This document shows positions 1-64,000 of a stretch of 64,000 bases of DNA, piece by piece. Numbering within the stretch: the stretch's first letter is position 1; each line of letters begins with the position of its first letter. Source of the stretch: Polynucleobacter campilacus (lineage in GTDB: Bacteria; Pseudomonadota; Gammaproteobacteria; Burkholderiales; Burkholderiaceae); contig NZ_NGUP01000003.1 in NCBI RefSeq assembly GCF_002206625.1, forward strand, positions 1-64,000, read 5' to 3'. The notes below the pieces were generated by a model. The model saw only the letters and a list, made by a program, of their open reading frames with translations. It searched no databases and had not been told where the DNA came from. A program made the position numbers and the translations under genes.

Positions 1-146
1 TCTTCATCATCTTTAGGCAGTGGCATATAGCGATACGCTGCTCTGGAGAGCCCTACTAATTCACAAGCTAAGCGCTCTGATGTTGAGTATTTCTGCAGCA
101 ACACCTGAGCAGCTGTTTTGCGTTTAGCAGGGCTTAGAAGTTTCCC
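1..146 (-). CDS. IS3-family transposase OrfB, N-terminal fragment (runs off the left edge)
   Basis: In the -1 frame relative to OrfA the minus strand is open from 146 to the window edge and reads KLLSPAKRKTAAQVL, then SERLACELVGLSRAAYRY. This is the usual N-terminal region of IS407-type OrfB, ahead of the DDE catalytic core, which lies outside the window. There is no start codon of its own, so it is most likely made as an OrfAB fusion by frameshifting at 140-146. Confidence 0.75.
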
Positions 147-415
147 TTAATAACTTCCTTGAGCATCACCTCTCGTAGCGATAAGTCCGCTACGAGCTTC
201 TTGAGTCGGGTATTTTCCAGTTCTAGATCTTTGTACTTACGAGCTTGATCGACCTTCATGCCGCCATAAATCTTGCGCCAACGATAGTAGCTTTGCTCTA
301 CCGTTCCCACTTCTTTACAGGCCTGGGCTAGGGTTTTGCCGTTCGTTGTCAGGACATCGATTTGACGCAATAAGGTGACGATTTGCTCGGGTTTAAGACG
401 TTGGCCTTTTGCCAT
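134..415 (-). CDS. IS3-family transposase OrfA (DNA-binding subunit)
   Basis: A 93-residue protein beginning MAKGQRLKPEQ. The first ~55 residues form a helix-turn-helix region (CKEVGTVEQSYYRWRKIYGG) that in this family binds the element's ends; residues 55-90 form a leucine-rich helix (LELENTRLKKLVADLSL) used for multimerisation. I chose the ATG at 415 because AAGGAG lies 7 bases upstream; the longer open frame to 448 has no ribosome site. The gene ends just after the heptamer GGGAAAC, where ribosomes can slip into the OrfB frame. Confidence 0.88.
   Translation of the reverse strand: MAKGQRLKPEQIVTLLRQIDVLTTNGKTLAQACKEVGTVEQSYYRWRKIYGGMKVDQARKYKDLELENTRLKKLVADLSLREVMLKEVIKGNF
140..146 (-). 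promoter_or_regulatory. Programmed -1 ribosomal frameshift heptamer (G GGA AAC)
   Basis: In the OrfA frame the minus strand reads G-GGA-AAC-TTC-TAA, a canonical X XXY YYZ slippery heptamer two codons before the OrfA stop. Slipping one base back continues as AAA CTT CTA AGC into OrfB. The -1 frame has its own stop (TAA) just upstream of the heptamer, so the shift window is only about ten bases and contains this site. Confidence 0.75.
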
Positions 416-705
416 ATTTAGCACTCCTTTAAGGTGAGAGATTATCAAAAATCCTCTCTTTTGGAGTGGTACTAAAAATCAGGTCAGTTCAAAATTATGA
501 CGAGTAGTTACCCTTAATTATTGCGGCGCAAAAATATAATCTGCATGAACTGATGAAGCAAAAGCTAATTGGCTAATATTAGCTATTCTGTGCAACTAAC
601 TAACCCTCACTCGCCTACTTTGATCGTCCAGAAGTTATCCTAATTAAGCCACCACAACCATCACATAACCGGACACTGCATTGTCGGGTCAAATCGACGC
701 CAAAT

Positions 706-870
706 GGCTAGGGTTTTGCCGTTCGTTGTCAGGACATCGATTTGACGCAATAAGGTGACGATTTGCTCGGGTTTAAGACGTTGGCCTTTTGCCATATTTA
801 GCACTCCTTTAAGGTGAAGATTATCAAAAATCCTCTCTTCTGGAGTGGTACTAAAAATCAGGTCAGTTCA
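706..870 (-). pseudogene. Truncated second copy of the same IS end (OrfA first ~30 codons plus terminal repeat)
   Basis: Bases 706-870 repeat 326-491 almost exactly; I see a one-base deletion and one substitution. The copy keeps the terminal repeat, the ribosome site and about 30 codons of OrfA (MAKGQRLKPEQIV...), then breaks at 706 into unrelated DNA. No OrfB or second end accompanies it. It is a solo IS end, left by deletion or by one-ended transposition. Bases 492-705 between the two copies hold no gene I can support. Confidence 0.85.
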
Positions 871-912
871 ACATGATGTACGTTGGTACCTTTGCCTCCA
901 AAGCAAAATTAT

Positions 913-1275
913 TTATCTTATTTTCATTTCTTTTAATGCTTTATTTAAATACTCAGATAGCTTTTGATAATGCTTATCTGCTTTGGCTGTTAAATAGATT
1001 AATTTTTTTCGGCCGTCAAGCTCTCCTTCTCGTAACTCAACATAACCTTTAGTACTCAAACTTTTTAATCGTTTATGAATCGTCGCTTGCGAACCAAATT
1101 GCCATAGAACTAGGAGATCCCCTACCAATAGATCATCGCCCTTAAATGTCATCAATAAAATATGATTTAGCAACTGCTCCTCTACAATATCAATTTTATG
1201 ATTAGCATTAATCAAATTTAAAGAAGTTGAGGCATTTAGAAATTTAGCAAAAGCCAACGATTTGATCGAAATCAT
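913..1275 (-). CDS. MarR-like winged-helix transcriptional regulator
   Basis: A 120-residue protein. Residues ~30-60 are helical, ~60-85 look like the recognition helix (FGSQATIHKRLKSLSTKGYVEL) and ~85-97 like the wing (GELDGRKKLIYLT), ending in a helix that would dimerise. The size and the pattern 'T-H-RL--L---GYV-----DGRK--I-LT' fit the MarR superfamily; the ligand is unknown. A perfect 8+8 palindrome lies 11 bases upstream of the ATG and suggests autoregulation. It does not resemble a well-studied member closely, so no gene symbol is given. Confidence 0.7.
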   Translation of the reverse strand: MISIKSLAFAKFLNASTSLNLINANHKIDIVEEQLLNHILLMTFKGDDLLVGDLLVLWQFGSQATIHKRLKSLSTKGYVELREGELDGRKKLIYLTAKADKHYQKLSEYLNKALKEMKIR

Positions 1276-1285
1276 TTTCTACCGC

Positions 1286-1307
1286 CTAAATTAATTTAAT
1301 AATTTAG
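1286..1307. promoter_or_regulatory. Candidate operator: perfect inverted repeat upstream of the MarR-like gene
   Basis: The arms CTAAATTA (1286-1293) and TAATTTAG (1300-1307) are exact reverse complements around the spacer ATTTAA. The site lies just upstream of the start codon of the MarR-like gene. MarR dimers typically bind AT-rich palindromes of about this length over their own promoters. Bases 1308-1617 beyond it hold no gene; they contain a copy of ATTGTGTACGGTA (1344-1356, minus strand) that recurs at 2858-2870. Confidence 0.55.
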
Positions 1308-1617
1308 TTACTTTATAGGGTATTAATAAATATTTATGTCTGCTACCGTACACAATGACGAAATGTTGATGAGTAAGACTAACTAATGTTAGAAGAGAAA
1401 AACTTGCCTCACTTATTAGCACAATATCGCTCTTTCACCTTTTAATTACCATTGGTGCTCTATAAAACTAAATGGATGTTTGCTGTTAGCAGCTCTGATT
1501 CAGCGAGGTGCGTAATAAATGATTTTGATCAACTGGTAAAAAAAATTTACCCGAAAGTTAGACGCTAAGCAAAGTCTAAAAGAGCGAATGATACTTAGAC
1601 ATCCAATAAAAACCAAC

Positions 1618-2331
1618 TTACGTTGCAATGCAATTGGGTAATAATCTATCGTATTCTTTTTTCACAACCTTATAGCACTCACAACTACGCTGTTCTAGGC
1701 CAGTTCGATTTAAGATAGTGATGTGACCACGGGCATATTTAATTAGACCTGCCTTTTGGAGTTTTGTTGCTGCCTGAGTTACCCCTTCCCTACGAACGCC
1801 CAGCATATTAGCAATGAGCTCCTGCGTCATAATAAGCTCATTCTCTGTTAGACGATCGGCGCTTAATAATAACCATCGACATAATTGCTGATCTAAAGAA
1901 TGGTGCCGATTGCAAACCGCAGTTTGTGTCATTTGACTTATGAGTGCTTGGGTGTAGCGTAGTAGAAGGTGCATTATTGGACCGGATCGATTAAATTCGT
2001 CCAATAAAATACTAGACTTGATTTTGTAACCAAAGCCTGCACTTTGGACAACGGCCCTGCTAGTAGATGTTTCACCACCCATAAAAATTGATATGCCTAC
2101 TAAACCTTCATTACCTACTACAGCAATTTCCGCAGATGCTCCATTTTCTAATCCATACAATAAAGAAACAATTGCAGTGGCCGGAAAGAAAACATGAGTC
2201 ATCTTCATTCCTGGCTCATATAAAACTATACCAAGTTCCAAATCAACCAGTGTGAAGTGAAGCTGTAACCTCCTCCATTCTTCTGGGGGAAAAGAATTGA
2301 TTATTTGGTTTTGCTCTTTAAGTACAATCAT
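1618..2331 (-). CDS. Crp/Fnr-family transcriptional regulator
   Basis: A 237-residue protein. Residues ~20-120 match a cyclic-nucleotide-binding beta-barrel fold (YEPGMKMTHVFFPATAIVSLL ... VVGNEGLVGISIFMGG). Residues ~150-215 hold a helix-turn-helix (MTQELIANMLGVRREGVTQAATKLQKAGLI) followed by a short wing. It lacks the N-terminal cysteines of Fnr, and the phosphate-binding arginine/serine pair of Crp is not obvious, so the signal it senses is unknown. Proteins of this shape are common in Burkholderiales as orphan regulators. It stands alone on the minus strand. Confidence 0.8.
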   Translation of the reverse strand: MIVLKEQNQIINSFPPEEWRRLQLHFTLVDLELGIVLYEPGMKMTHVFFPATAIVSLLYGLENGASAEIAVVGNEGLVGISIFMGGETSTSRAVVQSAGFGYKIKSSILLDEFNRSGPIMHLLLRYTQALISQMTQTAVCNRHHSLDQQLCRWLLLSADRLTENELIMTQELIANMLGVRREGVTQAATKLQKAGLIKYARGHITILNRTGLEQRSCECYKVVKKEYDRLLPNCIAT

Positions 2332-2506
2332 TTATTTTTTATAGAAATTTTATGTAACAGATCATTTAAAATAAATATAACTATTATACTTACTATAGAT
2401 TAAGTCTGTTCGATAGCGCACATAAGGATTGAGAGCAAACCGTTATGGTTTACCCCGAATATATTTAAGCTTTTCCCCAAAAATATCTCTTGTCAATTGA
2501 GGCGGA

Positions 2507-2713
2507 TTATTTTATCGAAGTGACTGGGGCCTTTCCGCGTCCAAAATAAAGATCAATTAACACTCGACCGACTTCATGATCTAAATACGAGCTCATACGA
2601 GGATCCCAAAATTGCCCTTTATCGGCATCATAGAATACCTCTCTGCCATCATATTGTTGTGGCCCATACAAATGATGAGTTACAATTTTTTCAAACAACT
2701 GTTTCTTGTTCAT
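2507..2713 (-). CDS. Small conserved-looking hypothetical protein (68 aa)
   Basis: A 68-residue soluble protein, MNKKQLFEKIVTHHLYG..., rich in aromatic and acidic residues, with no signal peptide or recognisable domain. 'EVFYDADKGQFWDPRMSSYL' looks like a folded core rather than a spurious frame. Its ATG follows AAGG about 8 bases upstream. The stretch before it (2777-2984) is the duplicated copy of the region that precedes the HU gene, so the two genes may share control. Function not recognised. Confidence 0.6.
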   Translation of the reverse strand: MNKKQLFEKIVTHHLYGPQQYDGREVFYDADKGQFWDPRMSSYLDHEVGRVLIDLYFGRGKAPVTSIK

Positions 2714-2776
2714 TTTTTTATCCCTTCCTTGAAACGAAGCTAAGCATAATTAGGGTGAATAATTGAACTATGTTCG

Positions 2777-2984
2777 AAATCTAGGGCAGTAGATTTAGCA
2801 GGACGCCAAACCAGCTCGGAGGTTTGTTATAGACAGTCTAGTTATTTCTTGCTAATAATTGTGTACGGTACCAAGCATAAGAAATTATTTTTATTACTGA
2901 ATAGTAAGAGTAGCAATTTATAAAAAATAGCCCAACGAGTGGGCTATTAAGTTTCTTAGTTGCCCCGGGCGGGACCGACTAGGG
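2777..2984 (-). repeat. Repeat copy A: duplicated upstream region, in front of the 68-aa gene
   Basis: Bases 2777-2984 align end to end with 3349-3557 at a nearly constant offset of 573 (571 at one end). Long shared blocks include AAATCTAGGGC, GTCTAGTTATTT and TTATTTTTATTACTGAATAG. The copy begins ~64 bases from the start codon of the 68-aa gene, just as copy B begins ~61 bases from the HU start. Copy A also contains the terminator hairpin that ends the HU transcript. Confidence 0.85.
2921..2948 (-). terminator. Rho-independent terminator downstream of the HU gene
   Basis: On the minus strand AATAGCCCA (2948-2940 region) pairs perfectly over nine bases with TGGGCTATT around a 5-base loop and is followed by a T-run (2921-2927). 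It lies ~60 bases after the HU stop codon. In repeat copy B the matching hairpin has three mismatches and is weaker. Confidence 0.8.
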
Positions 2985-3006
2985 CAAAAGGATATTGAAT
3001 CCAAAA

Positions 3007-3288
3007 TTACTTTCGCTTATTTATCGCATCTTTAAAGGCCTTGCCTGACGTAAATTTAACCGTCTTAACAGCTGGAATATTAATCTCCGCTCCAGTCTGC
3101 GGGTTACGGCCAATGCGAGCGGCCCGCCTACCAGATTTGAAGGTACCAAAACCAACTAATTGCACATTATCCCCTTTGGAAACAGTTTTGATGACTGTCT
3201 CCATGACGACTTTAAGAACTCGCTCTGCAGATGCCTTTGAAATATCAGCATTTGTTGCAATTTTTTCTAATAATTCTGGTTTATTCAT
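3007..3288 (-). CDS. hupB: DNA-binding protein HU (HU-beta-like)
   Basis: From [11 protein letters not shown] the protein is about 93 residues, the normal HU length. It has the helical dimer body (residues 1-45), the signature [21 protein letters not shown] that forms the DNA-embracing arm, and the C-terminal helix ([12 protein letters not shown]). HU bends and compacts DNA and supports replication and recombination. I prefer the start at 3288 to the longer frame reaching 3318, since [10 protein letters not shown] is the conserved N-terminus. IHF is less likely because the residues around the arm are HU-like. The gene is bracketed by the two copies of a 208-bp repeat. Confidence 0.9.
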
Positions 3289-3348
3289 TACGTATCCTAT
3301 CGTTTTAAGAAAATCCAAAATAAGTAAGCAATACAGTTACTCTGCATT

Positions 3349-3557
3349 CAAATCTAGGGCGGTAGGTTTGGCAGAATGCCAAGTCAGCTCGAAGATCTGT
3401 TCTATCAAGTCTAGTTATTTTTAACTACTTCTTATGTACGGTAACAATCATAAGAAGTTATTTTTATTACTGAATAGTAAGAGTAATAATTCTTAAAATA
3501 GCCCAATAAGTAAGCTATTGTGATTCTTGGTGATCGGGGCAGAATCGACCAGGGTCT
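3349..3557 (-). repeat. Repeat copy B: duplicated upstream region, in front of the HU gene
   Basis: This is the partner of 2777-2984. Within it TTCTTATG (3429-3436) and CATAAGAA (3449-3456) form a perfect 8-bp inverted repeat spaced by 12 bases around TACGGTAACAAT; copy A keeps TGTACGGTA but not both arms. The segment probably holds the HU promoter. The remainder to 3570 has no gene. Confidence 0.8.
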
Positions 3558-3569
3558 AGTCAGTCCTCT

Positions 3570-4442
3570 TTGGATAACTCTGCATTTTGGAAGCCATTTC
3601 TAACGCCTATCCAACTTGATGCAGTTAAATATTTTCTAAATAACCATATTCCAAAGGAAGTTATTTTTAGCATGGTGGTAGATGAAATTGTGATTTCTTA
3701 CCCAGATGGGAGCCAAAAAAAGTTACTTAATAATCCATTGCGAGCCGAGTACCCGGAATTTCAAAAAGCAATGTACCAATTACTAGGTTATGGCCTAAAC
3801 GTCCAACAATCGCTTAATGCAACCTATGAAGGTCAGCCAATGACGGTGGCTCAATTAGAAAAAAATTATGGCGCTGCTTATGTCAATCTTTTAGCGGGGC
3901 ATGGCATGAAGGTAATACCTGCAAATAAATCATCTGGTAACTCGCAGGCAGCAACCTATCAAATTATCAAAACAACGTCTGTATTAAGGATGTGTTCTGA
4001 CCAAAAACAATTTAGAAATGACATTATTAAAAATTATGGTGGTGATTTATTGTGCCAGCCTGTAGCAAATTCTAGCGCTAATCTTGCGAAAGAACCGCAA
4101 ACTGCATTTACTTTTCGCTCAGTTAAAAATATTTACGACTTCTTAGGGCAAGTAACCGATGCCCAACTAGCAGATCCACCATATTTAGTCACGCTACTCC
4201 CCAGTGAAAATACCATAGCAAAGAGATCGACTGAAAGTAACCGCTACGCTTTGCTCGTAGTCAATCGCAATAAAGATAGTAAGACGTTTTCAACTATGGA
4301 GGCTTTGAATGACAATACTTATTCGATACCTAGAGAAAATAATGGGTACTCCACTCTGGTGATTAATATCCTAGCGCAATTTCAAGGATTGGCTAAATCA
4401 CCTGGCAGTATTCCAAGCTCACCAGCTGTATTGATTAAGTAA
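3570..4442 (+). CDS. Hypothetical protein, probably 5'-truncated
   Basis: The frame is open for 290 codons, but the only start near its beginning is a TTG at 3570 with no ribosome site, and the frame is blocked upstream at 3531. It begins directly beyond the edge of repeat copy B. There is no signal peptide. The C-terminus (TYSIPRENNGYSTLVINIL ... SIPSSPAVLIK) looks like a genuinely folded protein. The most likely reading is an older gene whose 5' end was cut off by the rearrangement that made the repeat; translation from an internal ATG at codon 35 is also possible. I do not recognise the family. Confidence 0.5.
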   Translation: MDNSAFWKPFLTPIQLDAVKYFLNNHIPKEVIFSMVVDEIVISYPDGSQKKLLNNPLRAEYPEFQKAMYQLLGYGLNVQQSLNATYEGQPMTVAQLEKNYGAAYVNLLAGHGMKVIPANKSSGNSQAATYQIIKTTSVLRMCSDQKQFRNDIIKNYGGDLLCQPVANSSANLAKEPQTAFTFRSVKNIYDFLGQVTDAQLADPPYLVTLLPSENTIAKRSTESNRYALLVVNRNKDSKTFSTMEALNDNTYSIPRENNGYSTLVINILAQFQGLAKSPGSIPSSPAVLIK

Positions 4443-4484
4443 TAAATCAAGTTTTTTGATGCGATCCGATCGGCCAGTCGGGTG

Positions 4485-4531
4485 TTTGGCCTGCCCAGCA
4501 CGATTCGAACGTGCGACCTACGCCTTAGAAG
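4485..4531 (-). repeat. attachment-site-like direct repeat: 47-bp copy of the 3' half of tRNA-Arg
   Basis: Bases 4485-4531 are identical over 47 positions to 5398-5444, which spans the anticodon loop, T arm, acceptor and CCA end of tRNA-Arg(TCT). Beyond 4531 the tRNA sequence stops abruptly. This is the classic footprint of site-specific integration at a tRNA 3' end, with the displaced original 3' end as the distal repeat. The enclosed segment is 913 bp and contains no integrase. Confidence 0.85.
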
Positions 4532-4669
4532 AATTCGTGGCTGCTGGAATATCCATATATTTCAATAACTTAGACGCATAAATCGGCGCTGTGTAATAAA
4601 CTGTGTGATACATAAGTGTTGCTTAAAAGACAAATCCTCATCTAGCTTTCAACACTCAATAAGCATTAT

Positions 4670-4699
4670 TTGACAAAATTCATGCCATCATGCAATAAT
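4670..4699 (+). promoter_or_regulatory. Sigma-70 promoter of the toxin-antitoxin-like pair
   Basis: TTGACA (4670-4675) is a perfect -35 hexamer and AATAAT (4694-4699) a 5-of-6 -10 hexamer, spaced by 18 bases. The predicted start lies shortly before the ribosome site AGGAG at 4712-4716 and the ATG at 4724. Confidence 0.7.
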
Positions 4700-4723
4700 G
4701 CAGCACGAATATAGGAGAATGTC

Positions 4724-5014
4724 ATGGGCGCAGTTATAGATCACCAAGTTATTAAATCCATTGGATCGAGTGGGCAAATCTCGCTTGGAAAAGAATATGC
4801 AGGACGTCAGGTTCTTGTTGAAAGCCCAGAGCCTGGAGTTTGGATGATTCGCACCGCTACCGTCATTCCAGATAATGAAAAGTGGATACATACGCCAGCC
4901 CTTAAAAAGGATTTAACTGCTGCTTTAGCCTGGGCACAAAAAGCACCCGCTAAAGCAAGCGACCTTTCTAAATTAAAAATGGCTAAAGCGCATGGCACGA
5001 AACGTAAAGCCTGA
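4724..5014 (+). CDS. Antitoxin-like protein, first gene of a two-gene module
   Basis: A 96-residue protein. Residues ~8-50 (IKSIGSSGQISLGKEYAGRQVLVE) resemble the swapped-hairpin fold of AbrB/SpoVT-type DNA-binding antitoxins, and the rest is a helical, lysine/alanine-rich tail that could wrap the toxin. It has a strong promoter, a good ribosome site (AGGAG, 7 bases before ATG) and overlaps the next gene by 23 bases, so the two are translationally coupled. The gene lies inside the 913-bp segment between the two tRNA-Arg repeats. The assignment rests on size, order and overlap more than on residue identity. Confidence 0.65.
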   Translation: MGAVIDHQVIKSIGSSGQISLGKEYAGRQVLVESPEPGVWMIRTATVIPDNEKWIHTPALKKDLTAALAWAQKAPAKASDLSKLKMAKAHGTKRKA

Positions 5015-5321
5015 GCCATTAGTCGAGCTTGATCTTAATAGTCCTGTTTTTCAATCTGCCTGGAGTGATTTAGAGCTAGCAGAGCAAGAAAAGGCATTTG
5101 CTACCTTTAAAAAACTCACGCAACTAACCTGGAACCAAGTCTATCGAGACAAGGGCTTGAAATGGGAAAAGATTCACAGTATTGCAGCCCCTAAAAATAT
5201 TGAAGCGCTCTACTCCTTTCGTGTAAGCAAATCTATTCGAGGGATTGGCTTTAGGGAAAATCACTTTTTACGAGTCTTATTGATAGAGCCAAACCATGAT
5301 GCCGCTTATGGGAAAAAATAG
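4992..5321 (+). CDS. Toxin-like protein, RelE/ParE-type size, second gene of the module
   Basis: A 109-residue protein. The C-terminal half (YSFRVSKSIRGIGFRENHFLRVLLIEPNHDAAYGKK) has the alternating beta pattern and basic residues of RelE/ParE-fold toxins: an arginine-bearing strand (FRVSKSIR), a hydrophobic strand (LRVLLIEPNHD) and an aromatic residue near the end. Known members cleave mRNA at the ribosome or poison gyrase; which applies here cannot be read from sequence. Its start lies inside the antitoxin-like gene, the usual coupled arrangement. Confidence 0.6.
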   Translation: MARNVKPEPLVELDLNSPVFQSAWSDLELAEQEKAFATFKKLTQLTWNQVYRDKGLKWEKIHSIAAPKNIEALYSFRVSKSIRGIGFRENHFLRVLLIEPNHDAAYGKK

Positions 5322-5338
5322 TTAGAGTGAACGGCAAC

Positions 5339-5387
5339 TGTAAACTATGTGGTCGGTACCGGATGTAAACCATGTGTCCGGTACGGA
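5339..5387. repeat. Two tandem ~24-bp repeats, possible remnant of an IS end
   Basis: TGTAAACTATGTGGTCGGTAC (from 5339) is followed at 5364 by TGTAAACCATGTGTCCGGTAC, nearly the same sequence. Short tandem repeats of this style, with TGTAAAC and CCGGT blocks, occur at the ends of IS21/IS481-type elements. No transposase gene is nearby, so this is either a relic or chance. Confidence 0.4.
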
Positions 5388-5399
5388 CCTTTGATGTTT

Positions 5400-5476
<77 letters not shown>

Positions 5477-5512
5477 TTATATGCTGGGTCTATCTAGAAC
5501 AAATAGGGAAAG

Positions 5513-5589
5513 TGGTCGGAGTACAAGGATTCGAACCTTGGACCCCCTGCTCCCAAAGCAGGTGCGCTACCAGGCTGCGCTACACTCCG
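5513..5589 (-). tRNA. tRNA-Pro (anticodon TGG)
   Basis: A complete cloverleaf: acceptor CGGAGTG/TACTCCG (one G-T pair), anticodon arm CCTGC-TTTGGGA-GCAGG with TGG, T arm CAAGG-TTCGAAT-CCTTG, discriminator A and encoded CCA. It lies 36 bases upstream of tRNA-Arg on the same strand, so the two may share a transcript. Confidence 0.95.
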
Positions 5590-5649
5590 ACGGAACCCGT
5601 ATTCTACACCGACAGGGCTATTTGGGGCAAATCCTGTAAGATTCGAGGC

Positions 5650-6018
5650 ATGGTTGCCTATTTTCCTAGCAAATATCCCAGACGCTTCTCGGCTGCTTTT
5701 TCAGCTGCATTGCTCGTCTTTTGCCTTGTAGGAACCCACTGGCTTGGCTTTGCTCATAGTATTTCGCATGCCGGTTTATCTGCTCAGAGTATTAGTCAAT
5801 GTTCTGCTACCGATTCCGGTACGGGCATTACCCATGGCTCTGACGCCTGTCATTTATATGATGCACTGACCCTTGCTGGATTTGTTTCAGTTGGTGTTTC
5901 TGATGCTGTTCATCTTCACACTTCTTTTTCTACTCTGATTTCTTCGGTAGATCTGCTTCTGCTTGAGTCTGCTACTGCTTCGTACCAGTCGCGAGCTCCC
6001 CCTGCTTTCATTCTGTAA
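5650..6018 (+). CDS. Small secreted or membrane-anchored protein preceding a TonB receptor
   Basis: From the ATG at 5650 the product is 122 residues. Residues ~12-35 are hydrophobic after a basic start (KYPRRFSAAFSAALLVFCLVG), so it is exported or anchored. The mature part has scattered histidines and two cysteines (HSISHAG, CSATDSG, HGSDACHLYDALT, HLHTSF) and ends in SRAPPAFIL. Small His-rich proteins of this kind often sit in front of ZnuD-like receptors in Burkholderiales, which suggests metal binding, but I cannot name the family. The open frame extends further upstream only through the tRNA genes and is not used. Confidence 0.6.
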   Translation: MVAYFPSKYPRRFSAAFSAALLVFCLVGTHWLGFAHSISHAGLSAQSISQCSATDSGTGITHGSDACHLYDALTLAGFVSVGVSDAVHLHTSFSTLISSVDLLLLESATASYQSRAPPAFIL

Positions 6019-6061
6019 TGACTTTAGTAGCCTGGGTACTACCTGGGCCTTAGATTAAAGC

Positions 6062-6080
6062 AGCATCTTCTATAGATGCT
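6062..6080 (+). other. Hairpin between the small exported protein and the TonB receptor
   Basis: AGCATCT (6062-6068) and AGATGCT (6074-6080) pair perfectly around a 5-base loop. No T-run follows, so it is unlikely to be a strong terminator; it might stabilise or attenuate the receptor transcript, whose ATG is 21 bases further on. Confidence 0.35.
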
Positions 6081-6101
6081 GATCGGAATGAGAGATCATC
6101 A

Positions 6102-8198
6102 ATGTATTGCAAGCGTAATCTGTGGATTTATAAATCACTGTTGTGCATTCCATTTTCTGGATTTTTGTTTGGTATAGCTAGTGCACAGACAGACAGCCTT
6201 GAAATTACTGCCACTGGCTCACAAGAGGCTGCCCAAAGCATCTTGACGCCGACTAAGGTGTTACAAGGTGATGAGCTGTTAAATAAACTTGGGTCGACAC
6301 TGGGTGCAACTCTCGCTAATGAATTGGGCGTCTCTGCTACAGGCTATGGCGCCGGCTCCTCTCGTCCAGTCATTCGCGGTCTTGAGGGGTCTCGTGTCCA
6401 AATTTTGCAAAATGGTCTTTCTGTTGGTGATGTCTCCAATATTTCCCAAGATCATGCTGTTGGTAACAATATGCAAAATGCACACCAAGTGGAAATACTG
6501 CGTGGTGCAGCTGCCCTGCTTTACGGATCAGGCTCGAGCGGCGGCCTAGTCAACGTAGTGAATGATCGTATTTTGACCAATCTTCCCGATAGACCTACGG
6601 GTGCAATCAATACCAGCTATGAAACTGTGAATAATGGCCGTGCTGGATCGGTCGAGGTGGATGGAGGCTTTGGCTCAGTAGCCGTTCATATTGATACAGC
6701 AATTAATAATGCCAACAATTACCGTATCCCTGGGAGCTCAACGCAGTCACAAGGCGAGCCCGCTGGTGGTTGGACTGTTCCACCCGGGGGTAATGGCGGC
6801 AACAACTACACCGGAAAACTTCCCAATAGCTTTAGCAATCAAAACAATTTAGGTGTTGGCGTTTCCTATATCGGACAAAACGGTTACACCGGTGTATCTG
6901 TCGAGCGTCTGAATAATAACTACGGCATTCCGACGCCAGAAGGTGGCTCGATTAATCAGTCACAGAATCGCTACGACTTACAGCATCAAACCCGTGATCC
7001 CTTTGCTGGCTTCTCATCATTCAAATTTAGCGCTGCTAATAGTAATTACAACCATACAGAATTTAATAATGTGGGTGAAGCAGTTGCACTTTGGAAAAAT
7101 ATTGCCAATGAGGCCCGCTTTGAATTGGCCCATAACCCTCTTCTGGGCTGGAAAGGCACCTTTGGCGCTCAAGTTTCCGCTGCTTCTTTAAATGCAACAG
7201 AAGTAGGTACTGGAAGTTATGCCATCGTTCCGCCAACCAAGACTAATTCCAATGCCTTATTTTGGATTGAGGAAGGTAAGTGGAATTCACTTCAAGGGAA
7301 TTTGGGATTGCGCTACAACAATGTTGCCCAAAATCCCAATACATCCACCCTATTGGTGGCACAAGATACGGCAGCGGGAACGCTAACTCCAGGCGTTACT
7401 CTGCAAAATCGGAACTTTAATTTAATGTCTTATTCTGCAGGTGGATTGTGGAGCTTTATGCAAGGTCATGGAGTAGGAGTAGCTTATACCGTCTCACAAC
7501 GGGCACCTAGTGCGCAAGAGCTCTACTCCTATGGCGCTCATGAATCGACTGCCACTTTTGATATTGGTAATCCTAACCTCACCAAAGAGACCTCTCACAA
7601 TCTAGAGCTCAATTTACAAAGAAATATTGGCTTGTTATGTGGTAAAGCAAGTGTTTATGCAAACCGATTCAATAACTACATTTATGGCTATTACACAGGC
7701 AACTCCATAAGCAACGGAGGGCAAGAAGGAGATGGTTTTAATGTGGTCACCTCCCAGCAGGCTGCTGCAACGATCAAGGGTATTGAAGGTGAATTAACCT
7801 ATAACTGGCGTGAACAAGGTCTTGGTGGAAGGGTTTTTGGCGATGCCTCACAAGGTAGTTTTGATGCAGGCGGTAATCTGCCCTTACAACCAGCACCCAG
7901 ACTTGGTGCTGAGCTAGCCCATCAACGCAATGGCTGGTTAACTAATGCTACTTATATCTACAGCTATCAACAGAACCGCCTAGCAAGCTGGGAACAAGGT
8001 CCGGCTCCAAGTTACAACTTACTCAATGCTGGAATATCCTACACAGAGAAAATTCAGCAGGTGAATTGGACTGTGTATCTGAATATGAAGAACTTGCTCA
8101 ATGAACAGATTCGTTATGCGACTACTCCAATGGCAGTAAGACTGTATGCACCACAGCCTGGAAGAAGTTTTATGCTGGGACTGCGGGGAACGTTTTAA
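6102..8198 (+). CDS. TonB-dependent outer-membrane receptor, ZnuD-like (probable metal uptake)
   Basis: A 698-residue protein with a signal peptide ending near SAQ (residue ~29), a plug domain (~40-155) and a C-terminal beta-barrel ending in phenylalanine (SFMLGLRGTF). The plug has VLQGDELLNKLGSTLGATLA, SRPVIRGLEGSRVQILQNG, DHAVGNN and VEILRGAAALLYGSGSSGGLVN, which closely follow the zinc receptor ZnuD. It would import a metal or metal complex with TonB-ExbBD, not seen here. Its exact substrate is uncertain; other small chelates are possible. It follows a small His-rich exported protein and its stop overlaps the convergent PPK2 gene by four bases. Confidence 0.85.
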   Translation: MYCKRNLWIYKSLLCIPFSGFLFGIASAQTDSLEITATGSQEAAQSILTPTKVLQGDELLNKLGSTLGATLANELGVSATGYGAGSSRPVIRGLEGSRVQILQNGLSVGDVSNISQDHAVGNNMQNAHQVEILRGAAALLYGSGSSGGLVNVVNDRILTNLPDRPTGAINTSYETVNNGRAGSVEVDGGFGSVAVHIDTAINNANNYRIPGSSTQSQGEPAGGWTVPPGGNGGNNYTGKLPNSFSNQNNLGVGVSYIGQNGYTGVSVERLNNNYGIPTPEGGSINQSQNRYDLQHQTRDPFAGFSSFKFSAANSNYNHTEFNNVGEAVALWKNIANEARFELAHNPLLGWKGTFGAQVSAASLNATEVGTGSYAIVPPTKTNSNALFWIEEGKWNSLQGNLGLRYNNVAQNPNTSTLLVAQDTAAGTLTPGVTLQNRNFNLMSYSAGGLWSFMQGHGVGVAYTVSQRAPSAQELYSYGAHESTATFDIGNPNLTKETSHNLELNLQRNIGLLCGKASVYANRFNNYIYGYYTGNSISNGGQEGDGFNVVTSQQAAATIKGIEGELTYNWREQGLGGRVFGDASQGSFDAGGNLPLQPAPRLGAELAHQRNGWLTNATYIYSYQQNRLASWEQGPAPSYNLLNAGISYTEKIQQVNWTVYLNMKNLLNEQIRYATTPMAVRLYAPQPGRSFMLGLRGTF

Positions 8199-9100
8199 TA
8201 GAGATCCGGAACGTACATCTCTGGCGGTACAGGGCCACGTAAGTAATCTGGATTATGAACACGGGCAGGCAGTTTAATCACCGGATGGTCTATTTCTTTA
8301 TAGGGAATTTGGGCCAATAAGTGGCTGATACAGTTCAGACGTGCTTTTTTCTTATCATTCGCTGCTACAACCCACCAAGGTGCCTCAGGTATATGAGTAC
8401 GCTCTAACATCGTCTCTTTGGCTTTAGTGTATGCCTCCCACAAGCGTCGAGCTTCTAGGTCCATTGGACTGAGCTTCCACTGCTTTAAGGGATCATGAAT
8501 ACGCATCATGAAGCGGCTGTACTGCTCATCATCAGAAATCGAGAACCAATACTTAATTAAGATAATTCCAGAGCTGATCATCATTCGCTCTAAATCCGGA
8601 ACCGTTCTAAGAAACTCTTCGTATTCTTTCTTGGTACAAAATCCCATGACCTTTTCAACGCCGGCACGGTTGTACCAACTACGATCAAATAAAGCGATCT
8701 CGCCACCAGCAGGAAGTTGTGAAATATAGCGCTGAAAATACCACTGCGTTCTTTCGCGCTCATTCGGCGCTGGTAATGCAACTACTTTACAAACTCGTGG
8801 ATTTAAACGCTGAGCAATGCGCTTAATAGCGCCGCCCTTACCTGCAGAATCGCGGCCTTCAAATAAGATGGCCACTTTCATTTTATTGGCGACAACCCAA
8901 TCCTGGAGTTTTACAAGTTCACCCTGCAGCCGAAATAGTTCTTTAAAGTAAACATTACGTGGTATTGAAGAGCCCTCTTCCCCATCATGAGCAAGGCGAT
9001 CATCGTCAAGCTCCATCTCAAGCTCTTCATCCATGCTATCGAGAATTTCTTCTCGAGCACGGCGATACCACTCGTCCATCTCTTTATGCTTTGATGTCAT
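8195..9100 (-). CDS. ppk2: Polyphosphate kinase 2 (PPK2 family)
   Basis: A 301-residue protein with a Walker A loop GRDSAGKGG (residues ~103-111), the PPK2 motif LFDRSWYNRAGVE (Walker B and lid arginine) and the conserved PWWVVAANDKKKARLN near the C-terminus. PPK2 enzymes move phosphate between polyphosphate and nucleoside di- or triphosphates, so they link polyphosphate stores to NTP pools. The first ~60 residues are acidic and variable. The gene lies in a phosphate-related neighbourhood, but I found no Pho box upstream. The start at 9100 lacks a clear ribosome site; the ATG seven codons on is possible. Confidence 0.9.
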   Translation of the reverse strand: MTSKHKEMDEWYRRAREEILDSMDEELEMELDDDRLAHDGEEGSSIPRNVYFKELFRLQGELVKLQDWVVANKMKVAILFEGRDSAGKGGAIKRIAQRLNPRVCKVVALPAPNERERTQWYFQRYISQLPAGGEIALFDRSWYNRAGVEKVMGFCTKKEYEEFLRTVPDLERMMISSGIILIKYWFSISDDEQYSRFMMRIHDPLKQWKLSPMDLEARRLWEAYTKAKETMLERTHIPEAPWWVVAANDKKKARLNCISHLLAQIPYKEIDHPVIKLPARVHNPDYLRGPVPPEMYVPDLY

Positions 9101-9166
9101 TTGTTCTGTATCTGTAATTGAACTCTGTTTTTAGAGTATATATGTGTCATATTTATTACAAATGAC

Positions 9167-9955
9167 CTAATTACAGTGTTTTGCAAGATATTGGGCAATG
9201 TGCTCTTGGCTATACAAAGCAAGCATTTTTCGATCAACGGGTAACTCTGGAGTGGCTTTAATAGGTGCAAAAATGGCTAATTCCACCCTTAACCTACGGT
9301 TTTTTAATATGCTGGCCATAGATCCGATCAAACCCATGTCTCCGATAAAAGCTGGAACCTCGGAATGTTGGCCAGTATATCGATCAAAATAAGCTAGCGC
9401 CATCGCACATACAGGCACCTCCGATACCGCTGCAGCCTCAAATAAATTAGGCTTAAAAAGCTGTACGCCTTTACCTATCGTTGAGGTACCTTCAGGAAAA
9501 ATACAAATGGATTGCGTTTTTAGTATTGCAGCTACGCCATCAACTACCTGCCTTGCATGCCTAGTACTATCTCTTTTGATAAATACAGTACCCAATTGCT
9601 TTGCCATCCATCCAAAAATTGGCCAACTCGCTACCTCAGACTTTGCTACGAATCGAATCGGCTTAAATGCATTAATAGCATGAATGTCCAACCAGGACAC
9701 ATGATTTGCAGCGAGTAAATAAGATGACTGTGGAAGTAAGTTGGCATGATTAACGTGCAACTGAACACCGAAGATCTTTAACAAGCGTTTTGACCATCTT
9801 TGAATATGATCATTTTTTGAGCTTGCACTTAAAAATGGGAACAACACCAGTAGCGTGATGACACCTCTTAATACATGTAGCCAGACTAATAGCCAAAGCG
9901 CTATGTAAATAAAAAATGGGGTATTAATATTTGAGGGTGATTTTCTGGTGGTCAT
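9167..9955 (-). CDS. 1-acyl-sn-glycerol-3-phosphate acyltransferase-like protein (PlsC/OlsA family)
   Basis: A 262-residue membrane-associated acyltransferase. The N-terminus is hydrophobic (residues ~12-45). The catalytic HX4D motif is NHVSWLD and the substrate motif FPEGTST. Family members acylate lysophosphatidate, or as OlsA acylate lyso-ornithine lipid. It is divergent from the PlcP-like gene across a 103-bp spacer with four Pho half-sites, and an OlsB-like gene lies 2.4 kb away, so an OlsA role is attractive. Housekeeping PlsC remains equally compatible with the sequence. Confidence 0.85.
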   Translation of the reverse strand: MTTRKSPSNINTPFFIYIALWLLVWLHVLRGVITLLVLFPFLSASSKNDHIQRWSKRLLKIFGVQLHVNHANLLPQSSYLLAANHVSWLDIHAINAFKPIRFVAKSEVASWPIFGWMAKQLGTVFIKRDSTRHARQVVDGVAAILKTQSICIFPEGTSTIGKGVQLFKPNLFEAAAVSEVPVCAMALAYFDRYTGQHSEVPAFIGDMGLIGSMASILKNRRLRVELAIFAPIKATPELPVDRKMLALYSQEHIAQYLAKHCN

Positions 9956-9996
9956 AAATGCTAATTTTATGGAATATGCTAAATCATATTCGCATA

Positions 9997-10034
9997 GTCA
10001 TAAAAGTGTCTTGAAACTGTCATGAAGCTTTCAC
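9997..10034 (+). promoter_or_regulatory. Double Pho box upstream of the lipid-remodelling genes
   Basis: Four half-sites start exactly 11 bases apart: GTCAT (9997), GTCTT (10008), GTCAT (10019) and TTCAC (10030). PhoB dimers bind pairs of such half-sites, so this is room for two dimers. CTGTCATGAAGCTTTCAC (10017-10034) closely follows the Pho-box consensus. The array ends 25 bases before the start codon of the PlcP-like gene and points toward it. Confidence 0.8.
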
Positions 10035-10058
10035 AGTGTATCGGCTTAATACTGATTC

Positions 10059-10868
10059 ATGATGCACTACAGAGCCATTTGGATTTCTGACGTACACCTG
10101 GGAACATCAGGGTGTCAGGCAAACTACCTTCTGGATTTCTTAAAGCACAATGAAGCCGACAAGTTCTATCTAGTAGGTGACATTATCGACGGCTGGAGAC
10201 TCAAGAAGTCATTCTACTGGCCCCAAGCTCATAACGATGTGGTTCAAAAGCTTTTACGCAAGGCGCGTAAGGGTGCTGAGGTAATTTACGTTCCTGGCAA
10301 TCATGATGAAAGTGCCCGGCAGTTTTTTGGCCTCTCCTTTGGTGATGTCAAAGTGGTTGAGGAATGTATTCATACGACCTTAGATGGCAAAAAGCTGTGG
10401 GTTACCCATGGTGACTTATTTGATGGGGTCATGCAATATGCCAAATGGCTTGCCTACGTTGGCGACACCCTCTACTCTTTCATTCTGTATGTTAATCGCT
10501 ACTTCAATATGTTGCGAGTCAAGATGGGCTTGCAATATTGGTCACTGTCTCAATACCTAAAACACCAAGTCAAAAATGCGGTGAGCTATATCGCTGACTT
10601 TGAGCACATTATGGCCAGAGAAGCTCGCCTACGTGGTTGTGATGGCGTCGTTTGTGGTCATATTCATAAAGCCGAGATCCGTGAAATCGATGGCCTGCTC
10701 TACTGCAATGATGGTGATTGGGTTGAGAGTCTTAGCGCTCTCGTTGAAACCCAAACCGGCGAACTCAAACTGATCTATTGGACTCATATCAAAGGTGATC
10801 CTGTAGAAGCTCCAGAACTGTCTTTCCAAACTGCTGTTGCATCAATTCTCAAAGAGGCTGCACTATGA
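10059..10868 (+). CDS. plcP: PlcP-like metallophosphoesterase (phospholipid-degrading, phosphate starvation)
   Basis: A 269-residue calcineurin-like phosphoesterase. Metal-binding motifs are SDVHLG (D11, H13), GDIIDGW (D41), GNHDE (N81-H82), THGD and GHIH. The stretch CQANYLLDFLKHNEADKFYL followed by YWPQAHNDVVQKLLRKARKG is close to PlcP of rhizobia and marine bacteria, which removes the headgroup from phospholipids to give diacylglycerol and reuse the phosphate. Automated annotation usually calls this LpxH. The Pho boxes upstream and the Agt-like glycosyltransferase overlapping by four bases (ATGA) support PlcP. No signal peptide: cytoplasmic face of the membrane. Confidence 0.8.
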   Translation: MMHYRAIWISDVHLGTSGCQANYLLDFLKHNEADKFYLVGDIIDGWRLKKSFYWPQAHNDVVQKLLRKARKGAEVIYVPGNHDESARQFFGLSFGDVKVVEECIHTTLDGKKLWVTHGDLFDGVMQYAKWLAYVGDTLYSFILYVNRYFNMLRVKMGLQYWSLSQYLKHQVKNAVSYIADFEHIMAREARLRGCDGVVCGHIHKAEIREIDGLLYCNDGDWVESLSALVETQTGELKLIYWTHIKGDPVEAPELSFQTAVASILKEAAL

Positions 10869-11894
10869 AAATTATGATCATTACGGACGCATGGGACCCA
10901 CAGGTCAATGGCGTTGTACGCACCCTGAAACAAACTAGCGCTGAATTAACTAGCATGGGTCATGAAGTAGAAATGATTACGCCTAATGGCTTTAAATCGA
11001 TTCCCTGCCCGACTTATCCAGATATTGCTCTCTCACTATTTCCAGGTAAAGAGGTAGCTCGTCGCATTAAATCATTTGCTCCAGATGCCATGCATATTGC
11101 TACTGAAGGGCCTTTAGGCTTATCTGCGCGCTCATATGCAGTCAAGAACAATCTTCCTTTCTCTACCGCCTATCACACCCGCTTTCCGGAATATGTCAAA
11201 GCCCGTACAGGTATACCACTTTCTATTACCTATGCGTTCATTCGCTGGTTTCATGGCCCATCCATGGCAGTCATGGCCCCAACGATTGTCGTTAAGGATG
11301 ATTTAGAAAAGTATGGTCTAAATAATGTTGTCCTCTGGTCTAGAGGTGTTGATCTGGATATATTTAAGATGCAGGAATCTAAGACTCTCAACACAGCCCA
11401 TCCTATCTTTTTATACGTAGGTCGCGTCGCCATTGAAAAGAACATCAATGCCTTTTTTGGAAATTGATTTACCTGGTTCAAAATGGGTAGTGGGTGATGG
11501 CCCCGCCATGGCAGGAATTAAAGAAAAATATCCTGATATCAACTATCTCGGAGTGTTACAACAACATGAGTTAGCTAAGGTTTATGCAGCGGCTGATGTA
11601 TTCGTGTTTCCAAGCAAGACTGATACTTTTGGCCTAGTTCTTCTTGAAGCAATGGCTTGCGGCACACCGGTGGCTGCTTACCCGGTAACTGGCCCAATTG
11701 ACGTATTAGGGGACTCCCCTGCTGGCGCTATGAATGAGGATTTGCGGGAAGCCTGTATTGCCGCATTAAAGATTCCTCGTGAAGTAGCTAGAGCCCATGC
11801 TGAGAAATTTTCCTGGAGGGCGGCTTCTGAACAATTCTTGCATCATCTCAAGCCAGTTCCCTCAACTGAAGTTCATCTAACCGCCTTAGCCTAA
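10865..11894 (+). pseudogene. agt: Agt-like glycolipid glycosyltransferase, interrupted by a one-base frameshift
   Basis: Two frames together make one GT4-type glycosyltransferase of ~343 codons. The first (10865-11467) begins MKIMIITDAWDPQVNGVVRTL and runs to YVGRVAIEKNINAF; the second resumes with LEIDLPGSKWVVGDGPA and includes FPSKTDTFGLVLLEAMACGTPVAAY. The join falls at six Ts (11453-11458), where five would keep the frame. Agt-type enzymes add sugars to diacylglycerol released by PlcP, giving phosphorus-free membrane lipids. The frameshift would remove the donor-binding half. It may be a real mutation, a homopolymer sequencing error or a phase-variable tract. The start overlaps the plcP stop. 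Confidence 0.8.
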
Positions 11895-11905
11895 GAAAGA
11901 CTCGG

Positions 11906-12310
11906 TTGAATACTAAATATCACATAGACCAAAACCCTCACAAAGGCAATCGAGGGTTAACAAGGGCTTGGCATGCTGCCAAAAACTCTTGGTGTGGATT
12001 GGTGTATGCCTTTTTAGAAGAAAGTGCATTTAGGCAAGAACTCTGTCTATTTTTACTACTAACGCCCCTTGCTCTCTTTATGCCCATTAGCTATCTAGAC
12101 AAGGCTCTCTTAATTTCATCGCTGATCATGGTCTTAGTGGTGGAATTACTCAATTCCAGTGTTGAGGCTGCTATTGATCGCATCTCCTTTGAGCACCATG
12201 ATCTATCGAAAAGAGCGAAGGATTTTGGCTCAGCAGCAGTGATGTTAACCCTGTTAATAGCCCTTCTAATGTGGTCTGCCTTATGCATACCACTTGTCTT
12301 CAAATTGTAA
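11906..12310 (+). CDS. dgkA: Diacylglycerol kinase
   Basis: A 134-residue small membrane kinase with three transmembrane helices (about residues 45-63, 68-86 and 108-130). The family signature is ELLNSSVEAAIDRI (residues ~80-93). It phosphorylates diacylglycerol to phosphatidate. Placed 11 bases after the glycosyltransferase it would recycle the diacylglycerol that PlcP produces. The start is a TTG at 11906, without a strong ribosome site, so coupling to the upstream gene is likely. Confidence 0.93.
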   Translation: MNTKYHIDQNPHKGNRGLTRAWHAAKNSWCGLVYAFLEESAFRQELCLFLLLTPLALFMPISYLDKALLISSLIMVLVVELLNSSVEAAIDRISFEHHDLSKRAKDFGSAAVMLTLLIALLMWSALCIPLVFKL

Positions 12311-12370
12311 TAAACCCCTTCTACGATTAAATATATCTATTTATTTAAGTAACTCACTAAGGCTCCCCCT

Positions 12371-13294
12371 ATGTCAGATATTCCAAACCCAATTGCCGCC
12401 TTTGAAATTTTTTCCTTCAAGAAAGAGGGAAAATTTTCTGCTCTTAGACCCAATGCAATTAAAAAACTTTCCAAGAAGCTGACTAAAAAGCTTTTTGGTA
12501 AAAAATTTGCTACTAAAGCCCGCGCGCAATTAGCCGCTGAAGTGACGCCTACAGTCAGCCCCAGTGTCAAATCCAAAAGACCAGCTTTTACGATTGAATG
12601 GGCAAGCTCTGCTAGTGAAATAAAAGAAGCGCAAAGATTGCGTTATAAGGTATTTGCTGAAGAAATGGGCGCAAATCTCTCTCAAAATGCCGAGGGTTTA
12701 GACGTAGATGAATTTGATGATTATTGCGATCATTTAATAATTCGCGATCAAGATACTCTTAAGGTAGTCGGCACCTATCGCGTACTTCCGCCCCACAAAG
12801 CACAAGAAATTGGCCGCCTGTACTCTGATGCTGAATTTGATTTATCCCGCCTAGATCACCTTCGTCCTAAGCTAGTTGAATTGGGTAGATCTTGTGTACA
12901 CCAGGATTATCGTTCAGGGGCAGTGATTATGGCCTTATGGAGTGGCCTAGCCCAATACATGCAAAAGCATGGTTACGAGATCATGCTCGGTTGTGCCAGC
13001 ATCCCTATGGCTGATGGCGGTCACTTTGCGGCCAGTCTCTATAACTCGCTAGGTAATGATCAAATGGCTCCGGTTGAGCTCCATGCCTTCCCTAAATTAG
13101 CTTTGCCATTGGATAAGCTCAATGGTGGATTGGAAGTAGAAGCTCCTCCATTAATTAAGGGCTACCTAAAGCTAGGAGCCAAGATTTGTAGTGCACCTGC
13201 TTGGGATCCTGATTTCAATACCGCAGACTTGCTGACAATGTTGCGCTTATCGGAAATCAATCCTCGTTATGCAAAGCATTTCCTGGGACTGTAA
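12371..13294 (+). CDS. olsB: OlsB-like L-ornithine N-acyltransferase (GNAT fold)
   Basis: A 307-residue protein with a variable basic N-terminus (~1-70) and a GNAT-related acyltransferase domain (~75-260) containing RLRYKVFAEEMGA, VGTYRVLPP, ELGRSCVHQDYRSG and GCASIPMADGGHFAASLY. These are the landmarks of OlsB, which transfers a 3-hydroxyacyl group from ACP to ornithine to make lyso-ornithine lipid, a phosphorus-free membrane lipid. Start at 12371 with AAGG about 9 bases upstream. Neighbouring plcP, agt and dgkA make a lipid-replacement role likely. A different amine acceptor cannot be excluded. Confidence 0.82.
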   Translation: MSDIPNPIAAFEIFSFKKEGKFSALRPNAIKKLSKKLTKKLFGKKFATKARAQLAAEVTPTVSPSVKSKRPAFTIEWASSASEIKEAQRLRYKVFAEEMGANLSQNAEGLDVDEFDDYCDHLIIRDQDTLKVVGTYRVLPPHKAQEIGRLYSDAEFDLSRLDHLRPKLVELGRSCVHQDYRSGAVIMALWSGLAQYMQKHGYEIMLGCASIPMADGGHFAASLYNSLGNDQMAPVELHAFPKLALPLDKLNGGLEVEAPPLIKGYLKLGAKICSAPAWDPDFNTADLLTMLRLSEINPRYAKHFLGL

Positions 13295-13305
13295 TTCTCA
13301 GTTTT

Positions 13306-14868
13306 TTATTTCAGATTAAGTTCGTAAGAGCGGCCGATTCGATTCCATTCGGCTGCTTCTTTCAGAAGACTGAATTCTGTTAAAGGATGTATTTGAGCCC
13401 ACTCCTTAGGGATGCTGACTTGGTAAGCACCGTCCTCATCAGAGACCTTCACCTTTGGTAAATCTTCATCACTTCTGCCACGACAAAGTACTTGGGCTAA
13501 GCGGAGACAAAATAACATACGCCAATCATGAAAACCTGAATTGTTTGCAAGTTTTCCTAATTTACCTGTATGACCTATCAAAAGTGCAGCTAAGCGAGCC
13601 TGGTCGTTTTTAGAAAAGCCAGGCATATCAGCGTTGCCAGCAATATACGCTGAATGCTTATGGTAGCTGTTATGTGAAATCGATAAGCCGATTTCATGAA
13701 GGCTAGCAGCCCATTGCAATAGTGCAATGTTATCTGCTCTACTTTCTGTTTTAGGCTTAGGTAATTGCTGTAAAAATTCAGAAGCTAGTTTACCCACGCG
13801 TGTGGCTTGCTCCCGATCAGCAGAGTAGCGTTGGATGAATTGCTCAACCGTAACATAACGCATGTCATGGTGTTGTGAGCGCCCTAAGAGGTCATAGAGC
13901 ACACCAGTGCGTAAGGCGGCATCAGTAACTTCCATCTCCTCAATGCCAAGCTCATCAAATACTGCCAACATGATGGCTAAGCCCCCAGGCCAGACAGATC
14001 TTCTGTCATCTTTTAAGCCTAACAATTCAACCTGACTAATATGTTCGTATGTCAGTAGATGTTTTTTCATCGCCCGCAAACCATCACGAGTAATTAAACC
14101 GCCAGAGGCGTTTACACGACCCATGGTTAAGCCATCGGTATGGCCATTAAAGTCATTTGCTGAAATCAGTTCAGCAAGCGCTCTAGCAGTCCCAGATGAC
14201 CCAATAGCTTGATTCCAACCACTCTTGAGATAAGCTCCTGAGATAACTTGGATCTCACGTCTAGCGGCTAGTTCAGCTTCCTTAAATGAATGGGCATCGA
14301 TATTGCCCTTGGGGAAAAAGCGGATACTGTGTGAAACGCAGCCAATATAAAGGCTTTCCATTAACTTTGGTTCGTAGCCCTTACCGATAATGAATTCTGT
14401 CGAACCGCCGCCAATATCAACCACTAATCGATTGCCTTGAGCTGCCTGAACTTCATGTGCAGCACCGATATAAATTAAGCGCGCCTCCTCAACACCAGCA
14501 ATGACCTCGATTGGGAAGCCTAAAGCTTGCTGAGCATCATGGATAAATTGCTGGGCATTCTTAGCTACCCGCAAGGTATTAGTAGCAACCGCGCGCACAT
14601 TGGCTGGATCAAATCCCCGAATGCGCTCTCCAAAGCGCCTAATAGCGGCTAAACCGCGTTGATAGGCATCGTTCCCTAAGAGTTTATTTTCTGTTAAGCC
14701 AGCGGCTAAACGCACTGAATCACGCAGAGTATCAATCGGACGAAGTTGGGTACCTGACGGCGTATTGGTAGCCTGAGCAACCAACATCCGAAAACTATTG
14801 GAGCCTAAATCTACCGCTGCGACTAGCTCGTCCGGGGAGGATACAGAGTCGTCAGAATGAATTTCCAA
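13306..14868 (-). CDS. ppx: Exopolyphosphatase (Ppx/GppA family)
   Basis: A 520-residue protein of the actin-like ATPase superfamily. The N-terminal half has AAVDLGSNSFRMLVA (residues ~16-30) and VVDIGGGSTEFIIG (~145-158), the two phosphate-binding loops; the C-terminal ~200 residues form the HD-like helical domain. It removes terminal phosphate from polyphosphate, and relatives hydrolyse pppGpp. The full length with the C-terminal domain favours Ppx over short GppA forms. Three Pho-type half-sites at 11-bp spacing lie 44 bases upstream. It converges on olsB with only 11 bases between. Confidence 0.92.
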   Translation of the reverse strand: MEIHSDDSVSSPDELVAAVDLGSNSFRMLVAQATNTPSGTQLRPIDTLRDSVRLAAGLTENKLLGNDAYQRGLAAIRRFGERIRGFDPANVRAVATNTLRVAKNAQQFIHDAQQALGFPIEVIAGVEEARLIYIGAAHEVQAAQGNRLVVDIGGGSTEFIIGKGYEPKLMESLYIGCVSHSIRFFPKGNIDAHSFKEAELAARREIQVISGAYLKSGWNQAIGSSGTARALAELISANDFNGHTDGLTMGRVNASGGLITRDGLRAMKKHLLTYEHISQVELLGLKDDRRSVWPGGLAIMLAVFDELGIEEMEVTDAALRTGVLYDLLGRSQHHDMRYVTVEQFIQRYSADREQATRVGKLASEFLQQLPKPKTESRADNIALLQWAASLHEIGLSISHNSYHKHSAYIAGNADMPGFSKNDQARLAALLIGHTGKLGKLANNSGFHDWRMLFCLRLAQVLCRGRSDEDLPKVKVSDEDGAYQVSIPKEWAQIHPLTEFSLLKEAAEWNRIGRSYELNLK

Positions 14869-14911
14869 AATATTCCCTCAAAATGCCTGTGCCAATCAAA
14901 TATGTCTATTT

Positions 14912-14939
14912 TATGAAAAAACCATGACATATTGATGAA
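14912..14939 (-). promoter_or_regulatory. Probable Pho box upstream of ppx
   Basis: On the minus strand TTCAT, GTCAT and TTCAT start at 14938, 14927 and 14916, exactly 11 bases apart. The central pair reads TTTCATCAATATGTCATG. The middle half-site matches the consensus; the outer ones have one substitution each. The array ends 44 bases before the ppx ATG. Confidence 0.6.
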
Positions 14940-14966
14940 AATACACGCTAGTCTAATGGGAAAAGG

Positions 14967-15179
14967 CTATGTTGCTAGATTTTGTTCTGCGCTAGCGCAG
15001 TCAAAGTCTCCAAAGCTGCAAAAAATACAGCAATCGCCTGATTTGGGCTTCAAGATATTGCTACAAGAGCGACAGCGGTACAAATGCATAGAAGACCCTC
15101 TAAGGACCTCTAGCGTCTCGGCCGCCTGACAATGCGGACAAGTAATAGTAGATTGCTGTTTTTCTTCAGAGTAGTTCAC
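14967..15179 (-). CDS. Small zinc-ribbon-like protein with a GDCC-x-FC motif
   Basis: A 70-residue protein with two CxxC pairs (CPHCQ at residues ~14-18, CRSCS at ~36-40) and then GDCCIFCSFGDFDC. The motif GDCC(V/I)FCS(Y/F)G is typical of a family of small proteins found near mercury and other metal genes (GDCCVxC-domain proteins). The last residues (AEQNLAT) depart from the usual CPPxQ ending. Metal binding is likely but its job is not known. It lies between ppx and phoA on the same strand. Confidence 0.7.
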   Translation of the reverse strand: MNYSEEKQQSTITCPHCQAAETLEVLRGSSMHLYRCRSCSNILKPKSGDCCIFCSFGDFDCASAEQNLAT

Positions 15180-15237
15180 AGTCCTATATTGAACTGGAGA
15201 TATTTCAGAAATATGTCAGATCAGAATTAGATGCAAA

Positions 15238-16983
15238 TTATTTAGAGCCAAGCCCAAGTGTTTGAACCATTACTTTAAAGACCTCCGTATTGTCCATAAA
15301 CCCTTTGAACTTTTCTGATCCAGGGCCTATGGCATTGAGAACAGCATCATCGGCAGTATGCACACCGACCTCTTGATGTGATGGCAAATTGCCATTCATA
15401 TGAATAGCGTCCTCTTGAAGCTGGAGATATTTCGGGTTTGCGACATACTTACCACCCTCGCCCTTCACTGCTGGTACAAACGTGCCATCAAGCTTAGGAT
15501 GTAGGGTCTCATAATGATCTGGGTAATTGCCATAGAAAAAGGCTAGGCGCTTACTGACATCAATTTCGCTTGGGTAGCCTTGAACATCTGCTCTAGGATA
15601 GTTAGGAAATCCTGCGGAAGCATAAACACCGACCTTTTCACGCAAAGGGCCAGGCCTATCATCATGCACTACGCCGCTAATAGAGCCACTATGAGTGTGA
15701 TCAGGCGTCACAATGATAAGAGTGTCAGGATGGGTCTTTGCAAAGTCCTTAGCAATTTGCACTGCATTGCTGAGCATGATGGTGTCAAATGCAGCCCTCT
15801 CCCAATCCAAGGGGTGATTGAACTTATCAATTAAAGCAGCTTCAACCATCAAGAAAAATCCATTAGGATTTCTAGAGAGGACATCAATCGCTGACTGAGT
15901 CATCTCGGTTAAATCAGGCTGATTTGGATATTGAGAAACAGTATTCTTTTTAAGAAATAAGCGATCTAGTGAGCCGTCCATATTATCAGGATGAAATACA
16001 CCAAATAATTTCTTCGTATTTTTGTTTTCGGCGGCAGCAATCAGCTCTTGCTTAGTAAAGGCTACTTGATAGCCATCAGTTTTAAAGGTTTCGACTAGAT
16101 TATTCTCATCCTTACGCTTTGAACCATTGCTTGATTTTGGATAGAAATACGCCGAACCACCACCTAAGATAACCTCTGCCTTACTTGCTAGCAATTGATC
16201 GGCAATATACTGTTTATCAGCCCTTCGTCTCGTATGAGCCACCATGGCACCAGGTGTGGCATCTTGCAATTCAGCATCGGATACGATACCTACTGACATT
16301 TTGGTTTTGCGCTTGAGAAGCTCAGTAATGGTCTCTACTTTAGGGTGCGATAAGTTATCGCTAGCACGGGAAACATAAACCCCCATCGCGTTCACCGCTG
16401 TTTTATGCCCAGTTGTATAGGCACTCATGGAATTGGCAGAATCTGTGATCAAAGAATCAGAACCTGAGGTACCAATCATTGCAGTACTTGGCATGTCGTC
16501 AAACGCTAGCCTACCCTGGTATTTGCCTTCTGTAATTCCCTTGGAAAGCACTCGCGCGGCTGTCCTATTGGCAATCGTCATACCATCGCCAACAAACAAA
16601 ATCACATTCTTCACTCTGCGTGGCCCGCTAGCATAAACTTCCCAAGTCACTTGTAACTCTTCTTGTGATGCGCGAGCTAGCACTTGATATTTTCCTGCTT
16701 TTGGGAGTTGAACATCTCGGTAGATGAGAGAGCTACCCTTTCCATTTTCATTGGGGATAAATTCTGATTTGGTAGTAATGATTTTATTAGCAGGTATTCC
16801 ATTAACGGTAATAGCAACCTCATGAGGATTGACAACCTGATTGAACTCTACTTTGATATCAAATTTAGAACCTGCCAAAATTTCGGCTTTATCGATTGGG
16901 TAGATTGCTTGTGCATGCGCAACGCTAGTGAAGACAATCGTGAATGCGCATATAGAGCTTTTGATAAGGCAGGAAATATTCAT
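15238..16983 (-). CDS. phoA: Alkaline phosphatase (PhoA family), periplasmic
   Basis: A 581-residue protein with a signal peptide ending near AHA (residue ~25). Residues ~30-120 form an extra beta-rich domain; the phosphatase domain begins at VILFVGDGM. The nucleophile serine is in TDSANSMSAYTTGHKT, metal ligands in DGM and TPDHTHSG, and the late histidine in GVHTADDAVLNAIGPGSEKF. It releases phosphate from organic phosphates in the periplasm. A strong Pho box lies 51-68 bases upstream of the ATG. The N-terminal extra domain makes it longer than E. coli PhoA (~470 residues). Confidence 0.9.
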   Translation of the reverse strand: MNISCLIKSSICAFTIVFTSVAHAQAIYPIDKAEILAGSKFDIKVEFNQVVNPHEVAITVNGIPANKIITTKSEFIPNENGKGSSLIYRDVQLPKAGKYQVLARASQEELQVTWEVYASGPRRVKNVILFVGDGMTIANRTAARVLSKGITEGKYQGRLAFDDMPSTAMIGTSGSDSLITDSANSMSAYTTGHKTAVNAMGVYVSRASDNLSHPKVETITELLKRKTKMSVGIVSDAELQDATPGAMVAHTRRRADKQYIADQLLASKAEVILGGGSAYFYPKSSNGSKRKDENNLVETFKTDGYQVAFTKQELIAAAENKNTKKLFGVFHPDNMDGSLDRLFLKKNTVSQYPNQPDLTEMTQSAIDVLSRNPNGFFLMVEAALIDKFNHPLDWERAAFDTIMLSNAVQIAKDFAKTHPDTLIIVTPDHTHSGSISGVVHDDRPGPLREKVGVYASAGFPNYPRADVQGYPSEIDVSKRLAFFYGNYPDHYETLHPKLDGTFVPAVKGEGGKYVANPKYLQLQEDAIHMNGNLPSHQEVGVHTADDAVLNAIGPGSEKFKGFMDNTEVFKVMVQTLGLGSK

Positions 16984-17033
16984 GGGGATAGAAAAAAGAT
17001 TGATAAGAATAAATTACACTATCTACAATCAAG

Positions 17034-17051
17034 ATGACATCTTTATGACAG
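17034..17051 (-). promoter_or_regulatory. Pho box upstream of phoA
   Basis: The minus strand reads CTGTCATAAAGATGTCAT: two half-sites (GTCAT) 11 bases apart and a near-perfect match to the Pho-box consensus. It lies about 50 bases upstream of the alkaline phosphatase ATG at 16983 and points toward it. Confidence 0.85.
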
Positions 17052-17064
17052 CCTCTTTGCATAC

Positions 17065-18507
17065 CTAAAGCGCTATTTTCTTCTTGGCCGCTTTCAATCT
17101 ACCGCTTTTCACAGCCTTACAAAATAACTCAAAATCCTGCTGATTTTGCTTTGCATAAGACTTGGCAAAGGAATATAGGGCCTCATTAAGCTCGGCAGAT
17201 TGACCGCAATAGCCTGCGATCATGGCAGCATCGCCAGAACGCGCATGACCTAAAGCCAATGCCCAACCGAATAACTTTGCGTAGTCAGGGAAGGTCTTTA
17301 AGGTGACGCCTCCAGTACCAACGCCAATACCACCTTTCATATCGCGTAATTGGCGCAGATAAAACCCCTGACTCTTATTGATATCGTATTGCACTGTGCC
17401 GTAATTCAAAAAGATATCTGGTGCACCTTGAAGCAACCTCTGGCCAGCCACTACACGCCTGCCCATATCTCGATATATAGATTCCCCAAGATACGGTGTC
17501 AAGACCGATTTTTGAGCCTCTTTATATTGTAGGAATAAAGGATCTTGTTCGCTATCACCTTCAAAATAGAGGACCATACAATTTGTTCCGACACTACCAA
17601 CACCCACCACTTTACGGGCGTAATCTTTTAATGAGTAGCGCTGAAATAAGATTTGGCGATCTGCTAGCAAAGTACTGGAATAGTTTAATAAAGCCTTATC
17701 GACTAGTGAGCCAAAAGGGACACCATAGGCATCCTTTTTAAAATGCTCAATTAATGGAGGCTTGTTAATAATTTTTCGATTCTTACCAACCAAGGTTGTC
17801 AGGCTTTGCAGAACCTGAATATTTCCCTGTCCTTTAGTCTCCTTAAGGTAAGCATCTAGCTTTTTTTGATGCTCCTTACTAAAGTGCTTACGAATATCAT
17901 TTTCACCGATAAACTCTTGCGCTAAATCTAAATAGGGCATTTTGGCGTATTGTGCAATACGTTTTTGATACTCAGAAGCAATGCGGTACACCAGTTTTTT
18001 TCCTAGAGCCCTATCACCCCCTAAGCTCTCTGATGCAATAAGGGCGCTTGCTACTAAACGTTTAATGTCCCACTCCCAGCTACCCGGTAAGGTTTCATCA
18101 AAATCATTGATTCCAAATACCAATCGATGTTCAGCCGTTCCAAATAAACCAAAGTTAGAAACGTGCATATCGCCGCAAAGCTGGACAGTAATATTGCTTG
18201 TGGGCTGATTGGCTAAATCCTGAGCCATGATGGCGGCCCCACCCCGATAAAACGAAAAAGGTGACTGCAACATCCGCTCATATCGAATAGGAATCAGCAA
18301 TGCGATTCGCTGCTTAGCTTGCGCTTCCAATATGCTAACCGGATCAATTCGGTCCTTAGGAGGCGTATACAGGCCCTGATCAGAAAAGCTCACTACCTTA
18401 CGTAAGGCCTTTCCATCAGCCATACGCTTTTTGATACTAGGCCGTGGATCTTTGAACGACTCTACAGACCTAAGGACGGCAAATTGGGGTTTCTTCTCTA
18501 GAGGCAT
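17065..18507 (-). CDS. DUF2252-family protein
   Basis: A 480-residue soluble protein with the DUF2252 landmarks: RYERMLQSPFSFYRGGAA (residues ~70-90), LCGDMHVSNFGLFGT (~110-124), FGINDFDETLPGSWEWDIKRL (~130-150) and, late, YAKLFGWALALGHARSGDA. The HGDxHxxN/D-x-D pattern resembles aminoglycoside-phosphotransferase-like kinases, and the family is sometimes treated as a kinase-fold group of unknown substrate. It sits between phoA and arsC on the same strand. No Pho box is visible upstream. Function unknown. Confidence 0.85.
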   Translation of the reverse strand: MPLEKKPQFAVLRSVESFKDPRPSIKKRMADGKALRKVVSFSDQGLYTPPKDRIDPVSILEAQAKQRIALLIPIRYERMLQSPFSFYRGGAAIMAQDLANQPTSNITVQLCGDMHVSNFGLFGTAEHRLVFGINDFDETLPGSWEWDIKRLVASALIASESLGGDRALGKKLVYRIASEYQKRIAQYAKMPYLDLAQEFIGENDIRKHFSKEHQKKLDAYLKETKGQGNIQVLQSLTTLVGKNRKIINKPPLIEHFKKDAYGVPFGSLVDKALLNYSSTLLADRQILFQRYSLKDYARKVVGVGSVGTNCMVLYFEGDSEQDPLFLQYKEAQKSVLTPYLGESIYRDMGRRVVAGQRLLQGAPDIFLNYGTVQYDINKSQGFYLRQLRDMKGGIGVGTGGVTLKTFPDYAKLFGWALALGHARSGDAAMIAGYCGQSAELNEALYSFAKSYAKQNQQDFELFCKAVKSGRLKAAKKKIAL

Positions 18508-18572
18508 GGGCTATCAGGGTAATTAACATACCCGTCCATGTTAATACCAGTAGAGAGGAAAAAGACGGTCAG

Positions 18573-19013
18573 CTAGGAATTGAGGTAATTGAGCTTCTTT
18601 TGAATACTTGATGGCAGCGTTGAGAACCAAACCCCATCATCCCCTACCGCTGGCAGTATTTGGCCATATTCAATCATTTGACCAGGCGTAATTTCATCAA
18701 TATAGGCCCAAATTTGATGCCCAGCTAAGCAAGTGGTGGTTTGAATCGCTATTTCAAGTTCAACTAATAATTGTTTTTTTATTTGTTCGCTTCTACCAAT
18801 CCGAATTTGACCATTCAGAAAAATATGGGGTTCATTCAGTAGAACGCCGCCAATGAAGCAATCATGCATATCCAATGACTTGAATATCACCTGCGCAAAG
18901 TAGGCTTCTGCACCGGTAATATCGGCATGTATCTTGGTAATTGCCTGTGCGAGGGTAAATTTTTGATGTGTTGTGAGGGATAAGCCAGCAAAATATACGC
19001 TATAGGTTGCCAT
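18573..19013 (-). CDS. Tautomerase-superfamily protein lacking the catalytic N-terminal proline
   Basis: A protein of about 146 residues with the outline of trimeric tautomerases: Q-AITKIHADITGAEAYFAQVIF (residues ~22-45), GGVLLNEPHIFLNGQIRIGRS and WAYIDEITPGQMIEYGQILPAVGDDGVWF. Active members begin Met-Pro, with proline as the catalytic base. This one begins Met-Ala-Thr-Tyr. The ATG at 19013 is preferred; a GTG one codon earlier overlaps the arsC stop. Overlap/adjacency with arsC suggests one operon. A non-enzymatic role or changed chemistry is possible. Confidence 0.65.
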   Translation of the reverse strand: MATYSVYFAGLSLTTHQKFTLAQAITKIHADITGAEAYFAQVIFKSLDMHDCFIGGVLLNEPHIFLNGQIRIGRSEQIKKQLLVELEIAIQTTTCLAGHQIWAYIDEITPGQMIEYGQILPAVGDDGVWFSTLPSSIQKKLNYLNS

Positions 19014-19015
19014 CA

Positions 19016-19534
19016 CTATTCCGATAAGTTGTATTGCTGATTAAGCTTATGGTGAATTGAATGGAGCTCATTCTTTATTTGCAATCGATCAAGCATATCG
19101 AGCGGTAGATCAAGTAGTAATTCAATACGATTACGCAATTCCATTTCTACCTTTCTGAAAGCCTCCCAAAGAGCTTGCTCATTAATTGCATCATTTTCTG
19201 GGTCAATAAAACCCCAGTGGGCAGTCGTGGGATGGCCAGGCCAATATGGGCATTCTTCACCCGCCGCAGAATCGCACACAGTGATTATGAAATCCATATG
19301 TGGCGCATCCTCTCTTCCGAACTCATCCCATGTCTTGCTCCTGAGGAGCTCGAGTGGATAACCCATTTCTCTGGCAATCTTTAAAGTAATTGGGTGAACA
19401 TATTGCTTTGGTTCTGATCCAGCTGAATGCCCAATTAAACGACCATGGCTCAAGGTAGTTGCCAGTGCCTCACCTAAAATTGATCGGGCTGAATTGCCGG
19501 TGCAAAGAAACAAGATTTTGTATGGTTGATTCAT
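19016..19534 (-). CDS. arsC: Arsenate reductase, low-molecular-weight phosphatase type
   Basis: A 172-residue protein with the P-loop CTGNSARS (residues ~11-18) and the later CDSAAGEECPYWPGHP containing the further redox cysteines, and HWGFIDP. Thioredoxin-linked ArsC reduces arsenate to arsenite; related proteins are tyrosine phosphatases, but the GNSARS loop and the CPYWPGHP segment are ArsC-like. No ars pump or regulator is adjacent. Placement among phosphate genes makes sense because arsenate enters through phosphate transporters. The C-terminal ~30 residues are an extra helical tail. Confidence 0.85.
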   Translation of the reverse strand: MNQPYKILFLCTGNSARSILGEALATTLSHGRLIGHSAGSEPKQYVHPITLKIAREMGYPLELLRSKTWDEFGREDAPHMDFIITVCDSAAGEECPYWPGHPTTAHWGFIDPENDAINEQALWEAFRKVEMELRNRIELLLDLPLDMLDRLQIKNELHSIHHKLNQQYNLSE

Positions 19535-19563
19535 AGCTGAAGATATGGGAGAAGGCGTATGAA

Positions 19564-19740
19564 TTAAATAAGCTCATCAAGACGCAATGAAAACTTTTTA
19601 TCAACAACAAATTGGTTACTGTTGCGATCTAACAAATAAAGATTTGCTTGCGGGTTAATTTCTTTTGGCTCTATAGCAGTAGTACGCTCAACTTCATTAC
19701 GGAAAACATCAGATAAGTATTTAGTGAGACTTGTATTCAT
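19564..19740 (-). CDS. Small hypothetical protein (58 aa)
   Basis: An open frame of 58 codons from an ATG at 19740: MNTSLTKYLSDVFRNEVER, then ... INPQANLYLLDRNSNQF and a final LRLDELI. The composition is soluble, charged and plausible for a real protein. The ribosome site is weak (an A-rich stretch). It lies 29 bases upstream of arsC on the same strand, so it could be the first gene of that operon. No family recognised. Confidence 0.45.
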   Translation of the reverse strand: MNTSLTKYLSDVFRNEVERTTAIEPKEINPQANLYLLDRNSNQFVVDKKFSLRLDELI

Positions 19741-19821
19741 GAAGTTTTTCTTTTAAATAAAGAGCCAATACCAACATCCTAAGATTTATTTATTTCAGTT
19801 TTATTAAGAAAGGGAATAAAA

Positions 19822-19843
19822 AAACCCAGCGCAAACTGGGTTT
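19822..19843 (-). terminator. Rho-independent terminator after the 30-codon gene
   Basis: AAACCCAG (19822-19829) and CTGGGTTT (19836-19843) pair perfectly over eight bases. On the minus strand the hairpin is followed by a run of Ts (seven As at 19818-19824 on the plus strand). It lies ~100 bases downstream of the small gene at 19946-20038, implying that a short minus-strand transcript ends here. Confidence 0.75.
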
Positions 19844-19945
19844 AAAAGGAGGTTAATATAGACGCATGTTAGTCAGCAATCGACTGACATTCAAAATATA
19901 GCAATCCTTTATTACAAACTAGTGACTAAGCCTAATCAATTTGAG

Positions 19946-20038
19946 TTAGCTGCCAAGACGGTGTCGCGCAAATCGGTTCACATATGCTAGTCGCGCTTCG
20001 TTCCATGCCTGCCATAAACGTAAAATAAATTTTTTCAT
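19946..20038 (-). CDS. Candidate 30-residue small protein under Pho control
   Basis: An ATG at 20038 opens a 30-codon frame: MKKFILRLWQAWNEARLAYV followed by NRFARHRLGS. It is basic and could form one amphipathic helix with a Trp/Leu face, suggesting membrane association. AAGGA stands 6 bases before the ATG, a good ribosome site. Three Pho half-sites lie ~90-115 bases upstream and a clear terminator ~100 bases downstream, so promoter-like site, ribosome site, frame and terminator are all in register on one strand. I do not recognise the family. A regulatory RNA with no coding role is the alternative. Confidence 0.55.
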   Translation of the reverse strand: MKKFILRLWQAWNEARLAYVNRFARHRLGS

Positions 20039-20127
20039 ATTGCATCCTTGTGGTGAAAGATAAATAGAGGCCCCACTGTTTTGCAGCAAGACCCTCGAAA
20101 CAACAAAATCTATTGTTCATCACGTCA

Positions 20128-20154
20128 ATGACAGCGTGAAGACATTTTTATGAC
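20128..20154 (-). promoter_or_regulatory. Pho-box array upstream of the 30-codon gene
   Basis: On the minus strand GTCAT, GTCTT and GTCAT start at 20154, 20143 and 20132, exactly 11 bases apart, the same order of half-sites as in front of plcP. The array points left toward the small gene. The divergent mgtC-like gene begins at 20215 on the other strand. Confidence 0.65.
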
Positions 20155-20214
20155 TAGATGGTGTAGCTGGGATACACTAAATTCTCTATAAGTCCTTTCT
20201 TGAAGGAAATCAGC

Positions 20215-20691
20215 ATGCATGATTGGGATCCCTACAGCACCATTGCCTTAAGATTAACCTTGGCATTATTTGTTGGAGCGGTGCTTGGCCTAAATCGCTG
20301 GCTTCACCATAAGTCTGCGGGTATTCGCACCCACTCCTTAGTAGCCATTGGTTCGGCAACTGCGGTTATGCTTATTAGTGACTTTGTTCAGGATGATGCG
20401 CAGTCGGTTAGCCGAGTTCTCCAAGGCTTAATCACCGGTCTTGGCTTTTTGGGAGCAGGTGTCATCATCCATGAACAACGCTCGAATAAGGTTCATGGGC
20501 TCACTACAGCGGCAAGCCTATGGGCCTGCTCCCTGATAGGCGCCGCCTTTGGAGCAGGGCAATTTGCCTTAGGAGGCTTGTCTTTGGCAGCAATTTTGCT
20601 GACTCTGGCACTCGGGGGCCCATTAGAACGGCTCTTTGCAAAACTCAATGGCGTAAAAAGAGGATCTGAAATTTCTGGCGATCCAGACTAA
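20215..20691 (+). CDS. MgtC/SapB-family membrane protein
   Basis: From the ATG at 20215 the product is 158 residues with four to five transmembrane helices. Family landmarks are LFVGAVLGLNRWLHHKSAGIRTHSLVAIGSA (residues ~18-48) and GLGFLGAGVIIHEQ ... VHGLTTAASLW (~82-115). MgtC-type proteins help bacteria at low magnesium and under phosphate and ATP stress; the Salmonella protein acts on ATP synthase and phosphate uptake. The long C-terminal cytoplasmic domain of Salmonella MgtC is absent. I chose this start because AAGGAA lies 6 bases upstream. Confidence 0.88.
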   Translation: MHDWDPYSTIALRLTLALFVGAVLGLNRWLHHKSAGIRTHSLVAIGSATAVMLISDFVQDDAQSVSRVLQGLITGLGFLGAGVIIHEQRSNKVHGLTTAASLWACSLIGAAFGAGQFALGGLSLAAILLTLALGGPLERLFAKLNGVKRGSEISGDPD

Positions 20692-20777
20692 ATAGCCTTA
20701 AAACCACTAAAAAAGCATGTTTTGTCATATTTGTTTGTTAGGATGGTAATTCCCTTCATAAATAATAAACTGATGCC

Positions 20778-20978
20778 ATGAGTAACTACAAATACGAAGA
20801 TGCAGTGAAACAGCTTCAAGAAAGCGGTGCTATTGGCCTGGTGGACTTAAAAAGTCTGCCTCACGAAGATCTTGTAGAGCTTCTTGAAGAAATCAAAGTT
20901 TGGTGCTTGTATGCAGGCGGCAAAACTGAAAAGCTCCCTAAGGAATCCAAAAAGAAAAAGAAAAAGAAAAAGGATTAA
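20778..20978 (+). CDS. Small hypothetical protein with a polylysine tail (66 aa)
   Basis: A 66-residue soluble protein: a helical acidic body (YEDAVKQLQESGAIGLVDLK ... HEDLVELLEEIKVW) and a tail of nine or more lysines before a final aspartate. The body reads as a folded helical domain; the tail could bind nucleic acid or polyphosphate. The tail is encoded by AAG/AAA runs, which slip easily, so its length may vary. It is convergent with phoR, 18 bases away. Function unknown. Confidence 0.55.
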   Translation: MSNYKYEDAVKQLQESGAIGLVDLKSLPHEDLVELLEEIKVWCLYAGGKTEKLPKESKKKKKKKKD

Positions 20979-20996
20979 TTCTGAGGAAGCTTGCGC

Positions 20997-22295
20997 TTAA
21001 GAACTTAAGCGCTCCTTAGGAAAGCGCAGCATAAAAGTACTACCCTTCCCTGGGATACTTTCAATAGTTAATTGCGCTTGATGACGACTAGCAATATGCT
21101 TCACAATTGCTAAGCCAAGACCAGTACCTCCCGTATCACGAGAACGACTTCTATCCACTCGATAAAAACGTTCAGTAAGTCTTGAAAGATGCTCTGCTGC
21201 AATCCCGGGGCCAGTGTCCATAACAGAAAATTCGCCCTGCCCATCTGCGTTAACAAGCCACTTCACATGAATAGCGCCAGCATCTGGTGTGTAGCGGATA
21301 GCATTAGAGACTAAGTTACTAAATGCAGAAAGTATTTCTCGCTCATCGCCTAACAAATTATTTTTATCAAGCACTTCGAAGGTAAAGCTATGATTCCCAT
21401 GAGATAGTGCTTCAGCATCATTTTTAAGTAAAGCCATGAGAGTTTCGACATTAACTTGATTTGTTGCGGCTGGCAATGCATTAGCCTCCAGATTAGCGAG
21501 GGTTAATAGATCCTCAACCAGACTTTTCATGCGCTGAGCTTGCGACATCATCATCTCAAAATACTGATCACGTTGATCCTTCTCAAGCTCTAAAGATTGC
21601 ACGGTCTCTAAGAACCCCATTAATACGGTAATTGGGGTCCGCATTTCGTGAGAAACGTTAGCAACGAAGTCGCGACGCATAGCATCAGCCTTTTGTAAAT
21701 CAGTGACGTTTTGTACTAGTAGCAAATGGCGTTGGTTACCAAACGGAAAGGCCTGCAACATTAAACTCAGACTGCTATCTGGACCCATTCTTTCAAGCAG
21801 TAATGGTTCATCGAAGTTACGCTTATTTAAATATTGAATAAATTCAGGGCGACGAATGAGAAAATTAATGCGCTGCATTACATCGCGTTTAAAGGAAAGT
21901 CCAAAGAATCGCTCAGCAATACTGTTGCACCACTCAATTTGATCGCTTTCATCTAGCATCAAAATACCATTAGGCGAGGCTTGAAAAGCTTCGATAAAGT
22001 TCTCATGTTGCTGCTCAATATTTCGCATCCTTTGCTTTAGCGTTTTCACTAAACGCTGCAACCTGAAAAATACTTCTTCCCAAAATCCACTAGGGAGCGG
22101 CATGTGCTCAATGGAATCCGATTGCACGGCCTTACCTAGGCGTGCTAGGTTTATAAATGAGTACACGAGCGGTACAGATAACAGAAAAACGCCAACGAAA
22201 ATGGCGTATTCAGCACCCCAGTTATAAAGGGTAATGAATGCAGCGACTAATGCGAGGCTAATAAGGAAGGTAAAGCGAGATAAGGCGGAAATCAT
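20997..22295 (-). CDS. phoR: Phosphate-regulon sensor histidine kinase PhoR
   Basis: A 432-residue kinase with two N-terminal transmembrane helices (~8-25 and ~30-50), a PAS domain (~97-200), the phospho-acceptor histidine H216 in ANVSHEMRTPITVL, and a C-terminal ATPase domain with NLVSNAIRYTP, DTGPGIAAEHL and GTGLGLAIVKHI. PhoR phosphorylates PhoB when phosphate is low, through contact with the Pst transporter and PhoU. It is the last gene of the pstS-to-phoR series, 64 bases after phoB. Confidence 0.95.
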   Translation of the reverse strand: MISALSRFTFLISLALVAAFITLYNWGAEYAIFVGVFLLSVPLVYSFINLARLGKAVQSDSIEHMPLPSGFWEEVFFRLQRLVKTLKQRMRNIEQQHENFIEAFQASPNGILMLDESDQIEWCNSIAERFFGLSFKRDVMQRINFLIRRPEFIQYLNKRNFDEPLLLERMGPDSSLSLMLQAFPFGNQRHLLLVQNVTDLQKADAMRRDFVANVSHEMRTPITVLMGFLETVQSLELEKDQRDQYFEMMMSQAQRMKSLVEDLLTLANLEANALPAATNQVNVETLMALLKNDAEALSHGNHSFTFEVLDKNNLLGDEREILSAFSNLVSNAIRYTPDAGAIHVKWLVNADGQGEFSVMDTGPGIAAEHLSRLTERFYRVDRSRSRDTGGTGLGLAIVKHIASRHQAQLTIESIPGKGSTFMLRFPKERLSS

Positions 22296-22359
22296 GCTGC
22301 AATCTTAGACGATCTCAAGAATGTCCTTGAAATAGTCCAAAAAGGCCTTTAGATAAGGT

Positions 22360-23073
22360 CTAATTGTTGCTTGGAGTCTTGGTAATACGATAGCCGCTGC
22401 CCCGAACTGTCTCGATAAATCGGTCGCAGTCTACTGGGGTTAATGCTGCCCTGAGGCGCTTAATATGGACGTCAACAGTTCGCTCTTCAATATAGACTTC
22501 ATTACCCCAAACCTTATCTAGTAAATTAGTACGAGAATGAACGCGTTCTGGGTTAGCCATAAAGAATTGCAGAAGTCTATATTCTGTGGGACCCAAAGAA
22601 ACTGGTTTAAGCTCAGTATTAGGCCATTGCGCCAAAACTCTATGCGAGCTAGGATCTAGCTTTAGTGGGCCGATTGTGAGTGGGCCCGTGTCTTCAAGCG
22701 GGGTTTGCCTGCGCAACAATGCCCTCACCCTAGCAATTAATTCCTTAGGTGAAAAAGGCTTAGTCACATAATCATCTGCACCAGAATCTAAGCCCAAGAC
22801 CTTATCGGACTCCTCGCTTTTCGCGGTAAGCATCAGAATCGGCAAACCTCTTGTCCGATCATTAGCCCGTAACTCTTTAGCAAATTGCACACCAGACTTT
22901 CCTGGCAACATCCAATCTAGTATCACTAGGCTTGGTAACTTTTCTTTCATCATCGCAAGCGCAAGATCAGTTTGCATGGCCTTCTCAACCTCATAGCCTG
23001 CATGCGTTAAATTAATTGCAATCAACTCTGCAATGGATGGCTCATCTTCAACGATTAGTATGTGGTGAGTCAT
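22360..23073 (-). CDS. phoB: Phosphate-regulon response regulator PhoB
   Basis: A 237-residue OmpR-type regulator: receiver domain (1-120) with the acidic pocket (E10, D11), phosphoacceptor D53 in VILDWMLPG and the switch lysine in MLTAKSEE; C-terminal winged helix (~140-230) ending GSGYRITK. PhoB binds the 11-bp-spaced half-sites found upstream of several genes in this window. It lies 14 bases after phoU. Confidence 0.96.
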   Translation of the reverse strand: MTHHILIVEDEPSIAELIAINLTHAGYEVEKAMQTDLALAMMKEKLPSLVILDWMLPGKSGVQFAKELRANDRTRGLPILMLTAKSEESDKVLGLDSGADDYVTKPFSPKELIARVRALLRRQTPLEDTGPLTIGPLKLDPSSHRVLAQWPNTELKPVSLGPTEYRLLQFFMANPERVHSRTNLLDKVWGNEVYIEERTVDVHIKRLRAALTPVDCDRFIETVRGSGYRITKTPSNN

Positions 23074-23087
23074 TTGAAAGCTCTTTT

Positions 23088-23795
23088 TTAATCTTTATTA
23101 GCTTCGCGCACTAAATCTTCATGGGGAATGTGGCGAACATCTGAGCCCTTCGCAATGTAAATTACAAACTCAGCAATATTCTTAGCATGGTCCCCAATGC
23201 GCTCAATCGCCTTAGCAATCGTTAACATGTCAAGCCCAGTGCTAATAATGTGCGGATCTTCCGACATATAAGTAATGAGTTTGCGGACAAAACCACGGAA
23301 CTCCTCATCAATTTGACGATCTTCAGCAACAACTTCGGCAGCAGCAACAGTGTCTAGGCGAGCAAAGGCGTCCAAACTACGACGCAACAAATTGATTGCC
23401 ATTTGACCAGAGAGACGAATCTCGGCCACATTGATATTGTGTGGGGTACCTGTATCGATAAGGCGCTTTGTACGCTTTGCAACACGCTCAGCCTCATCCC
23501 CGGCACGCTCTAGGTTTGTAATGGCCTTAGATACTGCCATGACGAGGCGTAAGTCACGAGCAGCTGGTTGGCGTCTTGCAATTAATTCAGTACAGGCTGA
23601 ATCAATTTGGATTTCAAGGTCATTAACTTGTTTTTCATTCTCAATGACGATATTGCAAGTATCAAGATCCATTTGCGTGAATGCACGCATTGCTGTTGAG
23701 ATCTGCGCCTCAACCAATCCGCCCATTTCTAGCAAACGACCAGAGAGTGAATTTAAATCAGCATCAAATTGTGATGAAAGGTGATTATCAGGCAT
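23088..23795 (-). CDS. phoU: Phosphate-specific transport accessory protein PhoU
   Basis: A 235-residue all-helical protein made of two PhoU repeats, with the metal-binding motifs ERAGDEAERVAKR (first half) and KAIERIGDHAKNIAE (second half). PhoU links the Pst transporter to PhoR and keeps the regulon off when phosphate is plentiful. It follows pstB by 13 bases. Confidence 0.96.
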   Translation of the reverse strand: MPDNHLSSQFDADLNSLSGRLLEMGGLVEAQISTAMRAFTQMDLDTCNIVIENEKQVNDLEIQIDSACTELIARRQPAARDLRLVMAVSKAITNLERAGDEAERVAKRTKRLIDTGTPHNINVAEIRLSGQMAINLLRRSLDAFARLDTVAAAEVVAEDRQIDEEFRGFVRKLITYMSEDPHIISTGLDMLTIAKAIERIGDHAKNIAEFVIYIAKGSDVRHIPHEDLVREANKD

Positions 23796-23808
23796 TTAAT
23801 ATCTCCAA

Positions 23809-24657
23809 TTAACCGAAGCGGCCGGTAATGTAGTCTTCAGTTTCTTTACGCTTAGGCTTAATAAATATTTCATCTGTTTTACCATATTCAACCAAACTGC
23901 CAAGGTACATATAGGCAGTGTAATCGGATACACGCGCAGCCTGCTGCATATTATGAGTAACGATGGCAATGGTGTACTCATGTTTGAGTTCATTGATCAA
24001 CTCTTCAATTTTTCCTGTCGAAATAGGATCTAGTGCTGAAGTAGGTTCATCAAGCAGCATTACCGAAGGTTTTACAGCTACGCTACGAGCAATACAAAGG
24101 CGCTGCTGCTGTCCACCAGAAAGCGATAAACCACTTTGATTTAATTTATCCTTAGCTTCATTCCACAGAGCTGCTTTGTTCAATGCCCATTCAACGCGCT
24201 CATCCATTTCAGAGCGAGACAGTCTTTCATAGAGGCGTACACCAAAGGCAATGTTTTCATAGATAGACATTGGGAATGGAGTCGGCTTTTGAAAAACCAT
24301 GCCAATACGTGAGCGCAGTAAGTTTAAGTCCTGATCAGGCTCAAGAATGTTTTGGCCATAAAATTTAATTTCACCTTCTGCACGCTGACCAGGATATAGG
24401 TCGTACATGCGATTTAAAGTACGCAATAAAGTGGATTTACCGCAGCCAGAAGGCCCAATAAATGCAGTGACCTTACCTTGCTCAATATCAAGGTTTATGT
24501 CTTTTAAGCCCTGGAATGAACCGTAGAAAAAATTAAGATTTCTAACTTCAAGCGCATTGATAGCTGCCTGCTCTGAATGTTGAATTGTTGAATCCACTTT
24601 TCCCCCTTGACTATCAATCTGATTTAAGTCAAACATTGTTTTTATATTACTCATCAT
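23809..24657 (-). CDS. pstB: Phosphate ABC transporter ATPase PstB
   Basis: A 282-residue ABC ATPase: Walker [11 protein letters not shown]-loop [10 protein letters not shown], signature LSGGQQQR, Walker [14 protein letters not shown] and switch histidine [14 protein letters not shown]. The PstB family is shown by [18 protein letters not shown] near the N-terminus. A ~28-residue leader precedes the domain. Its start overlaps the pstA stop by four bases (ATGA). Confidence 0.97.
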
Positions 24658-25520
24658 GCCTGTACCTTTTCACGGAAAACCACTCGCGCCAGAATATTTA
24701 AGCCGAGCACAGCAAATGTTATTAATAAGGCAGCTGCCCAAGCCAAATCGACCCAGTTATCATACGGACTCATTGCAAACTGGAAGATGACTACTGGCAA
24801 GTTAGCCATTGGTGCATTCATATTCGTTGAGAAGAATTGATTATTTAAAGCTGTAAATAACAATGGAGCTGTTTCACCACTAACACGCGCTAAAGCTAAT
24901 AAGATTCCCGTAATAACACCGCTCTGGGCGGCGCGCAAAGTAATCATAAAGGCGACCTTCCACTTAGGCGTGCCCAATGCATATGCAGCTTCACGTAAGC
25001 TTCCTGGAACGAGTCTCAACATGTTCTCAGTAGTTCTTACTACAACGGGTACCGCAATGAGAGCCAAGGCAATCGTCCCTGCCCAACCAGAAAAATGCTT
25101 TACTTGTGCGACCACAATCGCATAGACAAATAAACCGATTACGATTGATGGGGCAGATAACATGATGTCAGTAACAAAACGGGTTATCGATGCTACCTTA
25201 CTTCTGTCGCCATATTCAGAGAGATACAAGCCAGCAAGCACGCCTATCGGAGTGCTAATTAAAGTGCAGCTAGCTACAATCATGAGACTTCCGAGAATCG
25301 CATTAGCTAAACCACCGCCTTCTGATCCAGGAGCAGGTGTACTGTGCAGGAATACATCTAAATTAATAGATGAAAAACCTTTAATAAATAGAATGCTTAA
25401 GATCCATAAAAGGAAGGTCATACCCAGCACCATAGCCGTAGAAGAGAGTACTAGGCCAATTTTATTGGCACGTTTACGTTTAGCGAAAATTGCTGGGTTA
25501 ATGTTTGAAAAATTATTCAT
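24654..25520 (-). CDS. pstA: Phosphate ABC transporter permease PstA
   Basis: From [10 protein letters not shown] the product is about 288 residues with six transmembrane helices and the permease EAA-type loop ([23 protein letters not shown]). It forms the inner-membrane channel with PstC. I prefer the ATG at 25520, which overlaps the pstC stop as ATGA, over the longer frame to 25562. Confidence 0.95.
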
Positions 25521-26503
25521 GTTTTTAAGCCCTGTTTTTTCTCCATGCTCATGAGCATCCATTTAGCAATAGCTAGCACGATAAATGTGATCATGAATAG
25601 CGCAAGACCAAGCGCAAATAAAGAGGAGTAATGAGGTCCTAACTCAGCCTCACCGAACTCATTTGCCAATGTAGAAGCAATTGAATTTCCGGGAGCAAAT
25701 AAAGAGGCGGATAAGCGATGCGCATTTCCAATCACAAATGTAACGGCCATCGTTTCACCAAGCGCCCTACCCAATCCAAGCATGATTCCACCGATAACAC
25801 CTGCCTTGGTATAGGGAAGTACGACATTTCTGACTACCTCCCAAGTAGTACAGCCAATACCATAAGCTGATTCCTTGAGAACCGGAGGAACAATCTCGAA
25901 TACATCACGCATCACAGAAGCAATAAAAGGCAAAATCATCATGGCCAAAATCAATCCAGCACAAAGAATACCGATTCCATTAAAAGCGCCAGAAAATAGG
26001 ATTCCTAGACCGGGAATTTGGCCCAATGTGCCTGCCAATGCTGGCTGAATATATTCAGCGAAGAGAGGAGCAAAGATAAATAGACCAAACATGCCGTAAA
26101 TAATGGATGGCACAGCAGCCAATAACTCTACAGCGGTACCTAGCGGTCTGCGTAATACATTCGGACATAGCTCTGTTAAAAATACAGCAATACCAAAGCT
26201 GAGCGGCACTGCAATTAACAAGGCAATCAACGATGTTGCGAGTGTTCCATAAATCGCAATGAGACCACCGAATTCTCCATTGATGATATCCCATTCACTT
26301 GTGAAGAAAAAACCGATACCAAATTTACTCAGAGCTGGCCATGCATTGATAACGAGAGAAATAATGATGCCAAGCAAGGCTATAAGTACGCCAACTGCAA
26401 AAAATTGCGTGATTGCGTAAAACAAAAAGTCTTGTACACGCTGTAATTTCGCAATCCTGGTAGCTTGAGGCGTTGGCGCTGAGTGGGACTGTGTGATATC
26501 CAT
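25517..26503 (-). CDS. pstC: Phosphate ABC transporter permease PstC
   Basis: From [10 protein letters not shown] the product is about 328 residues with six or more transmembrane helices and the permease loop [21 protein letters not shown], plus [16 protein letters not shown]. It pairs with PstA. The frame reaches 26536 through a GTG, but that lies inside a hairpin in the pstS-pstC gap, so the ATG at 26503 is better. Confidence 0.95.
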
Positions 26504-26524
26504 ATTTGGCTTATTTAAATATTG

Positions 26525-26553
26525 AAACAGCCCCACAATATGTGGAGCTGTTT
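26525..26553 (-). other. Hairpin in the pstS-pstC gap
   Basis: AAACAGC (26525-26531) pairs with GCTGTTT (26547-26553) and CCAC with GTGG inside, around AATAT, with one mismatch. No long T-run follows on the minus strand. Such hairpins after pstS often leave more message for the binding protein than for the permeases, by partial termination or by protecting the 3' end. Confidence 0.55.
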
Positions 26554-26582
26554 ATTTAAGAATGATTAAAAATAATCAAACC

Positions 26583-27605
26583 TTATTTAGTTACAACCTT
26601 TGTGAATACATTCTTACGAATAAAGTCGGTTGTACTATCAGGCATTGGCACGTAATCCAAGTCTATAGCCATACTCTTGCCTTCTTTAAATCCAAAGTCG
26701 AAAAACTTGATTACCTCAGCAGCATTCGCCTTATTTTCTGGGTTCTTGTACAGCAGAATGAAAGATGCACCAGTAATTGGCCATGACTTGGCACCAGCAG
26801 CATCAGTAATAAAAGTGCCCATACCAGGAATTTTTGCCCAATCAGTACCAGCAGCGGCAGCGGCGAAGGTTAGGTCATCAGGTTGAACATAATTGCCTTC
26901 TTTGTTTTTCAAAGCAATATGAGTCATTTTGTTTTTCTTAGCGTAAGCGTACTCGACATAACCAACAGAGTTCTTCACGCGAGAGACGTTTGCAGCAACA
27001 CCTTCGTTACCTTTACCGCCAACCGATGAAGCGGCTGGCCATTTAACAGCAGCACCTGCACCAACCGCATCTTTCCAGAGGGAGCTAGTTTTTGCTAAGT
27101 AGTCTGTAAAAATAGCTGTGGTACCAGAGCCATCAGCACGGTGCACAACGGTAATCGGGCCTGAAGGAATCTTTACGCCTGGGTTCATGATGGCAATGCG
27201 CTTATCACCCCAGTCAGAAATGACACCTTGAAAAATATCAGCTAAGGTTGGACCATCTAATTTAAGTTCGCCTGGTTTAACACCATCTACGTTTATCACG
27301 GGTACTACACCACCAATGATTGCTGGAAACTGAACCATGCCATCTTTTTCTAAATCTTCGAATTTGACCGGATTATCAGTAGCACCGAAATCAACGGTTT
27401 TTGCCTTGATTTGCTTAATACCACCAGATGAACCGATGGACTGGTAGTTCAAGTTGGAACCTGTTTTTGCTTTATAGGCTTCTGCCCACTTTGCGTAAAT
27501 TGGGTACGGGAATGTTGCGCCTGCACCTGTCATGTCTGCAGCAAAGGTGACTGGAGATAATGAAATAGCGCTAATAACGAGTGCTTTTTTCAAAAAAGAA
27601 TTCAT
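26583..27605 (-). CDS. pstS: Phosphate-binding periplasmic protein PstS
   Basis: From MNSFLKKALV the product is about 340 residues: signal peptide ending TFA-A (residue ~23), then GAGATFPYPIYAKWAEAY, QSIGSSGGIKQI, VDFGATDNP and VHRADGSGTTAIF, which line the phosphate site. It captures phosphate for PstCAB. I chose the ATG at 27605 because the upstream part of the frame (MLRYFYSRTNH) is not signal-like and AGGAC lies ahead. It is the first gene of the operon, behind a three-half-site Pho box. Confidence 0.96.
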   Translation of the reverse strand: MNSFLKKALVISAISLSPVTFAADMTGAGATFPYPIYAKWAEAYKAKTGSNLNYQSIGSSGGIKQIKAKTVDFGATDNPVKFEDLEKDGMVQFPAIIGGVVPVINVDGVKPGELKLDGPTLADIFQGVISDWGDKRIAIMNPGVKIPSGPITVVHRADGSGTTAIFTDYLAKTSSLWKDAVGAGAAVKWPAASSVGGKGNEGVAANVSRVKNSVGYVEYAYAKKNKMTHIALKNKEGNYVQPDDLTFAAAAAGTDWAKIPGMGTFITDAAGAKSWPITGASFILLYKNPENKANAAEVIKFFDFGFKEGKSMAIDLDYVPMPDSTTDFIRKNVFTKVVTK

Positions 27606-27666
27606 GTGATTAGTCCTAGAGTAGAAATAACGCAACATTGCGATATTAGGACGATACGATTGGACT

Positions 27667-27693
27667 ATGACGCTTTGATGACAGAAGTGTCAC
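27667..27693 (-). promoter_or_regulatory. Pho box upstream of pstS
   Basis: On the minus strand GTGAC, GTCAT and GTCAT start at 27693, 27682 and 27671, exactly 11 bases apart; the last two form CTGTCATCAAAGCGTCAT, an excellent Pho-box match. It lies ~60 bases upstream of the pstS ATG. Confidence 0.85.
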
Positions 27694-27769
27694 AAATAAT
27701 AAAACATAATAAATTCAATAGCTTATATTGAAGTTATTAAGTTCAAAGTATGGAAATATAGGCTTGAAA

Positions 27770-29113
27770 TTATGTTGCGGGGATTAAATCAGCAATGCTT
27801 TTGGCAGCGCTCATCGCTACATCGCCATCTTTAGTTTCGATCATGACGCGTAGAAGTGGCTCAGTACCGGATGCCCGAATGAGAACTCTGCCGATGCCTT
27901 TGAGATCAGCCTCTACTTTAGCGATCTGTAGCTTGAGTTTCTCATCAGACTTCCAGTCATAACTAGGTTTGATTTTCACATTCAGCAAAACTTGCGGAAA
28001 GATGTTTACTTTCTCAAGTAACTGGGTAAGGCTCTTTTTATTGTGACTCATCGCTGCTAATACTTGAAGCGCTGCAATGGTGCCATCTCCAGTGGAATGC
28101 TGATCTAGGCATAGTAAATGTCCGGAGCCCTCCCCGCCGATGATCCAAGCTTTTTGCTTGAGCAGCTCTAATACGTATCGATCGCCCACATTAGCGCGTT
28201 CAAACCCAATACCCATCTCTTTAATGGCATTCTCAACCGCCAGATTGGTCATTAAGGTACCAACGGCACCACCAATCTTTTGTCCACGATCTAGCCTGTC
28301 TTTTGCAAGCACATAGAGCAGCTCATCGCCATTAAATAATCGTCCAGTGGCATCAACCATTTGCAAGCGGTCAGCATCGCCATCAAGTGCAACACCAAGA
28401 TCCGCATTGACTTCTTTGACCTTGGCGATCAGGGCTGCTGGTGCAGTAGCGCCGCAACCATCATTAATATTTTTGCCATCTGGACTAACTCCTATCGAGA
28501 TCACCTCTGCGCCTAGCTCATGAAATACATGGGGTGCTGTGTGATAGGCGGCTCCATTGGCACAATCAACGACTAGCTTTAATCCCTTGAGATTGAGATC
28601 TCCCGGAAATGTAGATTTACAAAATTCAATATAACGACCTGCTGCATCATCTAAACGAAACGCCTTACCGAGCTCTTGTGCACTCACGCAGCCCATCGGC
28701 TTTTCTAGCTCTGCTTCAATTGCCAACTCAAAATCATCGCCTAACTTATCACCATTAGATGAGAAAAACTTAATACCGTTATCTTGATAAGGATTGTGTG
28801 ATGCAGAGATCACGACGCCGGCAGATAAACGCAATGCTTTAGTCAGATAAGCGACGCCAGGAGTTGGCATGGGACCACAGAGCATGACATCCACACCAGC
28901 AGCAGCAAAGCCTGCCTCTAAAGCAGCCTCCAATAAATATCCAGATATACGCGTGTCTTTACCAATCAAGACTTTGCATCGTTGGCCAGCTTTGGCATCC
29001 TTGGATAGCACTTTGCCTGCGGCATAACCCAGTCGGGTCATGAATTCCGGAACAATCGGAAATTGCCCCACTTCACCGCGGATGCCATCAGTACCAAAGT
29101 ATTGTTTTTTCAT
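27770..29113 (-). CDS. glmM: Phosphoglucosamine mutase
   Basis: From [16 protein letters not shown] the product is about 447 residues. The catalytic serine lies in [19 protein letters not shown] (residue ~104), the metal site is DGDADR, sugar binding is GEGSGH and the C-terminal phosphate site [11 protein letters not shown]. GlmM interconverts glucosamine 6- and 1-phosphate on the way to UDP-GlcNAc for peptidoglycan and LPS. It follows folP by 43 bases in the conserved ftsH-folP-glmM order. Confidence 0.97.
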
Positions 29114-29156
29114 GGGAATCATTATAAAACTTAGCGTCTTCAGTGTTAAAGCAAGG

Positions 29157-30020
29157 CTAAGTATTAATTGCCTCCCATAGCTTTAAAGCATCTACCGTCT
29201 CGGGTACATCATGCACTCTCACAATTCGAGCACCCCGATCAGCCGCCATGATGGCTGCAGCAATGCTGGGAGCTAGGCGCTCATGCGTATCTTTACCAGT
29301 GAGCTTGCCCAGCATTGATTTACGGGAGATGCCCGCTAGTACTGAATAGCCCAATCTGGAGAATTGATCAAAATGGCCGAGCATAGTGAGGTTGTGCTCA
29401 AGACTTTTGCCAAAGCCAAAGCCAGGGTCAATGGCGATTCTGTTTGCTTGAGCACCTTTTGCTTTGAGTAGCTCTGCACGCTCTTTGAGAAACTGCATTA
29501 CTTGCGCAAGGACATCGTGATACTCCGGATTAAACTGCATGGCCTGAGGATCACGCTGCATGTGCATCAAGACAATTCCACAATCCTTACTTTCAAGTAC
29601 TGCATCGACTGCGCCCTCTTGTCTGAGTGCCCAAATATCATTTACGCAATCAACGCCTGCATTGAGGGCCTGACGCATCGTTTCTGCTTTGTAGGTATCA
29701 ATCGAAAGTGGCACGCCGCAATCTTTCAGCGCTTCGATGACTGGCAGCACACGATCAAGCTCTTCTTGAAGTTCTACCAGCTCTGCACCCGGTCTAGTGG
29801 ACTCACCACCAATATCAATCAAGTCAACACCACCCGCAATCATGAGCTCTGCTTGAGTGATTGCATCTTTCGGTGTTTTAAATTTGCCGCCATCTGAGAA
29901 TGAATCTGGGGTGGCGTTCAGAATGCCCATGACAACTGGGCGTCTGCGTTTGGTGAAGTCAAAAAGAAAACGCCCACAACGCCATGTTGTGGGCATCTCT
30001 GAAATGCCTTGCTTATCCAT
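29157..30020 (-). CDS. folP: Dihydropteroate synthase
   Basis: About 287 residues with the signatures [17 protein letters not shown] (residues ~31-48), [11 protein letters not shown] (~71-81) and the C-terminal R-V-HDV. It joins p-aminobenzoate to the pterin pyrophosphate in folate synthesis. The ATG at 30020 follows a TTG one codon earlier; it lies 21 bases after the ftsH stop, so the two are probably co-transcribed. Confidence 0.97.
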
Positions 30021-30041
30021 CAAGACAATTAGTCTTGTTGC

Positions 30042-31931
30042 TTAAGCTGTCGCTGGAGCGCTACCAGCCGCTGGGCCAGGTGCACCAGCAGAGTTACCAA
30101 AGATCGTTGGCGGTGGAGGCAATGGTGCACGTGGAGGACGACCTTCCATGATGTCGGTAATTTGATCGGCATCAATGGTTTCCCATTCGAGCAAAGCAAC
30201 AACCATGGCTTCAACCTTATCGCGATTGTTTTCTAGAATCGATCTTGCTAAAGCATATTGACTATCAATCAAGGAACGAATCTCAAAGTCCACTTTTTGT
30301 TGTGTCAACTCAGAAACGGTCTTGGTGCTATTGCGCCCGAAAATACTTTCAGATTCAGTATCAACGTAAACCATCGTACCTAAGCTATCGCTCATACCGT
30401 AACGCGTCACCATATCGCGTGCCATTTTGGTAGCACGCTCAAAGTCATTTGAAGCACCGGTACTAGATGAATGCAAAAAGATTTCTTCTGCAGCACGGCC
30501 ACCAAACAAAATAGCCAAGTCTTCCATCATGCGATCTTTATACAGATTCACACGATCAAATTCTGGTAACTGCCAAGTCACTCCCAATGCCATACCGCGC
30601 GGCATGATGGTGACCTTATGAACTGGGTCTGCCTTAGGCAAGCTCTTGGCAACAACCGCATGGCCAGCCTCGTGGTAAGCAGTATTAAGACGCTCTTCTT
30701 CGCGCATCACGGCAGACTTACGCTCTGGACCCATATAGATCTTGTCTTTAGCGTCTTCAAAGTCTTTCATTTCAACTGAACGCTTATTACGGCGCGCAGC
30801 AAATAAGGCGGCTTCATTTACTAAGTTCGCTAAGTCAGCACCTGAAAATCCTGGTGTACCACGTGCTAATACTGCAGCATTGACATCAGGATCAATCGGC
30901 ACTTTGCGCATATGCACTTGCAAGATCTGCTCACGACCCCGAATGTCTGGCAAGCCTACGTGTACTTGACGATCAAAACGGCCAGGACGCAATAAGGCTT
31001 TATCCAATACATCGGAGCGGTTAGTAGCAGCAACCACGATCACACCACTATTGCTTTCAAAACCATCCATCTCTACGAGCATTTGATTTAAGGTTTGTTC
31101 GCGCTCATCATTGCCACCGCCCATACCGGCACCACGATGACGACCTACCGCATCGATCTCATCAATAAAGATGATGCAAGGTGAATTTTTCTTGGCGTTC
31201 TCAAACATATCGCGTACGCGAGATGCGCCTACACCCACAAACATTTCTACGAAATCGGAACCCGAGATCGAGAAGAAAGGAACCTTGGCTTCACCGGCAA
31301 TAGCACGTGCCAACAGTGTTTTACCGGTACCTGGAGGGCCAACTAGTAATACGCCATGCGGAATACGACCGCCGAGCTTTTGAAATTTCTGAGGGTCTTT
31401 TAAGAAATCAACCAACTCATACACTTCTTCTTTTGCTTCATCGCAACCTGCAACATCAGCAAAAGTAACAGTATTGCTATTTTCATCAATGAGGCGTGCT
31501 TTGGATTTACCGAAGGAGAATGCTCCGCCTTTGCCGCCGCCTTGCATCTGACGCATCATGAAAAACCAAAAGCCAATAATCAATAAAGTCGGTCCAAGGT
31601 AGTACAAAGCAGATACCAATAGATTAGGTTCATCTTCTGCTTTACCAGTTACTTGTACACCGAACTTCATGAGGTCACCAACCATCCAGATGTCGCCCGG
31701 AGAGATGATGGAATATTTAACGCCGTCAGCAGGTGTGACTTGTAATGTGCGACCTTGCACATCGACACGCTTCACTTTTCCAGCCTTAGCGTCGTCCATG
31801 AATTGAGAGTACGTGACTTGAGTTTGGTCCCTAGGCTTATCAAACTGTTTAAAAACAGTGAAGAGCACCAGGCCCACAATGAGCCACACGCCGATTTTTT
31901 GGAACATATTGCTATTCATATTGCCGTTCAA
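30042..31931 (-). CDS. ftsH: ATP-dependent zinc metalloprotease FtsH
   Basis: A 629-residue membrane AAA protease with two N-terminal transmembrane helices (~10-27 and ~104-124), Walker A GPPGTGKT, Walker [13 protein letters not shown], the second region of homology [20 protein letters not shown] and zinc site HEAGH. It degrades unassembled membrane proteins and regulators such as LpxC. The TTG at 31931 has AAGGA 7 bases upstream; the ATG at 31919 matches the usual N-terminus, so either is possible. Confidence 0.96.
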
Positions 31932-32099
31932 AATAATTCCTTTTCTGGATATATCCAGGAAATAAGCACATTGCTTCCTATGTATTTGATTCTACTACCA
32001 CCCTTTTTCAAGGTCTAATGGCCTATTTATTTCACAAAACCATGTATTTAAGGGGGTTATTAGGGGGTATACCTACCTGGTAATACCTATTTTGGCTAC

Positions 32100-32774
32100 T
32101 TATTTAGGGGGCTTTAAGTTACGGCCTAAGAGGAATATCTCTGAAGAACGAGCTCGAGAGGCCTTAGGCTTTCTAGAGGCAACGGTTTTGAAGACCTTTT
32201 TGAAGGATTCCACGATCTGGCTGTAGCCGCTGCCGTTAAAGCACTTAATTAATAGCGCCCCCTCAGGCTTGAGGTGGTCCACCGCAAAATCTAAGGCAAT
32301 TTCAGCCAAAAAGGCCATTCGCGCAGAATCTGCAACGCCAACCCCCGAAAGATTGGGTGCCATATCGGATAGAACCAGATCAACCTTGCCTTCTGCGCTC
32401 TTCGGCAGAAGCGCCTTGAGGGCATTTAGGCCCTCATCCTCACGAAAGTCCCCCTGAATAAAGCTAACGTCAGCAATATCTTCCATCGGCAAGATATCGA
32501 TTGCAATGATTTGGCCATCTGGTTTGCCAGACTCGATTTTAGGATTACTTTTACCAAGCTCAGTTAAACGATTGCGTGCATATTGAGACCAACTTCCAGG
32601 AGCGCTCCCTAAGTCCACTATGGTCATGCCTGCTTGTATGAGGTGATCTTGCTCATCAATTTCACTGAGCTTGTAAACCGCTCTAGCGCGATAACCCTCT
32701 TTCTGAGCCATCTTCACATAGGGATCGGTTAGATGATCTTGCAACCAACTTTTATTAAATTTATTCTTTGCCAC
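32100..32774 (-). CDS. rlmE: 23S rRNA 2'-O-ribose methyltransferase RlmE (FtsJ)
   Basis: A 224-residue Rossmann methyltransferase with SAM motif [14 protein letters not shown] (residues ~53-66), catalytic-tetrad regions [18 protein letters not shown] and GALLIKCF, and [12 protein letters not shown] at the C-terminus. It methylates U2552 of 23S rRNA in the ribosomal A loop. The gene stands between yhbY (divergent) and ftsH, the order conserved across proteobacteria. Confidence 0.96.
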
Positions 32775-32900
32775 AACTTACCCACCTTCGCCCTACATTT
32801 TCCTAGTTTTAGCTCTCTAAAGCAAAAGGAATCGATACAAAACGAGACAAATCCAGTCTAAACGAGCATTTTAAGTACCCGATGCTCTATCATCGAACCC

Positions 32901-33527
32901 ATGACCGCACTCACCATCACCCCCGCACAACGTAAATCTCTCAAAGCTGATGCCCACGACTTAAGTCCGGTTGTCATGATCGGTGCTGGTGGCTTAACGC
33001 CCTCCGTCATCAAAGAAGCCGAGCTCGCCATTAGCCATCATGGACTCATTAAGGTGCGTATATTTGGCGATGATCGTGAAGCACGCCTTGCTTTTTATGA
33101 AGCACTCTGCGACAAACTAGATGCAGCGCCAGTCCAACATATTGGCAAACTACTAGTCATCTGGAGGCCAAAAGATGTTGTTGATGAGGCATTTTCTAAT
33201 CTGGGTAGATCTTCTAAGCAAACTAAGAAATCATTACAGGCGCCGCGCACAAAACGCCAACCGAATCGCGCACCAACTAAATCTGGTATTCGCACCAGCA
33301 GCTCAGAAAGATCTGATCGTCGCTCTGCTTCCAATGCAAAACCATTCGCTCGCGCTGCCGCTGTAAAGTCTGCTGCACCAAAGAAACGGGTACTTCGCTC
33401 TGAAGCTGCTGAATCGAAGATTGGTTGGTCATCACCAGGCTATCGCAAAGCAGCTGCTACGCCGGCTCCCATCAAGAAACGTAAAGTGCGGATGAGTAGC
33501 AATAAGAAAAAATCACTTGGGTCTTAA
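32901..33527 (+). CDS. yhbY: YhbY-type RNA-binding protein (CRM domain) with a long basic tail
   Basis: Residues ~3-95 form a CRM domain (LTPAQRKSLKADAHDLSPVV, IGAGGLTPSVIKEAELAI, GLIKVRIFGDD), which binds pre-50S ribosomes in E. coli YhbY. E. coli YhbY is about 97 residues; this protein has 208. The extra ~110 residues are rich in lysine, arginine, serine and alanine and probably disordered, suited to bind rRNA. It is divergent from rlmE across 126 bases and followed by a terminator. Confidence 0.9.
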   Translation: MTALTITPAQRKSLKADAHDLSPVVMIGAGGLTPSVIKEAELAISHHGLIKVRIFGDDREARLAFYEALCDKLDAAPVQHIGKLLVIWRPKDVVDEAFSNLGRSSKQTKKSLQAPRTKRQPNRAPTKSGIRTSSSERSDRRSASNAKPFARAAAVKSAAPKKRVLRSEAAESKIGWSSPGYRKAAATPAPIKKRKVRMSSNKKKSLGS

Positions 33528-33548
33528 TATGATCTAAGCCATTAGAGG

Positions 33549-33571
33549 AACGCCGCTAGTCGGCGTTTTTT
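33549..33571 (+). terminator. Rho-independent terminator after yhbY
   Basis: AACGCCG (33549-33555) and CGGCGTT (33561-33567) pair around CTAGT and are followed by a T-run to ~33571. It also serves to separate yhbY from the convergent gene at 33584. Confidence 0.85.
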
Positions 33572-33583
33572 ATTGCTGATGGT

Positions 33584-34078
33584 TTACTGTGAATGCGTTT
33601 TAGTAAGGCGCCAAACAAGATAGATGCCTAGCGCACTCTGAATCAAAAACAAGACGCTAGAAACACCATGGAGTTTTCTAAATAAATCAGCCGAAGGAGA
33701 CAGCATGACTGGCATACCTTCTAACAAGGCCTGATCACGTAAGGTATCAAGCCAAGGGATCAAGATAAATGAAGCGGCTGCCGTGCACACTAACATTCCT
33801 AAAAGAAGCAATCGAATCACTCTGTACTGGTTTAATCCACGAGTAACCAGTAGATTTGCGAGCACCATTAAAGCAATGCAAACAATGATGCTGAGATAGG
33901 CTTCAGCCTTAAAGACGCTACCAGCAACCATACCGGCTACTTGACGGTCAGTCATAGTGCTAAAAATTGCCGGGGCAACCAGATAGCCAACGGCCAGAAT
34001 GCTACCAACCCAGACGCCGGCGATCAAGATAAAAAGTCGTTGCGCTCCACTATGTTTTGGAGCAGTAAGGTTCTGCAC
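33584..34078 (-). CDS. DUF4149-type integral membrane protein
   Basis: A 164-residue protein with four predicted transmembrane helices (about 12-35, 55-75, 85-105, 138-158). The pattern GVWVGSILAVGYLVAPAIFSTM ... AGMVAGSVFKAEAYLSI fits the DUF4149 family of small membrane proteins. It lies 18 bases after greA on the same strand, a common arrangement in Burkholderiales. Function unknown. Confidence 0.75.
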   Translation of the reverse strand: MQNLTAPKHSGAQRLFILIAGVWVGSILAVGYLVAPAIFSTMTDRQVAGMVAGSVFKAEAYLSIIVCIALMVLANLLVTRGLNQYRVIRLLLLGMLVCTAAASFILIPWLDTLRDQALLEGMPVMLSPSADLFRKLHGVSSVLFLIQSALGIYLVWRLTKTHSQ

Positions 34079-34096
34079 TGGGCTTCTCTGTAGGCG

Positions 34097-34573
34097 TTAG
34101 ATATAGCGAACTGCCAGAATCTCAACTTCGCGATTACCGCCGGGGGCCTGAACAGCCACAACATCACCCTCTTCCTTGCCAATTAAGGCACGGGCAATAG
34201 GAGAGCTAATCGAGATTTTGCTTACAGCGATATCGGCCTCATCGTCACCCACAATTTGATAAGTGAGCTTAGTACCATCCTCGAGATCTTCGAGATCAAC
34301 GGTAGCGCCAAATACAACTCGACCAGAAACATCAAGCGTGGCTGGATCAATAATCTGCGCGGCAGATAATTTGCTCTCAAGCTCCTGAATACGACCTTCA
34401 ATAAAACCTTGCTTTTCTTTTGCAGCATCGTACTCAGCGTTTTCAGAAAGGTCGCCTTGAGCTCGTGCCTCAGAAATCGAAATAATCACTGCTGGACGCT
34501 CTACATGCTTAAGACGATGCAGCTCCTCTTTAAGGAGTTCTGCACCGCGTTTGGTAATCGGAATTGTGCTCAT
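34097..34573 (-). CDS. greA: Transcription elongation factor GreA
   Basis: A 158-residue protein: an N-terminal coiled coil (~1-75; [20 protein letters not shown] carries the acidic tip residues that reach the polymerase active site) and a C-terminal FKBP-like domain (~80-158, [17 protein letters not shown]). GreA rescues backtracked RNA polymerase by stimulating cleavage. It follows carB in a carA-carB-greA series, as in many betaproteobacteria. Confidence 0.96.
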
Positions 34574-34631
34574 ACTGCCAACCTAACTTAAATTCTTGCG
34601 CTTGATTGCGCGAACAAAAGTCGATTTTAGA

Positions 34632-37600
34632 TTAAACAAGCTTTTGATGTAAATCCTGTAAGGAATATACCTCTAAAGACTCATTAATCCCTTTTTGGGA
34701 GGCCAGCAAACCATCCATCACAGCACGGGCCGCGCTAATGGTCGTGTAGTAAGTTACGCCATTTGCTTGGGCTGAAGTCCGGATGGACCTCGAGTCAGCA
34801 ATGGCAGTTCGAGTCTCATCCACAGTGGTAAATACCAAGGAAATTTCACCATTTTTAATGAAATCCACGATATGAGGACGGCCGTCTTTGACTTTATTGA
34901 CTACGCGCACTGGCAAACCAGCAGCTTCAATGGCAGCTGCAGTCCCTTTGGTTGCAACCATTGGGAAACCGAGTTGATGCAATAGCTTAGCAACCTCAAC
35001 CGCTTTAGGCTTATCGCTATCTTTGACTGTAAGCAGAACTGTACCGCTCTTCGGTAGTTTGATGCCAGCACCCAATTGCGATTTGAAGAGCGCTTCACCA
35101 AAGGTCTTGCCTACACCCATGACCTCACCAGTCGAGCGCATCTCAGGCCCGAGAATTGGATCAATTCCTGGGAACTTGTTGAACGGGAAAACCGCTTCTT
35201 TAACAGAGAAGTATGGTGGATTAACTTCAGCTTTGATGCCCTGTTGCTCTAGCGTTTGACCAACCATACAACGCGCAGCAATTTTAGCCAATTGCAGACC
35301 AGTTGCTTTAGAGACAAAAGGTACGGTACGTGAAGCGCGTGGATTGACTTCCAGAACATAGATGACATCTTTGCCGTCGACATTCTGAATCGCAAACTGG
35401 ACGTTCATCAAGCCAACAACATTTAATCCTGCCGCCATCGCAGCAGTTTGACGTTTAATTTCTTTGACAGTCTCATCGGATAAGGAATATGGCGGCAATG
35501 AACATGCTGAATCACCAGAGTGAACGCCAGCCTGCTCGATATGCTCCATCACGCCACCAATAAATACTTTGGATCCATCACGAATGCAATCAACATCACA
35601 CTCAATCGCATCATTGAGGAAGCGATCTAGCAATACTGGGGAATCATGAGAGACCTTCACAGCCTCACGCATGTAGCGTTCCAAGTCACGGCCATCATGC
35701 ACGATTTCCATGGCGCGGCCACCCAGTACATAGGAAGGACGCACTACCAATGGGTAGCCAATTTCTTCTGCCAGAACCAACGCCTCTTCTTCTGTACGCG
35801 CAGTGCGGTTTGGTGGTTGACGTAAGCCCAAGCCTTGCAAGAGTTTTTGGAAGCGCTCACGGTCTTCCGCAGCATCAATCATGTCTGGTGATGTACCAAT
35901 GATGGGCACGCCATTGCGCTCAAGATCTAGAGCAAGCTTCAATGGGGTTTGGCCGCCGTACTGAACGATGACGCCTTTAGGCTTCTCTTTAGCAACAATC
36001 TCTAATACGTCTTCAAGCGTCAGTGGCTCAAAGTACAAACGATCAGAGGTGTCGTAGTCAGTTGAAACGGTTTCTGGGTTGCAGTTCACCATAATGGTTT
36101 CATAACCATCATCGCGCATTGCTAAAGCAGCATGTACGCAGCAATAATCGAACTCAATACCTTGACCAATTCGGTTAGGGCCCCCGCCCAAAACCATGAT
36201 CTTATCTTTAGTGCTTGGGTTGGATTCACAATCACCGTGCTCTGCTTCATAAGTCGAATAGAGATAAGCAGTATTGGTTGAGAACTCGGCAGCACAAGTG
36301 TCAACGCGCTTATAAACAGGTAGCACTTTTAAACGGTGACGTGTTGTGCGTACCGTTGTAGCATCGACGCCTAGTAATTTGGCTAAGCGACGATCAGAGA
36401 AGCCCTTCTGCTTAACAGCCCGCAGCTCTGCTGCTGTCAGACTATCAATCTTGCGTTGCTTGAGCTCTGCCTCAATGCTGATCAGCTCCTCAATTTGCTG
36501 AAGGAACCAAGGATCTACTTTGGTTTCTGCATAGATCTCATCTAAGCTCATCCCCATCCGGAAAGCATCAGCCAAATACCAAATACGATCTGGGCCTGGC
36601 TCATTGATTTCATTCACAATGTCATCAATATCTGTCGAGAATTCATCTAAGCCATCTACACCAACCTCGAGACCCCGTAACGCTTTCTGGAAAGACTCCT
36701 GGAAGGTCCGGCCAATGGCCATCACTTCGCCAACCGATTTCATCTGGGTCGTTAAGCGTGAGTCTGCTTGTGGGAATTTCTCAAAAGCAAAACGCGGAAT
36801 CTTGGTCACTACGTAATCAATTGATGGCTCAAACGATGCAGGCGTAGCTCCGCCGGTAATATCGTTCTTGAGCTCATCCAGTGTATAGCCAACAGCTAAC
36901 TTGGCTGCGATCTTGGCAATCGGAAAACCCGTTGCTTTGGAAGCCAAGGCAGATGAACGCGATACCCGTGGGTTCATCTCAATGACGATCATGCGGCCGT
37001 CTTCTGGGTTAATGGAGAACTGTACGTTTGATCCACCAGTATCAACACCAATTTCCCGTAGAACAGCAATCGATGCATTACGCATGATTTGATATTCTTT
37101 GTCGGTCAGCGTTTGTGCAGGGGCAACAGTGATCGAATCACCTGTATGTACGCCCATCGGATCCAAGTTTTCGATTGAGCAAACAATGATGCAGTTGTCG
37201 TTACGATCTCGCACGACTTCCATCTCAAACTCTTTCCAGCCCAAAAGCGATTCTTCAATCAAAAGCTCACGGGTGGGTGATAGATCAAGACCCCGTTTGC
37301 AGATTTCTTCAAACTCTTCACGGTTATAAGCAATACCACCGCCAGAACCACCCATCGTGAACGAAGGACGAATCACTACTGGAAATCCAGAGCTATCAGC
37401 CTCTTTTTGAATGCGCTGTTGTACCTCAAGGGCCTCTTCCATCGAATGCGCAATGCCTGACTTCGCAGAGCCAAGACCAATCTTAGTCATCGCCTCTTTA
37501 AATTTCTGACGATCTTCTGCTTTATCAATTGCCTCTGGTGAAGCGCCGATCAGTTCACAGCCGTATTTTTGTAATACGCCATGACGATGTAAATCCAATG

Positions 37601-37895
37601 CGCAGTTCAAGGCAGTTTGGCCGCCCATGGTTGGCAAAATTGCATCTGGCTTTTCAGTTGCAATAATGCGCTCTACCACTTCCCAGGTAATCGGCTCGAT
37701 ATAAGTCACATCAGCCATCTCGGGGTCAGTCATGATGGTTGCAGGATTGCTATTGACCAAAATGACTTTGTAACCTTCGTCGCGCAGAGCCTTACAAGCT
37801 TGCGCACCCGAATAGTCAAACTCACAGGCTTGTCCAATCACAATCGGACCAGCGCCAATAATCAGGATGCTCTTAATGTCGCTCCGCTTAGGCAT
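34632..37895 (-). CDS. carB: Carbamoyl-phosphate synthase large subunit
   Basis: A 1087-residue protein made of two homologous ATP-grasp halves: the first with [20 protein letters not shown] at the start and [18 protein letters not shown]; the second with [20 protein letters not shown] and [18 protein letters not shown]. The last ~140 residues form the MGS-like allosteric domain. It makes carbamoyl phosphate for pyrimidine and arginine synthesis. The start codon overlaps the carA stop by one base (TAATG). Confidence 0.97.
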
Positions 37896-39088
37896 TATTT
37901 GCCCCCTTTGTTGCTAGCATTCATGAGTTCCACAAAATGATCAAATAAATAGGCAATGTCATGCGGTCCAGGCGAGGCTTCAGGGTGTCCCTGGAAACAG
38001 AATGCAGGCTTATCTTTCCAGGCCAGCCCCTGCAAGGAGCCATCAAACAATGAAACGTGTGTGACACGCAGGTTGTCAGGCAAAGTATTGGCATCGACTG
38101 CAAAGCCATGATTCTGAGATGTAATCGCTACGCGACCAGTATCTAAGTCTTTAACAGGATGGTTAGCGCCATGGTGGCCAAACTTCATCTTGAGGGTTTT
38201 AGCACCTGCAGCCAGACCCATAATTTGGTGACCTAAGCAGATGCCAAAGGTAGGGACGCCCTTTTCAATAATTTCTTTAGCAGCAGCAATGGCGTAATCA
38301 CAAGGTCCCGGGTCTCCAGGACCGTTAGAGAAAAATACACCGTCTGGATTCATGGCGAGCACTTCAGCTGCGCTCGTTTGCGCTGGTACTACGGTTAGCT
38401 CACAAGCACGCTCAGTAAGCATGCGCAAAATATTGTGTTTCACACCGAAGTCATAGGCCACCACTTTTTTAGTGGGTTTGTTTGTATCTAATGTTTTATA
38501 TGCAGGCTTACCTTCAGGGCCATGCAATTGCCAATCAGCTACCCGCCACGGGTAAGCTTTTTTAGTACTCACTACTTTGGCTAAATCTAAGCCTGACATT
38601 CCAGGAAAGGCTTTTGCTAGTTCAAGCGCTTTCTTGCCGAGCGCCTCATACTTATCCCCCAATTTGCCAGCGACGATAGCGCCAGATTGAGCACCCTTGT
38701 CGCGCAGGATCCGGGTTAATTTACGAGTGTCGATGCCAGCAATGCCAGGGACGCCTGCTTTACTTAAATAGCTATCTAAGCTTCCTTCTGAGCGAAAATT
38801 AGATACGCGCTTAGGTAAATCTTTAATGGCTAGACCAGCAGCATGAATCCGATCTGACTCTGCATCTTGTGAATTGACGCCAACGTTGCCGATGTGCGGA
38901 TAAGTGAGAGTAACAATCTGACGGCAATAACTAGGATCAGTGATGATCTCTTGGTAACCAGTTAATGCGGTATTGAAAACCACTTCGCCAGTAGTTTCAC
39001 CAGGGGCGCCAATGCTAAAACCGGGAAAAAGAGTGCCGTCGGCTAAGGCCAACACGGCGGGAGGAAAAGAAGGAAGCAAGGGTGACAA
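37895..39088 (-). CDS. carA: Carbamoyl-phosphate synthase small subunit
   Basis: A 397-residue glutamine amidotransferase: N-terminal CPSase domain ([25 protein letters not shown]) and class I GATase domain with nucleophile cysteine in FGICLGHQ and the histidine/glutamate pair in [11 protein letters not shown]. It supplies ammonia to CarB. The start is a TTG at 39088 behind GGAG; a GTG eleven codons on is the alternative. The 184 bases upstream to prpE hold no gene and no clear leader. Confidence 0.96.
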
Positions 39089-39272
39089 ACCATCTCCAGT
39101 CCCTGCTCCATCCGACGCTCAAAACCCCCAAAAAGACCAACCCGAGGCTTGTGTATGCGGGAGGTGAGTGTCTTTAAGCGCTAGGGTAATTTAATTAGTT
39201 TCGAACCTTGCAATGATACCAGTTTTGCTCCTAAACCCTTGAATACCCGCCCAATTGGGCCTTTGAGGGTAA

Positions 39273-41156
39273 TTAAGCCTTAGCGCTTTGCTCGATGATG
39301 GTCTTGATTTGAGCCAAAACAGTTTGGTCTTCCATGGTGCTGATATCACCCGGATCACGACCTTCTGCCACCGCCTGCAGAGCGCGACGCACAATCTTTC
39401 CAGAACGAGTCTTAGGCAAGGCCGACACAACATAAACACGTCCAGGCCGTGCAATGGCACCCAACTGGCTATCAACTGTCTTCATGCATTCTTTTTCAAG
39501 ATTCTCAGCCTTAGAAGAATCTTTTGGAATGACAAATGCAATAGCAGCCTGGCCCTTGAGCTTGTCTTCAATTCCGACAACTGCAACTTCAGAAATATTG
39601 GGATGACTGGAGATACTTTCCTCAATCTCGCGAGTACCAAGGCGATGTCCGGCAACATTAATCACGTCATCAGTACGACCCAAAATAAAGAAGTAACCAT
39701 CTTTATCTTTAATGCCCCAATCAAATGTAGAGTAGATCAACTTGCCTGGAATTGTTTCCCAATAAGTACTAACAAAGCGTTTGTCATCACCCCAAACCGT
39801 TTGCATACAACCAGGAGGTAATGGTCCTTCAATGGCGATCACACCCTTCTGATCCGGGCCCAGCTCTACTGAAGTAGCATCGTCGAGTAGTTTCATGTTG
39901 TAACCGAAAGAGGGAACGCCCGGTGAGCCAAACTTATGCGGCATCACTTCAATGCCTCGCTGAATCGCTAGTATTGGCCAACCCGTTTCCGTTTGCCAGT
40001 AGTTGTCAACAACCGGTTTTTTGATCGCATCATGAATCCAGCTTGCAGTAGGCTCGTCTAATGGCTCGCCTGCCAAGAACAATGTACGCAATGATGAGAG
40101 ATCGTGCTTGGTTAAGAACGCAGGATCTTGCTTCTTGAGAACACGAACGGCAGTTGGTGCAGAGAACATCACTGAAACCTTGTATTTCGCTACTAGCTCC
40201 CACCAGATCCCTGCATCGGGTCGCAATGGTGTACCTTCATACATGATCGTTGCCATGCCATTGAGTAAGGGTCCATAGATAATGTAACTGTGACCCACCA
40301 CCCATCCAATATCTGAAGTGGTGAACATGGTTTCACCCGCTTTGCCACAGAAAATATGGTTCATAGAAGCCATCAAGGCAACTGCATAACCACCAGTATC
40401 TCGTTGCACGCCTTTAGGCTTACCGGTAGTGCCTGAGGTGTAGAGAATGTATGAGGGATGGGTTGCATCTACCCACTCCACTGGCACGATGTCATTCAAA
40501 TGTTTTTGTCGTTCAGCCGCATAGTCCAGATCTCTACCAGCTACGCTGGTGAACTCCGACAAACCACGATTGACGAGCAAGACTTTTTCAGGCTTGTAAC
40601 TTGCTAAGGTAATTGCTTCGTCTAAAAGGGGTTTGTATGGAACCGCTTTCCCGCCGCGCATCCCTGCTTCTGCAGTCACAATCATCTTGGGCTTAGCATC
40701 ATCAATTCGAGATGCCAAACTATGTGAAGCAAACCCACCAAATACGACTGAGTGAATCGCCCCAATCCGCGCACAAGCGAGCATTGCAAAGCAAGCTTCC
40801 GCAATCATTGGCATGTAAATCAAGACCCGATCACCCTTTTGAATGCCATTAGCTTTGTAAATGGCAGCTATACGATTGACTTCCTCGTAAAGCTCTTGAA
40901 AGGTGTAAGCCTTCTCCTTATTGGTTTCAGTTGAAACCGCAACCAGGGCAATTTGATTTGGCCGCTCTTTTGCGTGACGATCTACGGAGTTGTAACAAAG
41001 ATTGGTGAGCCCTCCCTCAAACCATTTTGCAAATGGAGGATTGTCGTAATTGAGAACAGTATCGAATGGTTTTTCCCAATGAATGAGCTTAGCTTGCTCA
41101 CCCCAAAATCCATCTGGATCAGAAATTGAGCGTTCATGATGTGCTTTATAGGACAT
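39273..41156 (-). CDS. prpE: Propionate-CoA ligase
   Basis: From MSYKAHHERS the product is about 627 residues, an acyl-adenylate-forming ligase. Landmarks are YTSGTTGKPKGVQRD (P-loop), WWELVAKYKVSVMFSAPTAVR, and LGRTDDVINVAGHRLGTREIEE, where GHRLGT is typical of PrpE rather than acetyl-CoA synthetase. The catalytic lysine is in KTRSGKIVRRAL. It activates propionate to propionyl-CoA. The Acs family is close, so some acetate activity is likely. No prp methylcitrate genes are adjacent. Confidence 0.88.
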   Translation of the reverse strand: MSYKAHHERSISDPDGFWGEQAKLIHWEKPFDTVLNYDNPPFAKWFEGGLTNLCYNSVDRHAKERPNQIALVAVSTETNKEKAYTFQELYEEVNRIAAIYKANGIQKGDRVLIYMPMIAEACFAMLACARIGAIHSVVFGGFASHSLASRIDDAKPKMIVTAEAGMRGGKAVPYKPLLDEAITLASYKPEKVLLVNRGLSEFTSVAGRDLDYAAERQKHLNDIVPVEWVDATHPSYILYTSGTTGKPKGVQRDTGGYAVALMASMNHIFCGKAGETMFTTSDIGWVVGHSYIIYGPLLNGMATIMYEGTPLRPDAGIWWELVAKYKVSVMFSAPTAVRVLKKQDPAFLTKHDLSSLRTLFLAGEPLDEPTASWIHDAIKKPVVDNYWQTETGWPILAIQRGIEVMPHKFGSPGVPSFGYNMKLLDDATSVELGPDQKGVIAIEGPLPPGCMQTVWGDDKRFVSTYWETIPGKLIYSTFDWGIKDKDGYFFILGRTDDVINVAGHRLGTREIEESISSHPNISEVAVVGIEDKLKGQAAIAFVIPKDSSKAENLEKECMKTVDSQLGAIARPGRVYVVSALPKTRSGKIVRRALQAVAEGRDPGDISTMEDQTVLAQIKTIIEQSAKA

Positions 41157-41184
41157 GGTCAACCTAATCTAAAAGTTTGTGAAA

Positions 41185-42579
41185 TTACTGACTGTTAGCG
41201 CCGCCTTTGCTACTGGAAGAAGCTGAGACTGTATTTTTCGCAGATTTTGCAATTCCTGTCGATGCGGATTTATGCTGAGATGCCACATTTTTGGCTGAAG
41301 AATTACCCTTGGCAGCAGTCTTGGTGGGGCCACATTTGGTATTTTGGCCACTCTTGGCTGATTTTCTGCACTTTGGTGCTGGTGGAGCTGGCTTTTCTAG
41401 GTTCAAACTGGCATTTTCGGCCATTGCTGAAGAAACATCGCCAGCTTGACTGCTGGTTTTTGGTATTAGTACAGTAGACCCAGCTTTGATTCGCATTCCC
41501 TTTGGAATCCCGTTCACAGATCTCAGGGTATCAACATCTACCCCCAAAGTTTTGCCTACCTGGTCAACACTTTCCGTTTTAGGAATTTTCACTGCTGTCC
41601 AAGTCGATAGTGGTTTGTTATACGCCTTCAGATTTGCCTGAAAGATTTCAGCATGGGCAAAGGGCAACAAAATCTGCTGATTCGCATTGCTCAATATCAC
41701 CGGCTTATTAAACGAGGGATTGAGATTGCGAAACTCTTCTTCTGGGATTTCAGCAAGCTTGATGACAACAGCAACATCGATATCGCTATCAACATCCAAT
41801 GCTACAAAATAAGGGTGGTTTTCTAATTCAGGCAAAACAATTCCATAGGCCTGTGGATCTAAAACAATTTGGCGATAGGCCATGAGTTTGGGCACATACT
41901 GACGTGTTTCTTTGGGCATCTTCAGACTCAGGTAATCCGTAGGTAGACCGGCTGCCAAATTACGTTTTTGTGCCTTAGAAATGTTACCAGCACCCCAGTT
42001 GTAAGCTGCAAGAGCAAGCTCCCAACTACCGAACTGGTTATACAAGCGCTGCAGGTAATCCAATGCTGCATCGGTAGATTGCAATACATCACGACGCTCA
42101 TCCCTAAAGACGTTTTGCGTCAAGCGAAAATCTTTTCCTGTTGCTGGCATGAACTGCCATAAGCCCATCGCTTTTGCGCTTGACTTAGCATGAGTTACAA
42201 ATGCGCTTTCAACGAATGGTAATAATGCAATTTCAGTGGGCATATTACGGGCATTGACTTCTTGCACAATGTAAAACAGATATCGCGAAGAACGTGTCAT
42301 CGAGCGATTGACATAATCGGGTCTTGCACTGAGCCACCTAACCTGCTCAATTTCGATGGGGCTATTCATGGGCTCCATCTGAAAGCCATCCCGAATTCGA
42401 ATCCATAAATTATCGGAAGGCGCATAGACTTTACTGACGGATTGGCTTTTGAGGTCAACCCGCGTTGCCTTGGAAGACTTGGGGTTAGCTTTAGTGGGCG
42501 TATCGGATGACCAATCACCGGTGCTTGCGCATCCCGACAGAAAAACGGCAAGAAATATTACCGTAATATGCAGGCGCAT
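41185..42579 (-). CDS. mltD: Membrane-bound lytic murein transglycosylase D
   Basis: A 464-residue lipoprotein: lipobox LSGC (cysteine ~17), SLT catalytic domain (~100-240; LPFVESAFVTHAKSSAKAMGLWQFMPATG contains the catalytic glutamate) and one clear LysM-like domain (~325-375, VDQVGKTLGVDVDTLRSVNG). It cleaves peptidoglycan. The C-terminal ~90 residues are low-complexity, rich in Ser, Lys and Ala, and look unstructured. Its start overlaps the gloB stop by one base. Confidence 0.93.
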   Translation of the reverse strand: MRLHITVIFLAVFLSGCASTGDWSSDTPTKANPKSSKATRVDLKSQSVSKVYAPSDNLWIRIRDGFQMEPMNSPIEIEQVRWLSARPDYVNRSMTRSSRYLFYIVQEVNARNMPTEIALLPFVESAFVTHAKSSAKAMGLWQFMPATGKDFRLTQNVFRDERRDVLQSTDAALDYLQRLYNQFGSWELALAAYNWGAGNISKAQKRNLAAGLPTDYLSLKMPKETRQYVPKLMAYRQIVLDPQAYGIVLPELENHPYFVALDVDSDIDVAVVIKLAEIPEEEFRNLNPSFNKPVILSNANQQILLPFAHAEIFQANLKAYNKPLSTWTAVKIPKTESVDQVGKTLGVDVDTLRSVNGIPKGMRIKAGSTVLIPKTSSQAGDVSSAMAENASLNLEKPAPPAPKCRKSAKSGQNTKCGPTKTAAKGNSSAKNVASQHKSASTGIAKSAKNTVSASSSSKGGANSQ

Positions 42580-43388
42580 TAGAAGTGGTCTTTCCAGGCC
42601 CTCACCACTCCTAAAACATGCGCAGGGGTGGGCAAGTCTTTTTGGCCAGAAACTTCTTGGGCTTTCGAAATCACATCAGCTTGATCACAGCGCATAAAAG
42701 GGTTGACCTGCAGTTCTTGGCCTATGGTTGTTGGCAATGTTGGTTGATTTTGCGCTCTTAATGCTTGCGCTTTTTCTGACCAGGCCACTAGTTCTGAATT
42801 ATGAGGTTCAACAGCCAATGCAAAACGAATATTGGATAAAGTGTATTCATGGGTGCAATACACCAAAGTATTTTTTGGTAAGGAAGCAAACTTGGCTAAT
42901 GAGCTAGTCATCTGGGTTGGCGTCCCTTCAAACAAGCGCCCGCATCCTGATGCAAATAAGGTATCGCCACAAAGCAATATCGGCTGAGCAATATTAGGCT
43001 GCATATTGGCGAAATACGCGATATGACTCAAAGTATGTCCAGGAACTTCAAACACTTTGAAGCTAATACCTGGAGTGGCTATCTCTATCGTGTCACCCTC
43101 TTTGGCGATGACTGTGCGACCCGGAATATTGCTTCCGGCTGGCCCATAGACTGGAGTGGCAGAGCCAAAACTGCGGAGCAAATTGAGGATCCCGCCGGTA
43201 TGGTCAGCATGATGGTGGGTAATTAAGATTCCCTTAAGGGCAAGGTCGTTTTGCAAAAGATAATCCTCAACCGGGGCAGAATCCCCCGGATCGACCACTA
43301 AAGCTGACTTCCCATCATGGATACACCAGATGTAATTGTCATCAAAGGCCGGGATAGGCCAAACTTGCAATAAAGTATTCTTATCCAT
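42579..43388 (-). CDS. gloB: Hydroxyacylglutathione hydrolase (glyoxalase II)
   Basis: From MDKNTLLQVWPIPAFDDNYIW the product is about 269 residues. The metallo-beta-lactamase motif is THHHADHTGG and further metal ligands lie in PGHTLSHIAYF, LFCGDTLFASGCGRLFEG and CTHEYTLSN. The C-terminal helical domain recognises glutathione. It hydrolyses lactoylglutathione in methylglyoxal removal. The frame extends to 43661, but the N-terminal conserved start fits 43388. It is divergent from a methyltransferase with only six bases between starts. Confidence 0.95.
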   Translation of the reverse strand: MDKNTLLQVWPIPAFDDNYIWCIHDGKSALVVDPGDSAPVEDYLLQNDLALKGILITHHHADHTGGILNLLRSFGSATPVYGPAGSNIPGRTVIAKEGDTIEIATPGISFKVFEVPGHTLSHIAYFANMQPNIAQPILLCGDTLFASGCGRLFEGTPTQMTSSLAKFASLPKNTLVYCTHEYTLSNIRFALAVEPHNSELVAWSEKAQALRAQNQPTLPTTIGQELQVNPFMRCDQADVISKAQEVSGQKDLPTPAHVLGVVRAWKDHF

Positions 43389-43394
43389 AGACCG

Positions 43395-44201
43395 ATGATA
43401 CCAACCCCACCCATCCCCTCTCAGATGCCTGCACCCCCATGGAGTACCTGGGAGAAATGGCTGCAATCTCCACCGGGACGCTATGTGCTGGCCTGGGAGC
43501 AAAAATGCTTTGACCAAATTGTCGCGGATGTCTTTGGGTTTCATGCGGTTCAAATTGGTTTGCCGCAAATCAATACCCTGCTTGAGAACCGCATGCCCTT
43601 GCAAGCCCTCTTTATGCACTCCAATGACAGTCGTGAATATGCTGCCCGTTTTAATTGGCACCTGATCGAAGGAAATGCTTCCGAGTTGCCATTTGCCAAT
43701 GAAAGCCTCGATTTAGTAGTGCTTCCCCACGTGCTTGAATTTGCGACGGATCCTCACCAAATTTTGCGTGAAGTCGATCGTGTTTTGCGTCCTGAAGGAC
43801 GCTTGATTATTTCCGGATTTAATCCAGCTAGTCTTTGGGGTGCCCGTCAATATCTCAGCCGATTAATTGGTAATCCCTACCTGCCGCGCGATGGTCAATT
43901 CATTAGTCTCATTCGCATCAAAGATTGGCTACAGTTACTTAACTTTTCCTTAGATCGTGGCCATTTTGGCTGCTATAAATTACCCTTGCAAGGCAAGTCC
44001 TCCATGGGTCGCATGGATTTCTTAGAGCCGATGGGTAATCGTTGGTGGCCTATCTTTGGCGCAGTATTCTTGGTTTCGGCAATTAAACGTCATCAAGGCA
44101 TCAGGCTCATCGGGCGCGTAGCACCAGTGCGCATTCCTGCAATACCGCAACTCACTCCTGCGGCAGAACGTAATCAAATCAAGAAATTCAAGAAACAGTA
44201 A
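43395..44201 (+). CDS. Class I SAM-dependent methyltransferase (Methyltransf_11 type)
   Basis: A 268-residue protein with a methyltransferase core around residues 40-165: the acidic/aromatic patch LIEGNASELPFANESLDLVVLPHVLEF and EVDRVLRPEGRLIISGFNP are typical of Methyltransf_11. The substrate is unknown; the gene commonly neighbours gloB and rnhA in beta- and gammaproteobacteria. The start at 43395 is only six bases from gloB's, so the internal ATG at 43425 (MPAPPWSTWEKWL) may be the real one. Confidence 0.8.
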   Translation: MIPTPPIPSQMPAPPWSTWEKWLQSPPGRYVLAWEQKCFDQIVADVFGFHAVQIGLPQINTLLENRMPLQALFMHSNDSREYAARFNWHLIEGNASELPFANESLDLVVLPHVLEFATDPHQILREVDRVLRPEGRLIISGFNPASLWGARQYLSRLIGNPYLPRDGQFISLIRIKDWLQLLNFSLDRGHFGCYKLPLQGKSSMGRMDFLEPMGNRWWPIFGAVFLVSAIKRHQGIRLIGRVAPVRIPAIPQLTPAAERNQIKKFKKQ

Positions 44202-44210
44202 ATTAGAGCA

Positions 44211-44675
44211 ATGTCCCATACTAAATCTGCACCACACATACCTCACATCGTGATCTATACCGATGGCGCTTGCAAAGGCAATCCTGGTCCGGGTGGTTGG
44301 GGCGCTGTATTGCGCTCAGGCGGTCATGAAAAACAGATTCATGGCGGGGAAAAACACACTACTAACAATCGTATGGAAATTAGTGCTGTTATTTTTGCCT
44401 TGCGCTCACTTAAACAAAGAAGCACAGTTGAGCTCTGGACCGATTCTCAATACGTCCAAAAAGGGGTGACAGAATGGCTTGAGGGCTGGAAAAAACGAGG
44501 CTGGAAGACTGCCAGCAAGGAGCCGGTTAAAAATGCCGATCTATGGCAAGAATTAGACGCCCTTCTCCCCGATCATGCCATCTCATGGCATTGGGTCAGG
44601 GGCCACAACGGACACCCTGGCAATGAACTGGCTGACCAGCTAGCAAATAAGGGGGTTGAGGAGTTTTTGCCCTAG
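44211..44675 (+). CDS. rnhA: Ribonuclease HI
   Basis: A 154-residue protein with the DEDD active site: [18 protein letters not shown] (first aspartate), [14 protein letters not shown] (glutamate), [12 protein letters not shown] (second aspartate) and [15 protein letters not shown] (last aspartate). The basic protrusion [15 protein letters not shown] is present. It cuts RNA in RNA-DNA hybrids. It lies 9 bases after the methyltransferase. Confidence 0.97.
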
Positions 44676-44787
44676 AGCCAATAATCCCCTCCGCAAGCAC
44701 GATTGAGGCAGTCTTATGAGAGAATGGACGTGCCTTAAAAGCCCCTAAAACAGCATTAAAGACTTATAAAACCAAGAAAACGAGACT

Positions 44788-46095
44788 GTGTCAAAAATAG
44801 AATCTTCTCTCGATCGACTATTTGCCAAATTAGTGCAATTTAAAGACATAGGTAAGACGCGTCTGTGCGCCCTGTGGCAAAGATTATCGCCCTACCTTGG
44901 GCAACTTCAGAAAATAGATTACCCGACAACAAAAGCTTTTGTCATTCGCTTTAAGTGGCGCATTTTGTTGATCTTAATTGTTTTTTACGCTGGATCTAAG
45001 GCTTACGATTATTACTTCCCTGCAAGCAAAAAAGGTGGGGGCCCTCAAGTCATTACCAGTGTAGTAGTAGAGAAAAAAGATATCCCTCTCGTGATTGAAG
45101 CTACTGGTACGACCGTCTCTAATAGTATTGTAGATATCCGTCCAATGGTGACAAACACCGTTAGTAAAATTCACGTTAAGGACGGTCAAGAAGTTAAAGA
45201 GGGGCAACTTCTATTCACGCTCGATGACCGTAATGACAAAGCCAATTATGAAAAGCTCAAAGCTTTGGCTGACGATGCTCAAAAACAATATTTACGCGCC
45301 AAAGAATTGGTAGAGAAGAACTTTATATCAAAGGCCGGTTTAGAGACATCGCTTGCTAATGCCAAGTCGGCACAGGCTGCCGCCCGCTCTGCCGAGGTAC
45401 AACTCTCCTTTGACTCCATTCGCTCACCGATTAACGGTAGAGCAGGAATCGTGAATGTCTTCCCTGGCTCTCTAGTGCAAGCAAGCAATATCGTCTCTAC
45501 CGCAACAAACTCTACTGCCACCTCTAGTGTAGGTTCGATGGTCACAATTACACAACTGAACCCAATGAATGTTCAGTTTGTGATTCCAGAAAAAGATATT
45601 CCTATCATCCTAGAAAATAGGAAGAGTGACGTACCTTTAACAGTAAAAGTGACTATTGGTAATACCGGAAAAAATACTTACGAGGGTCAAGTTCTGGTAA
45701 TCGACAATCAAGTAGACCCTCTGATTGCCGCAGTTCGTGTTAAAGCACAAATTCCGAACGATAAGTTGGAAGTGCTTCCTGGGCAATTTGCACGCGTATC
45801 ACTCAACGCTAACACCTTAAAAGATGTGATTGCTGTTCCTACTCAGGCAATTGTCATTGGTCCAGCTGGGCGCTTGGTATATGTTGTTGACAAGGATGAT
45901 AAGGTCACGGCAAAACCGGTGAAGACAACCTACGAATACCTCGGCACCTCAGTTATTACTGGAATTAACGCAGGCGATCGCATTGTGGTTGAAGGTAAGC
46001 AGAATTTACGCACCGGCAGCAAAGTACGCGAAGCAAAAGCCGCCAAATCAGAGAAGCCCCCTGCTGATAAAACCACTACCGCTGAACCAAAATGA
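44788..46095 (+). CDS. RND efflux periplasmic adaptor (MdtA/AcrA type)
   Basis: A 435-residue membrane-fusion protein. One anchoring helix lies at ~54-72 (ILLILIVFYAGSKAYDYYF), preceded by an unusually long ~50-residue cytoplasmic part. Barrel-sandwich hybrid and lipoyl parts (~95-130 and ~190-220: VKDGQEVKEGQLLFTLDDRN, SFDSIRSPINGRAGIVNVFPGSLV) flank a helical hairpin. The start is GTG. It overlaps the RND pump gene by four bases. Substrate unknown. Confidence 0.88.
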   Translation: MSKIESSLDRLFAKLVQFKDIGKTRLCALWQRLSPYLGQLQKIDYPTTKAFVIRFKWRILLILIVFYAGSKAYDYYFPASKKGGGPQVITSVVVEKKDIPLVIEATGTTVSNSIVDIRPMVTNTVSKIHVKDGQEVKEGQLLFTLDDRNDKANYEKLKALADDAQKQYLRAKELVEKNFISKAGLETSLANAKSAQAAARSAEVQLSFDSIRSPINGRAGIVNVFPGSLVQASNIVSTATNSTATSSVGSMVTITQLNPMNVQFVIPEKDIPIILENRKSDVPLTVKVTIGNTGKNTYEGQVLVIDNQVDPLIAAVRVKAQIPNDKLEVLPGQFARVSLNANTLKDVIAVPTQAIVIGPAGRLVYVVDKDDKVTAKPVKTTYEYLGTSVITGINAGDRIVVEGKQNLRTGSKVREAKAAKSEKPPADKTTTAEPK

Positions 46096-49000
46096 CGCTT
46101 TCTGAGCTATGCATTAGACGCCCCGTAATGACGGTCTTGCTGTCTATTGCCACAGTCATTGCTGGGAGTGTTGCTTACACTAAGATTCCAGTAGCTGCCC
46201 TACCCAGCTTCAATACGCCAGTGATTTCTGTATCGGCCAGCTTACCTGGTGCATCACCTGAAATTATGGCTTCGGCTGTTGCGCTACCGCTTGAAAAAGA
46301 ATTTTCAACGATTGATGGCATCAAAGTGATTAGCTCTACCAATTCACTTGGTACCACGAGCGTTACCCTAGAATTTACAAGCGATCGGGATATCGATAAA
46401 GCGGCTGTAGATGTTCAGGCAGCCCTCTTACGAGCGCAACGCCGTTTACCAATTGAAATGACGGTGCCTCCTTCGTATCGAAAGATTAATCCTGCCGATA
46501 CCCCTGTATTAATTGTGCGCATGAGCTCCCCATCAATCAGCCTCTCTGAAATGAATGCTTATGCAGAGAACCTGATGTCTCCAAACTTATCTACAATTTC
46601 TGGGGTTTCACAAGTAGCAGTCTACGGAGCAAAGCGTTACGCAGTCAGAGTGAGTGTGAGACCAGATGCCTTAGGTAATCGCAATATCACCATGGATGAG
46701 GTGGCGGCTGCCATCAACAAAGCCAATACTAATAGTCCCGTTGGAACCCTTGATGGCCCCCGCCAACTGATTACCATCTATGCCAATCCACAACTTGTAA
46801 CAGCTGAGGAATTTGGCAACCTGATTGTTGCGCAGCGCAATGGATACCCAATTTATCTCAAAGATGTTGCTGATGTACAAGAGAGCTTTGAGGACGTCAA
46901 GACCTATGCTTCAGCAAAAGGTGAGCGCTCAATAGCGATTGCCGTACTGCGCCAACCCAATGCCAACACTGTAGAAGTTGTTGACTCCATTAAAAAACTA
47001 TTGCCTTCTCTGAAAGCACAAATGCCGGAATCCATTCAGTTAACACTGATTAATGACCGTTCGCTTTCAATTATTGAGTCAATTCACGATGTCAATCTGA
47101 CGTTACTTCTCACCATCGCACTTGTTGTCTTGGTGATCTTCCTATTCCTAAAGCACGTATCTGCAACAATCATTCCTTCTATTAGTTTGCCGATTTCTCT
47201 GATCGGTGCATTTTTTGTTTTCTACTTTTTAGGCTATAGCCTTAATAATATTTCCTTGCTGGGCATTACTCTCGCCGTTGGCTTGGTGGTAGATGATGCA
47301 ATCGTAGTATTAGAAAACATCATGCGCTATGTTGAAGAAGGCATGGACCCCTTAAAAGCTGCTTTAAAAGGTAGTAAAGAGGTTGGATTTACGATCATCT
47401 CAATCTCCATATCTTTGGTGGCAGTATTTATTCCACTATTTTTCATGTCAGGTCCAATTGGCCTTCTCTTTAGAGAATTTGCCGTTGTGGTAACGCTCTC
47501 TATATTGGTCTCAGCGGTTGTCTCATTAACAGTAGTGCCAATGTTATGTAGCCGCTTTTTGCCCAAGCCTGGTCAACATCCAAAAGAATATGCAATTACA
47601 AAGCAGTTTGATCGCGGATATGAGTGGACTTTAAAAAAGTATGTCCACTTTTTAGATTTAGCCTTAGCAAATAGAAAAAGAGTGTTATTTGGCGCATTAG
47701 CCAGCTTTGTGATTACTATTGCTCTCTTTGTTTACAGCCCAAAAGGATTCTTTCCGGAAGAAGATATTGGACAGTTACGCGTGACTGTAGAGGCCTCTGA
47801 AGATACTTCCTTTAGCGCGATGATGGCTTTACAAGATCAGGCCGCGAAAGTAGTCGATAGCGACCCTAACGTGGCAACCTCAATCTCTATTCTGGGTGGT
47901 GGCCAATCTTCCGGTCGTAATACCGGAAGATTCTTCATCATTCTCAAGCCCAAGGATGAGCGCCAAAAAATGAGCAAGGTCATGGAGGGCCTGAGATCCA
48001 AGTTCAAAGAAATCCCTGGCATTCAGGTCTACATGAGTCCGGTACAAAATTTACAGCTAGGCGGTCGGAGCAGTAAAAGTCGCTATCAATTTACTCTGCA
48101 AAGCGTTGGCTTTGAAGGCGTCAATGAATGGGCTGAGAAATTGCTCCAAAAAATGCGCGCTGATCCAATTTTTAAGGATGTCACTAGTGACTCGCAATTA
48201 AAAGGTTTGAACGTCAAGCTTGAAATCGATCGGGAAAAAGCAGCCAGTGCTGGAGTCTCCATCGCTGATATTCGCACAGCCCTCTACTCCTCCTTTGGTG
48301 AGAGGCAGGTATCTACCATCTATACCCCAGTCAACACCTATTATGTGATTTTAGAAACAGCAGAGAATGATCGTCAATTTGAAACAGACTTGAATAAGGT
48401 CTTCGTTCGAGGTAGAGCGACAGATAAATTGATTCCGCTATCCAGTCTAGCGAGCTTTGTCAGAACCGTAGGACCCACGGCAGTAAATCACCAAGGTCAG
48501 ATTCCAGCGGTTACGATTTCTTTTAACCTCGCTCCAGATGTTTTCTTGGGGGATGCGACTAAGGCAATAGATGGCTTTGTTAAGGCGGTTGATTTGCCAC
48601 CTTCTATCATTACAAGCTATGGTGGTGATGCGGCCGTATTTAAAGATAACCAATCGGGTCAGGTTATTTTATTATTAGCTGCACTAGGCGTTATTTATAT
48701 CTTGCTTGGCGTTCTGTATGAGAGCTATATCCACCCCCTCACAATTTTGGCGGGCCTACCCTCTGCAGCGATTGGTGCAATTTTATCTCTACGCATCTTC
48801 GGATTTGAGCTAACTGTTGTTGCTTCGATTGGCATCTTGCTGCTGATTGGTATTGTGAAGAAAAATGCGATTTTGATGATCGACTTTGCATTAGATGCGC
48901 AGCGTAATCAAGGTATGACTCCCGAAAAAGCGATTCGTGAAGCCTGTATTTTGCGCTTTCGCCCCATTATGATGACTACGATTGCTGCTTTGATGGGCGC

Positions 49001-49190
49001 ATTACCCATCGCGCTTGGCATAGGGGCTGGTGCAGAGTTACGTCAACCACTAGGTATTAGTGTGGCCGGTGGTCTGATCTTCTCTCAATTTGTCACCTTG
49101 ATTATTACTCCCGTGATTTATCTCTATTTAGATAAATATGCGGGTAATGGCCCCATGGAAATTCCGCCGTCAGTGCTAGAAGGAACCTAA
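46092..49190 (+). CDS. RND efflux pump inner-membrane transporter (HAE1 family)
   Basis: A 1032-residue transporter of the AcrB/MdtB class: N-terminal helix (RRPVMTVLLSIATVIAGSVAY), large periplasmic loops after the first and seventh helices, and the proton-relay helix GLVVDDAIVVLENIMRYVEEG with the two aspartates. The C-terminal half repeats the fold (GIVKKNAILMIDFALDAQR). It expels drugs or lipophilic compounds with the adaptor. No outer-membrane factor gene follows, so a TolC-like channel must come from elsewhere. Confidence 0.93.
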   Translation: MTLSELCIRRPVMTVLLSIATVIAGSVAYTKIPVAALPSFNTPVISVSASLPGASPEIMASAVALPLEKEFSTIDGIKVISSTNSLGTTSVTLEFTSDRDIDKAAVDVQAALLRAQRRLPIEMTVPPSYRKINPADTPVLIVRMSSPSISLSEMNAYAENLMSPNLSTISGVSQVAVYGAKRYAVRVSVRPDALGNRNITMDEVAAAINKANTNSPVGTLDGPRQLITIYANPQLVTAEEFGNLIVAQRNGYPIYLKDVADVQESFEDVKTYASAKGERSIAIAVLRQPNANTVEVVDSIKKLLPSLKAQMPESIQLTLINDRSLSIIESIHDVNLTLLLTIALVVLVIFLFLKHVSATIIPSISLPISLIGAFFVFYFLGYSLNNISLLGITLAVGLVVDDAIVVLENIMRYVEEGMDPLKAALKGSKEVGFTIISISISLVAVFIPLFFMSGPIGLLFREFAVVVTLSILVSAVVSLTVVPMLCSRFLPKPGQHPKEYAITKQFDRGYEWTLKKYVHFLDLALANRKRVLFGALASFVITIALFVYSPKGFFPEEDIGQLRVTVEASEDTSFSAMMALQDQAAKVVDSDPNVATSISILGGGQSSGRNTGRFFIILKPKDERQKMSKVMEGLRSKFKEIPGIQVYMSPVQNLQLGGRSSKSRYQFTLQSVGFEGVNEWAEKLLQKMRADPIFKDVTSDSQLKGLNVKLEIDREKAASAGVSIADIRTALYSSFGERQVSTIYTPVNTYYVILETAENDRQFETDLNKVFVRGRATDKLIPLSSLASFVRTVGPTAVNHQGQIPAVTISFNLAPDVFLGDATKAIDGFVKAVDLPPSIITSYGGDAAVFKDNQSGQVILLLAALGVIYILLGVLYESYIHPLTILAGLPSAAIGAILSLRIFGFELTVVASIGILLLIGIVKKNAILMIDFALDAQRNQGMTPEKAIREACILRFRPIMMTTIAALMGALPIALGIGAGAELRQPLGISVAGGLIFSQFVTLIITPVIYLYLDKYAGNGPMEIPPSVLEGT

Positions 49191-49900
49191 TGCGTCAAGT
49201 CATTCTCGATACTGAAACTACTGGATTAAATCCAGCTACTGGTGACCGCATTATTGAAATTGGTTGCGTTGAGATGCTTGATCGTCGCTTAACTGATCGC
49301 ACCTTCCATTACTACGTCAATCCAGAGCGTGATATCGATGCTGGCGCTTTTGCTGTCCATGGCCTATCTCGTGAGTTTCTCTCTGATAAACCGGTCTTTA
49401 GCAATATCGTTGAGCAGCTCATTGAGTTTGTGGATGGCGCTGAAATCGTTATTCATAACGCCGCCTTCGACTTAGGCTTTTTGGATAATGAATTCGCCCT
49501 CCTAAAGCGTCCGCCATTTCGCAATCTAGCTGCTAAGATCACGGATACCTTGCTCGATGCTCGCCAGATGTTCCCTGGCAAACGTAACTCTTTAGATGCG
49601 CTGTGTGAACGTTTTTCTATTAGCAACCAACACCGCACCTTACACGGCGCCCTGTTAGATGCCCAGCTCTTAGCCGAGGTCTATGTTGCGATGACTAGAG
49701 GTCAAGAGGATCTCTCAATTGATTTAATCGACTACACCGTTGGCGCAGATGCATCTGGACACGCTAAACCATTGCCGACTGATTTAAAGGTGATGGCTGC
49801 AGGCGATGATGACATTGCGCAACACGAAAAGATTCTTGCTGAAATTACTAAAGCAAGTAAAAAAGACTCCGTATGGAGCCCTTCAGGCCTTAGTAACTAA
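49190..49900 (+). CDS. dnaQ: DNA polymerase III epsilon subunit (proofreading exonuclease)
   Basis: A 236-residue DEDDh exonuclease: ExoI LDTETTGLNPATGDRIIEIG, ExoII VIHNAAFDLGFLDNEF, ExoIII HRTLHGALLDAQLLAEVY. The C-terminal ~50 residues are less conserved and carry the likely polymerase-binding tail. It proofreads replication. The start overlaps the RND stop by one base; it converges on the next gene with a four-base overlap. Confidence 0.95.
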   Translation: MRQVILDTETTGLNPATGDRIIEIGCVEMLDRRLTDRTFHYYVNPERDIDAGAFAVHGLSREFLSDKPVFSNIVEQLIEFVDGAEIVIHNAAFDLGFLDNEFALLKRPPFRNLAAKITDTLLDARQMFPGKRNSLDALCERFSISNQHRTLHGALLDAQLLAEVYVAMTRGQEDLSIDLIDYTVGADASGHAKPLPTDLKVMAAGDDDIAQHEKILAEITKASKKDSVWSPSGLSN

Positions 49901-51963
49901 GATTTCTGCTGAAGCATTCCACAGAAAAGTCCTTCTAAATCCATTACATATTGCTTGGTGTTGAACAAAGGGGCTGTTAGCCTGTTTGACGATTGCTTTG
50001 CGCGTAGTTCTGCTAATAGTTGTGGTTGAGTAGCGAGCTCTAAAGCTTTAGCAAAGTATTCCTCTGGGGTATTGACAATCAACTCCGGCATCCCCAAGGC
50101 AGAAAGCTGGCTAGCAGCCACCCTAGCAGCAAAGGTTTCTCCTATTTGCGTTAAAACAGGAACGCCAGCCCATAATGCGTCAGCAGCAGTTGTATGTGCG
50201 TTGAAATAAGGAGTATCTAAAAAGAGATCTGCCAAGCGAAGTCGGCTTAAGTGATCCCTTCTTGAGGGTACGCGACTAGCGAATATGAGTCTGGCAGGAT
50301 CAATACCTAATTTTCTAGCATTCTCACGTAAATTTTGTATCGCTAACTCAGACGGCATCGATAACCACAGCACACTGTTATCCACATGCTTTAATAATTG
50401 CATCCACTGACTAAAAATTTGCGATGTGATCTTATAGGAATTATTAAAACAAGCAAATACAAAACCTTCTTTAGGCAATCCTTGACCATCACGCGAAGGC
50501 ATTGAACCAAAATCCTCAAGCTGAACTAAAGTATCTGCCGGGAAAAAAGAGTTCGGCATATAAGCCAGTTTTTCCGTATAGTGAGTCGCATCAACTTGCG
50601 GCACTGCAACTTGATCAGTTATCAAATAGTCATAGAAATTGGCACCTGAAGTGCCTGCATACCCTAGGTAGTTAATTTGTAACGGCGCCACTTTTCTTGC
50701 AAATATCCCCGTTCTTGCACCAGCAGTATGTCCATTCAGATCAATGGCAATATCAAGCCCATGCTCAATCACTAATTGTTGAGCATCTTGATCATGCAGT
50801 CCAAACAATTCATATGCCCTATCAAATGATTGCCTCAGCCTACCTTCAAGTGCATCGTCAGATTTTTTATTTAAAAAATATCCATAAATTTCAAAACGCG
50901 AGCGATCATGAAGGCGAATCAGATTCTCCATAATGATGCCTACTGGGTGCTCCTTAAAATCACTGGAAAAGTATCCAATCCGAATTTTTTGATCTGTGGC
51001 TTTCTTTACGGATTGAAATATTGACTCATTCACGTAAGGCACGCGCTCGCGGATATATATTTGCGCTGCTTGTTTTTGCAATGCAAGGCTAGCTGGGGTT
51101 TGCAATAGAACAAACGGCGGTACTGCAGGCTTGTTTTCTGCAACTGCCTGCAAGGCCTCTGATAGTAATTTTTCATTACCCTCCCAATTACAGACTGTTG
51201 CCAACGAATTGAGCAATTGGCCAATCAGAAAAGGAATTTTCGGCCTCAACTCAAAAGCTTTTGAGTAGCTCACTCGCGCCAAATCTCCATGCTTTAATTC
51301 AGTTAGGCTATTTGCTTTATTAAACAAGGCCTCAGCATAATTTGGATCACGCGCAAGAGCCTGATCATGAGCTTCGCATGCCTGATCAAAGCGACCTAAA
51401 TCAAAAAGTGCATTACCGTAGTTTGTCCATGCTTCGGCATAATCTGGGTTGAGCTCAAGTGCGCGTTCAAAGCACGCAATGGCCTCAACAGGGTAGCCTT
51501 GATCAGAATATAGATTACCTCGATTTGACCAAACTAGAAAATAGTTTGGATCAAGCGAAATCGCTTTTTCATAAACAGCCTTAGACCGATCGTATTGACG
51601 GAGTTTTGCATATGAAGTCCCCATATCAGTCAGTACCTGAGGCTGATTTGGAGTGAGACGATTGAGCTTTTCAAAAGTCTGAACAGCGTCGCCATAGCGC
51701 CCTGTTTGGTGCTGCGCCTTTGCTAAATTAGTCAGCAGTTCTGGGTTCTTAGAATCCAGTGTGGCTGCTTTTGCAAATGGCTCTATAGATTCCTCTGTGC
51801 GACCTTGCATTGCCAGGCAAAGGCCTTGCACTTGCAATGCCAATAAGTCTTTCGAATTAACGCGCAGAATAGAGAGCGCTATACGCTCTGCCGCCTCAAG
51901 GCGCTGATTTTGAAACTCCAGCATCATTTGCTGAATTAGGGGCGCATAAGCTGGAGTCATCAA
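49897..51963 (-). CDS. TPR protein with O-GlcNAc-transferase-like (GT41) domain
   Basis: A 688-residue protein. Residues ~20-260 are about seven tetratricopeptide repeats (for example FLVWSNRGNLYSDQGYPVEA, YAEAWTNYGNALFDLGRFDQ). Residues ~310-685 match the bacterial Glyco_transf_41 domain: RIGYFSSDFKEHPVG, DLNGHTAGARTGIFARKVAPLQ, YLGYAGTSG, YLITDQVAVP and CFNNSYKI. Eukaryotic OGT uses this layout to glycosylate Ser/Thr on proteins; bacterial relatives modify proteins or surface polymers. The target is unknown and no polysaccharide cluster is adjacent. Confidence 0.88.
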   Translation of the reverse strand: MMTPAYAPLIQQMMLEFQNQRLEAAERIALSILRVNSKDLLALQVQGLCLAMQGRTEESIEPFAKAATLDSKNPELLTNLAKAQHQTGRYGDAVQTFEKLNRLTPNQPQVLTDMGTSYAKLRQYDRSKAVYEKAISLDPNYFLVWSNRGNLYSDQGYPVEAIACFERALELNPDYAEAWTNYGNALFDLGRFDQACEAHDQALARDPNYAEALFNKANSLTELKHGDLARVSYSKAFELRPKIPFLIGQLLNSLATVCNWEGNEKLLSEALQAVAENKPAVPPFVLLQTPASLALQKQAAQIYIRERVPYVNESIFQSVKKATDQKIRIGYFSSDFKEHPVGIIMENLIRLHDRSRFEIYGYFLNKKSDDALEGRLRQSFDRAYELFGLHDQDAQQLVIEHGLDIAIDLNGHTAGARTGIFARKVAPLQINYLGYAGTSGANFYDYLITDQVAVPQVDATHYTEKLAYMPNSFFPADTLVQLEDFGSMPSRDGQGLPKEGFVFACFNNSYKITSQIFSQWMQLLKHVDNSVLWLSMPSELAIQNLRENARKLGIDPARLIFASRVPSRRDHLSRLRLADLFLDTPYFNAHTTAADALWAGVPVLTQIGETFAARVAASQLSALGMPELIVNTPEEYFAKALELATQPQLLAELRAKQSSNRLTAPLFNTKQYVMDLEGLFCGMLQQKS

Positions 51964-51984
51964 ACGCTCTGAATTACATTCGCC

Positions 51985-53076
51985 TTAGATTGCAGCAGCA
52001 ATCGCCTTACCTAAGTCGTCAGTCTTAGCAGTGCCGCCTACATCGGGTGTTAATGGTGCATGCCCAGGACCAGCTAAGAGAACTTTTTCAATCGCATTAA
52101 ATATGGCTTTGCCTGCCTCTGGATATCCAAGGTGATCTAACATCATCGCCCCACTCCAGATTTGACCAATCGGATTGGCAATCATCTTGCCAAAAATATC
52201 TGGCGCAGAACCGTGAACCGGCTCAAATAATGACGGGAACTTGCCTTCAGGATTAATGCTTCCAGAAGGAGCTACTGCGATCGTGCCGGTACAGGCTGGA
52301 CCCAAGTCAGACAGGATATCTCCGAACAGGTTGCTAGCAACAACGACATCGAATCGATCGGGATTCATAACAAAGTGGGCAGCCAGAATATCGATGTGAT
52401 ATTTATCAGTGCGCACGTCGGCAAACTTCTTGGACATTGCCTCTACGCGCTCATCCCAATACGGCATGGTGATCGCAATACCATTCGATTTAGTTGCTGA
52501 AGTTAAATGCTTCTTAGGGCGGCTCTGAGCCAGATCATAGGCATATTTCAAAATACGATCAACGCCCTGTCTTGTGAATACAGATTCTTGAATCACAAAC
52601 TCACGGTCAGTATCGGGGAACATTTTTCCGCCAACACTAGAGTATTCACCTTCAGTGTTCTCGCGCACTACAAAGAAGTCAATATCGCCTGGCTTACGAT
52701 TCGCTAAAGGACATGGGATGCCAGGCAATAAACGGACTGGTCGTAGGTTCACGTATTGATCAAAGCCACGACGGAACTGAATTAAGCTGCCCCACAAAGA
52801 AACGTGATCAGGAAGAATATCGGGCATACCAACGGCACCAAAAAAGATGGCGTCGTATTTCATGAGAGTATCGAACCAGTCGTCCGGCATCATCTTGCCG
52901 TGCTTAAGATAGTAATCACAGCTTGCAAAATCAAAATGGTCGAATTGCATCCCAATACCAAATTTACGGTTAGCAGCTTCTAAAGCGCGGATACCTTCTG
53001 GCATCACTTCCTTACCAATACCATCACCAGGAATCACAGCGATTTTTGGGTTCTTAAAGATTTTCTTAGTGTTCAT
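51985..53076 (-). CDS. Tartrate/D-malate dehydrogenase (decarboxylating; IPMDH family)
   Basis: A 363-residue beta-decarboxylating dehydrogenase. Landmarks are VIPGDGIGKEVMPEG, LRPVRLLPG, FFVVRENTEGEYSSVGG (substrate loop), NLFGDILSDL (metal aspartates) and EPVHGSAPDIFGK. The stretch SLWGSLIQFRRGFDQYVNLRP and the GMPDILPDHVSLWG motif fit the TtuC/DmlA group, not isocitrate or isopropylmalate dehydrogenase. It oxidises tartrate or D-malate with NAD. Exact substrate cannot be told by eye. Confidence 0.85.
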   Translation of the reverse strand: MNTKKIFKNPKIAVIPGDGIGKEVMPEGIRALEAANRKFGIGMQFDHFDFASCDYYLKHGKMMPDDWFDTLMKYDAIFFGAVGMPDILPDHVSLWGSLIQFRRGFDQYVNLRPVRLLPGIPCPLANRKPGDIDFFVVRENTEGEYSSVGGKMFPDTDREFVIQESVFTRQGVDRILKYAYDLAQSRPKKHLTSATKSNGIAITMPYWDERVEAMSKKFADVRTDKYHIDILAAHFVMNPDRFDVVVASNLFGDILSDLGPACTGTIAVAPSGSINPEGKFPSLFEPVHGSAPDIFGKMIANPIGQIWSGAMMLDHLGYPEAGKAIFNAIEKVLLAGPGHAPLTPDVGGTAKTDDLGKAIAAAI

Positions 53077-53132
53077 GTTCTCGTCTTAAATAATGAATAG
53101 TTATGTTCAATGCAATCTGGTCAATATAGATA

Positions 53133-53795
53133 CTAGCTGATAGCTCGACGGATTTGATCTGGGGCAGACTTGCCACCCTTGGCAACAGAATCGCTGTCGT
53201 AATCACTCGTATTTTCAATAGTCTCTGGGGCAGCCTCCTCCATCCGGATATTATCCTTTGGGCAGATTGGCGCCCCGTAACTAGCCCACTTTTTAAGCAA
53301 AGTGACCTCATAGCCACATTGACCGCATTTAGCCTTACTGCGGCTGGAATTACTAGGTCTTGGCGGAGGAAAAACAATGGCCTGATGGGGATATGGGCCC
53401 AGCTCTTGGCTGATCATCATGAGTCTGACCATCAGCTCTTCGGTGGCATGTGCCATCCTTGCAGGCCCTTCTAGGCCAACTGTTTGAGCAATCCCCTTAA
53501 AGTCCTCTCCATGGCCGCTAAAACAGTCGTCAACGGCATGGCATAGCTCATGGACTAAGGTGTCTAGCAACTGCACTGGATCATCAATTTTGGGTGAGAT
53601 AAAGATCTCATTAACACCTCCCCCAGACCGCTCCCTTGGCCAGCATTGGCCCATAGTGGTTCTGGGACTACTAGAGGCCGGAAATCCACAGGAGACTCGA
53701 ACGGGAGGGATGGCATAGCCTGCCTTGGAAAATACTGGCTCAAGATGTCTAACCGCGTCTTGGAGCCAGGCTTCACGGACTGAATGTTGCTTCAT
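53133..53795 (-). CDS. SprT-like zinc metallopeptidase-domain protein
   Basis: A 220-residue protein with the zinc motif HELCHAVDDCFSGHGEDFKGIA (residues ~87-108), as in SprT/Spartan-like proteins, and a C-terminal zinc ribbon (KCGQCGYEV ... GAPICPKDN). In eukaryotes the family removes DNA-protein crosslinks; bacterial function is little known. The final ~40 residues are hydrophilic. It is divergent from the amidase across 83 bases. Confidence 0.75.
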   Translation of the reverse strand: MKQHSVREAWLQDAVRHLEPVFSKAGYAIPPVRVSCGFPASSSPRTTMGQCWPRERSGGGVNEIFISPKIDDPVQLLDTLVHELCHAVDDCFSGHGEDFKGIAQTVGLEGPARMAHATEELMVRLMMISQELGPYPHQAIVFPPPRPSNSSRSKAKCGQCGYEVTLLKKWASYGAPICPKDNIRMEEAAPETIENTSDYDSDSVAKGGKSAPDQIRRAIS

Positions 53796-53878
53796 CGATC
53801 TGCTTACTTTGCGCTAATGGGGTGAGATAAAAAAACGGTAAATTGCGATCATACGCCACCGAACGTAAAATAGCGTCT

Positions 53879-55189
53879 ATGAAAGATCTAGAAAGCCTCA
53901 GCGCCTCCCAGGCTGTAAAAGCCCTGTCCAAACGAGAGATTAAAGCAAGCGATTTACTGCTCTCCTGCTTAGATCGCATCGGTCAAAGAGAGAGCACTGT
54001 AAAGGCTTGGGTTAGCCTTGGTAAGGAGAACGCCCTCGCTAGAGCAAAGCAACTCGATAAAGGCGCTATTCAGGGTCTATTACATGGCCTACCGATTGGC
54101 GTTAAGGATTTATTTGACACCTATGATCTCCCTACGGCATATGGATCTCCCATCTATCAAAACAACTACCCACGGGCAGATGCCGTTTCAATTGCGCTGA
54201 TGCGTCAAGCAGGCGGCATCATTCTCGGAAAAACAGTCACGACAGAATTTGCCACCTTCAAAGGCGGCGTCACCACTAATCCGCATAACAGCAAACACAC
54301 CCCTGGCGGATCATCTAGCGGCTCAGCAGCAGCAGTTGCAGACTTCATGGTCCCCTTAGCAACCGGTAGTCAAACAGCTGGCTCGATCATTCGGCCTGCA
54401 TCCTATTGTGGCGTGGTTGGCTTCAAACCAAGCCTTGGAAAAATCAGCATCGCTGGCGTCAAAAGCCTTTCAATCTCACTAGATACATTAGGTTGCTTTG
54501 GCCGTAGCGTAGAAGATGTTGCGCTCGGTATAGCAGCCATGAGTGGCGATCACCAGCTCGCTAACGTGAAGGATCTTCACAACAAGCCCCGTATTGGAAT
54601 TTGTAAAACCGCTAATTGGTCGTACGCTCAAAAAGAAACTGCTACAGCACTAGCGGTTGCAAGGCATGCAGCTGAATCCATTTGCAAAGGAACCGTTGTT
54701 GATCAAAAGCTAGCAAAAGCCTGCAATGGTTTAACTCAAGCCCAAACCAATATCATGCTCTCCGAGATGTCTCGTAGTCTCATTTTTGAGCGCACGCATT
54801 TTCCTAAAAAAATCAATCCGCTGATTAGCAAGTTATTAAACGATGGCGCACACATTAGCTATGAGCAGTACGCCAAAGATTTATTGATGGTTGAGCGAGC
54901 TAAGGCTTCTGTCGCAGATCTTTTTAATAATGAGATTGATATTCTGATTGCTCCTAGTGCTACTGGTGAAGCACCATTAATCAAAGATGGCACAGGTGAT
55001 CCTATCTTTTGTAGAGACTGGAGCATGCTAGGTCTGCCGTGTATTAATTTGAATGTTGCTAGCGGGCCCCACGGCTTGCCAGTCGGCGTGCAACTCATTG
55101 CAGGCCCAGGAAAAGATCAATTTTTACTGAGTGCTGCTAGAGCATTTGCGCTAGCCTTACCTGATCCCGTTTTGCGAGATCAGGCTTAA
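53879..55189 (+). CDS. Amidase-signature-family enzyme
   Basis: About 436 residues from MKDLESLSASQ. Catalytic lysine in LPIGVKDLFDT, the Gly/Ser-rich signature GGSSSGSAAAVADFMVPLATGSQTAGSIIRPA with the cis-serine and nucleophile serine, and GVVGFKPS. Related to the GatA-like amidases; without a gatB/gatC neighbour and with its length it is a free-standing amidase of unknown substrate. I chose the ATG at 53879 since the upstream part of the frame overlaps the promoter region of the divergent SprT-like gene. It is followed convergently by a Bug receptor. Confidence 0.88.
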   Translation: MKDLESLSASQAVKALSKREIKASDLLLSCLDRIGQRESTVKAWVSLGKENALARAKQLDKGAIQGLLHGLPIGVKDLFDTYDLPTAYGSPIYQNNYPRADAVSIALMRQAGGIILGKTVTTEFATFKGGVTTNPHNSKHTPGGSSSGSAAAVADFMVPLATGSQTAGSIIRPASYCGVVGFKPSLGKISIAGVKSLSISLDTLGCFGRSVEDVALGIAAMSGDHQLANVKDLHNKPRIGICKTANWSYAQKETATALAVARHAAESICKGTVVDQKLAKACNGLTQAQTNIMLSEMSRSLIFERTHFPKKINPLISKLLNDGAHISYEQYAKDLLMVERAKASVADLFNNEIDILIAPSATGEAPLIKDGTGDPIFCRDWSMLGLPCINLNVASGPHGLPVGVQLIAGPGKDQFLLSAARAFALALPDPVLRDQA

Positions 55190-55196
55190 AGCATAT

Positions 55197-56177
55197 TTAA
55201 TCTAGAGTGATGTTGGCAGACTTGATTGCCTTATTCCAATATGGGAGCTCTTTCTTAACCAAGGCATCAGTTGCAGCAGGCGTTAGATAACGCAACTCTA
55301 CGCCAGCAGCATCAGCGCGCTCTTTCACTTCAGGCAATGCCAAACTCTTTTTAACTGAGTCTGTTAACTTGGCAACGACTGGAGCAGGCGTTCCTGCAGG
55401 GGCAAACAAACCTACCCAAGACTCTAGCTGGAAGGAAGGCAATCCGGCCTCGGCAGTAGTTGGAACGTTAGGCATCCCTGGGTGACGGCTCTTGCCAGTG
55501 ACTGCCAAACCTTTGAGCTTGCCACTTTGAACATGTTGCATCAGTGATGGCGGAGTACTGATAAAGACCTGCACTTGTCCAGCAAGAACGTCCTGAATGG
55601 CGGGGCCAGATCCCTTGTACGGCACGTGGACCATTTCAATACCGGTAGATTGCTTGAACATTTCAGTACCGATATGGGAGACTGAACCATTGCCTTGTGA
55701 AGCGTAATTTAACTTACCAGGATTGGCTTTTGCATAGGCAATAAATTCTTTTAAGTTGTTAACCGGTACTGAAGGATGGACTGCAATCACATTAGTAGAA
55801 ATAGTCAACAGCGCAATTGGTGAAAAATCTTTCACAGGATCCCAAGCAAGCTTATCCATCAAAGCAGGATTGCCTACGTGATAACCAGAATATGAAATCA
55901 ATAAGGTGTATCCATCAGGCTTAGCGTTTGCTACAAATTGATAGGCAATATTTCCGCTAGCTCCAGGTTTGTTATCCACAATCACCGTTTGACCAATGAC
56001 TCTTGTGAGTGGCTCGCTCAGGAGACGCGCAGAAGTATCGACCAAACCTCCTGGAGGATTAGGCACGACTAAGGTAATGCTCCGGTCCGGAAAGGCTTGT
56101 GCGCTGGCAAGCTGAGCAACTGCAGTAAGGGCAAGCGTGGCTACTAATTTACGGGCTATGTGCATTCTGGTCATCAT
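55197..56177 (-). CDS. Bug-family (TctC-type) periplasmic solute-binding protein
   Basis: A 326-residue protein with a signal peptide cleaved near SAQA (residue ~26) and the Bug landmarks FPDRSITLVVPNPPGGLVDTSAR, VDNKPGASGNIAYQFVANAKPDGYT, VPYKGSGPAIQDVLAGQVQVF and FAPAGTPAPVV. Bug proteins bind small carboxylates or amides and are hugely expanded in Burkholderiales. No TctAB membrane genes adjoin. Ligand unknown; adjacent amidase and oxidoreductase suggest a shared catabolic theme, but this is weak. GAGGAG lies just before the ATG. Confidence 0.9.
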   Translation of the reverse strand: MMTRMHIARKLVATLALTAVAQLASAQAFPDRSITLVVPNPPGGLVDTSARLLSEPLTRVIGQTVIVDNKPGASGNIAYQFVANAKPDGYTLLISYSGYHVGNPALMDKLAWDPVKDFSPIALLTISTNVIAVHPSVPVNNLKEFIAYAKANPGKLNYASQGNGSVSHIGTEMFKQSTGIEMVHVPYKGSGPAIQDVLAGQVQVFISTPPSLMQHVQSGKLKGLAVTGKSRHPGMPNVPTTAEAGLPSFQLESWVGLFAPAGTPAPVVAKLTDSVKKSLALPEVKERADAAGVELRYLTPAATDALVKKELPYWNKAIKSANITLD

Positions 56178-56218
56178 GGTCTCCTCATCTTCAATGCTTA
56201 TTTATTAATTTCTGCATT

Positions 56219-57340
56219 TTATCGCTGCCCTACTTTAACGCTTCCGAATACAGCTTGAGCCTCTCTAGGCAAACAACGCCAATAGCGCTCGTTGGCAGTA
56301 ACTGTAGCGCCTAGGGCAGCAGCGGCCTCCCATCCCCAGCGGGGTTTGTATAAGAAGGCTCTCGCTAAGGCAATCAAGTCTGCATCACCGTCTTGCAAGA
56401 TCGCTTCGGCTTCATGTGGATCGGTAATTAAACCTACTGTCATCGTTGGTAGGCCGGATTGTTCTTTGACAATCTTAGCAAATGGCACTTGGTATCGCGG
56501 TCCAAGAGCAATCTTTTGCTTCGGAGAAATTCCACCGGAAGAGATATGTACAAAATTACAACCCAAAGGCTTTAATTGTTTTGCAAAATCAGCTGTCTCC
56601 TGTGGTGTCCAACCGCCCTCAATCCAATCACTTGCAGATATCCGAATACCCAGAACACCTGAATAAGCAGCCCGAACTGCTGTAAACAACTCCAATGGAA
56701 AGCGAATTCGGTTTTCAAATGAACCGCCGTACTCATCTTGTCGCTGATTAGCAATCGGAGATAAAAACTGATGCAGTAGATAGCCGTGAGCACCATGCAA
56801 TTCAATACCATCCACTCCAATACGGTCAGCCCGCTTTGCTGAATTCACAAAATCTTCAATCATTTGTTTGAGTTCTGCTTTTGATAACTCATGTGGCAAC
56901 CGTTCGCCTTCAAGTTGAGAGATGGCTGAGGGTGCGAGCATTTCCCAGCCGCCTTGGTCTGCAGATAAAAGTTGACCACCATCCCAGGGGGTGGCACTTG
57001 ATGCTTTACGTCCAGCATGGGCTAATTGAATAAATACCGGAGTAGCCGGTGCTAATTTACGAGCACGACTTAATTTGTCTTGCAGGGCAGCTTCTGTGCG
57101 GTCATCCCATAGACCCAAGCAAGCAGGAGTAATACGCCCTTCTGCAGTCACACCAGTGGCCTCAATGATGAATAAGGCCGCGCCACTATTGAGTAAATTA
57201 CCCCAGTGCATTAAATGCCAGTCAGTTGCCTCACCATTACTGGCAGAGTATTGGCACATTGGGGCAACCACAATGCGATTCGCTAATTCCAATGGTCCGC
57301 GGGGTGAATGGAGGGTGTAGCTGGAGAACAAAAGACTCAT
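56219..57340 (-). CDS. NADH:flavin oxidoreductase, YqjM/NamA-like old yellow enzyme
   Basis: A 373-residue flavin TIM-barrel enzyme: RIVVAPMCQYSASNGEATDWHLMHWG at the start (with the YqjM-type cysteine in APMCQY), QLAHAGRKAS, GVDGIELHGAHGYLLHQFLSPIANQRQDEYGGSFENRIRF, and DLIALARAFLYKPRW at the end. It reduces activated C=C bonds with NAD(P)H. Natural substrate unknown. Confidence 0.9.
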   Translation of the reverse strand: MSLLFSSYTLHSPRGPLELANRIVVAPMCQYSASNGEATDWHLMHWGNLLNSGAALFIIEATGVTAEGRITPACLGLWDDRTEAALQDKLSRARKLAPATPVFIQLAHAGRKASSATPWDGGQLLSADQGGWEMLAPSAISQLEGERLPHELSKAELKQMIEDFVNSAKRADRIGVDGIELHGAHGYLLHQFLSPIANQRQDEYGGSFENRIRFPLELFTAVRAAYSGVLGIRISASDWIEGGWTPQETADFAKQLKPLGCNFVHISSGGISPKQKIALGPRYQVPFAKIVKEQSGLPTMTVGLITDPHEAEAILQDGDADLIALARAFLYKPRWGWEAAAALGATVTANERYWRCLPREAQAVFGSVKVGQR

Positions 57341-57494
57341 GGGATGCCTTAAAAAGCTGAAAAATAGTCCAAAAATTACGGAAGTAAGTCTAAAGCGATA
57401 GAATACTCAAAAAGCAGAATAAACCAGAAACCAAGACCTGCAGCCCTAGCTCAGCTGGCTTCGATTACCCAAAAACCTATTAATAAATGAGACT

Positions 57495-59015
57495 ATGAAC
57501 GCACCCCAAGCCTTTGATTCAAAAGACGATATTGGCCACTATATTGGCGGCAAGCTGGTGAACCCCAAAGACGGTCGCTTTGCTGATGTGTACAACCCCG
57601 CTAAAGGCGCTGTCGCCCGACGCGTGGCATTAGCGAACCGCAAGGAAGTCGATGCTGCCGTAGCGGTTGCGCAAACCGCTTTTGAGAGCTGGGGTCAAAC
57701 TAGTCCATTACGCCGTGCGCGCATATTGTTTAAGTATCTGGAGCTGCTCAATGCCAACCGTGATGCCCTAGCAGCCATCATTACTGCCGAACACGGCAAG
57801 GTATTTACTGATGCCCAAGGTGAAGTGACTCGGGGCATTGAAATTTTAGAATTTGCTACCGGCATCCCTGAATTACTCAAAGGTGATTACACCGAACAGG
57901 TTTCTACCGATATTGATAACTGGATCATGCGTCAACCTTTGGGTGTAGTGGCTGGCATAACGCCATTTAACTTCCCTGTCATGGTTCCGATGTGGATGTT
58001 CCCTGTGGCGATTGCCTGTGGCAATACTTTTATTCTCAAGCCTAGCCCAACCGATCCATCTGCTGCTTTATTGATGGCTAAGCTACTGAAAGAGGCAGGT
58101 CTTCCTGATGGCGTATTTAACGTGGTCCAGGGTGATAAAGAAGCTGTAGATGCCCTGATTGAGAATCCAGATGTGAAAGCCGTGAGTTTCGTTGGCTCAA
58201 CGCCAATTGCCAATTACATTTATGAGCGTTGCGCTCACTTTGGTAAACGCTCTCAAGCTTTAGGTGGTGCTAAAAATCATATGGTCATCATGCCTGATGC
58301 AGATATGGATAAAGCGATTGATGCTCTGATTGGTGCTGCCTATGGATCTGCTGGTGAACGCTGTATGGCGATTTCAGTAGCAGTTTTGGTTGGTGATGCA
58401 GCTGACAAAATTATGCCAAAACTCATCGAACGCACCAAAACCTTGAAGGTTAAAAATGGTATGGAGCTAGATGCCGAAATGGGTCCTATCGTCACTAAGG
58501 CAGCCTTAGAGCGCATTACAGGCTATATCGAAAACGGCGTTGCTTCTGGTGCCAAGCTATTAGTAGATGGCCGCGGCTTAAAAGTTCCTGACAATGAGAA
58601 TGGCTTCTTCATCGGTGGCACACTCTTTGATAACGTCAAACCCGATATGAAGATTTACCTTGAAGAAATCTTTGGCCCGGTGCTATCTTGCATGCGAGTA
58701 GCCAACTTTACGGATGCACTCAATTTAGTTAACTCCTGCGAGTTTGGCAACGGTGTTGCTTGCTTCACCAGCGATGGCAATATCGCCCGTGAGTTTGCTC
58801 GCCGCGTACAAGTGGGTATGGTTGGTATCAACGTACCTATTCCAGTACCAATGGCTTGGCATGGTTTTGGCGGCTGGAAGAAGTCGATCTTTGGCGATAT
58901 GAATGCGTACGGCAAAGAAGGTGTGCGCTTCTACACCAAGCAAAAGAGTGTGATGCAGCGTTGGCCTGAAAGTATTGCCAAGGGTGCAGAGTTTGTGATG
59001 CCAACCTCTAAGTAA
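57495..59015 (+). CDS. mmsA: Methylmalonate-semialdehyde dehydrogenase (CoA-acylating)
   Basis: A 506-residue aldehyde dehydrogenase of the MmsA class: [89 protein letters not shown] and the catalytic cysteine in [14 protein letters not shown]. It converts methylmalonate or malonate semialdehyde to propionyl- or acetyl-CoA in valine and inositol catabolism. Propionyl-CoA links it to prpE elsewhere in the window. It is followed by a terminator. Confidence 0.93.
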
Positions 59016-59037
59016 AGCGTTAGAGGCGGTATTAATA

Positions 59038-59067
59038 AAAATAGCGATCTACGGATCGCTATTTTTT
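59038..59067 (+). terminator. Rho-independent terminator after mmsA
   Basis: AAATAGCGATC (59039-59049) and GATCGCTATTT (59054-59064) pair over eleven bases around a TACG loop and are followed by a T-run. It works in both directions with the A-run on the left, so it may also end the DUF1178 transcript. Confidence 0.9.
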
Positions 59068-59094
59068 TACTCTCAGCCTTATTCTTGCGAAGTA

Positions 59095-59589
59095 TTACTG
59101 AAGTGTGTTTTTGAATGCGGGCATCATTGGCATTGCCAATACATCGATACCCTCTTCCCTCAAAGACTCTGCCTCATCTAAAGTGGTCTGGCCACGGATG
59201 CTACGTTCAGGAGATTCATTGTAGTGAATCTTTCTAGCCTCTTTAGCAAAAGAATTACCAACATCCTCAGATCGGCCCATCAGTTCACGCATACCCTTTA
59301 AAAAAGCTGCCTGGACTTGAGCTTCTAAATGGGAATGGTCTGGACTAGTCAAGGCCACAACATCACCACTCAAATGACCAGCGTCCGCTTTGGATACTGC
59401 TAATTCTGAAGATGAAGTCGATGAAGACTTAGCAATATGAGGAGCCGAAGGCATACGGGCAATATTGGTGTTATCGCATACAGGACAGGCGAGCATACCC
59501 TTGTCTTGCTGAGCAAGACAATCTGCTTCAGAGGCAAACCATCCCTCAAAGCGATGATCTAGGGGGCAAGCGAGGTTATAAACTTTCAT
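59095..59589 (-). CDS. DUF1178-family protein
   Basis: A 164-residue protein. The N-terminus MKVYNLACPLDHRFEGWFAS ... DKGMLACPVCDN carries a cysteine-rich, zinc-ribbon-like module, followed by a variable helical middle and a conserved C-terminus (KIHYNESPERSIRGQTTLDEAESLREEGIDVLAMP). These are the DUF1178 features. Function unknown. It lies 65 bases after the Nudix gene on the same strand and, like it, is a frequent follower of the nuo operon. Confidence 0.85.
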   Translation of the reverse strand: MKVYNLACPLDHRFEGWFASEADCLAQQDKGMLACPVCDNTNIARMPSAPHIAKSSSTSSSELAVSKADAGHLSGDVVALTSPDHSHLEAQVQAAFLKGMRELMGRSEDVGNSFAKEARKIHYNESPERSIRGQTTLDEAESLREEGIDVLAMPMMPAFKNTLQ

Positions 59590-59654
59590 AAAACCTATTT
59601 GGGGGCAAAAGTACTAAATTCAATAGCCCTATTTTAAGCGGGTTTGCTATATGC

Positions 59655-60254
59655 CTATTTAATTGGCTCTGGACTCACTAAACCGCGGCGGTAGCGGTCT
59701 AGCCAGTAGGCCGAGATAGTGGTTTTAACATCCGTAATTTCGCCTTCCTCCACCCAAGCAATGAGTTGCTCTAAGGGCGCTGCAAAGACATCTAGAAATT
59801 CTTCTTCATCCAAATGACTAGCACCAGGTACAAGACCTTCGGCTAAATAGATATCAATAAATTCTGTTGAATACGAAATCACTGGATGGATGCGGCGTAT
59901 ATAACTCCATTTTTTTGCCGTGTACCCTGTCTCTTCAGCAAGCTCACGTTGCGCACATAGCAGTGGATTTTCATTGGGATCCAATTTGCCTGCAGGAATT
60001 TCAATACAAGCCTTGGCAATGGGGTAGCGATATTGGCGCTCCAAGAGGACCCTACCATCATCTAGCAAAGCCACAATCGCAACAGCTCCCGGGTGAGTTA
60101 AGTACTCTCGTACTGCTTGTTGGCCATCAGGTAATGAAACCGTATCGCGTTTCATCTTCAAGAAAATGCCGCCGTAGATATCTTCACCAGCAATGCGCTC
60201 CTCACGCAAATGTTGATCACCACTAGGCAAATCTTTAAATGATTTTTCGGACAT
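59655..60254 (-). CDS. Nudix hydrolase (ADP-ribose pyrophosphatase-like)
   Basis: A 199-residue protein with the full Nudix box GKLDPNENPLLCAQRELAEETGY (residues ~98-120). The length and the N-terminal VREYLTHPGAVAIVALLDDGRVLLERQYRYP fit ADP-ribose pyrophosphatases, which clear ADP-ribose. It lies 14 bases after nuoN, so it is probably transcribed with the nuo operon. Confidence 0.88.
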   Translation of the reverse strand: MSEKSFKDLPSGDQHLREERIAGEDIYGGIFLKMKRDTVSLPDGQQAVREYLTHPGAVAIVALLDDGRVLLERQYRYPIAKACIEIPAGKLDPNENPLLCAQRELAEETGYTAKKWSYIRRIHPVISYSTEFIDIYLAEGLVPGASHLDEEEFLDVFAAPLEQLIAWVEEGEITDVKTTISAYWLDRYRRGLVSPEPIK

Positions 60255-60268
60255 CTCTACCTAAGAAT

Positions 60269-61768
60269 TTAGGAGCCTAATAAGGTACGGCGCATGGCGT
60301 CGAGACAAAGACTCATTAAGCCTGCAGGAACAATACCCAGCGCTAACACCAAAATACTATTTAAGCCCAAGATGCCTTTGGCAAAGCCAGAACCGCTAAT
60401 GGTTGTCTCATGCACCGGTTGATCAAAATACATTACCTTGACGACACGCAAGTAATAGAAAGCGCCGATCAAGGATGCCATTACGGCGACGATAGCCAAG
60501 AAGGTATGACCGCCATCTACTAGCGCTTCTAGCACACCTAATTTAGCTGCAAAGCCTACTGTTGGCGGAATACCTGCCAAGGAGAACATCATTACTAGTC
60601 CAATAAAAGCAAACCATGGATGCTTTTGATTCAAACCTTTGAGGTCGTCTAAGGTCTCACAGTCATGCCCCTTGCGAGACAGAACCATAAGTAAGCCAAA
60701 GGTACCCAAGGTTGTTAATACATAAGTAATGACATAAAACATGGATGCGCTAAATGCATGATCATCAAATACAGATAGCAGGCCTAATAGAACGAAGCCC
60801 ATTTGCGCAATCGCAGAATACGCCAACATACGCTTCAAATTGGTTTGCGCAATGGCCGTGACGTTGCCAAGAACTAAGGACAGGACTGCTAAGATCACCA
60901 GCATTGGCTGCCAATCACCCAAGAGCGGCAGCAAGGTGTTAACCAGCAGACGGAACAACAAGGCAAAAGCAGCAAGCTTAGGTGCTGCCGCAATCATCAG
61001 TGTTACTGCTGTTGGTGCGCCTTGATAGACATCTGGTACCCACATATGGAAAGGCACTACACCTAACTTAAATGCCAGGCCAGCAACAATGAACACTAAG
61101 CCAAAGGCCATCACCAGATGATTTACACGTGGATCGGCAACTACTTTGAAGATTTCGATAAGATCTAACGAGCCTGTTACGCCGTAAAGCATCGACATGC
61201 CATATAAGAAGAAACCTGAAGCCAAAGCACCTAAGATGAAATACTTAATTGCGGCCTCTACGCTCTTCTCGCTGTTATGGCTCATTGCTACGAGTGCGTA
61301 AGTTGGCAATGCCATTAACTCCAAGCCCAGATAAAGAGTTAACAAATTTGCCCCGGAGATCAAGACAAATTGACCAAGTAAGGCAAGCAAGGTCAAAACA
61401 ATAAAGTCTGGGCGGAATAAGGCGCGATCTTTGAGGTATTGCTTGGAGTAAATCAAGCTGACCAAGACAGCACCGCATGAACAGGCTTTGAGTAAATTAG
61501 AAAAAGGGTCTGATTGAAATAAGCCATTCATCGCTAATAGCGCTGGATCTCCCATTCGGCCAATGAATGCCAAAATCAGATAGACCAAGAGAATGATCGT
61601 AAAGAAATAGACAAATCCAACTCCGCGGGGAGTATGGAAGATGTCCTGCTCTACACCTGGAGTAGATAGCACTCTCTCAGGCACATAAACGCTAGCCAGC
61701 AATAGCAAACAGGCTGCAACGAGCAGAACAAGTTCAGGCAGGATAGCGTATAGGTCGAATGCTTGCAT
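60269..61768 (-). CDS. nuoN: NADH-quinone oxidoreductase subunit N
   Basis: A 499-residue antiporter-like membrane subunit with about fourteen transmembrane helices. The core lysine/glutamate-bearing helices are visible in [15 protein letters not shown] (helix 5 glutamate), [22 protein letters not shown] (helix 7-8) and [16 protein letters not shown]. It pumps protons in complex I. It is the last nuo gene, 10 bases after nuoM. Confidence 0.96.
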
Positions 61769-61778
61769 TTGCTTTTAC

Positions 61779-63245
61779 TCAGAGTTTGCTAACAGCTACA
61801 TGCTGTAGCAGATTAATCACGGCAGGATGAATAATGTCTGTAAAGGGTTTTGGATAAACACCCATTCCGATTACACAAATGGACAATACTGCCATCAAGA
61901 AATATTCGCGGGCATTCAGGTCTTTTAGCTCCTCTACATGGGCATTGGTAATAGCGCCAAAGAATACGCGCTTGACCATCCACAAGGAATAGGAAGCCCC
62001 CAGAATCAAGGCTGTTGAAGCCAAGATGCCAATCACAAAGTCATAGTCCACTGCTGCAAGAATTACCATGAACTCACCAACAAATCCTGAAGTTGCTGGA
62101 AGGCCGCAGTTTGCCATTGCCATCAACACGGCAAAAGCAGTAAATGCAGGCATGCGATGCACTACTCCACCGTAATCAGCAATTTGGCGAGTATGCATAC
62201 GGTCATAGAGCACGCCAATAGAAAGGAACATCGCACCAGCCACAAAGCCATGAGAAATCATTTGCACAATACCGCCCTCAATACCTAGAGGACTGAAGAG
62301 GAAGAAGCCGAGCGTTACAAAACCCATGTGGGCGACAGATGAATACGCCACCAGCTTTTTCATATCCTTCTGAACCAAGGCTACTGCACCTACATAAATC
62401 ACCGCCACTAATGATAGGAAGATGATAAATGGGCCGAGATATTGGCTAGCATCTGGTGCAATCGGCAATGAGAAGCGCAAGAAACCATAGGCACCGAGTT
62501 TCAACATAATCGCTGCCAACACGACAGAACCACCGGTCGGCGCCTCTACGTGAACATCGGGCAACCAAGTATGCAATGGCCACATTGGTACCTTTACAGC
62601 AAACGCCATAAAGAACGCAAAGAACAGCAAAATTTGCTCAACGATATCGAGGCGCGCCTGTTGCCAAACCAAAATATCAAAGCTATTGGTCACGTTGTAG
62701 AGATAAAGCATGGCAACTAGAGTGAGCAAGGAGCCAAGCAAGGTGTACAGGAAGAACTTGAATGCTGCATAGATGCGGTTATGCCCACCCCAGACGCCAA
62801 TGATGATGTACATCGGAATTAAGGTTGCCTCGAAAAAGACATAGAACAATAAGGCATCTAGCGCACAGAAAACACCAATCATTAATCCAGAAAGGATCAT
62901 GAAAGAAGCCATATATTGCGAGACCTTGATCTCAATCACTTCCCACGCTGCTATCACTACAATAATATTGATGAAAGCTGTGAGAACAATAAACCAAACA
63001 GAGATTCCGTCAATACCTAAGAAATAGTTAATGTCGTAGCGCGGAATCCAACTTAATTTCTCAACAAACTGCATCCCAGGATTGGCAATATCAAACTGAA
63101 TAATGAGAGGGAGAGTGGCAATGAAGCCAAGGATGGCGCCAATAAGGGCTAACCAGCGAACACCAGCAGATGGCTTCTCAGACCCAAATATCAAAATAAT
63201 GAGTCCAAAAACAATCGGTGTCCAGATAGCGTAAGAAAGAATCAT
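61779..63245 (-). CDS. nuoM: NADH-quinone oxidoreductase subunit M
   Basis: A 488-residue membrane subunit. FYVFFEATLIPMYIIIGVWGG carries the conserved glutamate, AFAVKVPMWPLHTWLPDVHVEAPTGGSVVLA the lysine helix, and KDMKKLVAYSSVAHMGFVTLG the next. It is one of the three antiporter-type proton channels of complex I. It lies 9 bases after nuoL and 10 before nuoN. Confidence 0.96.
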   Translation of the reverse strand: MILSYAIWTPIVFGLIILIFGSEKPSAGVRWLALIGAILGFIATLPLIIQFDIANPGMQFVEKLSWIPRYDINYFLGIDGISVWFIVLTAFINIIVVIAAWEVIEIKVSQYMASFMILSGLMIGVFCALDALLFYVFFEATLIPMYIIIGVWGGHNRIYAAFKFFLYTLLGSLLTLVAMLYLYNVTNSFDILVWQQARLDIVEQILLFFAFFMAFAVKVPMWPLHTWLPDVHVEAPTGGSVVLAAIMLKLGAYGFLRFSLPIAPDASQYLGPFIIFLSLVAVIYVGAVALVQKDMKKLVAYSSVAHMGFVTLGFFLFSPLGIEGGIVQMISHGFVAGAMFLSIGVLYDRMHTRQIADYGGVVHRMPAFTAFAVLMAMANCGLPATSGFVGEFMVILAAVDYDFVIGILASTALILGASYSLWMVKRVFFGAITNAHVEELKDLNAREYFLMAVLSICVIGMGVYPKPFTDIIHPAVINLLQHVAVSKL

Positions 63246-63254
63246 AATGGCGGC

Positions 63255-64000
63255 CTAGCGAACAAAAGGCAGATAAGCATACAAAACCCAAGCTAGCAAC
63301 GCCGCTAAGCCTGCAATCATTGCAAAAGCGTAGTGATAAAGATAACCAGATTGCAAATGGCGAATAACTCCGGCAAAGCGCCCTACTGTGTACGCGCTGC
63401 CATTCACAAAGAAACCATCAATCACTTTCTGGTCGCCGCGATGCCACAGGAAACCACCGATCCAAATCAGACCCTTGGCAAAGACTACTTGGTTTAAGTC
63501 GTCAAGATAGTATTTGTTATCGAGCAATTTTTTGATGGGTGCTAGTGCTTGTGCAACCTTGGCAGGTAACTTAGGAGCCCAAAGGTAGCCAACCGCAGCT
63601 GTTAGTACGCCAAGAACTACCAACAGTAAGATTGGTGATGTGAATGCATGCATCGCCATTGCTACCGGACCATGGAACTCGTCTTCGAGCTCTTTCATAA
63701 TTGGATGACGGAGAACATCGATAAAGATGGAGTCACCAAAGAAGGTGCCAAATAAGAGTGGCGTAATCGTATAAAAACCAATGATGACCGACGGAATCGC
63801 CAAGAGGATTAATGGCAAAGTTACCACCAATGGAGACTCATGGGGCTTTTCACCTGGCGCTAAACCGTGATGCGCATGGTCATCGCCCTGCTCTGCATGA
63901 TGATCGTGCGCGTGTGAATCAGCATGACCCCAACGTGCTTTGCCATGAAATACCCAGAAGTAGAGGCGGAATGAATACAAAGCCGTTACAAAGACACTAG
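63255..64000 (-). CDS. nuoL: NADH-quinone oxidoreductase subunit L, C-terminal part (runs off the right edge)
   Basis: The frame is open from the stop at 63255 to the window edge with no stop, so the gene continues outside. The visible ~248 residues include YSFRLYFWVFHGKARWG and then a histidine-rich segment (DSHAHDHHAEQGDDHAHHG), and later the part with the long lateral helix and last membrane helix (YHYAFAMIAGLAALLAWVLY). In NuoL this lateral helix spans the membrane arm of complex I. The histidine-rich loop is long for the family. Confidence 0.93.
   Translation of the reverse strand, partial: SVFVTALYSFRLYFWVFHGKARWGHADSHAHDHHAEQGDDHAHHGLAPGEKPHESPLVVTLPLILLAIPSVIIGFYTITPLLFGTFFGDSIFIDVLRHPIMKELEDEFHGPVAMAMHAFTSPILLLVVLGVLTAAVGYLWAPKLPAKVAQALAPIKKLLDNKYYLDDLNQVVFAKGLIWIGGFLWHRGDQKVIDGFFVNGSAYTVGRFAGVIRHLQSGYLYHYAFAMIAGLAALLAWVLYAYLPFVR

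Follow-up and report, generated by a model that had tools for sequence, protein, structure and literature searches.

Genes for two phosphorus-free lipid routes share a probable PhoB-switched locus in Polynucleobacter

Results

Organisation of the locus

In the 64-kb stretch of DNA analysed here (the window), plcP, agt, dgkA and olsB all lie on the forward strand, 3' of four Pho-like half-sites spaced exactly 11 bases. The half-sites are found where the initial annotation had placed them, at 9997 (GTCAT), 10008 (GTCTT), 10019 (GTCAT) and 10030 (TTCAC); as 6-mers they start at 9996, 10007, 10018 and 10029, and the array, recognised by sequence match and conservation, spans 9996-10034(+). By homology, plcP (10059-10868, +) encodes an intracellular phospholipase C-type metallophosphoesterase and agt (10865-11894, +) a GT4 diacylglycerol glycosyltransferase. 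They are followed by dgkA (11906-12310, +; start codon unsure), for a prokaryotic diacylglycerol kinase (DAGK_prokar), and by an olsB-like gene (12371-13294, +) for a putative ornithine N-acyltransferase, an OlsB-type GNAT (PF13444, 134 bits). The four genes run in one direction as first described, except that agt consists here of two open reading frames (10865-11467 and 11433-11894). The cluster also reaches further than had been thought, including a divergent OlsA-like O-acyltransferase gene (9167-9955, -) that was absent from the earlier account. At the other end an overlooked intrinsic-terminator-like hairpin followed by T6 (13283-13301, +) lies between olsB and the converging ppx. What speaks for this hairpin is its position and not the count of such sites (7 in 7 kb vs 5.8 in shuffles).

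The surroundings are rich in phosphate genes. The converging neighbour ppx (13306-14868, -; exopolyphosphatase/GppA family by profile match) carries a further 4-site Pho array for itself at 14902-14940(-), and a polyphosphate kinase 2 gene, ppk2 (8195-9100, -; TIGR03707, 368 bits, over the cut-off), is the neighbour of olsA, which it adjoins in 15 of the 23 loci of the genus. The gene of the presumed regulator, phoB (22360-23073, -), is in the same window together with phoR, phoU and pstBACS (20997-27638), and PhoR, PhoB, PhoU, PstB, PstA, PstC and PstS each score over a curated cut-off. The window also carries phoA besides ppx and ppk2.

Identity of the phosphoesterase

The phosphoesterase is PlcP-like rather than LpxH, as had been proposed. 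In a tree of both groups, 29 PlcP-type rows, that of S. meliloti included, split from 19 LpxH rows with a support of 100/100; the S. meliloti row presumably stands for SMc00171, the PlcP that has been studied, given that its neighbours are an AHL synthase and a LuxR gene. The motif GNHD is present in 29/29 PlcP-type rows and is replaced by GNRD in 19/19 LpxH rows, and all seven metal-ligand positions, assigned by E. coli LpxH numbering, are kept in all 29. The protein of the window is 50.2% identical to the S. meliloti one over residues 5-247 and reaches 37 bits on the curated LpxH model, below the cut-off of 190.35. A true LpxH is encoded elsewhere in the genome (C3:117209-117886; 240 bits vs a cut-off of 190), and an LpxH over the cut-off is found in 53 of the 60 family genomes searched. 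The result named beforehand as speaking against PlcP was a true LpxH in a genome with no other lpxH; what we found is a gene outside the LpxH clade and a separate lpxH. On model score, separate gene, tree and motif together we reject LpxH as the identity of this protein. That annotation hides the gene as LpxH is also borne out: among 32 plasmid records with a relative, 24 say UDP-2,3-diacylglucosamine diphosphatase and the other 8 name nothing.

Agt, DgkA and the acyltransferases

Agt carries GT4 domains in a profile search, and its homology rests on comparison with glycosyltransferases that neighbour plcP: an intact relative from the genus is 53% identical to the one adjoining plcP on a Sphingomonas plasmid and just 27% to that of Thiodictyon. 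The assembly has one base too many at the T run 11453-11458, which splits agt, while all 74 testable named loci give one unbroken match. As to the sugar donor, galU is intact in the genome; its sole over-threshold nucleotide-sugar dehydrogenase, probably a UDP-glucose 6-dehydrogenase, is also frame-broken by one extra homopolymer base. DgkA matches PF01219 at 109 bits (cut-off 22.3) and is the only diacylglycerol kinase of the genome.

For the OlsB-like protein the best NCBIfam model is OlsB (185.5 bits, below the cut-off of 350), followed by OlsF (63) and GlsB (30), and between residues 78 and 304 it shares 36% identity with the OlsB-type protein of S. meliloti. Its N terminus is extended by ~67 residues without counterpart in most family relatives, whose alignments start mostly near residue 60-73. 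The best NCBIfam models of the divergent protein are of OlsA, at 125 and 119 bits, both below the cut-off of 300, and the PlsC-type model TIGR00530 reaches 94.5 bits, below its own cut-off. It scores 95 bits against the S. meliloti OlsA-type protein, whose name is not a curated one, vs 47 and 41 bits against PlsC; in a tree, too, it is nearer this protein than PlsC (support 97/95, on long branches). A second PF01553 gene occurs elsewhere in the genome, so this is not the sole PlsC-type gene. From these comparisons, the divergent gene is the putative olsA that completes the ornithine-lipid pathway of the cluster, and the claim that both phosphorus-free lipid routes are present at one locus holds in full, by homology, once it is counted.

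The Pho-like array and the promoters

Both strands of the 64 kb were searched for arrays of at least 3 half-sites with a match sum of at least 15, taking 100 dinucleotide shuffles as control. Four arrays were found (9996+, 14940-, 20155- and 27694-), vs a mean of 0.44 and a maximum of 3 in the shuffles, none of which reached four; with a looser sum of at least 14 one shuffle in 100 did. Two of the arrays have four sites (sum at least 18), a number equalled by 1/100 shuffles. The half-site pair pattern alone is uninformative, giving 55 matches in the 64 kb vs 62.8 expected, fewer than by chance; the Pho signal of the window is the multi-site register of three or four sites, not the pair. Scored at the four array positions before plcP, all 79 testable named relatives (80 fetched) reach at least 16/24 and 72 of them at least 18/24, vs 62 and 14, respectively, of 160,000 places drawn at random from that DNA, and the half-site core bases are invariant across 41 unique upstream sequences of the genus. 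This conservation strongly suggests Pho control of the cluster.

Between the array and plcP a conserved GGCTTAATAC (10043-10052, +) is the probable -10 region of the plcP promoter, within which GGC and TAAT are retained in at least 90% of the 41 unique sequences. The start codon at 10059 is just 3' of GGCTTAATAC, and therefore the plcP mRNA is probably leaderless or nearly so; SD-like 4-mers precede plcP in 1 of the 41 sequences. Towards olsA there is a weak promoter-like match, AAGACA-18-TATGAT (9983-10012, -), overlapping the array, of a kind found 6 times vs 14.2 expected in shuffles. In 34 of 52 unique genus sequences, which represent few independent lineages, TTATATT lies 8-11 bases before the ATG opening the olsA-like frame, this being the next ATG in 34/34; its distance to the array edge is 9 bases in 13, 28-29 in 16 and 18-27 in 5 of the 34. 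The motif is absent from the window and 17 others (18/52 in all). A shared promoter region for olsA at the array is a suggestion of these patterns.

Conservation in the genus and the family

The layout, olsA diverging across the half-sites from plcP-agt-(dgkA)-olsB, recurs in all 23 Polynucleobacter loci examined; olsA(-), plcP, agt, olsB and ppx(-) are present in 23/23 and dgkA lies between in 18/23. Among the 80 named relatives, olsA is found in 79/79 testable cases, agt, dgkA and olsB in 74/74 each, and ppx beside olsB in 68/69. From start to start, plcP and olsB are about 2.4 kb apart or less. Outside the genus, in 17 family loci, some of them near kin, plcP-agt are adjacent in 17 and plcP-agt-dgkA in 16, with no ols genes within about 12 kb of plcP. 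At least two half-sites occur within 450 bases upstream of plcP in 16/17 of these loci vs 6.6% of 3,400 stretches drawn at random from these loci, and a 4-site array in 7/17 vs 0.8%; at locus L082 a half-site pair was looked for before plcP and none was seen. That the family plcP genes are devoid of Pho sites was considered and ruled out, as arrays stand 205-352 bases before the match start, this far because those proteins have longer N termini. Thus, the two-route combination is not peculiar to this genome but recurs in the genus samples, with the plcP-agt-dgkA core in the family sample. The family core bears Pho-like sites without nearby ols genes, and thus the ols genes appear to be later additions that joined an older plcP-agt-dgkA unit in Polynucleobacter.

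The fates of plcP and olsB look linked: of six good genus genomes in which no PlcP-type match was seen, five are also devoid of olsB, the exception being G078, which retains it; in G023 olsB is present although plcP is split. All six genus genomes without dgkA in the cluster keep a diacylglycerol kinase elsewhere, as does the one such family genome; in G239 the missing cluster copy is deduced from coordinates.

Discussion

Identities, layout, conservation and sites are in our view very probably best explained by a PhoB-switched membrane-remodelling locus that holds both the PlcP-Agt and the ornithine-lipid routes; binding by PhoB, induction, the activities of the enzymes and the lipids that they make are what we infer from the DNA. 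We propose that at low phosphate PhoB, encoded in the same window, would bind the four half-sites at 9996-10034 and start plcP-agt-dgkA-olsB, probably as a leaderless or near-leaderless transcript, and perhaps the divergent olsA too. PlcP would cleave phosphatidylethanolamine or phosphatidylglycerol to diacylglycerol and a phospho-head-group, Agt would turn the diacylglycerol into a phosphorus-free glycolipid, and DgkA would return any surplus to phosphatidic acid. OlsB and OlsA would meanwhile make ornithine lipid, a second phosphorus-free lipid. Should the frame break be genuine, the strain sequenced would be unable to carry out the Agt step. Several observations count against the proposal: the OlsA and OlsB models are matched below their curated cut-offs, agt and the nucleotide-sugar dehydrogenase gene are frame-broken, genus genomes with no dgkA in the cluster have one elsewhere, G078 and G023 have olsB without an intact plcP match, L082 shows no half-site pair, the window has no conserved olsA promoter motif, and plcP-type genes occur with no adjoining agt in the S. 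meliloti, Mitsuaria and Roseomonas records.

The weakest challenge to this proposal concerns the first enzyme, which might be a second LpxH-type or other nucleotide-lipid hydrolase of lipid A metabolism with accidental neighbours. PlcP and LpxH do share the calcineurin-like fold family and its metal ligands, the LpxH model matches weakly at 37 bits, 24 of the 32 plasmid records bear the lipid A name, and a search of solved structures with PlcP gave informative matches to LpxH only, weak ones (best 8e-5), with no PlcP structure to help. LpxH differs, however, in its GNRD motif, its own clade at 100/100 and its own over-threshold gene in this genome, and agt adjoins plcP in 17/17 family and 23/23 genus loci, so that we regard such an identity as highly improbable.

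If the PlcP-type enzyme starts a remodelling pathway, two questions arise on its later steps. The strain might truly have lost the glycolipid arm, agt and the nucleotide-sugar dehydrogenase gene being pseudogenes and the locus a PlcP plus ornithine-lipid system: both genes have one extra homopolymer base and are unbroken in relatives, and agt is the sole frame break in the 52.6 kb of window DNA covered by proteins of G081. Single extra homopolymer bases are, however, typical sequencing errors, and no decay of agt is visible, since the remainder is 95-99% identical to a relative. A control scan found a single break in each of G002 (63.9 kb) and G081 (65 kb), G088 (16 kb) being free of them, and therefore single breaks are not rare; over another 400 kb, where the relative is not collinear, it found 0 breaks in the 15.7 kb covered. 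A genuine loss seems rather unlikely to us. More open is whether dgkA, in an otherwise Pho-controlled cluster, serves housekeeping recycling of diacylglycerol from ordinary envelope reactions from its own promoter, with no special part in lipid replacement. It is the sole diacylglycerol kinase here, and such a role is conceivable because the 6/6 genus genomes without the cluster copy, and the 1/1 family genome, retain one elsewhere. Against this, plcP-agt-dgkA adjacency is kept in 16/17 family loci, and in P. putida DagK is reported, in the part of PMC5082522 available, as one of the lipid-remodelling proteins that become enriched when phosphate is low. We hold the housekeeping role to be a serious possibility, although we lean slightly towards a part in lipid replacement.

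Each step of the proposed pathway is already known in other bacteria. In the available parts of PMC8528852, PMC9239053, PMC3972451 and PMC4796936, the PlcP-Agt lipid renovation of S. meliloti, Agrobacterium, SAR11, Pseudomonas aeruginosa and Methylosinus resembles the present locus in plcP and agt (often adjacent), Pho-type sites and enzyme families; the Polynucleobacter locus differs by adding dgkA, olsB and a divergent olsA. In the passages of PMC4796936 at hand, the genes named for the six plcP neighbourhood types of marine bacteria are btaAB, agt or other glycosyltransferases, with no ols gene among them. Pho-regulated OlsBA synthesis is similar in its olsB/olsA-type enzymes with Pho sites, the excerpt of PMC7814305 giving putative Pho boxes for olsB genes of the Burkholderia group; the difference is that a distance of 68 kb to 1.07 Mb separates plcP from olsB in the family genomes G131, G124 and G129, and that the two are close in Polynucleobacter. 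The same enzyme set belongs to the Pho regulon of Pseudomonas putida BIRD-1, in which, according to the portion available of PMC5082522, low phosphate raises PlcP, DagK, OlsA and OlsB, and a phoBR mutant is devoid of PlcP and OlsAB; there plcP (PPUBIRD1_1390) and olsAB (0974-0975) have distant locus tags, whereas in Polynucleobacter they form one locus with one site array. What appears new is the union of both phosphorus-free routes, a diacylglycerol kinase and one array in one locus, of which no description was found in a literature search with subscription papers outside its scope. No paper turned up on Polynucleobacter with plcP or on plcP with Cupriavidus, and Polynucleobacter with ornithine lipid led only to Burkholderia taxonomy. 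Among the matches listed, none on plcP or lipid remodelling in Burkholderia and Betaproteobacteria concerned such a cluster by title, and none of the best 10 of 663 on phosphate starvation and membrane lipid dealt with Polynucleobacter; the parts available of PMC11828411, on phosphate and alternative lipids, hold no passage on plcP, agt or an operon.

Taken together, these observations invite a more speculative reading, which as a whole we consider tentative and somewhat doubtful. One Pho array would be a two-way switch, outward to olsA and inward to plcP-agt-dgkA-olsB, and diacylglycerol a branch point leading to glycolipid via Agt or to rebuilt phospholipid via DgkA, tuning the withdrawal of phosphorus while ornithine lipid fills the gap. 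A family ancestor would have had a Pho-linked plcP-agt-dgkA, and in Polynucleobacter the genes for ornithine lipid would have come under that array. As for the sequenced strain, it may rely on ornithine lipid after the loss of its acidic glycolipid branch (agt and ugd).

Polynucleobacter is a common inhabitant of lakes, where phosphorus is often scarce, and the literature searched on bacterial lipid replacement deals mostly with marine, soil, plant-associated, methanotroph or clinical bacteria. From a locus that is marked by Pho sites, has both routes and recurs across the genus, one would predict that the membrane phosphorus content shifts with lake phosphate; to judge from the plcP-agt-dgkA unit in the family sample, this may apply to other Burkholderiaceae too. 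The usual labelling of plcP as a lipid A synthesis gene matters for the counting of lipid-remodelling genes in metagenomes.

Identity of the encoded enzymes

The phosphoesterase encoded at 10059-10868 (+) is of the PlcP type. In a maximum-likelihood tree of 48 proteins, for which the tree program flags long branches between both groups, it clusters with the S. meliloti, Mitsuaria, Sphingomonas and other PlcP-type proteins, apart from 19 LpxH, with a support of 100/100. This is the placement expected from the initial annotation, which had read the gene as plcP and not as lpxH, and it agrees with the presence of a separate LpxH (240 bits) elsewhere in the same genome. One fixed motif position differs between the groups, being GNHD in 29/29 PlcP-type proteins vs GNRD in 19/19 LpxH. 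The window protein is 50.2% identical to an S. meliloti protein which we take to be the studied PlcP (SMc00171), an identity consistent with its gene neighbours, an AHL synthase and LuxR genes. The assignment of the window protein to LpxH was rejected, the LpxH model giving 37 bits against a cut-off of 190; over-threshold LpxH was present in 53 of 60 Burkholderiaceae genomes. By PlcP, the closest named relatives among the matches listed (top identity 96%) comprise isolates of Polynucleobacter together with related metagenome bins, and the assignment of the window to this genus, a member of the Burkholderiaceae, is based on them. A PlcP-like gene 55.6% identical to that of the window also occurs in three Pseudomonas aeruginosa plasmid records.

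The agt product (10865-11894, +) is a GT4-type glycosyltransferase; an intact copy in a relative has 342 residues and shares 53% identity with the glycosyltransferase adjoining plcP on a Sphingomonas plasmid. The dgkA gene (11906-12310, +), a clear PF01219 member, is the sole one in this genome of 1.98 Mb in 9 contigs. The downstream acyltransferase (12371-13294, +) and the divergent one (9167-9955, -), the latter absent from the gene list of the initial annotation, fit best the OlsB and OlsA models respectively, each scoring below the cut-off of its model. The divergent protein gave 95 bits to the S. meliloti OlsA-type protein vs 47 to E. coli PlsC, and only 41 bits to the genome's own PlsC-type protein. 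The genus OlsB carries a Lys-rich N-terminal extension of ~67 residues (12371-12570 in the window), which lies outside most of the OlsB matches in the family.

The half-site array upstream of plcP

Four Pho-like half-sites with 11-base spacing lie on the + strand between olsA and plcP (9996-10034): GTCAT at 9997, GTCTT at 10008, GTCAT at 10019 and TTCAC at 10030. The positions first reported for them proved exact to the single base, and plcP, agt, dgkA and olsB follow downstream on the same strand in the order claimed. Counted as pairs only, half-sites show no enrichment in the window (55 matches vs 62.8 expected). The window has 4 arrays of at least three half-sites at this spacing, whereas 100 shuffles averaged 0.44 and never reached 4; with a slightly laxer cut-off 1/100 attained it, and the two 4-site arrays of the window were equalled in 1/100.

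Conservation is stronger evidence than these window statistics that the array exceeds chance. The cores GTCA, TG.C, TGTCA and.T.CA are invariant across 41 unique genus upstream sequences (those with PlcP identity of at least 86%, out of 51 unique in total), and GGC.TAAT 3' of the cores is kept in at least 90% of them; an SD-like 4-mer precedes plcP in only 1 of the 41. Furthermore, at the fixed four-site register 79/79 testable loci among 80 named ones reach 16 of 24 or more, a score found at 62 of 160,000 random places.

On the olsA side, TTATATT lies 8-11 bases upstream of the ATG opening the olsA-like frame in 34 of 52 unique genus sequences, its spacing to the array being mostly 9 or 28-29 bases, two distances that differ by about two helix turns; the motif was not found in the window itself. 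Because it precedes this ATG, those 34 sequences probably carry a second promoter that points outward from the array.

Downstream of the cluster, 13306-27694 holds a whole Pho regulon (ppx, phoA, DUF2252, small genes, phoR, phoB, phoU and pstBACS), and PhoR, PhoB, PhoU, PstB, PstA, PstC and PstS each pass their curated cut-offs. Further half-site arrays or pairs, all on the - strand, occur there at 14940 (an array near the ppx start), 17034-17061, 20155 (an array from the window scan) and 27694 (an array near the pstS start).

Distribution in the genus and family

The window PlcP was matched in 113 of 121 Polynucleobacter genomes; two of these, from G027 and G042, are LpxH-grade matches placed in the LpxH clade, leaving 111 with a PlcP-type match, some of them fragments. 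The arrangement olsA (-), plcP, agt, olsB, ppx (-) was present in 23/23 genus loci examined, with dgkA inside the cluster in 18 and ppk2 adjoining olsA in 15. Among the named relatives (the best 80 of 120, a set thus biased to close kin), counted where the locus was long enough, we found olsA in 79/79, agt, dgkA and olsB each in 74/74 and ppx in 68/69.

Loss appears linked. Six good genus genomes (G027, G042, G080, G113, G300 and G078) have no PlcP-type match, and olsB is also missing in all but G078. Both genes are damaged in G017 and G103; in G023 plcP is split and the olsB match is free of stops; the lower-quality G022 and G037 have neither. No plcP match was found in G075 (56% complete), and the absence of plcP in G052 and G102 is uninformative because olsB sits at a contig edge.

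The window PlcP was matched in 174 of 200 family-sample genomes, a few weakly. In 17 loci of 11-12 kb from other genera, chosen by us from 153 matching genomes, agt follows plcP in 17/17 and dgkA in 16/17, and none of these loci gave a match of more than 45 bits to olsA, olsB or ppx. OlsB relatives occur in 180/200 family genomes; a comparison of coordinates in three of these (G131, G124 and G129) placed them far from plcP. At least two Pho-like half-sites lie within 450 bases before plcP in 16/17 of these loci vs 6.6% of 3,400 random stretches from the same loci, and four in 7/17 vs 0.8%; these loci do not amount to 17 independent cases, L089 and L090 for instance being nearly the same in this region. 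The simplest interpretation has plcP-agt-dgkA and its Pho sites predating the genus, in which the unit gained its ornithine-lipid genes.

On a Microvirga sp. VF16 plasmid (L138, 6184-7561) a partial plcP match (residues 4-116) adjoins a converging olsB-like gene, a further case of the two as neighbours. CP090106.1, a 3.7 Mb record with plcP, olsA and olsB relatives, is labelled pSymB, a label that looks wrong.

Proposed function

The enzymes of the cluster and their Pho control are already known. As established steps, diacylglycerol freed by PlcP under phosphate stress is glycosylated by Agt (PMC8528852, PMC9239053, PMC3972451), and OlsB together with OlsA synthesizes ornithine lipid (PMC3972451). 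PlcP, DagK, OlsA and OlsB increase in Pseudomonas putida at low phosphate, and its phoBR mutant lacks PlcP and OlsAB (PMC5082522); putative Pho boxes are described at Burkholderia-group olsB genes (PMC7814305, section 16). The literature searched gave no description of both phosphorus-free routes, dgkA and a Pho array in a single locus. The observation of the initial annotation is confirmed, with additions, and its interpretation supported: the locus would be a putative Pho-switched module in which two phosphorus-free lipids substitute for phospholipids. DgkA may recycle diacylglycerol, as was proposed, or dgkA may be a housekeeping gene merely located in the cluster, since the genus members without a cluster copy carry one elsewhere (6/6).

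The window agt has one extra base in the T run at 11453-11458 relative to 20/20 alignable relatives (of 23). It is the sole frame break found across 52.6 kb covered by proteins of the compared genome G081, and also across 50.6 kb covered by those of G002; when control genomes were scanned in the same way, G002 and G081 each showed one break, whereas G088 had none. The genome's sole over-threshold nucleotide-sugar dehydrogenase (TIGR03026), probably a UDP-glucose 6-dehydrogenase, has one extra base in an A run (G000:C1:554365-554375) when set against 8 aligned relatives; 9/9 relatives searched have the gene unbroken. Either these are sequencing slips or the strain has lost its acidic glycolipid branch; we tend to favour sequencing error, since each is a single-base addition at a homopolymer and the remainder of agt is without decay. 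The two broken genes belong to one possible pathway. The galU gene, for UDP-glucose supply, is intact.
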